NCBI GenBank assembly: GCA_016932115.1
Contig: JAFGDM010000061.1
Span: 1-44,962 of the forward strand
From: Deltaproteobacteria bacterium
GTDB lineage: Bacteria; Desulfobacterota; DSM-4660; Desulfatiglandales; HGW-15
Direction of reading: 5' to 3'
DNA: 44,962 bases
Shown here: one piece after another, positions 1 to 44,962 of the stretch
Layout: every line of letters starts with the position of its first letter
How positions within the stretch are numbered: position 1 is the first letter of the stretch
The notes under the pieces: model-generated
What the model saw: the letters and a program-made list of their open reading frames with translations, nothing else
What the model was told of the DNA's origin: nothing
The model's database searches: none
Made by a program: the position numbers and the translations under genes

Positions 1-17
1 ATAACACGGCGATGTGG

Positions 18-105
18 CTTCTTCGTTTTTGAGTTTTAAGAGGGACCCCCATGCTCACAGCTGCCGACTTCAGCATTTCAAACAGCTTAATTGTTACAAC
101 ACTGC
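18..105 (+). repeat. Interspersed repeat, copy A (degenerate)
   Basis: The stretch from about 18 to 55 (TCTTCGTTTTT-GAGTTTTAA, then AGAGGGACCCCCATGCT) resembles segments near 22805 and 35781, with a TGTTAC motif a few tens of bases downstream in each. All three copies lie between or at the ends of genes and in the same orientation. I see no transposase or terminal inverted repeats. It is probably a small interspersed repeat family; the boundaries are approximate. Confidence 0.5.
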
Positions 106-137
106 CGTATTTAGGAAGAGAACTTTGAGAGACCGCA

Positions 138-356
138 CTATGGTGGGTCTAGAAATCCACCCATTTGCTTTAGAAGCGTCTCGGCTGTTTGAAGAGCTTT
201 TTCGCCGTGCTTCTGCGTGATCAATTCCCTGCCCGCACTTGATTTCAAGGTAATGCCCAATATTGCCCGCAGCAGAATCCTTTCCTTTTTTCCCAGCATG
301 TAAAGTTCTCCTGTTTCACCCTTAAAACCTATGGATTCACTTTTTTTATTATCCAT
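138..356 (-). CDS. Small hypothetical protein
   Basis: This reading frame encodes about 72 residues and I do not recognise the family. The product is soluble, rich in Lys, Glu and Leu, and has a plausible amphipathic helical C-terminal half (HGEKALQTAETLLKQMGG). Of two nearby ATGs I chose the inner one at 356, because an AAAGG-like ribosome binding site sits about 8 bases upstream of it; the outer one at 362 is too close to that site. The gene is transcribed away from the pilus operon and ends beside repeat copy A. It may be spurious, but its composition looks more protein-like than that of the neighbouring frames. Confidence 0.42.
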   Translation of the reverse strand: MDNKKSESIGFKGETGELYMLGKKERILLRAILGITLKSSAGRELITQKHGEKALQTAETLLKQMGGFLDPP

Positions 357-637
357 GTCCATGCCTTTCTAAGAATCTTGACGAAAGGATTTACTCTCGG
401 GCGCCTTCATGTATGATACTGAAAGCTGAATATTCCATAGAGTATGGATAACCAAGCCACACCCCGGTGTCAATCTATTTGAAACTCTTTGGTCTTTTCC
501 AGCTTGTTTACACATGGGATCTTTAAAAATATCGCGCTCTTTCATGTCTTTGTTGCTTTGAAAACGTCGAGACCTCTTTGTTTCAAATCTCGATAGCATA
601 CTCCTCGGGTAGAATATACTGGAAAATGTGCACTAAA
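357..637. other. Intergenic region, no convincing gene
   Basis: About 280 bases between the minus-strand small gene and the tandem palindromes. A 76-codon frame on the minus strand (369-599) has an unusual composition and no recognisable motif, so I do not call it. I see no RNA gene here. Confidence 0.5.
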
Positions 638-674
638 TTGTAAAATAGTTTTACAACTGTAAAATTATTTTACA
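638..674. promoter_or_regulatory. Two tandem palindromes, possible activator-binding sites
   Basis: TTGTAAAATAGTTTTACAA (638-656) is a perfect inverted repeat around a 3-base centre. Directly next to it, TGTAAAATTATTTTACA (658-674) is a second perfect palindrome sharing the TGTAAAA half-site. The centres are 19 bp apart, close to two helical turns, as expected for two dimers on one DNA face. The pair lies about 190 bp upstream of the sigma-54 promoter at 863, so it could be the upstream activating site of an enhancer-binding protein. It could instead be an operator for a repressor of the minus-strand gene. Confidence 0.6.
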
Positions 675-862
675 ATTCATCCCTATTCACACTCCTCTTT
701 GGTGCTTGAGTTTCAGCTTTGCCCTTTGTTGTCAGCCTCTTTTTTCGCTCGGAATTTAAACGAACAATTTATGTGTTTTCGAATGGATATCGGCTTAATC
801 CTTTCTTTTCTGCCGCTGTTTCGGGAATAAAGTACGCCTCCCTTACAAAGACAAAATTCTCT

Positions 863-878
863 TGGCACTTTTCTTGCT
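863..878 (+). promoter_or_regulatory. Sigma-54 (RpoN) promoter of the pilus operon
   Basis: TGGCACTTTTCTTGCT matches the sigma-54 consensus TGGCACG-N4-TTGCW at all positions except the seventh. The invariant GG (864-865) and GC (876-877) have the required spacing. Transcription would start near 889, about 50 bases before the FimT-like start at 940. Sigma-54 control of type IV pilin genes by PilR-type activators is well known in proteobacteria. The tandem palindromes at 638-674 are candidate upstream activator sites. Confidence 0.75.
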
Positions 879-939
879 CGATCAGCTTGCAAAACCTGGT
901 TATGGAGAAGCAACGCGGTCTTTTTTTGATGGAGTCAAT

Positions 940-1491
940 ATGAAAAGGACACAGGGTTCGCCCGTTTCTGGTTTTACCATGATCGAAGTCTTGGTTGTCA
1001 TAATTATCCTTGCGATTCTCTCAAGCCTTGCCATACCGGGCTTTTCAAGTTGGCTTCCGAATTACCGGCTAAAGGGTGCAGTCCGAGACCTCTACTCAAA
1101 CCTCCAGCTTGCAAAGAGTGGGGCGATAAAAGAGAGAGGTGAATGGGCGATTGTTTTCGACGCGGGGACAAACAGCTATCAGATCGTAAGTGGAGGCGCC
1201 GACAGGGTTTACAGTAACGGAGGTGATGACGTGGAATATAAAACAGTGACCCTTCCGGACTATGGAAGCGAGGTTTCGTTCGGCGCCGGAAGCGCGACGG
1301 CCCCGGTGGGTGAAGGTTCAATAACACCCATTCCTTCAAAACCCATAATTTTTAATTCAAGAGGAATCACTACGGATGAAGAACAGATCTTTGCTTACAT
1401 TACGAACAGCAGAAATACGTCTTATGCTGTAGGGGCCTGGGCATCCGGGTCGGTGATCCTCAGAAAATGGAATGGGTCGGATTGGCAATGA
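940..1491 (+). CDS. fimT: Type IV pilus minor prepilin, GspH/FimT family
   Basis: This is a 183-residue minor pilin. Its type III leader, ending SGFTMIEVLVV, provides the prepilin peptidase site (Gly -1, Phe +1, Glu +5) followed by about 20 hydrophobic residues (IIILAILSSLAIPGF). The rest fits the GspH/FimT fold: a helix ending near QLAKSGAIKERG, then a beta-rich globular domain. I chose the ATG at 940, with GGAG 6-10 bases upstream; the longer frame from 862 would begin within the sigma-54 promoter. FimT-like pilins prime pilus assembly at the inner membrane together with PilVWX and PilY1, which follow here. It is the first gene of the operon. Confidence 0.85.
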   Translation: MKRTQGSPVSGFTMIEVLVVIIILAILSSLAIPGFSSWLPNYRLKGAVRDLYSNLQLAKSGAIKERGEWAIVFDAGTNSYQIVSGGADRVYSNGGDDVEYKTVTLPDYGSEVSFGAGSATAPVGEGSITPIPSKPIIFNSRGITTDEEQIFAYITNSRNTSYAVGAWASGSVILRKWNGSDWQ

Positions 1492-1544
1492 TAATGCTCA
1501 CCATGAAATCCAAAATTTCACGATGGTTTGTTCAGCAGTCAAGG

Positions 1545-1610
1545 CTGACGAAGTTGTAAAAAGTCAGAAACCACCCTTTTTGTCATTTCCGCGAAGGGGA
1601 AAAAGAGGAG
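1545..1610 (+). repeat. Probable intergenic repeat remnant between fimT and pilW
   Basis: The segment GACGAAGTTGTAAAAAGTCAG and onward, through CCCTTTTTGTCATTTCCGCGAAGGGG, resembles a short repeat I recall from deltaproteobacterial genomes (a GTTGTAAAAAGTC block followed by TTTTTGTCATTCCCGCGAA). The second half here has decayed from the usual CCGCGAAAGCGGG palindrome. There is no coding capacity. The identification rests on memory; no second copy was found in this window. Confidence 0.35.
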
Positions 1611-1683
1611 CATTTTCATGCTTTCAGGTGACACAAATCCGGTTGGGAGCGTTAAGAAACGCATCCATAAAGAGGAAAGAGAG

Positions 1684-2607
1684 ATGAAACGAAAAGCCGA
1701 ATCCGGGTTCACCCTTGTCGAACTCCTGGTGGCCATCGCCCTGGGGATTGTCATCCTGGCCGGGCTCTACCAGACTTTCCGGACCCAACACGACAGCTAC
1801 ATCGTTCAAGACCAGGTAGCAGCCATGCAGCAAAACCTGAGGGCCGCCATGTATATGATCACCCGGGACCTCCAGATGGCCGGCTGGTACAGCAACTTTG
1901 ACAGAAGCAATCACAGTATAGACCCCGCAGGACTGAATATGAACGGAAAACCTCTAATTTTCTCAACGCCGCCTGGTACTGCAGGCAACATAAAGGACGG
2001 CACAGACGCTCTCGCAATTGTAAAGGCAGGAGACGGGCCGAGAGAACTTGCAGCAGGGGAGTGGGCAAGGGGAACAACTCTCAGTTTTGATCTGAGTGCC
2101 AGCGGGCTGAACACAGGGAGCAGAAAATACGGGCTTCTGGTAAAAAATGATCTTCGCACCGGCGACTTTTTCGACGTGACACAACCAAACCTGAGTGAAA
2201 ATTACGTTGCGCCCGACGATATGGTTTTTAGAGCGGACGTCATCATTTACAAAATCAGCAACGATGCGACAACCGGTCAGCCGATTCTCTACAGAAAAAA
2301 TTTAGGAAACGACAACGGATATCAGCCTGTGGCGGAAAACATCGACAATATGCAGGTGAGCTATCAGATTCTCAATCCCAAGACAAAAAATCTGGAATGG
2401 GTAAACACGTTGGACGCCAAGAACCAGGGCCAGGTCAGATCCGTGGAAGTGGTTCTCGTGGGTAGAACGGCGCATCGTCAGAGAGGCTACACTGACACGA
2501 ACACCTATGCTTTCCCTAATGACCCGGATGCAAACTACACTCCTAATGACCATTACCGAAGAAAAACTTTCAGCACAATCGTGAAGACGAGAAATGTGGG
2601 GCTATAA
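1684..2607 (+). CDS. pilW: Type IV pilus minor prepilin PilW-like
   Basis: The 307-residue product starts with a short basic leader and the processing site SGFTLVELLVAIALG (Gly -1, Phe +1, Glu +5), then a hydrophobic helix to about residue 30. The PilW-type body has a conserved early segment, QQNLRAAMYMITRDLQMAGW, and a beta-rich C-terminal region. The ATG at 1684 is chosen because AGAGGAAAGAG lies just upstream and the leader then has normal length; the frame open from 1618 would give an unusually long leader. The protein is expected in the inner membrane and pilus tip complex with the other minor pilins. It is separated from fimT by a 192-base spacer and is nearly contiguous with pilV. Confidence 0.87.
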   Translation: MKRKAESGFTLVELLVAIALGIVILAGLYQTFRTQHDSYIVQDQVAAMQQNLRAAMYMITRDLQMAGWYSNFDRSNHSIDPAGLNMNGKPLIFSTPPGTAGNIKDGTDALAIVKAGDGPRELAAGEWARGTTLSFDLSASGLNTGSRKYGLLVKNDLRTGDFFDVTQPNLSENYVAPDDMVFRADVIIYKISNDATTGQPILYRKNLGNDNGYQPVAENIDNMQVSYQILNPKTKNLEWVNTLDAKNQGQVRSVEVVLVGRTAHRQRGYTDTNTYAFPNDPDANYTPNDHYRRKTFSTIVKTRNVGL

Positions 2608-2609
2608 CC

Positions 2610-3071
2610 ATGAATAGACAAATGCTTAAAGATTGGCGGTTTTCTCTCTTCAATCGAAAAGACCGGGGGGATAGGAAATTCTCTACGCGAAACCAGGAAG
2701 GATGGACGCTTATAGAAATCCTAGTGGCCGTCGTCATTCTCACGGTGGGACTTCTGGGTGTGGGAACCATGCAGATCAGCGCCATCCGAGGGAATTTCAT
2801 GGGCGGGAACACCAGTATTGCCCTTACTCTTGCAAGCCAGAAGATGGAAGACTTGCTGAACCGCGACTTCGATGATGATGTTCTTGCCGCCGAAGAGCAT
2901 GAAGAAAACGTGGATGACAGCGGGGTTATAAGCGCAGAAGGCTTCTATCACAGGACCTGGAACATCGAGGACACAGCCGATCCATGGCCTACCATGAAAG
3001 AGATCACCGTGATCGTATCCTGGGAGAACGACCGACACCGAGTCACCCTATCCAGCATGAGGAGACCATGA
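2610..3071 (+). CDS. pilV: Type IV pilus minor prepilin PilV-like
   Basis: A 153-residue prepilin with the processing site NQEGWTLIEILVAVVILTVG: Gly at -1, Trp (not the usual Phe) at +1, Glu at +5. The leader of about 31 residues is long for a class III signal, but no internal start would give a better one. After the hydrophobic helix, GLLGVGTMQISAIRGN and SQKMEDLLNRDFDD are typical of PilV. It starts 2 bases after the pilW stop and overlaps pilX by 4 bases (ATGA at 3068-3071), so translational coupling is likely. Confidence 0.85.
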   Translation: MNRQMLKDWRFSLFNRKDRGDRKFSTRNQEGWTLIEILVAVVILTVGLLGVGTMQISAIRGNFMGGNTSIALTLASQKMEDLLNRDFDDDVLAAEEHEENVDDSGVISAEGFYHRTWNIEDTADPWPTMKEITVIVSWENDRHRVTLSSMRRP

Positions 3072-3592
3072 AGAGCTCAAAAAACCAAAAAATGAAAATA
3101 GCTTGCCGCAGACTGGGAAACGAGGAAGGCAACGTGCTGATAACTGCATTTATTTTCCTGGTTATTCTGACACTGATCGGAATTTTCGCGACGCGCACCG
3201 CGCAAATGGACCTGCAGATTGCTTCCAATGAGATCCCATACAAGCGCAATTTCTATATTGCGGAAGGCGGGCTTTACCGGGAAGCGGCAGAGCTCGGACG
3301 AGGCAACTATCCTGTAAATCCGGTAACGCCCAACAACCCGCTCGCTCGGCGCGGTTACAGCCAGGATCCGGTCGGCGAGCTTCCTGAGCCCACTGTGGTG
3401 GTCTCCTCAGTGAAACACCATAGCGTTTTTGACGAGACATACGATTTCACCGTGAATTATCTAGGGGCGTTTCTTCCGCCCGCCGGGTATTCGGCCATTC
3501 ATTTCGTGCGCTATGACTATAACGTAGACGCCACGGCCAATAATGTTTTAGTGGATTCAAGGCTCTATAAAATAGGACCAAAAGCAGAATGA
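3068..3592 (+). CDS. pilX: Type IV pilus assembly protein PilX-like
   Basis: A 174-residue protein whose N-terminus fits the PilX_N family: NEEGNVLITAFIFLVILTLI, then RTAQMDLQIASNEIPYKRNFYIAEGG, the latter being the typical 'AEAG'-like block after the transmembrane helix. The position normally held by Phe after the Gly is Asn here, so processing may be atypical. The start at 3068 overlaps the pilV stop (ATGA); the frame is open further upstream, but only inside pilV. It also overlaps the next gene by an ATGA. The expected role is promotion of pilus assembly and tip-complex formation with PilY1. Confidence 0.82.
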   Translation: MKSSKNQKMKIACRRLGNEEGNVLITAFIFLVILTLIGIFATRTAQMDLQIASNEIPYKRNFYIAEGGLYREAAELGRGNYPVNPVTPNNPLARRGYSQDPVGELPEPTVVVSSVKHHSVFDETYDFTVNYLGAFLPPAGYSAIHFVRYDYNVDATANNVLVDSRLYKIGPKAE

Positions 3593-3606
3593 TAAGGGGT
3601 GCAGAC

Positions 3607-3954
3607 ATGAAGGTGAACCGTCACATAAAGATTATTATGATGGTGGTATTGGGAGGCTTTCTTTTGGCGGCCTCATGGAATTTCGCATCAGGGCGCGGCC
3701 TCAAGGCGTCGTGGGAAAGAGGCGAGGTTACAAAGGCGCCCTGGTCGGATCCTTCAAAGAACCTCCACATTGAGGTGGACGGCTATACATACACTTTTGT
3801 GTCTCCTAATGTCAGGCTTGAGCGGCATGTGAGGACGTCTGCGAATGAATGGTATGTTCGTGGTTTAACCATGCCGGAAATCCGGACAGGGGACCAGGTT
3901 CTCATCCGTGTTGCAGGACCCCACATCTACTACTTCGTCCTTGAAGAGAAGTAG
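3607..3954 (+). CDS. Small exported hypothetical protein in pilus operon
   Basis: The 115-residue product begins with a clear signal peptide or single membrane helix (HIKIIMMVVLGGFLLAASWN), then a small domain rich in aromatic residues and beta-branched positions (VDGYTYTFVSPNVRLERHV, DQVLIRVAGPHIYYFVLEEK). I do not recognise the family. Two starts are possible: 3589, coupled to the pilX stop through ATGA, and 3607, with AAGGGG at about 7 bases. I prefer 3607, which gives a normal signal peptide. Its place between pilX and pilY1 suggests a pilus assembly accessory or tip-complex partner, but that is context only. Confidence 0.7.
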   Translation: MKVNRHIKIIMMVVLGGFLLAASWNFASGRGLKASWERGEVTKAPWSDPSKNLHIEVDGYTYTFVSPNVRLERHVRTSANEWYVRGLTMPEIRTGDQVLIRVAGPHIYYFVLEEK

Positions 3955-4067
3955 AGGAAAAATGTGAGATGGTCAAAGCATTTTTAACCAATGAAACTTA
4001 CCGGGCTCAAAAACCCATGTACCATAAAGCGACACCCTAGAGAGGGGGTATGGGAGGAGAGATAACC

Positions 4068-7000
4068 ATGATACCTAACATTAAGGAAGGGATCGTGAAC
4101 AAGAATAGCAAACCGAGAAGATATGGAAGACTAGTCGCGTATCTTCTTTTTAGCGTGTTTCCTACATTTTTCTGCTTGGGTAAAGCTACATACGCTCATG
4201 CGTCTTATTCTGTTGTCGTTTCCTCTCCGGGTGCCGGATTTGGCGGCACAACAGATAAGGAGGGCGTCAATACAGTGGAAGAAGGAGGCTCGATCACAAT
4301 TGCCCCGACGGCCGACTCAGGTTACGTATTTTCGGGCTGGACAGGGGACATCTCTAATGGCGATAACCCATTGACCATTAGTCCGGTAACGCGAGACTAT
4401 ACTCTTAACGCAAATTTCCAGAAGATCAATTACACTCTGACAATATCTGTGGGCACCGGGAGCGGCTCTGTGGCCCCTTCATCAGGGACGACCTACGTGT
4501 ACGATCAGGGTCTTTCGGTGAACGCGACGCCTGCGGCAGGATGGAAGTTCGTGAACTGGACGGGGGACACAGAGAACCTGCTTGATCCCAACTCTCCCAG
4601 CACCTCCATGAAAAATCCGACCATGGCTGATACAACTATTAAGGCCAACTTCAGTCTTATCGAGTATACTCTTTCTGTCACATCTGCCGGGGGCACCGGT
4701 GGGGCTGCGGACAGGGTCAGCGTGGTTCCGAGTCAGGCGACCTATCACTACGGTGACACGGTGCAGCTCACGGCAAACCCTCAAACGGGTGAATCCTTCG
4801 GTTCGTGGAGCGGGGATCTCACGGGGAGCACCAACCCTAATTCCATAATTATCAACGGCAACAAGAGCGTCACTGCCAATTTCGCTTATATCGAATACGC
4901 CCTAGATGTTAAGATGATAGGAAGTGGAAACGGAGCAGTGACAAAGTCTCCCAACCAAACAACATACCATTACGGTGACATCGTTTCCCTCTCTGCCGTT
5001 GCGTCTGCCGATTCGGTTTTCATCGGGTTTGACGGAGACTTAAGCGGGATCACCCCGATTCAACTCACAATCGATTCAAACAAAAGTGTGAGTGCCTTAT
5101 TTCAAGCGCTGCGAACAGTGACGATCACCAATCCCGGCTCCGGTACAGGTACGATTAATGTTTCCGTCATTCCGTCCAACCTTACAGGCGGTTCCAAGAC
5201 TATTCCGGCAATTGGTGGTCTCATCATAAACGTGGCTGAAGGAGACAATGTTAGCCTGAGCGGCAGGACGGCTGCCGGGGGCTCGGTGTTTATCGCAGCA
5301 GGCAGTGACCTTGCAGATCCTGACAGTTTTGTTATTTCCAGCAGCAATGTGACCCGTACCGCCATCTTCCAGTTGACCAGAACCCTGGTTATCACCAATC
5401 CCGGCAGCGGCAGCGGCACAGTGGATGTGGCAGTGTCTCCCTCGGGGCTTTCAATAGGGGCGGGGCAGAGTGTGCCTGCAGGTGGAAGTATGTCCCTGAC
5501 GGTGGCCGATGGCGACACGGTGGATGTTACCAATCCTACTGGTGCGGGCGGATCCGTATTCGTCGCTGCGAGCAGCGGCGTGCCGGCAAAAATCGTGATC
5601 AGCGGTGATCCTGATTCAAGAGCCGCCGTTTTTGAATTGAGGCGCACCATCACTGTAACCAACCCCGGTTTGGGAAGCGGTACGGTTTCGGTCGATTCCT
5701 GCGACCCTTCCGGGCTTGAAGCAGGAAAGAGCTTGGCCATCGGGCCCGGGGGAAGCATTGTTTTCAATGTTGCCCAAAACGACACGGTTTCGCTCAGCGC
5801 AGCTCCGGCCGGTACGGATGATTATTTTGAAGGATTTAACGGTGACTTGATGGGAAGATCGCCTATTGCCCCCTCTATCGAGGTAGACGGGAATGAGAAC
5901 GTTACGGCGACCTTCAAGAAAGGGCTTGTCCTGACTATTGAGTGGGTAGGGATCGGTACCGGCACCGTTACAGCCGGCGACAAGGGTGGAATTTTGCCCT
6001 TATCGCCGTTTGATGGAGGTTCTTCTTCGGGCACTAAGGGCACTACGGTGTCTTATGTGTGCCTCGAAGGGGATGTTATTCACCTGGAGGCAACCGATTC
6101 CTATATTACCGACCCTCCTACATCAGGTTCACTATTTAAAAGCTGGGGTGGTGATGCCGGCGGTTCGGGCTACGGCATCGACATCACCATGAACGGGGAC
6201 AAGAGGGTTACAGTCGATTTCAACGCTACATATACTCTTGTTGTCGGCAAGGGTGGAACAGGAGCGGGCCGGGGCACTGTGAACCCCGAGCCGGGCACAT
6301 ATCTATATGAGGCCGGGGAGGAGATTTCTCTTTCCGCTGCCGACATAGACCCCACAGCGGACAGTACAGGGTGCGAATTCGAGAACTGGACCGTCAACGG
6401 TGTGTTCCATTCCGGAGAAAAGGTTACCTCCCTGAGCATCTCCGGAAACCTGTCCGTAATAGGAAATTTTATCGGCAAATACATGATCACATCCCTTGCC
6501 AGGGATGGAGGGAGCATCACTCCAAGCGGGGCTACAGTTAAGGTTTACGGCGAGAGCCAGAGCTACACCATCACTCCAAACACGGGTTACGTAATCTCAG
6601 ATGTGGTTATAGATGGTTTTTCTCAGGGCTCAATGGCCGGATACACATTCAACAATCTCAGCGCCAATCACAAAATCGTGGCCGTCTTCGTGCTGGAGAG
6701 CGACTACATAAACGATGTAAACGCCGGAGACGACCAGATCTACGCAACCAGTGTGCCGCCCCTTGTTCTGATGGTCATGGGCCGAAACCACAAACTATAC
6801 TACGAAGCGTACAACGATGCATCCGACTTGAATGGCGACGGCACACTGGACGTGGGGTACAACCCCACCATCGACTACTACGGGTATTTCGACTCCTACA
6901 AAGTCTACAAGTATGATACGGTGAACAATCGCTTCCATCCTTACAAATACACTAGCAACAAGAAGGTTGATCCGAATGCAACGGATGAGTGGAGCGGGGA

Positions 7001-10000
7001 TTTCCTCAACTATGTAACCATGTCCAGAATTGATGTGTTGAGAAAGGTGCTCTACGGCGGGTATCGTTCCGTGGACACGGCCGGTGAGACGGAGCTTATG
7101 AGGTCTTACATCCCGCAGGATGCCCACTCCTGGGGCAAGGAGTATGAAAGCATCGATCGCGATAAATATGACATCCGGGAGTACACTCCTTACGGTCTGC
7201 CGGTGAACGGCACAAGGCACCTTTTTGCCAATACCACGCTGCCGGTGGACCCCAATGTTAACGATCCCCAGCCGAATCTCAATCGTCCCATGCTGCGGGT
7301 GCTCAATGACAGCAAATATCGTATTTGGGAGTGGGTTTCAATTGAGCGGCCCGTTGCCGGAGACAAATGCGTCGACGGTACAATCGGGCCTAATTGCGCA
7401 ACTGAGGCCGTGGCCGCAGGATTACATCCCGGCCACCCGGCCAATGCTCTTGAATTCCAGGCTCTAGTGAATGAGTACGCGGTCCCGGAAAAACAAGATC
7501 CTACTAAGCCCGGGTATGGAACAACCAGCGCTTCGCTCATCGACGGGGAGGGGAATCCCTCAGGGGATAATTATGACCCTTATGACGCAGATGCAAGTGA
7601 TCAAAAAAATTATCTTACCGTATTCAGGGGTTATCTCGCGCCGACGACGGCGGGGAATTATTATTTTGCCGTGGACGGCGGAAATGCCGTGGAAGTCCTC
7701 ATAAACGGCGCTGTTGTGGCCGGCAAGTATGGGAGCAGCGGTAGGGCCGATGATCCGAAAATGCCTTATTCGAGCAGCAAAGTCCCCCTCTTCGCGGAAG
7801 CCAATACCGTGGAGTTCCGCCACGAAGTCGGCACCGGAGGCGGCAGCTACACCCTTTACTGGAAGGGGCCTGATTCCAAAAATTGGCAGGTGATCCCGGC
7901 AGAAAAGTTTACAGGCCTCGAACAATCCACCTATGAACTCCTCACTGAAGAGACGCCTGAGTCCATGATGACGGATTACGTCGTCAAGGTCTTGGTTTGC
8001 GATCCAAGCCTCCCTGAATCCAACAGCAAAAAGTATCCCTCGGGTGTCTCCAAACCCATTGGTCTCCTACAAAAATTCGGAGAGCCGGGGAAAATGTTCT
8101 TCGGCCTCCTGACAGGCACTTACGCAAACAATATTTCCGGCGGTGTTTTGCGGAAAAGAATGGGCACTGTGACGGATGAGATCGATACGAACACCGGAAG
8201 GTTCAGGTATAAATACGACGGCACCTACAGCAACGTTAATGGAGATATCATCAAAACGATTGATGGATTCCGGATAGCCGACTACTCGTACAAGTACTAT
8301 GCCTATGGGAATCCGGACACCGCCGCCTGGGCCACATCACGCAACGTGATGTCCGAGGGCGATTCCCCGGATTGGGGCAACCCCATTGCAGAGATGATGT
8401 ATGAGGGGCTCCGGTACTTTGCGGGCAAAAAGGCTCCTACGGGAGTATTCAATTACACTGAAGTATCGGGACCCGACACTCGGCTTGGACTTTCGAAGCC
8501 CGACTGGGACGATCCTTATGAGAGCAACCTGTGGTGCGCAAAACCTTTTATGCTGGTCCTTTCGGATATTAACCCCAATTTTGATTCGGACCAGTTGCCG
8601 GGTGCTGATGCCAATTTCATCGCTTCGAACTTCAGTGGAACGCTGGCATCATCCGATGCAACTCCCGAGAATCTAAATGTGGAGACGGTTGCAAATGACA
8701 TCACCGAGGCGGAAGGAGGACTTGACAGCCATTACATCGGCCAGGCAGGCGCGATTTTTGACAGCTCTTGCAGCCCCAAGGATTTGAGCGCCGATGGATT
8801 CGGCGCGATCCGTGGCCTGTGCCCTGAGGAGCCCACAAAACAGGGGAGTTATTACTCGGGGGCCGTGGCCTATTTCGGCCGGTTCCATGACATAAACCCT
8901 ATCATGGAAGAGCAGAGCGTGATCACCTACACGGTGGCCATGGCTTCGCCCCTTCCTCGAATCGAGATCCCTGTGGGCGGCAAAACCATCACCCTTGTTC
9001 CCTTTGGAAACTCTGTCCATGGTTGTCTTGGAGTCAACCCTACAGGAGGATATAACCCGGCGATCACGATTGTTGACTTCTACATCGAAGCCCTTTCCCC
9101 TACGAACGGAATTATAAGGATTAATTTCGCCGACATAGAACACGGCGGCTATCATGACCTGGACGCCATAGTTATTTATAGCTATCAGGTCTTGGACGCA
9201 CAGGGTGAACCGACAAACGTTCCGGATTCAGGTGAGTCCGTTCGCATCAGCCTACAGTCCGAATACGGTTCATCCTGCCTCACCATGCACGTAGGATACA
9301 TTATTTCCGGCACGACAGCGGACGGTACATATCTGGAGGTCAGGAGCATCAGCGTCCCGGATACGGAGGATATGGATTACTTCCTCGACACGCCCCCCGA
9401 TGGCTACACGCCCGGTTTGCCTCTCAGCACAACAAGGGTTTTCTATCCCGGAGAGACGGACGCAGCCACGCTGCTGAACGATCCTCTGTGGTATGCGGCC
9501 AAGTGGGGCGGGTTTACGGACTTGAACGACAACAAAATGCCCGACCTGGTAAGCGAATGGAGCCAGGACAGCGACGGTGTGCCGGACACCTATTTCTATG
9601 TGGTGAACCCTCTCAAGCTCGAACAGCAACTGACGAGGGCCTTTGTGGACATTTTGAGCCGGGGAGTCTCCCATGTGGCGCCGGCCGTCTCGGTCGACGA
9701 GCGTAACAGGATACAGAGCGGCGACAAGCTCTACATGGCCTTCTTCAAGCCGATCTCGGACAATTACTGGCGTGGAAACCTTAAAAAGTACGGGCTCGAG
9801 CTCCTTGAAAGATCCGATTGCGACCGGCCTGATAGGGAGTGGACGGTTGTGGATCAGGACGGCCTCATTGCAGGAGAATGCGATGGACTATTTAAGAGCA
9901 CCAGCCGTTCCTTCTGGTCGGAGGAAATGGACGGTGGGTATGTAGACCGGGGCGGCGCGGGAGGTAGGCTTCGGGATTCAATGCCGGGCTCCGACTCCGT

Positions 10001-11951
10001 ACAACCTCCCTCAACCGGCCCATACTGGGATTTCCGGAACATCTATACATATAAGGGATCCGAGGATGGATCCATGGTCCGGTTTATCCATGAAAATATT
10101 ACGAATGCCGATCTCGACCTGGAAGATGAGGATGATTATGCTCGCTACAGGATCATCAATTTCATGTACGGCTACACCTATGATTCCCGATCCGTAACGG
10201 AGCCTGAACCCAAGGAGAAAAGGCCATGGATTCTCGGGGACATCATTCACTGCGAGCCAAAGCTCCTTGACTACGTGAACCCCTCAACCGGATACCTGGA
10301 TTACCGCTATGTTGTTGTGGGCGCAAATGACGGGATGGTTCACGTGTTCGATGATGAAACGGGGGATGAAATCTTCGCCTTCATCCCCGGTGACCTTCTG
10401 CCGAGGCTTAAGGAGTTTGCCAGTCCAAGCCCTCATATCCATATGGTCGACGGGTCTATACAGATCGTGACCGTCAGGGATTCTGAAACAGGGAGCTACG
10501 AGAAAATCCTGATTTTCTGCGAAAGAAGAGGTGGAAGAAGTTACTGGGCTTTGGACGTCACGGATCCGAACCCTCTTAACTGGAGAGTGAAATGGTCCAT
10601 TAGGGGAGGCACCACCGGTTTCGAGGAATTGGGTCAAAGTTGGAGCAAGCCTTTTTTCACAAAAATAAGGACGGACTCGAGCAGCGTACGAAACGCCTTT
10701 GTCTTTGCCGGAGGCTATGACATTCAAGAAGACGAGTTTCCCGAGGCCTTCAGCGATTTCAATGAAAACGGCATTCGAGACAGTGAAGAACCCCACTCTG
10801 TAACCATCGGGGGGACTGAAGCGTACGACAAGTTCAATCCCGGCAAAAACGAATACGGCCGGGGAATATTCGTGGTGGATGCCGATACAGGCAGCCCCCT
10901 TTTCAAGGCAACTTTCGGTGAAGCAGAGGTGAAGACCGGGATTGACCAGAAGTTTACGGACATGAAGTTCTGTTTTCCTGCCGACATCTCTCTCATCCCT
11001 CTTTCGGACACCGAAATCCTGATGTATGCCGCGGATGTTTACGGCGAGATTTGGAAAGTAAAGTATAATTACTTTTCGGAAGACGAGGGAGTTAGTTATA
11101 GTGCATCCAGCTCTAAAAGATGGAAGGTGCAAAGGATTTTCAACTCGAACCCCGGCTCGATTGCGCCTACGGGAGATCCCGAAGCTTTCGCTTACGCAAG
11201 CCTGGATTCTGCTGACGCGGGCAGGAAGACATTCTATTCGCCCGACATCTCCCTGGGAGGAAACGACTGGACTGCAAAACCCGTTCTCTTTTTCGGCACC
11301 GGTGACCGGGAACACCCGAGATACGCGATGGTTTCGAACCGCTTCTATGTTGTGGCGGATACCGGCGAACTGATCGATGAGACAAACCTTCTCAATTTGA
11401 CCTGCAACGAGCTGGATGAGGATTCGGATGCAAATGGAGACGGCACAGTAAACTCCGTTGATTTGGATCTGAAATCAGACCTATCGGACCTTCTTTACGA
11501 CGGCTCTGCCTTTGGTTTCTACAGAGTGCTTGATAAGCAGGGGAATTGCATTGATGACACAGTCGATCACACGGGCGAACACATCCTGAGCCAACCGACG
11601 CTATTCTTCAAGAACGTTTATTTCACCAGTTATCAGCCCACGTTCGGCGACGAGTGCAATCCTCTTGGAAACGCCTTTATCTATGCCCTGGATTACTCCT
11701 TCGGCACATCCGCGCTCAACTACAACGTCGACAATGACACCACTGAGGTCCAGGTCAGAAACATCACGGATACTTATCGCATGATTGCCGGTACATCCAT
11801 TCCTTCAGGGGTTGAAATCGTCATCAGGGATGGTCAATACGCAGGTTTCGTAAGCGTCGGTGGCGCTCTTGTAGGAGTGGGGGAAGGCGGCTCCAGCAGC
11901 ATACCCGGACCCCCAAGCGGTGTGACGCCCCTTGTGTGGGCGACGGAGTAG
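4068..11951 (+). CDS. pilY1: Giant PilY1-type pilus tip adhesin with InlB-like repeats
   Basis: The product is 2,627 residues, about twice the usual PilY1 length. A signal peptide (YLLFSVFPTFFCLGKATYAHA) is followed by roughly ten InlB B-repeat-like modules to about residue 875; the recurring pattern is YTLT, GxGxG, xxY, GWxFxxWTGD and ANF. The PilY1 core then begins (VPPLVLMVMGRNHKLYYEAYND). A PA14-like insert lies at about 1178-1285 (YLTVFRGYLAPTTAGNYYFAVD). The C-terminal PilY1 beta-propeller follows from about 2055 (ILGDIIHCEPK, VVVGANDGMVHVFDDETG), with an EF-hand/dockerin-like loop DANGDGTVNSVD near 2453. I chose the ATG at 4068, preceded by GGAGGAG; ATG 4050 is possible. The protein is probably exported to the pilus tip or outer surface as an adhesin or retraction regulator. 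Confidence 0.9.
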   Translation: MIPNIKEGIVNKNSKPRRYGRLVAYLLFSVFPTFFCLGKATYAHASYSVVVSSPGAGFGGTTDKEGVNTVEEGGSITIAPTADSGYVFSGWTGDISNGDNPLTISPVTRDYTLNANFQKINYTLTISVGTGSGSVAPSSGTTYVYDQGLSVNATPAAGWKFVNWTGDTENLLDPNSPSTSMKNPTMADTTIKANFSLIEYTLSVTSAGGTGGAADRVSVVPSQATYHYGDTVQLTANPQTGESFGSWSGDLTGSTNPNSIIINGNKSVTANFAYIEYALDVKMIGSGNGAVTKSPNQTTYHYGDIVSLSAVASADSVFIGFDGDLSGITPIQLTIDSNKSVSALFQALRTVTITNPGSGTGTINVSVIPSNLTGGSKTIPAIGGLIINVAEGDNVSLSGRTAAGGSVFIAAGSDLADPDSFVISSSNVTRTAIFQLTRTLVITNPGSGSGTVDVAVSPSGLSIGAGQSVPAGGSMSLTVADGDTVDVTNPTGAGGSVFVAASSGVPAKIVISGDPDSRAAVFELRRTITVTNPGLGSGTVSVDSCDPSGLEAGKSLAIGPGGSIVFNVAQNDTVSLSAAPAGTDDYFEGFNGDLMGRSPIAPSIEVDGNENVTATFKKGLVLTIEWVGIGTGTVTAGDKGGILPLSPFDGGSSSGTKGTTVSYVCLEGDVIHLEATDSYITDPPTSGSLFKSWGGDAGGSGYGIDITMNGDKRVTVDFNATYTLVVGKGGTGAGRGTVNPEPGTYLYEAGEEISLSAADIDPTADSTGCEFENWTVNGVFHSGEKVTSLSISGNLSVIGNFIGKYMITSLARDGGSITPSGATVKVYGESQSYTITPNTGYVISDVVIDGFSQGSMAGYTFNNLSANHKIVAVFVLESDYINDVNAGDDQIYATSVPPLVLMVMGRNHKLYYEAYNDASDLNGDGTLDVGYNPTIDYYGYFDSYKVYKYDTVNNRFHPYKYTSNKKVDPNATDEWSGDFLNYVTMSRIDVLRKVLYGGYRSVDTAGETELMRSYIPQDAHSWGKEYESIDRDKYDIREYTPYGLPVNGTRHLFANTTLPVDPNVNDPQPNLNRPMLRVLNDSKYRIWEWVSIERPVAGDKCVDGTIGPNCATEAVAAGLHPGHPANALEFQALVNEYAVPEKQDPTKPGYGTTSASLIDGEGNPSGDNYDPYDADASDQKNYLTVFRGYLAPTTAGNYYFAVDGGNAVEVLINGAVVAGKYGSSGRADDPKMPYSSSKVPLFAEANTVEFRHEVGTGGGSYTLYWKGPDSKNWQVIPAEKFTGLEQSTYELLTEETPESMMTDYVVKVLVCDPSLPESNSKKYPSGVSKPIGLLQKFGEPGKMFFGLLTGTYANNISGGVLRKRMGTVTDEIDTNTGRFRYKYDGTYSNVNGDIIKTIDGFRIADYSYKYYAYGNPDTAAWATSRNVMSEGDSPDWGNPIAEMMYEGLRYFAGKKAPTGVFNYTEVSGPDTRLGLSKPDWDDPYESNLWCAKPFMLVLSDINPNFDSDQLPGADANFIASNFSGTLASSDATPENLNVETVANDITEAEGGLDSHYIGQAGAIFDSSCSPKDLSADGFGAIRGLCPEEPTKQGSYYSGAVAYFGRFHDINPIMEEQSVITYTVAMASPLPRIEIPVGGKTITLVPFGNSVHGCLGVNPTGGYNPAITIVDFYIEALSPTNGIIRINFADIEHGGYHDLDAIVIYSYQVLDAQGEPTNVPDSGESVRISLQSEYGSSCLTMHVGYIISGTTADGTYLEVRSISVPDTEDMDYFLDTPPDGYTPGLPLSTTRVFYPGETDAATLLNDPLWYAAKWGGFTDLNDNKMPDLVSEWSQDSDGVPDTYFYVVNPLKLEQQLTRAFVDILSRGVSHVAPAVSVDERNRIQSGDKLYMAFFKPISDNYWRGNLKKYGLELLERSDCDRPDREWTVVDQDGLIAGECDGLFKSTSRSFWSEEMDGGYVDRGGAGGRLRDSMPGSDSVQPPSTGPYWDFRNIYTYKGSEDGSMVRFIHENITNADLDLEDEDDYARYRIINFMYGYTYDSRSVTEPEPKEKRPWILGDIIHCEPKLLDYVNPSTGYLDYRYVVVGANDGMVHVFDDETGDEIFAFIPGDLLPRLKEFASPSPHIHMVDGSIQIVTVRDSETGSYEKILIFCERRGGRSYWALDVTDPNPLNWRVKWSIRGGTTGFEELGQSWSKPFFTKIRTDSSSVRNAFVFAGGYDIQEDEFPEAFSDFNENGIRDSEEPHSVTIGGTEAYDKFNPGKNEYGRGIFVVDADTGSPLFKATFGEAEVKTGIDQKFTDMKFCFPADISLIPLSDTEILMYAADVYGEIWKVKYNYFSEDEGVSYSASSSKRWKVQRIFNSNPGSIAPTGDPEAFAYASLDSADAGRKTFYSPDISLGGNDWTAKPVLFFGTGDREHPRYAMVSNRFYVVADTGELIDETNLLNLTCNELDEDSDANGDGTVNSVDLDLKSDLSDLLYDGSAFGFYRVLDKQGNCIDDTVDHTGEHILSQPTLFFKNVYFTSYQPTFGDECNPLGNAFIYALDYSFGTSALNYNVDNDTTEVQVRNITDTYRMIAGTSIPSGVEIVIRDGQYAGFVSVGGALVGVGEGGSSSIPGPPSGVTPLVWATE
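4190..6700 (+). repeat. InlB B-like (Listeria-Bacteroides) repeat array inside pilY1
   Basis: Tandem divergent modules of about 70-85 residues each repeat a beta-strand YTLTI, a Gly/Ser-rich turn, a GWKFVNWTGD-like core and an ANF ending. Modules 5-7 (about 5100-5800) form a subfamily beginning RTVTITNPGSGTGTINV. The repeats are degenerate at the nucleotide level, so they look old rather than recently amplified. Confidence 0.75.
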
Positions 11952-12059
11952 AAAAGGCACTATTCCCCATGAAATACGGGGAGATGTTCTAGTCTTAGTG
12001 CGGATAAAGTGACCGGCCGTCGGATCACAATGCGGTTCAACAAGCTTTAAGAGGATGAG

Positions 12060-12275
12060 ATGACGATTGAGGTTCGTGACAAGCGTTTCGGCGTTGTGGC
12101 GGTAGAGAAGGGATTCATTACCAAGGAGCAGCTTTTTGACGCCCTGAGAATACAGGTTGAGGAAAATCTGTCGGACAGGCCCCATCGCCTTATCGGCCAT
12201 ATACTCATAAGGCTGGGACACCTTAGCCATGAGCAGGCCGATGAAGTTCTCATCGCCATGCGAAAAAAAGATTAG
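12060..12275 (+). CDS. Small protein resembling a GspE/PilB N-terminal domain
   Basis: A 71-residue protein. KRFGVVAVEKGFITKEQLFD, followed by ALRIQ and later IGHILIRLGHLSHEQADEVL, shows the repeated 'LG-x-LL-x-x-G-x-(I/L)-(T/S)-x-x-Q' pattern of type II secretion/type IV pilus ATPase N-terminal (T2SSE_N, MshEN) domains, here as a stand-alone unit. The start at 12060 has AAGAGGATGAG directly upstream. It follows pilY1 by 108 bases. MshEN domains can bind c-di-GMP and this window has a GGDEF protein, but whether this short form binds a nucleotide is unknown. Confidence 0.7.
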   Translation: MTIEVRDKRFGVVAVEKGFITKEQLFDALRIQVEENLSDRPHRLIGHILIRLGHLSHEQADEVLIAMRKKD

Positions 12276-12370
12276 CCTTTGCGTTTTCGACCGGATTATA
12301 TAAGGATCATGATCCAGGTGCCGGCCATTCCCTAGATGGATCTCCAAGGGAAGACCCGGCTAATCGAACG

Positions 12371-13909
12371 ATGCGCAAGGGCAATATAATCGAACTTAAG
12401 ATCGACCGCATAGCCCAGGGCGGCCGTGGAGTGGGCCGTTCACAAGGGCTTGTCGTGTTTGTCGAAGGCGCCATTCCCGGTGATACCGTCAGGGCCCTGC
12501 TCAAGACAAAGAAAAAAGACTTTGCCGAAGCCGGGGTGGTGGAAATTATTCTGAGCTCTCCGGATCGGGTCCAAGCGGCCTGCCCCTACTTCGGCTACTG
12601 CGGCGGGTGCCGGTGGCAGCACGTGACTTATGAGCGCCAGCTTGAGTACAAGAAAAGCCTTGTAATGGAGGCCATGTGCCGAATCGGAGGACTTGACGAT
12701 ATTCTCATTCATGAGCCGATGGGGTCGGAAAGGATTTATGGGTATCGCAACAAAATGGAGTTTTCCTTTTCAGACAAGCCGTGGGTGATAGACCGACCCT
12801 CTTCCCTCCTTTCTCCTGCCATATCCCCGTCTCCCGCCCCTCCATCCGGAGGGAAAGGACCTATTCCCTCCCCCTTGGAAAAAAAGAATGGAGAAAGATT
12901 TGCCGAGGGGGGCAGGGGCGATTCTCTAAGAGCGTTGGTTTTGGGACTTCATGTGCCTGGGACATTCAACAAAGTCATAGATGTGGAATCCTGCCTGCTC
13001 CAGGAGGAGCGAGGGAATGAAATCCTGCGGGCGGTCAAGCGCTTTGCCTGGGAATCCGGCCTTGCGCCTTACAATCTCAAAACCCACGGGGGATTCTGGC
13101 GCTTCCTTACTCTCCGCAGTTCCAGGTTTCTTAAGGAATGGATGGTCAACGTGATCACATCTGAATACCGAAAAGACCTTGCCGAAAATCTGGGCCGCCA
13201 TATCACCTCAACATTCCCTGATGTCAAAACGGTGGTGAACAATGTGACTGCCCGACGGGCAGGTGTTGCCGTGGGCGAATGGGAGTCCGTCGTCTCGGGG
13301 CCTGGATTTATCGAAGACCGTATCGGAGCCTATGCATTCCAAATCTCTGCGAACTCCTTTTTCCAGACCAACACAGCGGGTGCAGAAAAGCTCTACCTCA
13401 AGGTGGCGGAGTTTGCTGAACTGACGGGCTCGGAAAACGTGGTGGACCTTTATAGCGGAACAGGGACAATCTCTATTTTTCTGGCCTCCAGGAGCAAGCG
13501 AGTCATAGGGATGGAAATCAGTGGAACCGCTTTGGAAGATGCAGAAAAGAATTGCAGAACCAATAGGATAGAAAAGTGCCGGTTCATCCTCGGGGATATT
13601 CGCGCAGCCCTCCCATCCCTCTCCTTCAAGCCCGATGTTCTCATCATTGACCCGCCTAGGGCCGGAATGCACAAGGATGTAACAGCCAAAATTCTGGAGC
13701 TTGGCACGGAGAAAATAATCTACATTTCTTGTAATCCGGTTACAATGGCAAGAGATCTAGGTGAAATGAAGGATTATTACGAGGTGGTGGAAATCCAGCC
13801 TATAGACATGTTCCCCCACACCCACCATGTGGAGTCCGTAGCGAAATTGAGAAAAAGAAAAATGGTCCGGGCAGTACGGCCCCACGGCACACCCGAAGAT
13901 TTTTGTTGA
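12371..13909 (+). CDS. rlmD: TrmA/RlmD-family RNA (uracil-5-)-methyltransferase
   Basis: A 512-residue SAM-dependent enzyme of the RumA/TrmA family. An N-terminal TRAM domain (about 1-60) is followed by Cys ligands of the [4Fe-4S] cluster (CPYFGYCGGCRWQH; the fourth Cys probably in VESCLLQ) and the SAM-binding motif VVDLYSGTGTISIF. The catalytic region has IDPPRAGMHKDV and ISCNPVTMARDL, whose Cys is the nucleophile. About 43 residues between VIDRPSS and RGDSLRALVLGLHVPG (near codons 143-186) are Pro/Gly/Ser-rich and lack family similarity; they look like an in-frame repeat insertion. The exact target uridine cannot be told from sequence alone, so the symbol is provisional. Confidence 0.85.
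   Translation: MRKGNIIELKIDRIAQGGRGVGRSQGLVVFVEGAIPGDTVRALLKTKKKDFAEAGVVEIILSSPDRVQAACPYFGYCGGCRWQHVTYERQLEYKKSLVMEAMCRIGGLDDILIHEPMGSERIYGYRNKMEFSFSDKPWVIDRPSSLLSPAISPSPAPPSGGKGPIPSPLEKKNGERFAEGGRGDSLRALVLGLHVPGTFNKVIDVESCLLQEERGNEILRAVKRFAWESGLAPYNLKTHGGFWRFLTLRSSRFLKEWMVNVITSEYRKDLAENLGRHITSTFPDVKTVVNNVTARRAGVAVGEWESVVSGPGFIEDRIGAYAFQISANSFFQTNTAGAEKLYLKVAEFAELTGSENVVDLYSGTGTISIFLASRSKRVIGMEISGTALEDAEKNCRTNRIEKCRFILGDIRAALPSLSFKPDVLIIDPPRAGMHKDVTAKILELGTEKIIYISCNPVTMARDLGEMKDYYEVVEIQPIDMFPHTHHVESVAKLRKRKMVRAVRPHGTPEDFC
12797..12930 (+). repeat. Palindromic repeat inserted in frame within rlmD
   Basis: This stretch carries nested inverted repeats: CCTCCATCCGGAGG (12839-12852), and CCCTCCCCCTTGG (12866-12878) facing CCGAGGGGGGCAGGG (12903-12917). 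Its translation is low-complexity Pro/Ser/Gly. The surrounding enzyme aligns with its family on both sides but not here. This resembles CCCTCCCCCTTG...GGGGGAGG-type dispersed repeats that sometimes insert into proteins without breaking the frame. I did not find another copy in the window. Confidence 0.6.
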
Positions 13910-14059
13910 CACACCCTGCAAATTACGTGTATAAGCCATCCTTTCGAAATGACTCCGCCGAAAACACGGGCTTGATCGTCGTGAAACGGGGGTTAAAAGG
14001 GGGGTGATTTAAATTAGAATTTCATGCACCTTTTCCGTTAAGCCTATGATCAGGGACAA

Positions 14060-14157
14060 CGGATGCTCCCTTGCCTTCGATATGTCGGCGTCCTACACCA
14101 ATGCCGCGAGGAGACTGGACGTGTAACTCCAGCCCAAAACTCTGGTATGAGGCCGGG
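14060..14157 (+). ncRNA. Candidate structured leader or small RNA of unknown class
   Basis: Several hairpins occur in a row before a clear terminator: CGGCGT/ATGCCG (14086-14091 with 14101-14106), then CTGGA/TCCAG (14115-14119 with 14128-14132). CCAG at 14129-14132 can alternatively pair with CTGG at 14142-14145, so two mutually exclusive folds exist. It could be an attenuator/riboswitch-like leader for rpsU or a short independent RNA. I could not match it to a known riboswitch consensus; the cyclic di-GMP GEMM motif is absent. Confidence 0.3.
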
Positions 14158-14196
14158 AAAAGCATCCCTCTAAAGTTTGGGGTGCTTTTTTATTTT
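14158..14196 (+). terminator. Rho-independent terminator upstream of rpsU
   Basis: AAAAGCATCCC (14158-14168) pairs over 11 bp (one G-U) with GGGGTGCTTTT (14179-14189) around a 10-base loop, and the T-rich tract TTTATTTT follows. It lies only about 40 bases before the rpsU start, so it ends transcription from rlmD or from the leader region. It could act as an attenuator for rpsU. Confidence 0.85.
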
Positions 14197-14234
14197 AATG
14201 CTGGATGGAACCTTTAGAAGAAAGAGAAGAAACT

Positions 14235-14423
14235 ATGAAAGTTGTTGTTCAGGATAATCAAATAGAGAAAGCCATCAGGGATCTCAAAAAAAAACTGACT
14301 AAGGAGGGGTTTTTCTCCGAGATCAAGGACCGTCGTTTTTACGATAAGCCAAGTGTTCAAAAAAAGAAAAAAGCGGCCAAGGCGGCGAAAAGGCGGCGAA
14401 AGAGGATGAGAAAGTTCAACTGA
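14235..14423 (+). CDS. rpsU: 30S ribosomal protein S21
   Basis: A 62-residue basic protein. MKVVVQDNQIEKAIRDLKKK and the following FFSEIKDRRFYDKPSVQKKK are diagnostic of S21, and the Lys/Arg-rich C-terminus (KAAKRRRKRMRKFN) fits. I start at the ATG at 14235 rather than the upstream in-frame ATG (14205), since the family begins with MKVxVxDN; AGAAGAAAGAGAAG supplies the ribosome binding site. S21 joins the small subunit platform near the anti-Shine-Dalgarno region. Confidence 0.93.
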   Translation: MKVVVQDNQIEKAIRDLKKKLTKEGFFSEIKDRRFYDKPSVQKKKKAAKAAKRRRKRMRKFN

Positions 14424-14452
14424 TTATTCAAACCCTTGAGTGGGCTTTTTCC

Positions 14453-14481
14453 TTGACAAGAAAGGGATAAGAAGGTAAAAA
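14453..14481 (+). promoter_or_regulatory. Possible sigma-70 promoter of the qrc operon
   Basis: TTGACA (14453-14458) is followed after 17 bases by TAAAAA (14476-14481). The -35 box is perfect; the -10 box is only four of six. It lies in the 233-base rpsU-qrcA spacer, giving a leader of about 170 bases before qrcA. No strong terminator separates rpsU from this promoter. Confidence 0.4.
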
Positions 14482-14656
14482 GCCACCGTCTGTGCTTCAA
14501 GTATCTTTCCCAATGCAGGCCTTTGGTGCGATCCTATCAAATCTGCCCTGTCGGGTTCCATAGGGAATCCGATTTTACCTCAGAGGCCTCGCCATAGGTC
14601 GGCAGGATGGAACTTCGCCGCGGGTACAAGAATTTATTTGAGTAAGGATCTGCCCC

Positions 14657-15382
14657 ATGGAAAACCAAGCGCATTCCTCGCAAAAGCCCCTCAAAAAGGG
14701 ATGGTTTATATCCCTCATCGACGTCGTGCTTTCTTACTATTCTTATCTGATTTCCCAGCCTTTCCGGAGCGGCCTGGTTTATTTTCTTGCCGGATTGATT
14801 CCTTCGCTGGCATTGGGGTGGCTTATTTTTCCGGCGCTTCTTTATTCCAAACAGCCCCAGCCCCTGCAATTCAACCATGCGATTCACACCCATCCCCAAA
14901 TCGGCATTGAGGGGAAAACAGAGGAGGAACGTTGCTTACAGTGCCACGGTTTCCGGGAAGACGGCACCTTTACGGGCATACCCAATCTTGCAACCTGCAT
15001 GAAGTGCCACGATGATCCGGAATCAACCCTGGGAGAGACGCCCGAGGAAGAGAAATTCAACGAGGAGTATGTGGCTCTCGGAAAAGAGGTGCCATGGCTC
15101 CTTTATCACCGGCAACCGGATTGTGTCTACTTTTCCCACATTGCCCATGTGAAAATGGGTAAGCAGGAATGCAGGACTTGCCATGGCGATCATGGACGGA
15201 GCGAAAAGCTTCCCCTACACCAGAGAAACCGCATCAGCACCTATAGCAGGAACATATGGGGTTATAATATTGCCGGGTATGTTCGTAACCCTTGGGAACG
15301 CATGAAGATGGACAACTGTGCCGATTGCCACACCAAGACAGGCCATGAGGAAAATAATGCATGCTTTGTTTGTCATAAGTGA
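14657..15382 (+). CDS. qrcA: Qrc complex multiheme cytochrome c subunit QrcA
   Basis: The 241-residue product has an N-terminal membrane anchor (about 38-64, SGLVYFLAGLIPSLALGWLI) and a periplasmic domain with five CXXCH heme motifs: CLQCH, CMKCH, CRTCH, CADCH and CFVCH. Qrc (menaquinone reductase) passes electrons from periplasmic cytochrome c3 to menaquinone, and QrcA is its electron entry subunit. The Desulfovibrio subunit is described as hexaheme; here I see only five canonical motifs, and CVYFSH is the only other Cys context that might bind an atypical heme. ATG 14657 has AAGGAT 8 bases upstream. It is the first gene of the qrcABCD order. Confidence 0.85.
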   Translation: MENQAHSSQKPLKKGWFISLIDVVLSYYSYLISQPFRSGLVYFLAGLIPSLALGWLIFPALLYSKQPQPLQFNHAIHTHPQIGIEGKTEEERCLQCHGFREDGTFTGIPNLATCMKCHDDPESTLGETPEEEKFNEEYVALGKEVPWLLYHRQPDCVYFSHIAHVKMGKQECRTCHGDHGRSEKLPLHQRNRISTYSRNIWGYNIAGYVRNPWERMKMDNCADCHTKTGHEENNACFVCHK

Positions 15383-15511
15383 AAGAGCGCGCAATGAGGT
15401 ACCGTACGTCTTCAATACTTTCCAAAACAGAAATGTAGGAACTCTGACCTGGAAGAGGGCGTGATTCGAGGATTGCCGGTCAGCCTCAAGGGAGCCGAGA
15501 GGTATAGACAT

Positions 15512-17872
15512 ATGGATTTCAGCGTAAAAAAACTGACGGATCTGGTGGCTTTCAACAGGAGGAATTTCATTAAACTGCTCATCGGCGGAGCGGTGGGCAT
15601 CAATGCGACACCCCTTCCATGGAAGCTGATGGACGACGTGGCCATATGGACACAGAACTGGCCGTGGGTGCCTGTGCCCGCCCGGGGCGCTTTTAATCAC
15701 TCAGAAACTATTTGCACCCTTTGTCCCGGTGGTTGCGGCATTACTGTGAGAAAGGTCGATGGAAGACCTGTGAAAATCGAAGGCCGCGCGGACTATCCGG
15801 TCAACCCCGGAGGCATTTGCCCCCTTGGATCGGGGGGTCTCCAGTTGCTTTACACGGAATCGCTGCGCTTCACCGGACCGATGAAAAGAGTAGGTGCTCG
15901 AGGCACAGGCGATTTTGTGGCCATTTCATGGGACGAGGCCATGCAAACCCTTGCCGATCGCCTCGCCGAGCTAAAGAGAAACGGGAAAAGCGAAGCCCTG
16001 GCCGCCATAGACGGAAACAGGCCGCACTCATCCATGTCCCTTCTAATCCGGAAATTTATGGACGCCATGGGCAGCTCGATGTATGCCAGGATGCCTTCCC
16101 TCGAAGATACCTATGCCACGGTCAACCGTCTCATGTTCGGGATCGATGCACCCATGGCCTACGACCTGGAACATGCGGATCTCATCCTGAGCTTTGGATG
16201 TGGTCTCATCGAAGGCTGGGGGGCGCCGGGCCGCATGTCCAACGCTTGGTCACTCTGGCGAAGCGAGCCTTTGAAAGGAAAGGTCAAGATCATCCAGGTA
16301 GAATCCAGGGCCTCCAACACGGCCTCCAAGGCAGACCAATGGATTGCGGCAAAACCTGGAACAGAGGCGGCTCTTGCTCTGGGTATCGCCCATGTCATGC
16401 TCAAGGACGGCCTTTATGATTCAAACTTTGTCGCGAATCACACCTTCGGCTTTACAGATTGGACTTCGCCGGACGGGAAAAGCCACAGGGGCTTTAAGAA
16501 CATCGCACTCCGAGATTATTCACCGGATGTGGTTTCAAAAACAACCGGTGTCGATGCCGGCCAGATCCTTTCCCTGGCCAGGGCTTTCGCCCGGGCCAGG
16601 GCGCCCATAGCCCTTTGCGGTAAGGGGAAAGGAAGTTTAAACGGAAGCGTTTTTGAATGTCTTGCGGTCCAGAGTCTGAATGCCCTGACAGGGAACATCA
16701 ACAAGCCGGGCGGAGTGCTTGTTCATCAAGATGTCCCCTTGCAGGCCCGTTACTCCGCCGAGGCAAAAGGCCCAGGCGAGCCACTTACGGCCGCCGGGCT
16801 CGGCGAAGCTCTCACGGCCGACAAAATCTCTGTAGAAACGCTTCTTCTTTTTGCCGCCAACCCGGCTCATACCCTGCCGGATGGGGGTGGTTTTAGGAAA
16901 GCTCTCAAAAAGATTCCCTTGATTATAAGTTTTAGCCCCTTCAGAGACGAATCTTCTCTGATGGCCGACCTTATTCTTCCAGATCACACCTATCTCGAAA
17001 AAATGGATGACGTCGTCTGGCCCGTGGGCCTCCAGTACCCTTTTTATGGGCTCACCCAGCCGGTGCTAAAACCCCTTTATGATACTCGTGCCACGGGCGA
17101 TGTGCTTATTCAATTGGCCGAAATCATGGGCGGAAGGGTTACAGAATCTTTGCCCTGGAAGAATTATGAAGAGCTCCTCAAGGAGAGGGCCCTAAACCTG
17201 TTCGAAGCGGAAGGAGGGCTGACCAGTCATGATTCCTCCAGACCCGCGTGGGAACCCTCGGCTTACCGGAAAGTGCTGAAAAGTGACTGCACGTCACCGG
17301 AAGAACTCTGGAAGAAGCTCAAGGCCGGCGGGTTCTGGTACCGTCCGTTCCAACGTTTTGGTTGGCATGAGGAACTTTTCAAGACGGCTTCCGGGAAGTT
17401 CGAATTCTGCACCGACAAACTTGAAAAAGCGGGAGCGGATTTGGCTAAAACTCTCGAAAATGATCGAGACTACCCTGTTGTCATGGCACCCTATGAACTC
17501 ATCAACTTGGCCAGCAGTTGGGCGCCGAGTCCACCCTACCTGTATAAAACCCTTTTCGATTCCCAGATAAGGGGAAAAGACTGTTTTGCAGAAATTAATC
17601 CTCAGACTGCCGGGGAATACAAATTAAAGCAAGGAGATTACGTGATCATCGAGTCGTCTGCGGGAAAGGTGAAAGCTCTTGTCAATATTTTTGCAGGTGC
17701 CATGCCGGGGGTTGTTTATCTAGCTTTCGGGTTCGGGCACACTGGTTACTCAGACTTTCACCTGAACAAGGGTGTAAACCCCAACAGCATTGTGGCAGGC
17801 CCCAGGGATTTCCTGACCGGCATGTCCGCCTGGTGGCGCACACCTGTACGGTTGTCCAAGACAAAGGCGTAG
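15512..17872 (+). CDS. qrcB: Qrc complex molybdopterin-oxidoreductase-like subunit QrcB
   Basis: The 786-residue protein has a twin-arginine signal (NRRNFIKLLIGGAVG) and an N-terminal [4Fe-4S] site (CTLCPGGCGIT and a later GGICPLG), followed by the complex iron-sulfur molybdoenzyme fold with a C-terminal molydopterin-binding-like beta-barrel. Where Mo enzymes carry the Cys, Sec or Ser ligand, it reads SSMYARMPSLEDTYA, with no Cys. This agrees with reports that QrcB lacks a molybdenum cofactor and serves as a structural/electron-transfer subunit. I chose ATG 15512 rather than the GTG at 15461, so that the Tat motif falls about 24 residues from the start. Likely periplasmic. Confidence 0.88.
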   Translation: MDFSVKKLTDLVAFNRRNFIKLLIGGAVGINATPLPWKLMDDVAIWTQNWPWVPVPARGAFNHSETICTLCPGGCGITVRKVDGRPVKIEGRADYPVNPGGICPLGSGGLQLLYTESLRFTGPMKRVGARGTGDFVAISWDEAMQTLADRLAELKRNGKSEALAAIDGNRPHSSMSLLIRKFMDAMGSSMYARMPSLEDTYATVNRLMFGIDAPMAYDLEHADLILSFGCGLIEGWGAPGRMSNAWSLWRSEPLKGKVKIIQVESRASNTASKADQWIAAKPGTEAALALGIAHVMLKDGLYDSNFVANHTFGFTDWTSPDGKSHRGFKNIALRDYSPDVVSKTTGVDAGQILSLARAFARARAPIALCGKGKGSLNGSVFECLAVQSLNALTGNINKPGGVLVHQDVPLQARYSAEAKGPGEPLTAAGLGEALTADKISVETLLLFAANPAHTLPDGGGFRKALKKIPLIISFSPFRDESSLMADLILPDHTYLEKMDDVVWPVGLQYPFYGLTQPVLKPLYDTRATGDVLIQLAEIMGGRVTESLPWKNYEELLKERALNLFEAEGGLTSHDSSRPAWEPSAYRKVLKSDCTSPEELWKKLKAGGFWYRPFQRFGWHEELFKTASGKFEFCTDKLEKAGADLAKTLENDRDYPVVMAPYELINLASSWAPSPPYLYKTLFDSQIRGKDCFAEINPQTAGEYKLKQGDYVIIESSAGKVKALVNIFAGAMPGVVYLAFGFGHTGYSDFHLNKGVNPNSIVAGPRDFLTGMSAWWRTPVRLSKTKA

Positions 17873-18015
17873 TTGCCGTTTACCCCTCAGGCTCCGGTGA
17901 AGGAGCCGCAGGGGTTTTCCTGATACGGGAGATAGAAGGGGATCGTTTGAAATCCGAATATCGAAATTTTAGAGTAATCAGCTCTGCGGGAAGATTCTCA
18001 CGAAGTACGGAGTAG

Positions 18016-18810
18016 ATGATGAAACAGGAAGAGGGCAAACACAAGTACGGCATGGTTATTGATCTGGATAAATGCATAGGGTGCGGGACCTGTATGGTAG
18101 CCTGCGCCTCGGAAAATAATGTGAGTGTCAGAACGGATGAATCGGACAAGGAGCGCAGCATCGCCTGGATGCAGCTTTTCAAAATCACTAACGGGAAGCC
18201 CTTTCCTCAAACCGAGGTGAGCTATTTTCCAAGACCGTGCATGCACTGTCACAACAACACCCCTTGTGTTTCCGTTTGTCCGGCCTCTGCAACGCATATG
18301 GACTATCACACGGGCATTGTGAGCCAGATCTACACCCGGTGCATCGGGTGCCGGTATTGCCAGGCCGCTTGCCCTTATCATGCCCGGTATTTCAACTGGT
18401 ATGATGGATATGCCTTCATACAGCCGTTTCCTAAGGGCTTGGAACGGCAACTTTCGCCGGAGATTTCCGTGCGCATGAGAGGCGTCGTGGAGAAGTGCTC
18501 TTTCTGCCACCATCGCTTGATGCGGGCCAGAACGCGTGCCTATGCCGAAGGGAGAAGGGAACTGGAAGAACATGAGTATATCACGGCTTGCGCCGAGGCT
18601 TGCCCCACCCAGGCAATTACTTTCGGAGATCTCAACAACCCGAAACACAAAGTGGCCCGGCTCTCCAAAAGCGTCTATGCTTTCCGGCTTCTGGAAAAGC
18701 TGGGCACGGAACCGAAGGTGTATTATCTTTCTACCCGGAATTGGGTAAGAAGGATGGCAGACAACTATCGGCCGGACCAACTCGAGCCGGTAGGCGCTGT
18801 AAAAACGTAA
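18016..18810 (+). CDS. qrcC: Qrc complex iron-sulfur subunit QrcC
   Basis: A 264-residue ferredoxin-like electron-transfer subunit with four cluster motifs in the order typical of DmsB/NrfC-type proteins: CIGCGTCMVAC, CMHCHNNTPCVSVCP, CIGCRYCQAACP and CSFCHHR paired with CAEACP. It has no signal peptide, so it is probably carried across the membrane with Tat-dependent QrcB. ATG 18016 and ATG 18019 are adjacent and cannot be told apart. A 143-base spacer separates it from qrcB. It should link QrcB/QrcA to the membrane subunit. Confidence 0.88.
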   Translation: MMKQEEGKHKYGMVIDLDKCIGCGTCMVACASENNVSVRTDESDKERSIAWMQLFKITNGKPFPQTEVSYFPRPCMHCHNNTPCVSVCPASATHMDYHTGIVSQIYTRCIGCRYCQAACPYHARYFNWYDGYAFIQPFPKGLERQLSPEISVRMRGVVEKCSFCHHRLMRARTRAYAEGRRELEEHEYITACAEACPTQAITFGDLNNPKHKVARLSKSVYAFRLLEKLGTEPKVYYLSTRNWVRRMADNYRPDQLEPVGAVKT

Positions 18811-18883
18811 TGTTATATGCCATCGTATAAATTTGGTTCTTAGGGGCAGAGATCTTAAGACACGCTGTTAGGAGGGAGAATTC

Positions 18884-20125
18884 ATGGATGCCGCATTGAT
18901 TCCGGACGGATTAAAAAGAACTTCTCCAGGGAAATTTTTCTTGTGGACTTTACCCTGGCTGGGGCTTCTCGCCTGGGGCGGCATAAGCGCCGTGCTCTGT
19001 CTCTTGCTCGGTTTGAACCAGACGAATATGAGCAACATTTTTGCGTTCGCCCTCTGGATCGTTTTTGACCTGGTCGTTATCGCTCTTGGGGCGGGTGCTT
19101 TTTTCACAGGGTTCCTCACGTACATCATAGGAAAAAAGGAACTTAAAGACATCATCAACGCCACGGTCGTCATCGGCTTCATCTGTTATTCGGGAGCCGT
19201 AGCCATGCTTGGTATTGATATCGGTCAGCCTGTCCGCGGATGGTTCATCTTCTGGCATGCCAATGTGCATTCCATGCTCACTGAAGTGTCCTTTTGCATC
19301 ACCGCATACCTGGCCGTTCTTGGTATCGAATATCTTCCTATTCTCCTTGAAAACAGAAAACTTCGGGAAGTCCGGGAGTTCCGCATCTTCGGACACAACC
19401 TGCATCATATCATGGCCGTCTTTGCCGCTACCGGCGTTTTTCTTTCTTTCTTCCACCAGGGATCTCTAGGCGGTATGTTCGGGGTTATGTATGCCAGGCC
19501 TTTTGCGGCCAGGTGGGATTTCTACATCTGGCCTACCACCTTCTTCCTCTTTGTTTTTTCCGCCATTGCAGCAGGTCCCTGCTTCACCATTCTTTGCACC
19601 AAGCTGACGGAAGCAATCAGCCGGAAGAAACTTGTTCCCGACGGGACGATCCAGTTGCTCGCAAAAATCTCAGGATGGCTCTTGGCAGGGTACCTGGTTT
19701 TAAAAATAATCGACACCCTCGGGTGGGTTCACGGCGTCGTTCCCGGCGCAGGGCTCACTTTTATGGATTTCTTTCGGGAAGGCCCTTACGGAGCTTGGCT
19801 GTTGGGATTGGAAATCATTATATGCGGGATCATACCCGTTATCATCCTGATTACGCCACAGGCACGGCAAAACCATGGGCTCCTCATCCTGGCCTGTTTA
19901 CTTAATTGCACGGGAATCGTTCTGAACCGGTTCAATTTCATCGTAGTTAACCTGGCTATCCCGGTCATGCCCTTTGCCAGGTTCTGGAGTTACCTGCCTA
20001 CGTGGCAGGAATGGGGCATCGCTTTGGCCGTTGTCGGTTACGGAATGCTGCTCTTCTCCGCCTCACACCGCTATCTTCCTCTGTTTCCCAGGGAAAAGGA
20101 ATTGAATGCTGCGGTGAGCCGATAA
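18884..20125 (+). CDS. qrcD: Qrc complex NrfD-like membrane subunit QrcD
   Basis: The 413-residue integral membrane protein has about ten hydrophobic helices. Examples are FFLWTLPWLGLLAWGGISAV, VVIALGAGAFFTGFLTYIIG and FWSYLPTWQEWGIALAVVGY. This is the NrfD/PsrC fold that binds menaquinone. It is preceded by an excellent ribosome binding site (TAGGAGGGAG). In Desulfovibrio the Qrc complex is electrogenic, and its membrane subunit is the quinone-reducing site. Confidence 0.88.
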   Translation: MDAALIPDGLKRTSPGKFFLWTLPWLGLLAWGGISAVLCLLLGLNQTNMSNIFAFALWIVFDLVVIALGAGAFFTGFLTYIIGKKELKDIINATVVIGFICYSGAVAMLGIDIGQPVRGWFIFWHANVHSMLTEVSFCITAYLAVLGIEYLPILLENRKLREVREFRIFGHNLHHIMAVFAATGVFLSFFHQGSLGGMFGVMYARPFAARWDFYIWPTTFFLFVFSAIAAGPCFTILCTKLTEAISRKKLVPDGTIQLLAKISGWLLAGYLVLKIIDTLGWVHGVVPGAGLTFMDFFREGPYGAWLLGLEIIICGIIPVIILITPQARQNHGLLILACLLNCTGIVLNRFNFIVVNLAIPVMPFARFWSYLPTWQEWGIALAVVGYGMLLFSASHRYLPLFPREKELNAAVSR

Positions 20126-20185
20126 GATGTTACGAAATTCAGAGTTTTTTGAAGGTTCTGGTGTGAATTATTCCGGAGGTGATGC

Positions 20186-20383
20186 ATGACCCCTCTTTCT
20201 TTTGAATGGCAATGGAACATTGATTACGGAATTTTTATGGGCTTTCTCTACCTGGCCCTCGGTGTGGTTGCATGCGGGCTCCTCGTTGCCCTAGTCAAGA
20301 CATTAATGCATATGCACGGGGAGGATAAGGGCGAAGCCGAGCCGGCACCGATACCTTCTCGATCAAAATATTCCGAATATTAG
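20186..20383 (+). CDS. Small single-helix membrane protein at the end of the qrc operon
   Basis: The 65-residue product has one strong transmembrane helix (GIFMGFLYLALGVVACGLLVALV) followed by a charged tail (MHMHGEDKGEAEPAPIPSRS). Its start is preceded by CCGGAGGTGATGC, a very strong Shine-Dalgarno sequence. I do not recognise a named family. It is 60 bases downstream of qrcD and probably co-transcribed, so it may be a small accessory subunit of the membrane complex. Confidence 0.75.
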   Translation: MTPLSFEWQWNIDYGIFMGFLYLALGVVACGLLVALVKTLMHMHGEDKGEAEPAPIPSRSKYSEY

Positions 20384-20386
20384 CCA

Positions 20387-21016
20387 TTGAAAACCATTGC
20401 AACCGTAATCTTTGATTGTGACGGCGTTATGTTCGACTCAAGGCAGGCGAACATTCACTTTTATAATCATCTCCTTTCCCGCTTCGGGCTTCCTCCCATG
20501 ACAGAGGACAAGATCGACTATGTGCATATGAGCACGGCGGATGAGTCGGTCCGGCATATCTTTAAGGGAACCCCTTACATCGAAGAAGCCGAGGCATACA
20601 GGTGGGAGCTTGACTACACGCCCTTTATCGGCGACATGATCTTGGAGCCCGATCTGGAAGAAGTGCTGCAAATCTTGAAGCCGGAGTTCGGTCTTGCGGT
20701 GGCGACAAACAGAAGCAACACAATCAAGAAGGTTCTCGCGTCATACGGTCTAGACAAATATTTTGACATTGTGATTTCCTCTCTGGACGTGAAAAACCCC
20801 AAACCTCACCCCGAGTCTTTGTTGAAGATCCTTGAATTCTTCTCCATAGGCCCTGAGCAAGCTCTGTACATCGGCGACTCCCCGGTGGACAGGGAAACCG
20901 CCAGTGCAGCCTCCGTCCCGTTCGCTGCCTACAAAAACAAAAGCTTGGAGGCTGATTTTCACGCCGATAGCATGGCGGATGTCCTAGAAATCGTTCGCTT
21001 TTTTTCTTGCCAATAA
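20387..21016 (+). CDS. HAD-superfamily phosphatase, phosphoglycolate phosphatase-like
   Basis: The 209-residue HAD hydrolase begins at a TTG codon. Motif I is VIFDCDGVMFD (nucleophile Asp and general acid/base Asp), motif II is ATNRS, motif III is the Lys in NPKPHPE, and motif IV is IGDSPVDRE. The helical cap between about 20 and 80 matches the Gph/PGMB subclass. No ATG lies upstream of motif I in frame, so TTG 20387, 3 bases after the previous stop, is the best start despite a weak ribosome binding site. The substrate is a small phosphate ester; which one cannot be told. Confidence 0.8.
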   Translation: MKTIATVIFDCDGVMFDSRQANIHFYNHLLSRFGLPPMTEDKIDYVHMSTADESVRHIFKGTPYIEEAEAYRWELDYTPFIGDMILEPDLEEVLQILKPEFGLAVATNRSNTIKKVLASYGLDKYFDIVISSLDVKNPKPHPESLLKILEFFSIGPEQALYIGDSPVDRETASAASVPFAAYKNKSLEADFHADSMADVLEIVRFFSCQ

Positions 21017-21130
21017 CCATAATCATTTGGTAATATTTATGCTTTAGGAAGGACCGTAATCCTTCAAGACGCCATTGAAGCGCTTGTCGCAAGGGTCGGC
21101 TTCAAAACCCATCGGGGAGTCAAGCGGCTG

Positions 21131-22654
21131 ATGATAAAGGTTTTCATTGCGAAGGGACCGGAGCAAGGCCGTTCATTTATCCTGAGAGACGACACCGTTC
21201 ATATTGGAAGAGGTGTGGAAAATGAGATTCGAGTGGACGAAAACTCGGTGTCGCGAAAACACGCAAAAATCCACTGGGAAAACGACCGATACTATATCGA
21301 AGATCTTCAGAGCAGAAACGGGACTTGGATTAGAGGATCTCTGATTGAGAGCGGTAGGAAGGTTCAGGTGGAAGTCGGGGTTCCTATTGCCATCGGCAAT
21401 GTGTTGGTGACCCTTGGGCAGAAATGCTCTCAAAAACAACTGCGTTATCTTTATTCCATTAAGATCCGGCCGCAGGGAGAAGCCGATGGGAAAAGGGTCT
21501 CAATCGCTGACAGGAGAGCAAAACAGAAAAAAGAGCTTTCACTGATCTATGACATCTGTATCGGCCTGCTGGGGTCCCTGGAGTTAAAGGAGATTTGCGA
21601 AAAGGTTCTTGAGGCAATTTTCAGTTATTTGAAAAGAATCGACAGCGGGTATGTTTTTCTCCTTGATCCTGAAGGTGAAAAGCTGAAGAAGATTGCGTCC
21701 CGTATTCGAGGATGCCGTGTAACTAAGGCGCCCGCCTACAGTAGAAGCCTGGTCAAGAGCGTGGTGAAAGAAGGCAAAGCCGTCATGATGCCGAATACGG
21801 AAATGGAAAACAAAGCGGATCTTTCCGACAGCATGGAAAAAATCGGGGTCAAGTCGGTGATCTGCTTGCCCCTGGTGAGCAAAATGGGAACCAGGGGGGC
21901 ACTCTATCTCCAATCCTTGAAAATGGTTAATGGGTTCCGAAAAGACGATCTCTTTTTTTTAACCGCTTTAAGCAGCCCTATGGCTCTTGCCATTGAAAAC
22001 GTCCTTCTTTACAGCAGAAGCAAAGAAGCGGAGGAGAAATTGCTAAAAGCCCGTGACGGACTTGAAGTTGAGGTCCTAAACCGCACTGCTGAATTGGTCA
22101 AGGCGAAACATAAATTGGAGAAATTGTCCGTTACGGATGGGCTAACCAGCTTATTCAATTACCGCTACCTGATTCAATCAATCGAATCGGAACTAATGCG
22201 ATCAATCCGCTACAGCAGAAGCCTCACGCTCCTATTGATAGACATTGATTATTTTAAGAATCTAAATGACACTTACGGCCATCTATGCGGGGACTATGTG
22301 ATCAAGACGGTCGCCCAACTTCTCAGACGTAATGTGCGAGGTACGGATATCGTAGCGCGCTATGGAGGCGACGAGTTGGCCGTTCTGCTTATTGAGACCG
22401 ATACGAAGAGCGCTCTTGAGGTTGCTGAGAAGCTTAAAGAGGAAATCGGCAGCCATACTTTTCAGTATCAAATGCAGCGACTGACTGTGAATGTCAGCAT
22501 CGGCTTGGCCACAGCACCAGAAAGGGATATGCAAACCGCATCCGAGCTGGTTGATGCGGCAGACCGGGCCTTGTACCGGGCAAAGAATACAGGAAGGAAC
22601 GCTGTAGTTGTTTTCAGCCCGGAAAAAGGAGAGGGTGACCAGGCAGCAACATGA
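21131..22654 (+). CDS. FHA-GAF-GGDEF signalling protein (probable diguanylate cyclase)
   Basis: The 507-residue soluble protein has three modules. An FHA domain (1-100) holds IGRGVENEIRVDENSVSRKH and LQSRNGTWIRG, the phosphothreonine-binding signature. A GAF domain spans about 130-300. A coiled-coil linker (AEEKLLKARDGLEVEVLNRT) leads to a GGDEF domain (about 335-500) with the active-site loop RYGGDELAVLL, so the last residue is Leu, not Phe. The Asp and Glu that bind metal and GTP are kept, and activity is likely. It probably makes c-di-GMP in response to a phosphorylated partner and a GAF ligand, but neither is identifiable. A nearby link to pilus control is an inference. Confidence 0.85.
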   Translation: MIKVFIAKGPEQGRSFILRDDTVHIGRGVENEIRVDENSVSRKHAKIHWENDRYYIEDLQSRNGTWIRGSLIESGRKVQVEVGVPIAIGNVLVTLGQKCSQKQLRYLYSIKIRPQGEADGKRVSIADRRAKQKKELSLIYDICIGLLGSLELKEICEKVLEAIFSYLKRIDSGYVFLLDPEGEKLKKIASRIRGCRVTKAPAYSRSLVKSVVKEGKAVMMPNTEMENKADLSDSMEKIGVKSVICLPLVSKMGTRGALYLQSLKMVNGFRKDDLFFLTALSSPMALAIENVLLYSRSKEAEEKLLKARDGLEVEVLNRTAELVKAKHKLEKLSVTDGLTSLFNYRYLIQSIESELMRSIRYSRSLTLLLIDIDYFKNLNDTYGHLCGDYVIKTVAQLLRRNVRGTDIVARYGGDELAVLLIETDTKSALEVAEKLKEEIGSHTFQYQMQRLTVNVSIGLATAPERDMQTASELVDAADRALYRAKNTGRNAVVVFSPEKGEGDQAAT

Positions 22655-22913
22655 AGTCATCCTGAGGAGCTCACATTAGGTCCCTGCTAAAAGTGAACAA
22701 GGGAAAAGCCGCATTGCGGGGGTTCTGCTTTGGGCAACGGATGAGGCGGACGTGACTGCGCCCTCCCCTTTTGCCACAAAGTATTTTCATGTTCCTCTCC
22801 GGATTCTCTTCGTTTTTCAGTTTTAAAAAGGATCCCCGTGCTTGATGCTTCTTAAATCTTCATCACGCTGAAATGTTACAATTGATCAGGTTTTAAATCA
22901 AAAAAAAGCATTT
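22655..22913. other. Intergenic region holding repeat copy B
   Basis: About 259 bases without a convincing gene. The right half contains the second copy of the interspersed repeat. I see no clear promoter or terminator for the flanking genes. Confidence 0.5.
22805..22885 (+). repeat. Interspersed repeat, copy B
   Basis: TCTTCGTTTTT-CAGTTTTAA at 22807 and onward, GGATCCCCGTGCTTGATGCTT and a later TGTTACAA match copy A (18-105) and copy C (35748-35850) in order and spacing, with many substitutions. It sits between the GGDEF gene and fdhD. The boundaries are approximate. Confidence 0.5.
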
Positions 22914-23732
22914 ATGCTCAAAAATGATAAAATTTATCAAAGCTATCACCTGGTCCACTATGAAGATGGTGCTATGAACAGGTATAAGCAGGATTTTGTG
23001 CGCGAGGAACCTCTGCTGATACACGTGGAAGATAGCCCCTATTTTGTTGTTATGCGGACTCCGGGCGATGAGATTGCGCACGCGGCGGGTTTCTGCCTTT
23101 CGGAGGGATTGGTTGAATGCCCTGAGGATATCGCCTCGATCGGTTTATGCGGCGATTTTGATGAAAACAGCGTAATGGTTAAATTAAATGACGAGAGAAA
23201 AAAGCTGGTCTCCGAAAAGCTTGAGAGAAAGGGTTTTTTCAGCCAGATAGGTTGTGGAATATGCGGAAGGGAGATAATAGAAGATGTAACCCAAAATCTA
23301 AGGGTTTTTACCGAAGAATCCGAGATAAGTTACAGCCAGGTGCTCGAGTGTGTGAAAAAATTTTTCCTGCACCAGGAATACTACGTTAGAACACGGGGAA
23401 CGCATGCTGTCATGCTTTTTGACTCGAGACTGCAAATAATTGTAAAATCGGAGGATGTGGGACGCCACAATGCAATGGACAAGTCGATCGGAGCTCTATT
23501 CCTGGCGAATAGGATGTCCGATATCTATTTGGCAGTACTTTCTTCCAGGATCAGTTTCGAGATGATCCAGAAGGCGGCACGTGCGGGAATTCCTATCTTG
23601 ATAAGCCTATCGAACCCCACTTCAATGGCTGTGGAAATGGGATTGAAACTCAACATGACACTGGTTTGTTTGGACAAGAAATCAGGGTTTATCGTACCAT
23701 GCGGAGAAAAGCGGGTCAGAGCGAAAACATGA
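22914..23732 (+). CDS. fdhD: FdhD-type sulfurtransferase for Mo/W-cofactor sulfuration
   Basis: A 272-residue protein of the FdhD family: GDEIAHAAGFCLSEGLV, SQIGCGICGREI (the two conserved Cys are residues 114 and 117) and KSEDVGRHNAMDKSIG are its hallmark motifs. FdhD carries sulfur from IscS to the bis-MGD cofactor of formate dehydrogenase. No formate dehydrogenase gene is present in this window. I chose ATG 22914, so the family-conserved YHLVHYEDG segment is kept; ATG 22974 would cut it. Confidence 0.87.
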   Translation: MLKNDKIYQSYHLVHYEDGAMNRYKQDFVREEPLLIHVEDSPYFVVMRTPGDEIAHAAGFCLSEGLVECPEDIASIGLCGDFDENSVMVKLNDERKKLVSEKLERKGFFSQIGCGICGREIIEDVTQNLRVFTEESEISYSQVLECVKKFFLHQEYYVRTRGTHAVMLFDSRLQIIVKSEDVGRHNAMDKSIGALFLANRMSDIYLAVLSSRISFEMIQKAARAGIPILISLSNPTSMAVEMGLKLNMTLVCLDKKSGFIVPCGEKRVRAKT

Positions 23733-23894
23733 CGCACTGCCTGCGGCCGATATCGCCATCCGGTCTTTCGTTGTTCCAAAATGATAAACTTCCCAAAAAT
23801 TCCTGCAACCGCTCTTCCCGAGCTTCCTGTGAATCCGGGACGCGCCTTCCTTAATACTTCTTGGTCTTTTTAAATCGTTATTTCAGTTTTTTTC

Positions 23895-23922
23895 TTGACA
23901 TTTACAAGCGCTGTTTGATATT
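23895..23922 (+). promoter_or_regulatory. Sigma-70 promoter of the IclR gene
   Basis: TTGACA (23895-23900) and GATATT (23917-23922) are 16 bases apart. Transcription would start near 23930, directly at the inverted repeat GTTCT-N6-AGAAC (23933-23948). The IclR ATG is at 23964. Confidence 0.6.
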
Positions 23923-23932
23923 AGAAACACAC

Positions 23933-23948
23933 GTTCTTTATATAGAAC
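23933..23948. promoter_or_regulatory. Candidate IclR operator (palindrome)
   Basis: GTTCTTTATATAGAAC has outer arms GTTCT and AGAAC around a 6-base AT-rich centre. IclR-family operators of aromatic pathways (PcaU, PobR type) often read GTTCG-N-CGAAC, so this fits an autoregulatory site overlapping the start of transcription. It is immediately upstream of the regulator gene. Confidence 0.5.
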
Positions 23949-23963
23949 AATTTTTGGTTTGTT

Positions 23964-24722
23964 ATGCGCCCCTCATTCAAAAGAGTGCCAGCCATAGAAA
24001 AGTGTTTTGCCGTGCTGGATTTGCTTGCCAAATCGAAAGAACCTGTGGGTATCAGTGACATATCCGGAAAGCTGGATTTGAACAAGAGCACGGTGTTCCG
24101 AATCGTGCATACGCTCATGGACCTCAATATCCTTGAAAATCAACGTGACGGCAAATTTGTCTTCGGCACACACTTTTATATCCTTGGAAACATGGCGGGA
24201 AAGCGCTCAAAACTCATACAAACAGTGCATCCTTATTTGGAGAGGATCAACGAAAAAACCAAGCTTTCCGCCTTCTTAGGGTTGCGTTCAGACCGGCAGG
24301 CCATTCTTATCGATAAAGTGGATTCGGCCTACGGCATTAAATTGTCTTCTGAAATCGGCATCCGGATGCCCGCTTTGGCCGGTGCGGGGATCAAAGCGAT
24401 GCTTTCACAGCTCTCGGATGAAGAAATCGATGAAATCCTCGCTCGAACCGAGCTCAAGAGATACACGCCGCAATCCATTGTTGACAAAGCGGCCTACAAA
24501 GAGGAAATCCTTGAGGTTCGCAGACAAGGCGTTGCCTTTGACAGAGAAGAGTACATAGAGGGGATGGTCGCTTATGCAGCACCCATTAATGCAACCGGAA
24601 AAGACCTTCAGGCCGCCATATGGGCTGTCGGCCTGACGCGCCAGGTGCCCAGGGCTTCCATCCCGGAGTTGACACAGTTACTGAAAGGGATCTCCAAAGA
24701 GATTAATTATCGTTTAGTGTAA
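23964..24722 (+). CDS. IclR-family transcriptional regulator
   Basis: The 252-residue protein has an N-terminal winged helix-turn-helix (about 10-65, ISDISGKLDLNKSTVFRIVH) and a C-terminal effector-binding domain (about 80-250) with family blocks KLSAFLGLRSDRQAILIDKV, GAGIKAMLSQL and GVAFDREEYIEGMVAYAAPI. IclR proteins sense small carboxylates, many of them aromatic. Located directly upstream of Bam module 1 in the same orientation, it is the natural candidate regulator of the benzoyl-CoA reductase genes, but the ligand and sign of control are unknown. The GTTATG start has no strong ribosome binding site. Confidence 0.88.
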   Translation: MRPSFKRVPAIEKCFAVLDLLAKSKEPVGISDISGKLDLNKSTVFRIVHTLMDLNILENQRDGKFVFGTHFYILGNMAGKRSKLIQTVHPYLERINEKTKLSAFLGLRSDRQAILIDKVDSAYGIKLSSEIGIRMPALAGAGIKAMLSQLSDEEIDEILARTELKRYTPQSIVDKAAYKEEILEVRRQGVAFDREEYIEGMVAYAAPINATGKDLQAAIWAVGLTRQVPRASIPELTQLLKGISKEINYRLV

Positions 24723-24798
24723 AATGCAAGAAGTGCGGACGACCTGCAACGAACAATAGTTGTGGTTCGGGTGGTAAGTGATTAGAGGAGGGTCAGGC

Positions 24799-25005
24799 AT
24801 GTATTTCAGGGTTTACTGTAATGTAAAGGAGATCGAAGCCCCGGATATGGAGACTGCCGAGCAGATTGTTAAGGATTCGTTGAGAGAGATTATTTGGTTG
24901 CTTCCAGTAACAGAGACGCCTGTAGCGCCTCCAGCGAGAGAACCTAAGAAAGTTGAAGTAAAGGAAAAGAAAGGCGGACATGGTTCCATGACCATGCGCC
25001 ATTAA
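24799..25005 (+). CDS. Small hypothetical protein between iclR and bamB1
   Basis: The 68-residue product begins MYFRVYCNVKEIEAPDMETA and ends in a Pro/Lys-rich tail with a His-containing end (KEKKGGHGSMTMRH). I start at ATG 24799, preceded by AGAGGAGGG, a strong ribosome binding site; the open frame reaches back to 24778. I do not recognise the family. Its place directly before the Bam genes in the same direction suggests co-transcription; a metallochaperone or adaptor role would be speculation. Confidence 0.68.
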   Translation: MYFRVYCNVKEIEAPDMETAEQIVKDSLREIIWLLPVTETPVAPPAREPKKVEVKEKKGGHGSMTMRH

Positions 25006-25042
25006 AAAGTGACGTGGAAGCACTTGAATTATAAACAACCGG

Positions 25043-25064
25043 CGCAGCCTGACATCAGGCTGCG
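25043..25064 (+). promoter_or_regulatory. Perfect hairpin in the bamB1 leader
   Basis: CGCAGCCTGA and TCAGGCTGCG are perfect reverse complements separated by only CA, so the RNA can form at least an 8-bp stem with a 6-base loop. It lies about 10 bases before the bamB1 ribosome binding site (AAAAGGGG). There is no T-run, so it is not an intrinsic terminator. It may be an RNA processing/stability element or a translational operator. Confidence 0.6.
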
Positions 25065-25088
25065 AAGAGACCTAAAAGGGGTAAAAAC

Positions 25089-27044
25089 ATGAGGTACGCT
25101 GAAACAGGCTTCCAATTGGAAGTGGATTTGTCAAAGGGAAGCATTGATAAGGTGGAGACCGATCCAAGAGATACTGCAATGTATATAGGGGGGCTGGGTA
25201 TGAACTTGAAGTTGCTGTTTGATCGGGTTCCTCCCGGCACCGATCCATGGTCTCCCGACAACCTGCTCATATTCGGTAACGGTCTTCTGAACGGCACATG
25301 CGTTCCCGGTGCAAATCGCGTGTCGGTCGATACGATCGCCCCTTTAAACGGATTTCTGGGGCATTCCCTGATGGGCGGATTTTTCGGGGCGGAAATGAAA
25401 ATGGCCGGTTACGACAGAATAGTCATTCGGGGCGAGGCGCCGGACCTGGTCTACCTGGCAATCCACAACGACAAGGTGGAGATCCGTGATGCCAGGCATC
25501 TTCGCGGGAAACTCATGGATGAAACGCAGACCTTGATCAAGGATGAGTTGAACGACAAAAGAGCCTGGGTGGCTGCGATTGGTCCGGCCGGGGAGAATAG
25601 GGTCATAATGGCTTCAATCGATTGCGGCAACTCGAGCGCTGCTCGAACGGTCGGACCGGTCATGGGGGCCAAAAAGCTGAAGGCGATTGCCGTCCGGGGA
25701 ACAAAGGACGTGTATCTCGCCCACCCCGACAAAGCCTGGGAGATGTGCTCACGCCTGAGGAAGGAGCTTGATGCGAACCCGAATGTCGGGGACTGGATGG
25801 CGACCGATGAGGATGATAGCTTCCATCACAACAACTTCTCTTGGGGCAATGCCCGTGTACGCCGAAAGACCTTCTGGAGCGCGGAGCTCGAAGAGAGATG
25901 GCGGAACCTGAAGTACGACCACATGAGCCGCTGGACAGGTTGCTGGAACTGCCCGAAGGCATGCCACAATCTAATTCAATGGCCGAACCGGCGAAGATTT
26001 TCCTACAAATGCTACGGAAAAGACACCTATCATATGGCCTCCTTCCAGGAGCTCGACTTCACCTTCGAGATACTCCCTATTGCCATGGACTTAGGGTTGG
26101 ACTCATATTCAACGCCGCAGGTTATCGCCTTTGCCCTTGAGCTCTTGGATGCCGGGATTCTGACTGAAAAAGATTTTCCAGGGATGCCCTCCGACGTGAG
26201 GCAAAGGTTTTACTATCTACTTCAGAAAATAGCGTTTAGAGAAGGCATAGGAGATGTTCTCGCTCATGGTACTTCCGGTGCGGCTGCCATAATAGGTAAA
26301 GGCGCCGAGAAATTCGATCACAACACCGTCAAAAAATTCGAACAGTTACCCATCAAGCTGGGCAAACTCAATCCGGCCTATTTCCTTATGATAGCCACAG
26401 GTGAGGAAATGGCTATCACCCAGACTGAAGGCTCCTTCCCGCAGGACCCGATCACTGACCCGGAGCTGAAAGAGGAATTCATCAAGAACTGGATTGCTGT
26501 TCCGGATAAGAAGTTCCATGAGTGGTTCCGGCAGTGGGAAAAACGTGATCAATTGCCCGACGACGCCATGTGCGCTATTTGTGACTGGAACGAGTGCATG
26601 CACTACCTGGATGATTCCTTGGGGCTTTGCGGATTCGTGTCCTCATTCAGAGGCCAGTTCGGCGGCACCACCGGATATCACGTATGGAATATGCCGAAGG
26701 TCATCACCCATGTGGCTGGGATCGAGTTTGACAAAGACAGGCTGTGGGAATTCTTCCAGAGAATCCGGAATCTGGCCAGAGCCCTCAATAACATAAGGGG
26801 CCTGAGAAGACACATGGAGAGGCCGCCGGACGATCACTGGGCGGTAAGGAATGAGGAGTATGAGCAGCAACTACTGACGAAGTATTATGATTTTAAAGGT
26901 TGGACTTTTGATGGGATTCCCACCAAAGAAACTTTGGAAAGACTGAGCCTGGGCTATGTGGCGGAAGAGCTCATAAAAAATGGTGTTCTGACCGGGAATG
27001 AAGTCACTGCCCTCAACGATATCAGGGCCAAGAAGAAGGAGTAA
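25089..27044 (+). CDS. bamB: BamB-like tungsten (AOR-family) subunit, module 1
   Basis: The 651-residue protein belongs to the aldehyde ferredoxin oxidoreductase superfamily: a long N-terminal bis-pterin binding domain (YIGGLGMNLKLLFDRVPPGT, LLNGTCVPGANRVS) and the [4Fe-4S] ligands CWNCPKACHN plus the Cys of DSLGLCGF. In class II benzoyl-CoA reductase, BamB holds the tungsten-bis-pterin active site that reduces the aromatic ring. Cys308 aligns with Cys322 of the second copy, the likely W ligand, and His246 with His260. Two nearby residues, Glu251 and His254 of the second copy, are replaced by Met237 and Asp240, so this paralogue may act on another substrate. The ATG has AAAAGGGG upstream. Confidence 0.85.
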   Translation: MRYAETGFQLEVDLSKGSIDKVETDPRDTAMYIGGLGMNLKLLFDRVPPGTDPWSPDNLLIFGNGLLNGTCVPGANRVSVDTIAPLNGFLGHSLMGGFFGAEMKMAGYDRIVIRGEAPDLVYLAIHNDKVEIRDARHLRGKLMDETQTLIKDELNDKRAWVAAIGPAGENRVIMASIDCGNSSAARTVGPVMGAKKLKAIAVRGTKDVYLAHPDKAWEMCSRLRKELDANPNVGDWMATDEDDSFHHNNFSWGNARVRRKTFWSAELEERWRNLKYDHMSRWTGCWNCPKACHNLIQWPNRRRFSYKCYGKDTYHMASFQELDFTFEILPIAMDLGLDSYSTPQVIAFALELLDAGILTEKDFPGMPSDVRQRFYYLLQKIAFREGIGDVLAHGTSGAAAIIGKGAEKFDHNTVKKFEQLPIKLGKLNPAYFLMIATGEEMAITQTEGSFPQDPITDPELKEEFIKNWIAVPDKKFHEWFRQWEKRDQLPDDAMCAICDWNECMHYLDDSLGLCGFVSSFRGQFGGTTGYHVWNMPKVITHVAGIEFDKDRLWEFFQRIRNLARALNNIRGLRRHMERPPDDHWAVRNEEYEQQLLTKYYDFKGWTFDGIPTKETLERLSLGYVAEELIKNGVLTGNEVTALNDIRAKKKE

Positions 27045-27061
27045 AGGAAGGGGGCCTCGCC

Positions 27062-27607
27062 GTGGACAGCAAGCGAAAGAAAACAAAAATAGTAAAAGAA
27101 ATAAAGGTGGATACCAGCAAATGTGTAGGCTGCAGGGCATGTGAGATAGCCTGCTCGGCCTTCCACGCCGTACCGAAATTTAGCTCGGTGAATACCGCAC
27201 GTTCCCGGATCATGGTCGTCATGGACGAATTCCGAGATATATTCGTGCCGATACGGGCCGGTGACTATGCGCAGGCGGAATGTAATGGGAGAAACCGTTA
27301 CGTGATCGACGGCAAGGAGTACGACGCTTGTACCTTCTGCCCGGCCTCCTGCCCTTCAAGGGATGCTTTTAAAGAGCCTGATTCCGGTCTTCCGCTCAAA
27401 TGCGATATGTGCGAGAGTGTCCCGCCCCTGGAAAAGCCAATGTGCGTCGACGCATGCACGTTTGGTGCCTTGACGTATGAGGAAAGGGAAGAGGAAGGGG
27501 CTGAGGAAGAAAAGCCCGGGGATATGGAGATTGTTTTCGAGGCCTTGGTAAAGAAGCATGGAAAGAAGAAAGTCATGGACACCTTCGCCCGATTGTCGAA
27601 GAGCTAA
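27062..27607 (+). CDS. bamC: BamC-like iron-sulfur subunit, module 1
   Basis: A 181-residue ferredoxin-like protein starting at GTG, 17 bases after bamB1. Cluster ligands are visible in KCVGCRACEIACSAFH, CTFCPASCPSRD and CDMCESVPPLEKPMCVDACT, enough for about three [4Fe-4S] clusters, as described for BamC. The known BamBC heterotetramer passes electrons from BamC clusters to the W site. The C-terminal extension is acidic (EEREEEGAEEEKPGD). Confidence 0.86.
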   Translation: MDSKRKKTKIVKEIKVDTSKCVGCRACEIACSAFHAVPKFSSVNTARSRIMVVMDEFRDIFVPIRAGDYAQAECNGRNRYVIDGKEYDACTFCPASCPSRDAFKEPDSGLPLKCDMCESVPPLEKPMCVDACTFGALTYEEREEEGAEEEKPGDMEIVFEALVKKHGKKKVMDTFARLSKS

Positions 27608-27638
27608 CTATCAGGCGGAAAGAAGAGGATAAGATACG

Positions 27639-28790
27639 GTGGAGACTGTAGCCCCATACAAAGAGATTGTAGATGTTATAAAGGCGAGTGGTGGAGAGGC
27701 CTTCAAGAGATGCTTTCAGTGCGGATTGTGTGATGTGGTTTGTCCGTGGAACAGGGTCAGGACATTCAGCATGCGCAAGCTGGTGCGAGAGGCGACGTTT
27801 GGTTTGACGGATATTGAAAGTGAAGACATGTGGCTTTGCACGACCTGTGGAAGATGCCCCCAGCAGTGTCCCAGGGATGTGCAACAAATAGCATCCGGAG
27901 TCGCCCTGCGCAGGATCGCTACTGAATACGGGGTTTTTCCGAAAACCGTGAAGGCCGTGCGGACTGTGGCGGGAAGCCTTGTTGGGGAAGGGAACCCTCT
28001 GAGTGAAGAGCGTTCAAAGAGGGCGAATTGGGCTGAAGGTCTTTCCGTTAACGCCTTTACGGAGGGGATGGAGATTTTGTATTTTCCGGGCTGCTACCCT
28101 AGCTATGATCCGAGACTGAAGAAGGTGGCGAGGGCTACGGCTACTATACTCAAGCGGGCTGGGGTGGATTTTGGGATTCTGGGTGTCAAGGAGAATTGTT
28201 GTGGAGAAAGCATCCGGAAGACGGGCGATGAGGAGTTGTTCAAACGGCTGGCGAGGGAAAATATCAAGGTGTTTATCGACAATGGTGTGAAGAGGATTTT
28301 GGTGTCTTCTCCGCATTGTCTTCATACCTTCAAGAACGAGTATCCTGAATTCAGGGTAAATTTTGAGGTGATCCATATCACGCAGTATTTATATGAGCTT
28401 ATAAGGGAGGGAAGGCTGGAGCTGAAAGGGGAATATGGGAAGACAGTGACGTATCATGACCCGTGCTATCTGGGTCGGCATAACGGCATTTATGATGAGC
28501 CTCGAGAGATTTTGAAGGGGGTGCCCGGTTTAGAGCTGAAGGAGATGCCTGATTTCAGGGTCAACAGTTTGTGTTGCGGAGGTGGAGGGGGCAGGGTATG
28601 GATGGAGACCCAAAAAGGGGAGAGATTTTCCGACCTCAGGATGGAGCAAGCGATGGGGGTTGGGGCCGAGTTGCTGGTGACTGCCTGCCCGTACTGCATT
28701 ACCATGTTTGAGGATAGCCGGCTGACACTCAATATGACTGAGAAGATAGAAGTTAAGGACATCACGGAGATTGTCCAGGAAGTTATTTAG
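27639..28790 (+). CDS. bamD: BamD-like HdrD/GlpC-type iron-sulfur subunit, module 1
   Basis: The 383-residue protein begins at GTG. It has two N-terminal [4Fe-4S] motifs (CFQCGLCDVVCP, CTTCGRCPQQCP) and two C-terminal CCG domains (YFPGCYPSY with ENCCGESIRKTG; YHDPCYLGRHNG with LCCGGGGGRVW). This is the HdrB/HdrD architecture, whose CCG motifs hold noncubane clusters in methanogens. In Bam complexes this subunit likely links the flavin unit BamE to BamBC. It is very similar to the second copy (about 85% identical by eye), far more than the bamB pair. Confidence 0.87.
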   Translation: METVAPYKEIVDVIKASGGEAFKRCFQCGLCDVVCPWNRVRTFSMRKLVREATFGLTDIESEDMWLCTTCGRCPQQCPRDVQQIASGVALRRIATEYGVFPKTVKAVRTVAGSLVGEGNPLSEERSKRANWAEGLSVNAFTEGMEILYFPGCYPSYDPRLKKVARATATILKRAGVDFGILGVKENCCGESIRKTGDEELFKRLARENIKVFIDNGVKRILVSSPHCLHTFKNEYPEFRVNFEVIHITQYLYELIREGRLELKGEYGKTVTYHDPCYLGRHNGIYDEPREILKGVPGLELKEMPDFRVNSLCCGGGGGRVWMETQKGERFSDLRMEQAMGVGAELLVTACPYCITMFEDSRLTLNMTEKIEVKDITEIVQEVI

Positions 28791-28822
28791 AGAACCATCC
28801 CATCGGACAAAGGCGGAGAGAA

Positions 28823-31800
28823 GTGGAAAGAGAACCAGTGGAAGAGCAGTTTTTTAGCAGCCCCGAGGGCGGTAATTTTGGAGATGTTATGGTTGTGGGA
28901 GGCGGGATCAGCGGCATTCAAGCGGCTCTTGATCTTGCCACTGCGGAATTCAAGGTTTATCTGGTTGAAAAGGCGCCGACCATTGGCGGGAAGATGGCCC
29001 AACTGGACAAGACCTTTCCCACCAACGATTGCTCCATGTGCATTGAATCCCCCAAGTTCATTGAATGTGCCAGGCATCCCAATATAGAGATCCTGACCTA
29101 TACCGAAGTCGACACCGTAAAAGGGGAAGCGGGGAACTTCAAGGTCAAGCTGATCAAAAAACCCAGATACATTAAGGAGGACAAATGCACAGGCTGCACG
29201 ACTTGTGTTGAATTCTGCCCGGTCAGGGTTCGGGATCCATATAATCAAGACCTGTCTTTGAACAAAGCCATTCATATCTACTTCTCCCAAGCTGTTCCAC
29301 TCGTCACTTATATAGACCCTGAAAGCTGCCTTTATCTTCAAGGCGAGAAATGTTCGATTTGCGCCGGAGTCTGTAAGAATAAAGCCATCGATCTTCATCA
29401 AGAGGAAGAGGAAATAGAAGTAGAGGTGGGGGCGATCATTCTGGCGCCCGGCTACGAGGTATTCGACCCTAAGTTGAAGGGTGACTATGGCTACGGGAAC
29501 TTTGAGAACGTGGTAACAAGTCTTGAGTTTGAAAGGCTTTTGTGTGCCACCGGGCCGTTCGAAGGTGAGATCTTGCGGCCTTCCGACAAGAAACATCCAC
29601 ATAACATAGCTTGGATTCACTGCGTCGGCTCCAGACGGGTGACCCCGGGCGATAACAGCTATTGTTCAGCGGTGTGCTGCACCTATACTCAAAAACAGGT
29701 GATTTTGACAAAGGACCATGACGCCGAGGCAGAGTGTACCGTATTCCATAATGACATCAGGTCCTATGGTAAGGATTTCGAGCGATTCTACCAGAGAGCG
29801 GAGAATTTACCCGGGGTTCGATTTATAAGGAGCTATGTGTCCATAGGAAGAGAGGTCAAGGAGAGCAAAAATTTAACGATAAAATATTCTACTCCGAAGG
29901 ATGGAGTAAAAGAAGAGGAATTCGACCTGGTGGTCCTGTCTGTCGGCTTGAACCCTCCCGCTGATTTTAAGAGCTTGGCAAACAAGTTCGGCATTGAACT
30001 TGATGCTCATGGATTCTGCAAGACCAATCCACTGAATGCCATGGAGACCTCTCGCCGGGGAATTTTTGTAAGCGGAGCGTTTCAGGGTCCTTTAGATATT
30101 CCTGAGTCGGTTGTGACTGCCAGCGGGGCCGGTTCTCTTTGTGGCCAAATCCTTGGTTACCGGCGGGGGAAGCTGGACAAAGAAAGAGAATATCCACCGG
30201 AAAGGACTGTATCAGGAGAGGAACCCAGGGTGGGGGTTTTTGTGTGCCATTGTGGGGCAAATATCGGAAGGGTGGTCAACGTCCCCTCGGTTGTTGAATA
30301 TGCTTCCACCTTGGACAATGTCGTCCACGCCCAGGAGAGCATCTTTGCGTGTTCTACGGACAATGCCCAGCAAATCGCGGACACGATCCGTGAAAAAAGA
30401 CTCAACCGTGTGGTTGTGGCTGCCTGTACGCCTAGGACCCATGAGCCGCTGTTCCGGGACACACTTCGTGAAGGGGGAATCAATCCCTATTTCTTTGAAA
30501 TGGCCAATATTCGGGAACAATGTTCCTGGGTTCACTCCAAAGAAAAGGAAGATGCCACAAGGAAGGCAAAGGAAATCGTGTGCATGTCGGTTGCCAGAAG
30601 CGCGCTCTTGGAGCCTTTACAGGAATTCGAGTTGCCGGTCGACAAGCGGGCATTGGTTGTAGGAGGAGGTTTGGCCGGCATGACCGGTGCTATGAGCCTT
30701 GCTGAGCAGGGATTTGAGGTTTACCTGGTGGAAAAAGATACAAACCTGGGAGGGACGGCACGAAGAATCTATTACACCTTGGAAGGGATGGATGTTCAAG
30801 CTTATTTGCGTGATGTGATCCGGAAGGTTTATCATCATCCCTCCATTCATGTTGTTACAGATGCGACTATCACCGAGGCTTCCGGTTATGTGGGCAATTT
30901 CGTAACCAAGGTGAAGTCCGGGAGAACGGCCAAGGAGATACACCACGGAGTAACCATCATTGCTACCGGCGCTGAAGAATATAAACCGACGGAATATCTT
31001 TATGGGAAAGAGGACGGGGTATTGACTCAGTTGGAGTTGGAGGAGAAGATCAATAAAAGAGAAGAAAAATTGATCAGCTCAAAGACTGTGGTGATGATCC
31101 AGTGTGTAGGCTGCAGACAGCAAGACCGAAACTACTGCAGCCGGGTCTGCTGCAGCCAGGCTATCAAGAACGCCCTGAAACTCAAAGAGATCAACCCTCA
31201 TATGGACCTATACGTCCTCTTCAGGGACATGAGAACGTACGGGTTCAAAGAGGACTATTACCGCGAAGCGTCGGAGAAGGATGTCAAATTCATCCGCTAT
31301 GAGCCGGATGACAAACCCCAGGTAGAAGCGGTTGAGGAGGAAGGTCGCCGCGTTCTAAGGGTTACCGTGACCGACGACATTTTAGGGAAGAAGCTTCAAA
31401 TAGACGCTGACGCCGTCGCTCTGGCGGCCGCCGTTATTCCGTCGGCAGGAACTCAGGAAATATCCCGGTTGTTCAAGGTCGCTTTGAATCCCGATGGTTT
31501 CTTCCAGGAAGCGCACGTAAAACTAAGACCTGTTGACTTTGCTGCGGAAGGCGTTTTCCTTTGTGGGACGGCTCATTATCCCAAGCATATATCGGAGACG
31601 ATCAGCCAAGCATACGGAGCTGCCGGCCGGGCTGTAACGATTCTCACGAAAGATTCAGTCATAGCTTCCGGTGCTATTTGCGAGGTTAATGAGAGTGACT
31701 GTGTATCCTGCGGGGCATGTATTTCAGTTTGTACTTATGGTGCTATAGAATTTGTTGATACACCACGAGGCAAAAAAGCCAGGGTCAACCCTGTTCTCTG

Positions 31801-31951
31801 TAAGGGAGACGGCCTCTGTAATTCAAGATGTCCGACAGGGGCTATTTCACTGAAGCACTTTACTGATGAAGAGGTCTTCTGCGAAATCGACGCGGCGCTT
31901 CACAGCCCTGTGGAATTTCCAGCAATAAACAAAGTCGGCATTGCCGATTGA
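28823..31951 (+). CDS. bamE: BamE-like HdrA-type flavin and iron-sulfur subunit, module 1 (Cys form)
   Basis: The 1,042-residue protein starts at GTG. The N-terminal part (about 20-460) is HdrA-like: dinucleotide site [31 protein letters not shown] and ferredoxin motifs [12 protein letters not shown] and KCSICAGVCKN. A second HdrA-like half (about 466-1042) opens with [18 protein letters not shown], has a second FAD site (VVGGGLAGMTGAMS) and ends in CVSCGACISVCT and [12 protein letters not shown] clusters. HdrA is the FAD bifurcation site in heterodisulfide reductase complexes, so BamE is the presumed bifurcating subunit. Here the CSMC motif is all cysteine, unlike the module 2 copy. Confidence 0.88.
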   Translation: MEREPVEEQFFSSPEGGNFGDVMVVGGGISGIQAALDLATAEFKVYLVEKAPTIGGKMAQLDKTFPTNDCSMCIESPKFIECARHPNIEILTYTEVDTVKGEAGNFKVKLIKKPRYIKEDKCTGCTTCVEFCPVRVRDPYNQDLSLNKAIHIYFSQAVPLVTYIDPESCLYLQGEKCSICAGVCKNKAIDLHQEEEEIEVEVGAIILAPGYEVFDPKLKGDYGYGNFENVVTSLEFERLLCATGPFEGEILRPSDKKHPHNIAWIHCVGSRRVTPGDNSYCSAVCCTYTQKQVILTKDHDAEAECTVFHNDIRSYGKDFERFYQRAENLPGVRFIRSYVSIGREVKESKNLTIKYSTPKDGVKEEEFDLVVLSVGLNPPADFKSLANKFGIELDAHGFCKTNPLNAMETSRRGIFVSGAFQGPLDIPESVVTASGAGSLCGQILGYRRGKLDKEREYPPERTVSGEEPRVGVFVCHCGANIGRVVNVPSVVEYASTLDNVVHAQESIFACSTDNAQQIADTIREKRLNRVVVAACTPRTHEPLFRDTLREGGINPYFFEMANIREQCSWVHSKEKEDATRKAKEIVCMSVARSALLEPLQEFELPVDKRALVVGGGLAGMTGAMSLAEQGFEVYLVEKDTNLGGTARRIYYTLEGMDVQAYLRDVIRKVYHHPSIHVVTDATITEASGYVGNFVTKVKSGRTAKEIHHGVTIIATGAEEYKPTEYLYGKEDGVLTQLELEEKINKREEKLISSKTVVMIQCVGCRQQDRNYCSRVCCSQAIKNALKLKEINPHMDLYVLFRDMRTYGFKEDYYREASEKDVKFIRYEPDDKPQVEAVEEEGRRVLRVTVTDDILGKKLQIDADAVALAAAVIPSAGTQEISRLFKVALNPDGFFQEAHVKLRPVDFAAEGVFLCGTAHYPKHISETISQAYGAAGRAVTILTKDSVIASGAICEVNESDCVSCGACISVCTYGAIEFVDTPRGKKARVNPVLCKGDGLCNSRCPTGAISLKHFTDEEVFCEIDAALHSPVEFPAINKVGIAD

Positions 31952-31965
31952 GGAGAGAGATAATA

Positions 31966-32721
31966 ATGGGTGCAGGGGTTGTTTTTAAACCAAGGATCTT
32001 AGGTTTTCTATGCAATTGGTGAGGATACTCGGCTGCTGACCTGGCTGGAGTTTCCAGACTGCAATATACGACTGAAATCAAGCTGATCCGCCTCATGTGC
32101 ACCGGCAGAGTGGATTTGGCGTTCATACTTCGAGCTTTCTCAAATGGAGCAGACGGGGTGTTGGTTGTTGGTTGTTGGCCCGGCGAATGCCATTATCTTA
32201 CTGAGGGAAATTACGGTGCATTGAGCATGACTCATCTGTGTAGAAAATTACTGGATTACATAGGGGTGAACCCCGAGAGATTGGGGCTTGAATGGGTGTC
32301 AGCCTCCGAGGGAAGCCGTTTCGCGGAAGTCGTGAATGACTTTGCGAAAAAGGTAAAGGACTTGGGGCCTTTCGGCAACGCCGAAAATGGATTAAAGATG
32401 AAACTTGAAGCAGTCGACAATTTACTCCCCTACATTAAGCTGGTCGAAAGGGAGAAACTAAGAGTGCGGTTTAAGACAGAAGAAGAATATAACGAATTCT
32501 TCACGAGTGATGAGATAGATAGGATATTTCAAGAAGTAATTGTAAATAAATTGGAAATTAGTCGGATCATGAGACTCCTGCGAGAAAAGCCCCTCTCGAC
32601 CGGGGAAATTTCCGGGCTTTTGGGCGTAACCCCATCTGAAGCATCAAAGCATCTTGGCAGTTTAGCAAGACAAGGATTAATAAGGTTTGACGAAAGCCTG
32701 AAGCGTTTTGTTCCTGCCTAG
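31966..32721 (+). CDS. bamF: BamF-like MvhD-type selenoprotein with C-terminal winged helix, module 1
   Basis: The full reading frame is 251 residues if TGA at 32020-32022 is read as selenocysteine (residue 19, motif CNWU; MvhD proteins have CNWC here). After it come AADLAGVSRLQYTTEIKLIRL, MCTGRVD and GCWPGECHYLTEGNY, typical of the MvhD/FrhD [2Fe-2S] subunit. ATG 31966 has GAGGAGAGAG upstream and follows bamE1 by 14 bases. The C-terminal segment (about 192-251, EISGLLGVTPSEASKHLGSL) is a winged-helix-like domain. MvhD transfers electrons from hydrogenase or Nuo-like units to HdrA. Gene callers usually start this gene falsely at 32095. Confidence 0.88.
32020..32022 (+). other. In-frame TGA, selenocysteine codon of bamF1
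   Basis: TGA follows TGC AAT TGG, giving C-N-W-U. The reading frame is open and conserved on both sides, and the family has Cys at this position. A hairpin with a G-first loop lies 22 bases downstream (32045-32057). BamF selenoproteins have been proposed in Geobacter and Desulfococcus benzoate metabolism. Confidence 0.9.
32045..32057 (+). promoter_or_regulatory. SECIS-like hairpin of bamF1
   Basis: CTGGA-GTT-TCCAG forms a 5-bp stem with a 3-base loop beginning with G, 22 bases after the Sec codon, within the window used by bacterial SelB. The same hairpin is conserved in the bamF2 copy (43282-43294), although third codon positions elsewhere vary. Confidence 0.65.
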
Positions 32722-32775
32722 AGCGAGAGAATTGGAACCAAATTAGGGGAGATGAAAAGGAATAGGACAGCGGCT

Positions 32776-33228
32776 ATGGATAAGGGCAAAATCGATAAGA
32801 TTATAGACAAATATGAGGGCGACGCCGGTTCACTCATTCAGGCATTACTGGAGATTCAGAGCGAAAATCGCTGGCTTCCCAAAGAGGTTTTGGCGAAGGT
32901 AAGCAAGAAATTGAACGTGCCCTTGAGCCGCATACAGCACATCGTGACATTTTATAAGGCCTTTAGTTTAGTTCCTAAAGGGCGTCACGAAGTTCACGTG
33001 TGCACGGGCACGGCCTGTCATGTTCGCGGAGCGCCGCGTCTTCTCGACTCGGTTAAAGACCTGATTGGAATAAGTCCCGGGGAGACGGACATGGATTTAA
33101 AGTATAGCCTGGAGACTGTGAACTGCGTCGGCTGCTGCGCTTTAGGACCGGTGATGGTAATCGATGGTGAATATTACGGAAAGATGTCACCGGCCAAGTC
33201 TGAAGATGTGTTGAAAAACTATGATTAA
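32776..33228 (+). CDS. bamG: BamG-like NuoE-type [2Fe-2S] subunit
   Basis: A 150-residue thioredoxin-like ferredoxin homologous to NuoE/HoxE: helical N-terminus (SLIQALLEIQSENRWLPKEV), LSRIQHIVTFYKAFSLVPKG, and cluster ligands VCTGTACHVRGA and NCVGCCALGPV. I prefer ATG 32776 (AGGACAG upstream) to ATG 32752, which touches its own AGGGGAG. It partners with BamH in the NADH or ferredoxin-linked electron entry module. Only module 1 has it. Confidence 0.85.
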   Translation: MDKGKIDKIIDKYEGDAGSLIQALLEIQSENRWLPKEVLAKVSKKLNVPLSRIQHIVTFYKAFSLVPKGRHEVHVCTGTACHVRGAPRLLDSVKDLIGISPGETDMDLKYSLETVNCVGCCALGPVMVIDGEYYGKMSPAKSEDVLKNYD

Positions 33229-33237
33229 GGGAAAATT

Positions 33238-35175
33238 ATGGCAAGGATAAATTCACCTGCTGAATTGGAAGAATTCAGGAAGGACATCATATCAAAGAAA
33301 GATCCAAATAGGCCGTGCATTGCTGTATGCACCGGAACAGGTTGCCTCGCTCTGGGAGCAGCAAATGTGGTTGCCGCCTTCAAAGAGGAGATTGAAAAAC
33401 AGAAACTGCAAAGTAAAGTGGATGTCGTAGATATCAGGGAAACAGGCTGCCCTGGTTTCTGCGAACGAGGGCCTATAATTGTAATTTACCCTGAGGAGAT
33501 ATGTTATCTTCAGGTGCAGCCCGGCGATGCCAAGGAGATCATTTTTGAGACTATACTTGGCAAGAAGATCATTGATAGGTTGCTTTACGTCGATCTCACC
33601 GCCGACAAGAAGGTAGTCCATGAATCCGAGATACCGTTCTATAAGAATCAGAAACGCCTCCTTCTCGGCAATAATATTAAAATCGATCCGAAAAGCATTG
33701 ATGACTATCTTGCACTCGGCGGGTATTCCGCATTGGTTAAAGCCCTTTTTCATCTGACCCCGGAGCAAGTTTTGGAGCTTGTGAAAAATTCGAAATTGAG
33801 AGGGAGGGGAGGAGCCGGATTTCTTACGGGGGTAAAATGGGAATTTGCTCGCAGAAGTCCTGATAAGACAAAGTATGTGATCGTCAACGCCGATGAGGGA
33901 GACCCGGGGGCATTTATGGATAGGGCTCTACTTGAGGGGAATCCCCACGCAGTTCTTGAAGGACTCATTATTGGGGCTTATGCCATCGGATCTCATGAAG
34001 GTTATTTCTATGTTCGTCAGGAATATCCTTTAGCTGTGAAGAATATCGGGATTGCTATCAAACAGGCTGAGGAATATGGTTTTGTTGGTAAAAATATTCT
34101 AGGGTCCGGCTTTGATTTCACAATTAAAGTGCATCAGGGCGCCGGCGCTTTCGTTTGCGGTGAGGAAACGGCTCTTCTAATGTCTCTCGAAGGCAAACCG
34201 GGCGAGCCAAGGCCGAGGCCGCCATATCCGGCCGTGAAAGGGCTCTGGGGCAAACCGACGAACATCAATAATGTGGAAACCTGGGCTAATGTTCCGTTGA
34301 TTATTAAGAATGGGTCTGATTTCCTGACCTCCATAGGCACTGAGGGAAGCAAAGGCACCAAGATCTTTTCATTGGTCGGCAAGGTGAACAATACCGGCCT
34401 CGTGGAAGTGCCGATGGGCATCACCCTGAGAGATATTATCTACAAGGTAGGAGGCGGCATCCCCGGAGGCAAGAAGTTCAAGGCCGTACAGACAGGTGGT
34501 CCATCGGGCGGATGTATCCCTGAAGAATTCTTGGATATACAGGTTGATTTTGACGAACTCGCCAAGGTCGGCGCAATTATGGGTTCAGGCGGCATGATAG
34601 TAATGGATGAAGATACCTGTATGGTTGATGTCGCCAGGTACTTTCTTAATTTCCTAACCGATGAGTCATGCGGCAAATGTACCCCATGCCGTGAAGGCAT
34701 CAGGCAGATGCTTAAAATTCTTACTAATATAAGTAAGGGAAGGGGAAGAGAAGGCGACATTGAGCTTTTGGAAGAGCTAGCCCGGACAACCGGGGATGCT
34801 TCACTTTGTGCCTTAGGTCGCACTGCCCCTAACCCGGTTCTAAGCACGATACGCTACTTCAGAGACGAGTATGAGGCCCATATCAAGGACAAGAGATGCC
34901 CGGCTTATGTCTGCAAGGAGCTGATCTCATACTATATTGATCCGGATAAGTGCCAGGCCTGCATGATTTGCCTCAGGAAATGCCCTGCTGAGGCGATCGA
35001 TGGCGGTAAGAACCGGATCCACATAATTGACCAAAACAAATGCACAAAGTGCGGGACCTGCTTTGAGGTTTGTCCCTCTCGTTTTGGTGCGGTGACCAGG
35101 CTCTCCGGTGAGCCCGTTCCGCCTCCTTTCCCTGAAGAAAAAAGAACTATTGTCAGAAAGAGTAAAGACAAATGA
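33238..35175 (+). CDS. bamH: BamH-like NuoF-type flavin subunit with C-terminal ferredoxin domain
   Basis: The 645-residue protein has three parts. An N-terminal [2Fe-2S] thioredoxin-like domain (CTGTGCLALGA, RETGCPGFCERG) precedes the NuoF FMN/NADH core with GRGGAGFLTGVKWEFAR, NADEGDPGAFMDR, GEETALLMSLEGKPG and CGKCTPCREG. The C-terminal two-cluster ferredoxin domain (about 562-645) has CQACMICLRKCP and CTKCGTCFEVCP. It resembles HydB/NfnB-type bifurcation partners, so it may link NAD(H) to BamE. The domain at 562-645 is closely repeated at the end of bamF2. The stop overlaps bamI (ATGA). Confidence 0.9.
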   Translation: MARINSPAELEEFRKDIISKKDPNRPCIAVCTGTGCLALGAANVVAAFKEEIEKQKLQSKVDVVDIRETGCPGFCERGPIIVIYPEEICYLQVQPGDAKEIIFETILGKKIIDRLLYVDLTADKKVVHESEIPFYKNQKRLLLGNNIKIDPKSIDDYLALGGYSALVKALFHLTPEQVLELVKNSKLRGRGGAGFLTGVKWEFARRSPDKTKYVIVNADEGDPGAFMDRALLEGNPHAVLEGLIIGAYAIGSHEGYFYVRQEYPLAVKNIGIAIKQAEEYGFVGKNILGSGFDFTIKVHQGAGAFVCGEETALLMSLEGKPGEPRPRPPYPAVKGLWGKPTNINNVETWANVPLIIKNGSDFLTSIGTEGSKGTKIFSLVGKVNNTGLVEVPMGITLRDIIYKVGGGIPGGKKFKAVQTGGPSGGCIPEEFLDIQVDFDELAKVGAIMGSGGMIVMDEDTCMVDVARYFLNFLTDESCGKCTPCREGIRQMLKILTNISKGRGREGDIELLEELARTTGDASLCALGRTAPNPVLSTIRYFRDEYEAHIKDKRCPAYVCKELISYYIDPDKCQACMICLRKCPAEAIDGGKNRIHIIDQNKCTKCGTCFEVCPSRFGAVTRLSGEPVPPPFPEEKRTIVRKSKDK

Positions 35176-35807
35176 ACGAAATGCTTTTACAGATTGATGG
35201 AAAAGAAGTTAAGGCAAGCGAAGGAATGACCATTCTGGAGGCTGCACGAAGTGTCGGGATATCGATTCCCACACTTTGTCACCACGAGAAATTAAACCCT
35301 TATGGGGCTTGCCGCATTTGCACTGTGGAAGTAGAAGCCGGCGGGAGGACAAATTTTGTTCCTGCCTGCATTTACCCGGCGGCAAGTGGTTTGGTGGTAA
35401 GAACCAGATCTGAGAAAATAGATAAAACCCGCAAAATGATCTTGGAACTGATGCTCTCTCACGCTCCGGATGCCCCGGCATTAAAAGATTTGGCTAAAGA
35501 ATACGGTGCAGACAGAGACCGTTTTGAAAAGGAACCGTCATTTTGCATTCTTTGTGGTCTATGTGTAAGATACTGTGCTGAAGTCAAGAAGAAGAGTGCT
35601 GTCGGATTTATTGACAGAGGACCAAATCGGGAGATAAATTTCATTCCCGAGATCGCATCCAAGGAGTGCTGGAACTGCAAGGAGTGCTTTCCACTCTGCC
35701 CAACATCGTATCTACAGACAGCTTACCATTTAACGGAAGCGCTCGCGTTTCCCTCATCGTCTTTCCTTCGAACTCGCCTCAGAGGGACCCCCATGCTTGG
35801 TGCTTAA
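35172..35807 (+). CDS. bamI: BamI-like NuoG-type iron-sulfur subunit with repeat-derived C-terminus
   Basis: The 211-residue protein resembles the N-terminus of NuoG/HydA: a [2Fe-2S] domain (IPTLCHHEKLNPYGACRICT) followed by CILCGLCVRYC and CWNCKECFPLCP clusters. It starts 4 bases before the bamH stop (ATGA), implying translational coupling. The last residues (about 193-211, AFPSSSFLRTRLRGTPMLGA) do not look like the family and are encoded by repeat copy C, whose sequence supplies the stop codon. In other Bam clusters this subunit completes the G-H-I electron entry module. Confidence 0.85.
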   Translation: MNEMLLQIDGKEVKASEGMTILEAARSVGISIPTLCHHEKLNPYGACRICTVEVEAGGRTNFVPACIYPAASGLVVRTRSEKIDKTRKMILELMLSHAPDAPALKDLAKEYGADRDRFEKEPSFCILCGLCVRYCAEVKKKSAVGFIDRGPNREINFIPEIASKECWNCKECFPLCPTSYLQTAYHLTEALAFPSSSFLRTRLRGTPMLGA

Positions 35808-35850
35808 GGTGTTTTCAAAAAGCCGAAGTGTTACGAAATTTCAAATATCT
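35748..35850 (+). repeat. Interspersed repeat, copy C, at the 3' end of bamI
   Basis: AGAGGGACCCCCATGCTTGGTGCTT (35781-35805) is nearly identical to the core of copy A, and GTGTTACGAAATTTC follows about 35 bases later, as TGTTAC does in copies A and B. Its left part covers the last codons and the stop of bamI. There are no transposase or target-site duplications that I can see. Confidence 0.55.
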
Positions 35851-36150
35851 TTGGCTAGCTTTACACATGAGTAGACTTTTTTCTTGACACATAGTTATTA
35901 TGTAGCTATATAGTAGTCACGCCGTACCGGATACCGGACATGGCGGATAATCTATTCTTCTGACCGAGGGGGTTTCTTTGACTTACATTGAAAGGCTCAC
36001 TTAACCCTATACTGATGGGATTGATTTTGAAAAAATAAGGATTTCAGGAGATCGAACGGTTTAAAACCTCGCCAAATAAATAAGTGTCTGAAACCAATAA
36101 GGAATCAAAAAGTACGCCGCGGATTCAGGTAAAACGGAAGAGGAGAAAAA
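35808..36150. other. Gene-free spacer between the two Bam modules
   Basis: About 343 bases with no convincing ORF. It contains the end of repeat copy C, a consensus-like promoter (35884-35912), a perfect tandem TACCGGA-TACCGGA (35925-35938) and a leader of about 230 bases before bamB2. I see no terminator after bamI. Confidence 0.6.
35884..35912 (+). promoter_or_regulatory. Sigma-70 promoter of Bam module 2
   Basis: TTGACA (35884-35889) and TATATA (35907-35912) are separated by 17 bases. This is the best sigma-70 match in the window. Transcription would start near 35920, giving a long 5' leader. The tandem 7-bp repeat TACCGGA just after the start site could be a regulator contact. Confidence 0.7.
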
Positions 36151-38160
36151 ATGAGGTACGCAGAGACAGGGTTTAATTTAGAGATTGATCTGTCCCGGGG
36201 AAGCATTGAAAGGGTGGAGACTGACTCAAGATTAACCGAGCTTCATCTTGGGGGGCTGGGCACCAACAGCAAGATATTGTGGGACAGGGTTCCACCTGAG
36301 ACCGAGCCCTTTTCTCCTGATAATTTGTTGATCTTCGGGACGGGTCTCTTGTGCGGCACACCGGCCCCCGGTGCGAATCGGACCATTATTACAACCTATT
36401 CTCCTCAGACCTTGTACATGGGCTATTCCATGATGGGAGGGTTTTTGGCGCCGGAACTGAAGTATGCCGGGTATGACAAAGTGATTTTTCGCGGCAAGTC
36501 TCCCAACATGGTTTACCTGTGGATCAACAATGACAAGGTGGAAATACGGGATGCCTCTCATCTCCGGGGCAAAGGCGCTGTCGAAACTTCGGAGATCATT
36601 CGACGGGAGTTGAAGGACCCCAAAGCCCAGGTCGCTGCCATCGGACTGGCCGGTGAAAACCGGGTGTACATGGCCAGCATAGAGCAAGGCCGGTCCAGCG
36701 CCAGCCGATTGGGCCTGGGCGCCGTCATGGGCGACAAAGGGCTAAAGGCCGTTGCCGTTCGCGGAACGAAGGACATTAACATCGCCCGCCCGGCTGAATT
36801 CATGCAGCTCTGCAACGAGGTGCTACAGTACATCAAAGTCCGGGCCCCCAACCTTATCCCTGAAGTCATGCCGATTTTGGCCGGGCTTGGGTCTCCCCAG
36901 GAGATGGCCCATTACGATGAGAAGTGGCACACCGAGAATTTCATGTGGGGGAATGCCCGGGTCCGGAGAAAAGAATTCTGGAACGACGAGATCGAAAAGA
37001 TGTGGAAGAACACGCTGGAGAGCGTTCGGACTCGGCTTATTAGCTGTTACAACTGCCCGATGAAGTGCGGGGCCATTATTTCCGTCCCCGGAATTTCCAC
37101 CTACATGATGAAATGCTTCACGAAATTGACCTACGCCATGGCGGCCTTTGCCGAGGACTCCGAATTTGGTTTTAAGATCGCGCAGCAGGCCACGGAATAT
37201 GGGGTGGATGGGTTCTCTATGCCGCAAACCATGGCTTTTGCCTTTGAGCTAAAAGAGGCCGGGATCTTGACGGACGCGGACTTTGAAGGATGCCCTACCG
37301 ACAAGGAGGGAAGATTTTATTGGTTGCTGGACCGTATTGTCCGACGGGAAGGAATAGGGGATGTGCTGGCCGACGGCACCTATTGGGCGGCCAAGCAGAT
37401 CGGCAAGGGCGCCGAAGAATATGCTCACAACAATATCAAGAAACACGAACAGCTCCCTCTCAAGCTGGGCATGCTGAACCCTATCTATTTCCTGATGTAT
37501 TGTACCGGGGAGAAGAGTAACATCACACAAATCGAAGGGAATTTCCCCCAAGCGCCTTTTTCCACATTGGAGCTCAAAGAAGCCTTTGTGAAAGACTGGG
37601 TCCAAGCTCCGAATGACAGGTTTAAGCAGTATGTTCTGGACTGGGAATTCCGAGGGGAGCACTCCATGCCCTTCTACCCGCCGCCCGAAGCCTGTTGTGA
37701 AATCGTGGAATGGCAGGAAAAGATGCACCATATCGATGACGCGCTCGGGTTGTGCGCCGGCTTGTCGTCATTTCCCCTGAAACCTCCCTACCATATCCAC
37801 AATCTGCCCCTTTTTATCTCAGCGGCGACAGGTATGGACATGGATGAAGACGGGCTGACGCACATCTTCAACAGAAACCGGAACCTGGTGAGAGCCATCA
37901 ATGTGAGAAGAGGTTTGAGACGGGCCGATGAGAAGCCGCCGGAGGACCATTGGAAGAAGAGATTTCCCGAGCTTGAGACGAAGCTCCTTGATACCTATTA
38001 CGCGTTCAAAGGATGGAATCAGGACGGCATTCCTACCAAGGAGTCATTGCAGGCCCTGGGGTTGGACTATGTCGCTGAGGACTTCCTCAAGAGAGGAATC
38101 TTGACAAACGAGGACAGGGCTTTTTCCAACGAAACTGCGTCGGAAACAGAGGAGAAATAA
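36151..38160 (+). CDS. bamB: BamB-like tungsten (AOR-family) subunit, module 2
   Basis: The 669-residue AOR-family protein is paralogous to the module 1 copy: LGGLGTNSKILWDRVPPETE, GTPAPGANRTII and [4Fe-4S] ligands CYNCPMKCGA plus DALGLCAG. Glu251, His254, His260 and Cys322 are present; as I recall, Glu251, His260 and Cys322 match by number the residues around tungsten in Geobacter BamB (the other His there is 255), so this copy looks like the canonical benzoyl-CoA reductase catalytic subunit. The ATG has GGAAGAGGAG upstream. It opens a second operon from its own promoter. Confidence 0.88.
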   Translation: MRYAETGFNLEIDLSRGSIERVETDSRLTELHLGGLGTNSKILWDRVPPETEPFSPDNLLIFGTGLLCGTPAPGANRTIITTYSPQTLYMGYSMMGGFLAPELKYAGYDKVIFRGKSPNMVYLWINNDKVEIRDASHLRGKGAVETSEIIRRELKDPKAQVAAIGLAGENRVYMASIEQGRSSASRLGLGAVMGDKGLKAVAVRGTKDINIARPAEFMQLCNEVLQYIKVRAPNLIPEVMPILAGLGSPQEMAHYDEKWHTENFMWGNARVRRKEFWNDEIEKMWKNTLESVRTRLISCYNCPMKCGAIISVPGISTYMMKCFTKLTYAMAAFAEDSEFGFKIAQQATEYGVDGFSMPQTMAFAFELKEAGILTDADFEGCPTDKEGRFYWLLDRIVRREGIGDVLADGTYWAAKQIGKGAEEYAHNNIKKHEQLPLKLGMLNPIYFLMYCTGEKSNITQIEGNFPQAPFSTLELKEAFVKDWVQAPNDRFKQYVLDWEFRGEHSMPFYPPPEACCEIVEWQEKMHHIDDALGLCAGLSSFPLKPPYHIHNLPLFISAATGMDMDEDGLTHIFNRNRNLVRAINVRRGLRRADEKPPEDHWKKRFPELETKLLDTYYAFKGWNQDGIPTKESLQALGLDYVAEDFLKRGILTNEDRAFSNETASETEEK

Positions 38161-38181
38161 GGTGAAGAGGTGGTAGCCGTC

Positions 38182-38730
38182 ATGGGTGAGAAGAAAAAGA
38201 AGATCGTCAAAACAATCAAAATTGATGTCGATAAATGCAACGGTTGCCGGGCCTGTGAGATGATCTGCTCAGCCTTTCATGCTCAACCGAAATACAGCAG
38301 CAATAATCCCGCAAGGTCTCGCATTCGGGTGATTCACGATCCTCTCCGAGACGTCTATGTCCCCGTATACGCCGGCGAGTATGCGAAGGCCGAATGCATG
38401 GGCAGAGACAAATACGTGATCGACGGAAAGGAGTACGACGAGTGTGCCTTTTGCAGGGCCTCCTGCCCGTCCAGAGATATTTTCAAAGAGCCCGATTCAG
38501 GGCTTCCTCTCAAATGCGATATGTGCGAAGACGATCCCCGGCAGGAGACGCCCTTGTGTGTTCAGTGGTGCTTGAATGATGCCCTGATTTACGAAGAGAG
38601 AGAAGAGGAAATCGAAGAAGAAGTGAAACAGGAGGACATGGAGATCGGATTGGAGTCCATGATCGACAAGTATGGATTGGACAAGATCATGGAGAGCGTG
38701 GCTCGGATTTCCCTTTCAAAAAAAGCTTAA
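38182..38730 (+). CDS. bamC: BamC-like iron-sulfur subunit, module 2
   Basis: A 182-residue protein close to the module 1 BamC. The cysteine pattern is preserved: KCNGCRACEMICSAFH, CAFCRASCPSRD and CDMCEDDPRQETPLCVQWC, for about three [4Fe-4S] clusters. I prefer ATG 38182 with AAGAGG about 12 bases upstream; GTG 38170 is an alternative that adds four residues. It is expected to bind BamB2 and deliver electrons to the W site. It lies 21 bases after bamB2. Confidence 0.86.
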   Translation: MGEKKKKIVKTIKIDVDKCNGCRACEMICSAFHAQPKYSSNNPARSRIRVIHDPLRDVYVPVYAGEYAKAECMGRDKYVIDGKEYDECAFCRASCPSRDIFKEPDSGLPLKCDMCEDDPRQETPLCVQWCLNDALIYEEREEEIEEEVKQEDMEIGLESMIDKYGLDKIMESVARISLSKKA

Positions 38731-38765
38731 GCCCTTAGGGCACAAGAAAAGGACGAAGGAAAGCT

Positions 38766-39917
38766 GTGGAGATTGTTGTCCCCTACAAAGAGATCGTTGA
38801 CGTCATCAAGGCGAGCGGCGGAGACGCCTTCAAAAGATGCTTTCAGTGCGGACTGTGCGATGTGGTCTGCCCGTGGAACAGGGTCAGGACCTTTAGCATG
38901 CGCAGGCTGGTCCGGGAGGCAACCTTCGGGTTGACGGACATTGAAAGTGAAGATATGTGGCTTTGCACGACCTGCGGGAGATGCCCCCAGCAGTGCCCCC
39001 GGGACGTGAAACAAATCGAGTCCGGAGTGGCCTTGCGCAGGATTGCCACGGAATACGGCGTTTTCCCCAAATCAGTGACACCGATCCGAACGGTTCGGGG
39101 AAGCCTGGTGGGGGAAGGGAACACCTTGGGGGAGGAACGGGCCAAGCGGGGGGATTGGGCCAAAGGCCTTTCGGTGAACGAGTTTAGCGAGGGTATGGAA
39201 ATTTTGTATTTTCCCGGCTGCTATCCCAGCTATGACCCAAGGTCAAAGAAGCTTGCGGTGGCCACGGCCACGATCCTGAACAAGGCGGGGGTGGATTTTG
39301 GGATTCTGGGCACCAAGGAGAACTGCTGCGGGGAGAGCATCCGCAAGACGGGGGATGAGGAAGTCTTCAAGCGTTTGGCCAGGGAGAATATCAAGACCTT
39401 TGTGGATCACGGGGTGAAGAAGATTTTGGTCAGTTCCCCTCATTGTTACCACACGTTCAAGAACGAGTATCCGGATTTTATGGTGAACTTTGAGGTGATT
39501 CACATGTCCCAGTTTTTGTTTGGGCTTATGAAAGAGGGTAAACTGGAGATCGGCAAGGAATATGAGAAGACGGTGACTTATCATGACCCCTGCTACCTGG
39601 GTCGTCACAACGGCATTTTGGAGGAGCCCCGGGAAATTCTGAAGAGAGTACCCGGGCTTACGTTGAACGAGATGCCCGACTGCCGGATGGACAGTCTGTG
39701 TTGCGGAGGGGGAGGAGGCAGGGTTTGGATGGAGACCCAGAAGGGGCAGAGATTTTCCGACCTCAGGCTGGAGCAAGCCGTAGGGGTCGGGGCCGAGGTG
39801 CTGGTGACGGCGTGCCCGTATTGCATAACCATGTTTGAGGATAGCCGGTTGACCCTGAACCTCACGGAGAAGATCAAAGTGAAGGATCTTACGGAAATCA
39901 TCGCGGAGGTGATTTAG
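38766..39917 (+). CDS. bamD: BamD-like HdrD/GlpC-type iron-sulfur subunit, module 2
   Basis: The 383-residue product has the same length and motifs as BamD1: CFQCGLCDVVCP, CTTCGRCPQQCP and two CCG domains (ENCCGESIRKTG; LCCGGGGGRVW). It starts at GTG. Identity to BamD1 is about 85% by eye, and even the intergenic stretch before bamE (CATCCCAT-GGACAAAGGCGGA) is conserved between copies, so the two D-E junctions are recent or conversion-linked duplicates. Its role is electron transfer between BamE2 and BamBC2. Confidence 0.87.
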   Translation: MEIVVPYKEIVDVIKASGGDAFKRCFQCGLCDVVCPWNRVRTFSMRRLVREATFGLTDIESEDMWLCTTCGRCPQQCPRDVKQIESGVALRRIATEYGVFPKSVTPIRTVRGSLVGEGNTLGEERAKRGDWAKGLSVNEFSEGMEILYFPGCYPSYDPRSKKLAVATATILNKAGVDFGILGTKENCCGESIRKTGDEEVFKRLARENIKTFVDHGVKKILVSSPHCYHTFKNEYPDFMVNFEVIHMSQFLFGLMKEGKLEIGKEYEKTVTYHDPCYLGRHNGILEEPREILKRVPGLTLNEMPDCRMDSLCCGGGGGRVWMETQKGQRFSDLRLEQAVGVGAEVLVTACPYCITMFEDSRLTLNLTEKIKVKDLTEIIAEVI

Positions 39918-39950
39918 GAGAATCATCCCATAGGACAAAGGCGGATCAAA

Positions 39951-42900
39951 GTGGAAAAAGAACTCATCGAACAGTTTCGTAAGAGTGTCTCGGACAAGGA
40001 TTTTGGAGACGTCATGGTGGTGGGGGGAGGGATCAGCGGGATTCAAGCCTCCCTGGACCTGGCCACAGCCGGCTTCAAGGTTTACCTGGTGGAGAAAGCC
40101 CCGAGCATCGGCGGCCGCATGGCGCAGCTGGACAAAACCTTTCCCACCAATGACTGCTCCATGTGAATCCTCGCCCCTAAACTGGTCGAGGTCGGCCGGC
40201 ACCCCAACATCGAAGTTCTGACCTATACGGAAGTTCACCGCGTCGAAGGAGCGGTGGGTGACTTCAACGTGACGCTGATTAAAAAGCCTAGGTATATTCT
40301 GGAGGAAAAGTGCACGGGTTGTACGACCTGTGTTGAATATTGCCCTGCCAAATACCCGGATGAGTACAATCAGGAGATATCGAAGAACAAAGCGGTCCAC
40401 ATCTACTTCGCTCAAGCCATTCCACTGATCGCCTACATTGATGAAAGCTGTCTGTATCTCAAAGAGAACAAATGTCGGATTTGCGAAGGGGTCTGCAAGA
40501 ATAACGCCATCGACCTGAAACAAACGCCGAAGAAAAGAGAAATTACCGTAGGCGCAATCCTCCTGGCGCCCGGCTTTGAGCCCTTTGATCCGAAGACCAA
40601 GGAAGAATATCACTACGGGGAGTTCGCGAATGTGGTCACCAGTATGGACTATGAGCGACTGTTGTGCTCCACAGGACCATACTCAGGGGAGATCCTGCGC
40701 GGTTCCGACATGAAGCATCCCCACAAGGTCGCCTGGATTCAATGCGTGGGCTCCAGGCGGGTCACTCCCGGTGAAAACAGCTATTGTTCGGCTGTGTGCT
40801 GCACCTATACCCAGAAACAGGTCATTCTGACAAAAGATCATCATGCAGAGGCCGAATGTACCGTCTTTCACAACGACATTCGGTCCTACGGGAAGGATTT
40901 TGAGCGCTATTACGAAAGGACGGAACAACTTCCGGGCGTGCGCTTTATCCGAAGCTACGCCTCCATTGTGAGAGAGGACCCGAACACCAAGAATGTCACG
41001 GTACGTTATTCCACCTTTGACGAGGGGGTCAAAGAGGAAGCATTCGATATGGTGGTCCTTTCGGTCGGGTTGAATCCGCCCGTCGATGCTAAGGACGTGG
41101 CGGAAAAATTCGGCATCCAGCTCGATCCGAACAATTTCTGCAAGCTGAACCCCGTCAATCCCATGGAGAGCAACAGGCCCGGAATCTATGTGAGCGGTGC
41201 CTTTCAGGGTCCCATTGATATTCCGGAGTCGGTTTTCAGCGCCAGCGGCGCAGGCTCCCAAATCGGCCAACTCCTTGACTATCGGCGAGGCAATCTTGCC
41301 GAGGAAAGGGTCTATCCAAGTGAAAGGGATGTTTCCAAGGAGGAGCCGAGAATAGGGGTCTTTGTGTGTCACTGCGGGGCCAATATCGGAAGGATCGTCA
41401 ATGTTCCAGAAACAGTCGAGTACTGCAAAACCCTGCCCAGTGTCGTTTACGCTCAGGAACAGCTGTTTTCGTGTGCCACCAACTCCGCCAGAGAAATCAC
41501 GGATGTTACAAAGGAAAAAGGGCTGAATCGAGTGGTCATTGCCGCCTGCTCCCCCAGGACTCTTGAACCGCTGTTCCGCGACACGGTTCGGGAGGCGGGA
41601 ATCAATCAGTATTTCTGTGAGATGGCAAATATCCGGGAGCACGATTCCTGGGTCCACTCCAAAGAAAAGGAAGAGGCCACGGAGAAAGCCAAGGACATCA
41701 TTCGCATGTCCGTGGCCCGAGCCTGTCATTTGGAGCCGCTGCAAGAGTTTGATCTCCCGGTCAACAAAGCGGCGCTTGTAGTAGGCGGAGGGGTGGCAGG
41801 CATGAACTGCGCTCTCTCTATAGCCAACCAGGGGCATGAGGTTCATTTGGTGGAAAAGGCTAAAGAGCTTGGCGGCATGGTAAGAAGGGTCTATTCCACC
41901 CTGGAGGGGCTGGACGTGCAGGCCTATTTACACGATTTGATCGCAAAGGTTTATGGGCACCCGCTCATCCATGTGTATCATGATGCGACCATCACAGAGG
42001 CTACAGGGTATGTCGGCAACTTCGTGACCGTGGTGAAGTCTGAAACGGGAGTCGCCGAGATCAAACACGGGGCAAGCGTCATTACCATTGGAGCTGATCT
42101 CTACACGCCGACCGAATATCTATACGGACAAGATGAACGAGTCATGACCCATCTGGATCTGGAAGGCCGAATCGCCGAGAGGGATGAAAAGATCGTAAAC
42201 GCAAAAAGCCTTGTGATGATTCATTGCGTGGGCTGTAGAAATGAAGACAGAAACTACTGCAGCCGGATTTGTTGCAGCCAGTCGGTAAAGAACGCTTTGA
42301 GGCTCAAAGAGATCAACCCTCAGATGGATATCACCATTCTTTTCAGGGATATGAGGACCTATGGGTTCAAAGAGGATTTTTACCGGGAAGCCTCCAACAA
42401 AGATGTCAAATTCATTCGCTATGAACCTCAAGAGCCGCCTCAGGTGGAAGCGGGCGAGTCGGACGAGGGTCGGCCCGTACTGAAGGTTACTGCGCCGGAC
42501 TATGTTATGGGGAAAAAGCTGGTCATTGATGCTGATATCCTTGCTTTGGCGGCCGCCGTCATTCCCTCTGCGGCAACGAATGAAGTGGCCGCACTGTTCA
42601 AGGTCACGTTGAGCCCGGACGGCTTTTTCAAAGAAGCCCACGTTAAACTCAGACCGGTTGAGTTTGGTACGGAAGGAGTGTATCTGTGCGGACTCGCTCA
42701 CTACCCCAAGTTCATGCAGGAAACGATCAACCAGGCTTATGGAGCGGCAGGCCGGGTTTTAACCCTTCTTTCTCATGACACGGTCGTCGCCTCCGGATCT
42801 GTGGCCCAGGTCAACGAGAGCCGGTGTATAGGGTGCGGGGCCTGTGTTTCCGCGTGTACTTATGGGGCTTTGGACCTCCGAGACACGAAACAGGGGAAAA

Positions 42901-43076
42901 AAGCCATGGTGAACCCCGTTCTGTGCAAAGGAGACGGTCTCTGCAATTCAAAGTGTCCCACGGGGGCGATTCAGTTGAAGCATTATACCGATCAAGAGCT
43001 TTTGAGTGAAATTGATGCCATGGCAACGGAGGAAGAGATCTTGCCGGAGATGGATGCTGCGGTTGGAGATGTGTAG
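39951..43076 (+). CDS. bamE: BamE-like HdrA-type flavin subunit, selenocysteine form, module 2
   Basis: Reading TGA at 40164-40166 as Sec gives a 1,041-residue protein colinear with BamE1. Residues 1-71 ([24 protein letters not shown]) join without gap to [16 protein letters not shown], so the HdrA motif CSMC becomes CSMU at residue 72. The remainder has [23 protein letters not shown], the second HdrA block ([18 protein letters not shown]), a second FAD site ([16 protein letters not shown]) and C-terminal clusters [12 protein letters not shown] and [13 protein letters not shown] hairpin with GGTC in the loop follows the TGA. HdrA selenoproteins are known in methanococci and some deltaproteobacteria. 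Not a pseudogene: the frame is intact over 3.1 kb. Confidence 0.88.
40164..40166 (+). other. In-frame TGA, selenocysteine codon of bamE2
   Basis: The context is GAC TGC TCC ATG TGA ATC CTC GCC; the module 1 paralogue has TGC in this place. Homology continues uninterrupted on both sides in the same frame. The nearby hairpin at 40182-40199 resembles a bacterial SECIS. Confidence 0.88.
40182..40199 (+). promoter_or_regulatory. SECIS-like hairpin of bamE2
   Basis: CTGGTC (40182-40187) pairs with GGCCGG (40194-40199) over 6 bp (two G-U) around the loop GAGGTC, which contains the GGU motif known from the Escherichia coli fdhF SECIS. The stem begins 15 bases after the Sec codon. An alternative stem CCTCG/CGAGG (40169-40173 with 40187-40191) is also possible. 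Confidence 0.7.
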
Positions 43077-43122
43077 CAGGTTGTTTAAAGACATTGGATG
43101 AAAGGCGCGCGTTTTGGGTGCG

Positions 43123-43153
43123 AGTGACGAGATAAAAGCACGAACTTGTCACT
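43123..43153 (+). promoter_or_regulatory. Hairpin in the bamE2-bamF2 spacer
   Basis: AGTGACGAG (43123-43131) pairs with CTTGTCACT (43145-43153) over 9 bp (one G-U) around a 13-base loop. It lies in a 126-base spacer that is only 14 bases in module 1. No T-run follows. It may tune the ratio of BamF2 to BamE2, for example as an RNase-processing or stability element. Confidence 0.45.
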
Positions 43154-43202
43154 TCCCTGTGAAGAGAAAGCCGTAACCACGGAAAGAAGAGGGAAAAACT
43201 AG

Positions 43203-44042
43203 ATGAGTGCAAGACCTAAATTCAAGCCTAAATTGTTGGGTTTCGTGTGCCATTGGTGAGCGTACGGGGCTGCTGATCTGGCTGGAGTTTCCAGACTTCA
43301 ATACACGACTGAAATGAGGCTGATCCGCGTCATGTGCTCCGGCAGAGTGGATATGTCCTTTGTCCTCAGAGCCTTTTTGAACGGAATCGATGGGGTCTTC
43401 ATTGGGGCCTGCCGCTTGAATGAATGCAATTATGTGACTCAGGGAAATTATCATGCCCTCAACATGGTGCTTTTGTCGAAAAGAGTCCTCGAACACATGG
43501 GGCTGAACCCGGAACGATTAAAAATCGAATTCATGTCGGCCGCCGACGCCAACATTTTTGCGGAAGGCGTCAATGCTTTTGTCAAGAAGGTGAAATCGTT
43601 GGGGCCCCTTGGGGAAGGCGAGGGAATCAATCGACATGAACTCAAGTCCAGGCTTGTAGAGATCTCTAAACTCGTCCCCTACTTTAAGATGGCTAACCAG
43701 GAGAAACTGGCCTCCCACCTCAAAACACCGGAGGAGTACGATGGGCTATTCACGAAAGAGGAGATCGACAGGCTCTTTACTGAAATGGTCTCCTACTATA
43801 TCGATCCGGAGAAGTGCCAGGCCTGTATGACTTGCCTGAGAAGGTGTCCTGTAGAGGCGATTGTCGGGGGCAAGAACAGGATCCACGTCATTGACCAGGA
43901 TAAATGCATCAAATGCGGAACCTGTTTTGAAGCCTGCCCTCCTCGCTTCGGCGCGGTGAAAAAAATTTCCGGCGAGCCTGTTCCGGCCCCTATTCCCGAA
44001 GAAAAAAGAACGATAGTGAGAAAGAGTAAAGAAGCGAGTTAA
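43203..44042 (+). CDS. bamF: BamF-like MvhD-type selenoprotein fused to a BamH-type ferredoxin domain, module 2
   Basis: With TGA 43257-43259 as Sec (residue 19, motif CHWU), the product has 279 residues. Residues 1 to about 196 are MvhD-like and colinear with BamF1 (AADLAGVSRLQYTTEMRLIRV, MCSGRVD, ACRLNECNYVTQGNY). From about 197 to the end it is a two-cluster ferredoxin domain (CQACMTCLRRCP, CIKCGTCFEACP) nearly matching the C-terminus of BamH (its residues 562-645) down to the final RTIVRKSK. The winged helix of BamF1 is absent. AGAAGAGGGAAAAACTAG supplies the ribosome binding site. The 3' end overlaps the convergent DUF362 gene by 4 bases. Confidence 0.88.
43257..43259 (+). other. In-frame TGA, selenocysteine codon of bamF2
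   Basis: TGC CAT TGG TGA gives C-H-W-U, the same place as CNWU in BamF1. Sequence upstream (PKFKPKLLGFVCHW) and downstream continues the MvhD family in frame. The SECIS-like hairpin lies at 43282-43294. Confidence 0.9.
43282..43294 (+). promoter_or_regulatory. SECIS-like hairpin of bamF2
   Basis: CTGGA-GTT-TCCAG, identical to the bamF1 hairpin and 22 bases after the Sec codon. The loop starts with G, as required for SelB recognition in bacterial SECIS elements. Confidence 0.65.
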
Positions 44043-44962
44043 TCCTCCTTCAGGACCTCCAAGAGCATTTTTTCGAGTTTGTCTTCGGCGTTCTCGTCTG
44101 CATACCGGGGTCTTTGAACGTCAGGGAAGAAGCTGAAGAGGCCTTTCATAATCACTTCAGCATGGGGCGGACAGCCGGGCAGATGTTTTCCCATCCCTGC
44201 ATGGTGCTGCTGGCAGATGCCCATGAAGACGTTCGTCTCTTCCGGGTTTGGTGTCACGTCCGTGTCGGGCCCTAGAAATACATTCACCCTTTTTTCGAAG
44301 GGTCGATCAATGAGAAGTCTCTCAGGGTTTTTCGGATCAGGCCGTCTCAGTTTATGCAAAACATAGTGCAAATAGCCTCTGCAACCCCCACAGGCGCGGC
44401 CGTCATGAATTAGAAAGTTTTGCCCGCCGCTCACAACGACCTCCGCTTCTTTGAAGGCGTCCCTCACCTCCTCCACAGAGGCGCCGACGATGTGAATCTT
44501 CTCCGCCTCGATGGGCCCCAGTCCTTGCATATAGGCGAACATTACCGGAGGGGAAAGAGCAGGCTCGAAGCCCATGATCCTCATGGTCACGGCGTCAACG
44601 GCCACGGGATTGGTTCCGCCGATAAGCAGATTCATGGGTTTCGGCTTTCCGTAGACCGGCCCGAAATCCTCCTGAGCCGTGAGGCCGTCCACGATAACGA
44701 GATTTGATTTTACGAGATGATGGATATTGACTAGATTTTGCCAGAGCCCGAAGAAATGGCTCATATATTTCTCGATAGGAGGGACGGCACCCTGCAGGTT
44801 CTTGATGCTCAAAGATACGAGAGCGGCGAAATGGGTCTTCATGACCGGAAGGTTTATGATGACATCCGCCTGCTCCAAGGTGACCGGAATCTCTCGTGAG
44901 AGCATCCTTTTCCCGTTAGGGACCCTTTTTCTAATCAAACTGTCCGTGTTGAGGTCCACAAG
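44039..44962 (-). CDS. DUF362-family protein, 5' end outside the window
   Basis: A minus-strand frame of at least 307 residues, open to the right edge. ADVIINLPVMKTHFAALVSL, SIKNLQGAVPP and NLLIGGTNPVAVDAVTMRIMG are signature blocks of DUF362 proteins, whose biochemical role is poorly known. Near the C-terminus, HDGRACGGCRGYLHYVL and GICQQHHAGMGKHLPGCPPH carry paired cysteines that might bind a metal or cluster. In this family about 90 residues usually precede the KTH motif, so the start is probably outside; the GTG near the edge is unlikely. It is convergent with bamF2 and overlaps its stop codon (TTAA). Confidence 0.8.
   Translation of the reverse strand, partial: LVDLNTDSLIRKRVPNGKRMLSREIPVTLEQADVIINLPVMKTHFAALVSLSIKNLQGAVPPIEKYMSHFFGLWQNLVNIHHLVKSNLVIVDGLTAQEDFGPVYGKPKPMNLLIGGTNPVAVDAVTMRIMGFEPALSPPVMFAYMQGLGPIEAEKIHIVGASVEEVRDAFKEAEVVVSGGQNFLIHDGRACGGCRGYLHYVLHKLRRPDPKNPERLLIDRPFEKRVNVFLGPDTDVTPNPEETNVFMGICQQHHAGMGKHLPGCPPHAEVIMKGLFSFFPDVQRPRYADENAEDKLEKMLLEVLKED

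Follow-up and report, generated by a model that had tools for sequence, protein, structure and literature searches.

How class II benzoyl-CoA reductase is driven at -622 mV is under debate, and the proposals differ on the role of BamGHI. In one model ferredoxin is the donor, NAD+ and menaquinone are the acceptors and BamGHI is the NAD+ output (PMC12096430), whereas in an alternative model BamGHI is the input for NADH plus ferredoxin (PMC9304861); the high-potential acceptor has been called unknown (PMC11971306). The window analysed here (the whole stretch of DNA, 44,962 nucleotides) holds two bam modules in tandem, B1-C1-D1-E1-F1-G-H-I (25089-35807) and B2-C2-D2-E2-F2 (36151-44042), both on the forward strand. 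The second has no bamGHI in its operon, in agreement with the first-pass annotation, which had described a module without NuoEF, and it ends in a BamF fused to a ferredoxin-type tail.

The first, complete module consists of bamB1 (25089-27044), bamC1 (27062-27607), bamD1 (27639-28790) and bamE1 (28823-31951), which together span 25089..31951, and of bamF1 (31966..32721; MvhD, linker and winged helix), the NuoE-like bamG (32752..33228; assigned from its ORF and operon comparison), the NuoF-like bamH (33238..35175) and the NuoG-like bamI (35172..35807). By its Pfam domains, BamH has an FMN/NADH domain and a C-terminal 2[4Fe-4S] domain, and the start of bamI overlaps the bamH stop (ATGA). The second module consists of bamB2 for the catalytic W subunit (36151..38160), the polyferredoxin gene bamC2 (38170..38730) and the HdrD-like bamD2 (38766..39917), the latter two being operon-conserved ORFs, the double HdrA-like bamE2 (39951..43076) and bamF2 (43203..44042). 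The best match of BamB2 is the solved G. metallireducens BamB (4z3w), over the full length and with 1127 bits as against 695 bits for BamB1. The alignment is gap-free across both sites, QEM..WH and MMKCF, whose roles are taken from PMC12096430. To judge by this alignment, the canonical catalytic subunit is that of the fusion module. BamB1 of the complete GHI module is the divergent one, with an unconserved Glu251 region, and may have another substrate. An in-frame TGA (Sec) is also found in BamE2 (SMUILAPK, 40164-40166), where BamE1 has Cys (SMCIESPK); Sec is hence present in both E and F of the fusion module.

Directly adjoining the bam cluster upstream are an FdhD-like gene and an IclR-type regulator (22914-24719). 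Further upstream, 1618-11951 encodes a PilW-like pilus assembly gene and a 2633-aa protein with Flg_new_2 (InlB-like) repeats in its first 500 residues. A DUF362 protein gene on the reverse strand (44039-44962) is convergent to bamF2 with the stops abutting, and continues past the contig end.

The interval 43203-44042 encodes one intact protein of 279 aa only when the TGA at 43257-43259 (residue 19, CHWU) is decoded as Sec. The coordinates first assigned to BamF2 hold on this reading, which the first-pass annotation did not mention. The position is an in-frame TGA in 66 of 68 homologous F2 genes, BamF1 likewise has a Sec codon at 32020-32022, and the genome encodes a tRNA-Sec (74.9 bits). An Rfam scan around the bamF2 Sec codon gave chance matches only, and a SECIS element was not found. 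Pfam places an FlpD/MvhD domain of the [2Fe-2S] type at residues 12-134 (43236..43604; PF02662, 1e-44, 151.9 bits against a gathering score of 22.3; fold match to MvhD 5odc_D with a TM(target) of 0.85) and two 4Fe-4S motifs at residues 198-250; among the NCBIfam models listed, none was passed by F2. The MvhD cysteines C16, C19(U), C45, C70 and C75, as well as all eight cluster cysteines of the tail, are invariant across 39 F2 sequences. In the PDB, the fold neighbours of the predicted structure (pLDDT 83, pTM 0.77) are MvhD first and then HydB, NfnB and StnB, which match the tail.

Residues 1-193 of BamF2 match BamF1 (~51% overall), and the likeness stops at EEIDRLF, past which BamF1 enters an ArsR-type HTH, a winged helix, as had been noted from the sequence at the outset. 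With Pfam the C-terminal HTH is absent from F2, HTH_5 (9.6e-8) being present in F1 only. At the junction (EEIDRLF-TEM|V-SYYIDP, 43776..43793) begins the tail (43782..44039), which aligns without gaps with the C-terminal ferredoxin tail of BamH (34918..35172), residues 194-277 against 561-644 and up to EEKRTIVRKSK; the boundaries first given for this match were right to within a few residues. The two tails are ~77% identical in DNA, and identity is 89, 91 and 52% at codon positions 1, 2 and 3. As third positions are saturated, the duplication must be old. When the tail was searched against the whole genome, BamH came second to BamF2 itself (E=6.5e-46, 79% identity), and the next of 20 ferredoxin-like domains scored 2.3e-16. 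Derivation of the tail from a stand-alone ferredoxin was rejected, the best other ferredoxin domain of the genome reaching 48% as against 79% for BamH. There was no sign of gene conversion of the window F2 tail by its own BamH, the BamH tails of other genomes being equally close. An assembly artefact was likewise rejected, since many independent assemblies carry the identical fusion.

The fusion is widely distributed. In the class to which the window belongs (85 genomes), the F2 fusion was found in 33 genomes, the HTH-type BamF (F1) in 21 and both in 7; in a sample of the phylum (395 genomes, classed by the extent of the match, with part of the loci fetched) the numbers were 61, 51 and 12. A GTDB scan revealed the fusion also in Chloroflexota, Bacillota, Gemmatimonadota and a Spirochaetes MAG. 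Dethiosulfatarculus sandiegensis is among the carriers of F2. Wherever the upstream sequence reaches far enough, F2 is located after bamE, mostly in B-C-D-E-F2 order, and this arrangement without GHI occurs in 70+ loci. None of about 90 F2 loci has bamG-H-I after F2, relics only being seen in a few, and bamG follows the HTH-type BamF in all 28 bam operons with readable downstream DNA. The fusion occurs in many distant genomes, the outcome that the first-pass annotation had named as refuting its account, and BamF2 is therefore an old and widespread BamF variant; its distribution and constant gene order indicate that the fusion is a conserved alternative to HTH-GHI and no local accident. In the open literature, no earlier description of the fusion was found.

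Some loci deviate from this pattern. In Bacillota, L102 and L108 (Pelotomaculum terephthalicicum, Desulfoscipio) have F1-like gene(s) upstream of bamE and the F2 fusion downstream, and L102 also has F fragments at 4886-5000 and 6470. A third BamF type (~203 aa), seen in L189 (G016) and L190 (G009), consists of MvhD and linker and lacks both the HTH and the ferredoxin tail; it is placed behind bamBCDE, and the sequence at hand shows no bamGHI. A GNAT-family acetyltransferase gene lies behind F2 in L238 (G094), and L068, L180, L211, L053 and L088 have a similar gene start; bamK of G. metallireducens is annotated as an N-acetyltransferase (PMC1924859).

We put at roughly 0.6 the probability that BamF2 is a BamF variant which originated by an ancient deletion and defines a class II benzoyl-CoA reductase free of the NAD(H) module and fed by ferredoxin via the BamH-derived tail. 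An in-frame deletion in a bamF-G-H-I operon would have excised the HTH together with bamG and ~560 codons at the 5' end of bamH, with bamI initially retained behind the fusion and later lost in several lineages. The product would be a short complex, BamB2C2D2E2F2, without the NAD(H)-binding BamGHI. Electrons from reduced ferredoxin would enter the two [4Fe-4S] clusters of the BamF2 tail and move via the [2Fe-2S]/Sec site of MvhD to the FAD of the HdrA-like BamE2. Bifurcation at this FAD would send one electron through BamC2 to the W cofactor of BamB2, where benzoyl-CoA is reduced, and the other via BamD2/E2 to a higher-potential acceptor (quinone or another, not NAD+ at BamH). In effect, the fusion would keep the ferredoxin-type clusters of BamH, drop its FMN/NAD(H) part and connect ferredoxin to MvhD and the BamE2 flavin. 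Ferredoxin as the partner, the direction of flow and bifurcation are all inferred for the F2 complex. The proposal that the fusion opened a direct entry for ferredoxin has to be modified: as the donor of canonical Bam is already thought to be ferredoxin (PMC12096430, PMC11971306), this entry would not have been gained by the fusion, and the part which stands is that a ferredoxin-type tail was kept and the NAD(H) branch dropped. Somewhat less firmly, we lean towards a wider view in which the module represents an undescribed, widespread five-subunit class II reductase, devoid of the NAD(H) module and fed directly by ferredoxin through the BamF-BamH tail fusion, for which NAD(H) is dispensable and in which the entry cassette (tail or HTH-GHI) was swapped more than once.

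The partner of the tail could be another docked protein rather than a soluble ferredoxin. MvhD of the known Hdr complexes serves hydrogenase or formate dehydrogenase, and the BamF2 tail might likewise exchange electrons with a fixed protein partner such as one of these enzymes or a membrane quinone module. Downstream genes vary among genomes, however, with no conserved extra subunit gene behind F2, and the tail is of the type of the C-terminal clusters B3/B4 of HydB, the proposed ferredoxin-reducing site of HydABC (PMC9499530). A fixed partner is thus considered rather unlikely.

A deletion running from the HTH through bamG and the 5' part of bamH is expected to leave bamI directly behind F2, and scars of bamI are found there. 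All 71 readable F2 sequences show one and the same junction spacing. The longest relic, in G052 (L061/L207), covers 142 model positions (E=4.7e-36) and begins at the first bamI base in the same ATGA overlap as in bamH/bamI; it is broken by a stop codon and a frameshift, and the F2 gene in front of it is itself truncated. Shorter relics were detected in G028 (L054/L208; 45 positions, E=1.2e-4) and G040 (L041/L210; 17/21 bases matching), these three genomes belonging to one genus. Weaker remnants occur in G007 and G076 (14-15/21 bases, chance 0.004 each with 71 loci tested). A member of a different family, G094 (L238), has two bamI pseudogene fragments ~520 bases downstream of F2, beyond the acetyltransferase gene; their identities are 74% and 69% (E 5e-17 and 1e-10). 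Neither the roughly 90 F2 loci nor a search for BamI across 68 genomes yielded an intact F2-bamI pair. The in-frame deletion proposed in the first-pass annotation is backed by these scars directly behind F2, and an ancient origin by deletion is thus supported by the comparison of loci. It counts against such an origin that an intact pair was not seen in these searches and that the bamI relics look young, which requires repeated loss of bamI, late to judge by the relics. Separately, the genome with the decayed F2-bamI locus has a further, isolated bamI fragment (G052:C1:3076292-3076534; residues 119-199, 85% identical).

The phylogenetic trees were built for the two halves of BamF2. In the tail tree, a split with 98/98 support sets the tails of F2 and of the BamH type apart from those of FlxB-type NuoF, as expected if the tail is of the BamH type. 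Separate trees had been proposed with the prediction that the tail clusters with BamH C-termini; the tails do cluster with BamH-type tails, but the window F2 tail lies among F2 tails and not with the window BamH, and 30 BamH-type tails group together at 92/90. In AU tests on 82 columns, neither all F2 tails as one clade (p=0.26) nor the pair of window F2 and BamH tails as a clade (p=0.16) was rejected, the finer order and the choice between single and multiple origin being beyond the resolution of this number of columns. In the tree of the N-terminal half, the HTH-type F sequences are a paraphyletic group with respect to the main F2 clade (98/86), and 18 members of the HTH-GHI type form a clade inside F2 (97/92). 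This nesting means that either cassettes were exchanged or the fusion arose anew on at least one further occasion.

Such exchange lends some weight to the possibility that bamI reached F2 secondarily, by recombination of the F2 tail with a bamH-bamI locus, in which case the scars would not date the fusion. The last 21 codons of the L041 F2 point the same way, being 94% identical to the BamH of another genome as against 85% for the rest of the tail. The scars nevertheless come from separate lineages, one genus accounting for L061, L054 and L041 and a different family for L238, and the derived bases ATGAGAG shared by the relics are absent from every bamI start examined. Secondary acquisition of bamI therefore has only a modest chance of being correct, and the BamH origin of the tail would be unaffected by it.

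Alternatively, BamF2 might be an F subunit that still docks on BamGHI from another operon, its tail merely aiding the docking. The window and 6 further genomes of the class do hold both modules, the tail is a copy of a part of BamH, and in NaphS2 bamB-F and bamG-I occupy separate clusters (PMC2988823). Against this, 26 of the 33 F2 genomes of the class are without F1. The relatives set includes 19 genomes with F2 only, and a BamH-type NuoF was detected in none of them. In G021 and G022 NuoF-like proteins are missing altogether, so that the F2 tail is the sole BamH-like sequence of either genome. G033, a single contig with two F2 modules, has no BamH-type protein; its unrelated NuoF proteins reach at most 57% over most of their length, and a 320-aa fragment from a split gene comes to 66%. 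In 65 of 66 F2-only genomes there is no BamI at 60% or above. These absences come mostly from MAGs, and the pattern is carried by many genomes, one of them a single contig. Because the F2-only genomes have no BamH or BamI, F2 modules likely function without a need for BamGHI, and docking on a distant BamGHI is improbable. The question put in the first-pass annotation, whether BamF2 binds BamGHI in co-purification, largely falls away, BamGHI being absent from most F2 genomes.

A recent deletion local to this genome, which the 77% DNA identity of two tails in one window might suggest and to which the wording of the first-pass annotation points, is next to impossible, as the same fusion and junction recur in dozens of genera of several phyla, the third codon positions of the two tails are far diverged and the window F2 is nearest to that of G007 (83%).

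Organisms whose sole Bam complex has no NAD(H) site would be a natural deletion experiment separating the proposals for BamGHI. The F2 module is smaller and may be simpler to purify and reconstitute. For annotation, the fusion of BamF to the tail could serve to flag GHI-independent Bam complexes, and missing bamGHI in genomes with the fusion would be no sign of an incomplete pathway. If the reading of BamF2 as the entry point of an NAD(H)-free reductase is true, biological ring reduction beyond the usual redox window would proceed without a need for NAD(H).

Homology with BamBCDEFGHI of G. metallireducens extends to BamB2, C2, D2, E2 and the MvhD portion of F2, and BamF is of the Sec type, but the F2 operon is without BamG, H and I, and the HTH of BamF is replaced in F2 by the BamH-type ferredoxin tail; the annotation of Gmet_2083 reads delta subunit plus HTH (PMC1924859). 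Having neither BamH nor BamI, the F2-only genomes fall outside the eight-subunit class II benzoyl-CoA reductase with NAD(H)-binding BamGHI. MvhD/VhuD of Hdr complexes (5odc, 7bkb, 8rvu) share the fold and cysteine pattern of BamF2 residues 6-137 and the HdrA-like neighbour; these proteins, 130-141 aa long, have neither linker nor ferredoxin tail, and hydrogenase or formate dehydrogenase serves them, whereas BamF2 has both a Bam-specific linker and the tail. After BamH, the best sequence and fold neighbours of the tail are the C-terminal 2[4Fe-4S] domains of HydB, NfnB and StnB (Bfu-type; 7q4w, 9bp5, 8oh5). There the domain is carried on a NuoF-like FMN/NAD(H) subunit, whereas BamF2 lacks the FMN/NAD(H) part and carries the domain on MvhD. 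Type Ia HdrA (PMC12054007) is likewise a fusion, in an Hdr-type bifurcating complex, that changes the way in which MvhD is served; in that case MvhD is fused to HdrA, whereas in BamF2 MvhD is fused to a ferredoxin domain and BamE remains separate.

Follow-up and report, generated by a model that had tools for sequence, protein, structure and literature searches.

Organization of the bam locus

The window analysed, a stretch of 44,962 nucleotides that makes up positions 1 to 44,962 of contig JAFGDM010000061.1 (assembly GCA_016932115.1, Deltaproteobacteria bacterium), carries two modules of bam genes (Table 1). Module 2 comprises bamB2, bamC2, bamD2, bamE2 and bamF2, and lies directly downstream of the bamGHI genes of module 1. 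A DUF362 gene on the opposite strand (44039-44959, -) converges on bamF2, so that within the window the operon ends with bamF2. BamB2 keeps Cys322, E251, E257 and H260 of the solved BamB (4z3w), which we take to be key residues of that enzyme. Because of this closeness to the solved protein, module 2 is very probably a genuine core of a class II benzoyl-CoA reductase.

The BamB1 protein of module 1 (25089-27044) is only 51% identical to BamB2 and shows a deletion and a change of E257 to D close to the site of the solved BamB; the substrate of module 1 may be a different aryl-CoA. BamF1 is an enzyme subunit that ends in an ArsR/HTH-like domain, and the same tail is found in the HTH-type BamF proteins of other loci. 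Upstream of the bam modules are fdhD-like and IclR-type genes (22914-23732 and 23964-24722); according to excerpts of one report, fdhD is also found in a bam cluster of a benzene-degrading culture (PMC13101534).

Table 1. Features of bam modules 1 and 2 in the window, with the observations on which each assignment is based.
Feature	Position	Strand	Basis or remark
bamE1 (module 1), with Cys where BamE2 has Sec	28823..31951	+	TGC at 29039-29041
bamF1, module 1, MvhD head with Sec (CNWU) and ArsR-like HTH tail	31966..32721	+	Translation; Pfam
UGA for selenocysteine 19 of BamF1	32020..32022	+	Translation; alignment A2
Putative SECIS hairpin of bamF1	32045..32057	+	Alignment A2
bamG, bamH, bamI of module 1 (NuoE-like, NuoF-like, 2Fe-2S/4Fe-4S proteins)	32752..35807	+	Pfam, NCBIfam
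bamB2, tungsten aryl-CoA reductase catalytic subunit, module 2	36151..38160	+	1127 bits to 4z3w BamB
bamC2, Fe-S electron transfer subunit	38170..38730	+	Pfam Fer4 motifs; 64% to BamC1
bamD2, CCG-domain subunit	38766..39917	+	Pfam CCG; 84% to BamD1
bamE2 (HdrA-like), 1041 aa, Sec at residue 72	39951..43076	+	Translation; HdrA matches
UGA for selenocysteine 72 of BamE2	40164..40166	+	Aligned to Cys of 5odc_A; TGA in 52/65 aligned BamE/HdrA
Putative SECIS hairpin of bamE2 (7-pair stem)	40182..40199	+	Codon conservation and pairing
bamF2 (module 2), MvhD/FlpD head carrying Sec (CHWU), then a linker and a 2[4Fe-4S] tail at the C-terminus	43203..44042	+	279 aa
UGA for selenocysteine 19 of BamF2	43257..43259	+	In-frame; aligned to Cys of 5odc_D; TGA in 151/166 unique Bam-type BamF
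Putative SECIS hairpin of bamF2 (CUGG-AGUUU-CCAG)	43282..43294	+	Synonymous codons frozen; pairing conserved
2[4Fe-4S] tail of BamF2, residues 194-277	43782..44033	+	79% identity with the C-terminal 84 residues of BamH1

The in-frame UGA of bamF2 and its decoding

In translation the bamF2 frame runs from the ATG at 43203 to a TAA at 44040-44042, with TGA as codon 19; when this codon is read as U (...GFVCHWUAYGAADLAGVSR...) the frame contains no further stop. The sequence-only reading had counted it as the third UGA-selenocysteine codon among the bam genes read, and the codons of bamF1 and bamE2 bear out that count. The head of BamF2 matches Pfam FlpD (PF02662) at 151.9 bits, against a curated cut-off of 22.3, and is followed by two [4Fe-4S] (Fer4) motifs. 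It is an MvhD by sequence (5odc_D, 135 bits) and by fold (5odh_D, TM 0.93 on target, Foldseek with an AlphaFold2 model of mean pLDDT 89.9 built on an alignment of 52 sequences). Five positions of the head, C16, U19, C45, C70 and C75, do not vary among these 52 relatives (U shown as C), all of which had been picked for having the UGA. BamF2 U19 corresponds to Cys16 of 5odc chain D and BamE2 U72 to Cys197 of chain A (numbering counted by hand from the alignments), in agreement, for solved relatives, with the earlier statement that both selenocysteine sites of module 2 are Cys in the wider family.

TGA occupies the selenocysteine codon in 109/113 aligned BamF-like sequences of a first set. A wider set, in which the first was enlarged by searching 395 genomes from the phylum and by fetched stretches, contained 166 unique Bam-type BamF, of which 151 have TGA and 15 TGC or TGT; 14 further rows that scored below 205 bits or were incomplete were excluded. 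The query for BamF relatives began downstream of the UGA, so neither Sec nor Cys was favoured among the sequences recovered. Judged from these alignments, the conservation of UGA in BamF is more than chance.

Beyond the UGA, the bamF codons GCT GGA GTT TCC AGA are nearly frozen, though all have synonyms, and the mean synonymous entropy in the hairpin is 0.38 bit, compared with 1.28 for the remaining scored columns (Mann-Whitney p 2.3e-4; 101 sequences and 92 columns). The hairpin corresponds to columns 26-38 of alignment A2, and its final base, 43294, is where the sequence-only reading had placed the end of its interval. Its 4-pair stem is paired in 99.7% of cells (88 distinct sequences); covariation is thin: one pair, U-A, is G-C in 2 sequences and broken in 1. 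In bamE, the codons CTG GTC GAG GTC and CGG have an entropy of 0.06 versus 1.27 (51 sequences, 562 columns, p 6e-5), and the 7-pair stem is paired in 99.7% of cells, with one compensatory case and 18 U-G/U-A swaps (51 sequences). The codons that are otherwise frozen in the bamF hairpin drift in Cys BamF, and the conserved hairpin string is gone from Cys BamE. The folding energy of the hairpins was no better than that of shuffles, and there was no Rfam match at the gathering score. In the loop region of the bamF hairpin, GGA-GTT and GGC-GTG switch jointly at two synonymous sites; among the sequences listed, GGC and GTG each occur 12 times and always together (96 distinct 54-base bamF sequences).

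The genome encodes a single selA, and selB and tRNA-Sec are each represented by one match that passes the cut-off; this machinery, a UGA at the Cys site of homologues and a conserved intragenic hairpin are among the marks of a UGA-decoded bacterial selenoprotein. Decoding of the UGA at 43257 as selenocysteine via SelB, directed by the putative hairpin at 43282-43294, is strongly supported by conservation. A reassigned genetic code was also considered and was ruled out, since bamE1 in the same cluster terminates at a UGA (31949-31951).

Selenocysteine and cysteine states of BamE and BamF

The translations and the TGC of bamE1 confirm that module 2 has two selenocysteines (BamE2 and BamF2) and module 1 one (BamF1). 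It had been concluded from this difference that module 2 is unusually selenium-dependent, a view that the wider comparison does not support. Among 111 BamE/BamF pairs, 79 are Sec/Sec, 19 are Cys/Sec, module 1 of the window being one of these, 13 are Cys/Cys and none is Sec/Cys; since the added genomes come from one phylum and the 80 named loci are the best matches to the window's own BamF, these frequencies are not unbiased. Sec/Sec is the commonest state, and module 2 is therefore typical, while module 1 with its Cys BamE is less common; the idea of module 2 as an oddity was accordingly rejected. In these pairs, selenocysteine in both BamE and BamF is the usual state of the family, and the Sec codon alone is ordinary. 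In a BamE tree of 60 rows, built with the Sec column kept in, the Cys rows are eight BamE in one clade (support 98), BamE1 included, and one distant HdrA. No Cys BamF was found among the matches listed from the window's own genome (assembly about 95% complete), and module 1 does not provide a selenium-free reserve, because BamF1 itself contains selenocysteine.

In all 15 Cys BamF the residue after the site is also Cys (CxxCC), and in the 151 Sec BamF it is Ala (97), Gly (45) or Val (9) and never Cys. The MvhD proteins of solved structures and the Cys paralogues of the same genome have Ser, Thr or Ala at this next position. Of the 14 excluded rows, 13 have Cys at the site, followed by Cys (3), Ala (9) or Ser (1), and one is a UGA row with Gly; the 205-bit threshold between Bam-type BamF and other MvhD was chosen post hoc. 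A tree from which both sites were omitted requires three changes; supported branches impose at least two of these, and no row separates the two traits. Only two independent contrasts are fully supported, or three on the best tree, so that no sign test can reach 0.05. The distribution suggests a switch between Sec and Cys-Cys on two or three branches, and that a single thiol does not stand in for the selenol of BamF.

Two short BamF without an Fd or HTH tail, from two genomes of the same family (L154 and L155), have CxxCC and lie beside a Cys BamE. Three FlpD paralogues of the window's own genome (L002 1501-1869, L003 1501-1863 and L006 1501-1866) carry a UGA at the site of BamF2 Cys70 (G-U-HPGDC), unlike L008, where the UGA is at CxxU. 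Read in this way, Sec in the MvhD family occupies either of two Cys positions.

The ferredoxin-like tail of BamF2 and the absence of bamGHI

The next best match of the BamH1 tail in its own genome, after BamF2, is 45% identical. Downstream of bamF2 there is no bamGHI of its own, the sole set in the window being that of module 1, and we accordingly make no claim of an eight-subunit complex in the case of module 2. The same association recurs among bamE-bamF pairs with more than 700 nt behind bamF: bamF genes encoding a ferredoxin-like (Fd) tail had no bamG behind them in 41 of 42 cases, and those without such a tail had bamG behind in 9 of 12, counts for which the Fisher test treats loci as independent and ignores relatedness. 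The three misses in the latter group are a second pair that includes a non-Bam MvhD (L099), a locus at which the read ends early (L122) and L129. The single exception among the Fd-tail genes is L110, where an Fd-type and an HTH-type bamF occur in tandem and are followed by GHI. This locus (8998-13275, a Thermoleophilia MAG) has a UGA in both tandem bamF, bamGHI behind them and a Cys BamE. In a later set, bamG was found in 0/17 Fd-tail rows, and by manual count the only HTH row above 205 bits that lacked it was L192.

Among the genomes of the order with an Fd-tail BamF, G082 and G084 (incomplete drafts, 93% complete) gave no NuoF-like match at 1e-120, and in G024 and G040 the NuoF-like matches are only 56-59% identical. 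Named isolates with a BamF of this type are Sporotomaculum syntrophicum, Desulfocucumis palustris and Desulfospira joergensenii, of which D. joergensenii is not described as using benzoate (PMC4148979). On contigs with HTH-type bamF, BamH is mostly 69-100% identical, with 60% in G066. Clustering of downstream genes revealed no partner common to most Fd-tail bamF loci, and the Foldseek matches that reached the BamF2 tail were weak and of high rmsd only.

HTH-type BamF form one clade (support 100) inside the Fd-type ones, with weak backbone support. Recent copying of the BamH tail into BamF2 within the window was considered and rejected: 92/94 BamF tails separate from those of BamH, a split with support 93 on about 90 columns only.

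Proposed route of electron entry and alternative readings

In the proposed reading, BamF2 serves an HdrA-based core of the class II (tungsten) benzoyl-CoA reductase type, BamB2C2D2E2F2, as its MvhD-type subunit for electron entry. By homology with MvhD-HdrA, the [2Fe-2S] head of BamF2 would pass electrons to a flavin of BamE2, and the selenocysteine, which stands in place of one of the five invariant head Cys, probably ligates or tunes the [2Fe-2S] cluster. The 2[4Fe-4S] tail, which is common to the end of BamH, would replace the BamGHI arm, so that reduced ferredoxin would load BamF2 directly. We infer this takeover of the ferredoxin side of BamGHI, with direct ferredoxin entry, because bamF genes with the Fd tail lack bamG whereas those with the HTH tail are followed by bamGHI. 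Taken as a whole, the reading in which the UGA specifies selenocysteine, BamF2 is the electron-entry subunit of a class II core, its tail provides ferredoxin entry in place of BamGHI, and two selenocysteines are the usual state is the one we regard as likely.

Module 2 might instead have no entry arm of its own and share the BamGHI of module 1, the tail of BamF2 serving only to dock on BamH or to relay electrons to it. The module 1 bamGHI genes adjoin module 2 and might serve both modules, the BamF2 and BamH1 tails are alike, and at L110 both types of bamF precede one GHI set; but the lack of bamG behind nearly all Fd-tail bamF, and the two draft genomes that have an Fd-tail BamF and no NuoF-like match, argue against it, and we consider such sharing rather unlikely.

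A special selenium dependence of module 2, with the two modules switching according to selenium supply, appears improbable. It could draw on the two selenocysteines of module 2 versus one in module 1, and on the one precedent found, in another organism, Geotalea daltonii, for which excerpts of the source report that extra selenite raised the bamF1 transcript 11-fold and did not raise that of bamF2 (PMC13119186). Against this, Sec/Sec is the commonest state of the pairs, module 1 needs selenocysteine too, and BamB1, with its limited identity to BamB2, may not catalyse the same reaction.

That the UGA is a true stop or marks a broken gene, with a shorter protein made from 43314, is scarcely credible: a standard ORF of 242 aa does begin at the in-frame ATG there, but the UGA recurs at the same codon in relatives with frozen synonymous codons behind it, a Shine-Dalgarno-like AGAGG precedes the ATG at 43203 and nothing similar was seen upstream of 43314 (both judged by eye), and a protein begun at 43314 would be without two of the invariant Cys/Sec positions.

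Beyond direct ferredoxin entry into BamF2 itself, we put forward only tentatively the broader proposal that BamF2-type modules constitute a distinct, NADH-independent form of the class II enzyme, in which one ferredoxin tail on a Sec-bearing MvhD head stands for the three-subunit BamGHI arm, a Sec ligand of the [2Fe-2S] cluster gives way, on loss of selenium use, to two neighbouring Cys and not to a single one, and Sec BamE is never combined with Cys BamF.

Comparison with known systems

Class II reductases bring electrons to very low potential without ATP, and the route by which electrons enter is unsettled. If the proposed reading is true, a single ferredoxin tail would do duty for a whole NADH-type arm, giving a smaller complex that isolates the ferredoxin input, and the alternation between Sec and Cys-Cys would be a natural experiment on why anaerobes retain selenium in a protein with an iron-sulfur cluster. 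That class II reductases can contain selenium is already known. In the portions of the literature searched, neither a BamF with a ferredoxin tail, nor modules lacking GHI as a type, nor the exchange between Sec and Cys-Cys was found described, and an earlier description is possible.

The B-C-D-E-F order of module 2 is that of the class II BamBCDEFGHI systems of Geobacter metallireducens and Desulfococcus multivorans. The G. metallireducens BamF is listed with an HTH, as in BamF1 here, under the entry 'hydrogenase, delta subunit; HTH mo' (PMC1924859), whereas BamF2 ends in a ferredoxin tail and its gene is not followed by GHI. For D. multivorans, BamE is described in excerpts as having a UGA plus SECIS (PMC5109826).

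The MvhD/VhuD subunits of methanogen HdrABC (5odc_D, 8rvu_F and 7bkb_F) resemble BamF2 in head sequence, fold and the CxxC/U site, and CxxU forms of MvhD/VhuD and HdrA are tabulated in a 2026 review consulted in part (PMC13188914). As the consulted sections describe it, the [2Fe-2S] cluster of MvhD feeds the flavin of HdrA, and hydrogenase, Fdh or Elp modules dock on MvhD (PMC6019823; PMC12350162). Unlike BamF2, however, MvhD/VhuD have no Fe-S tail, and the partner of MvhD is a hydrogenase, Fdh or Elp. In Desulfobacterium autotrophicum, HdrA2-MvhD fusions and HdrA/MvhD selenoproteins place a Sec HdrA beside a Sec MvhD, as here, to judge from excerpts of the report (PMC2702500), but these selenoproteins are not tied to an aryl-CoA reductase, unlike those of module 2. 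Finally, the C-terminal 2[4Fe-4S] domains of the HydB/NuoF-type subunits found in bifurcating enzymes (HydABC, NfnABC and StnABC) are among the best matches to the BamF2 tail by sequence, and weak ones by fold; in those subunits the domain follows an FMN/NADH domain, whereas in BamF2 it is carried on an MvhD head.
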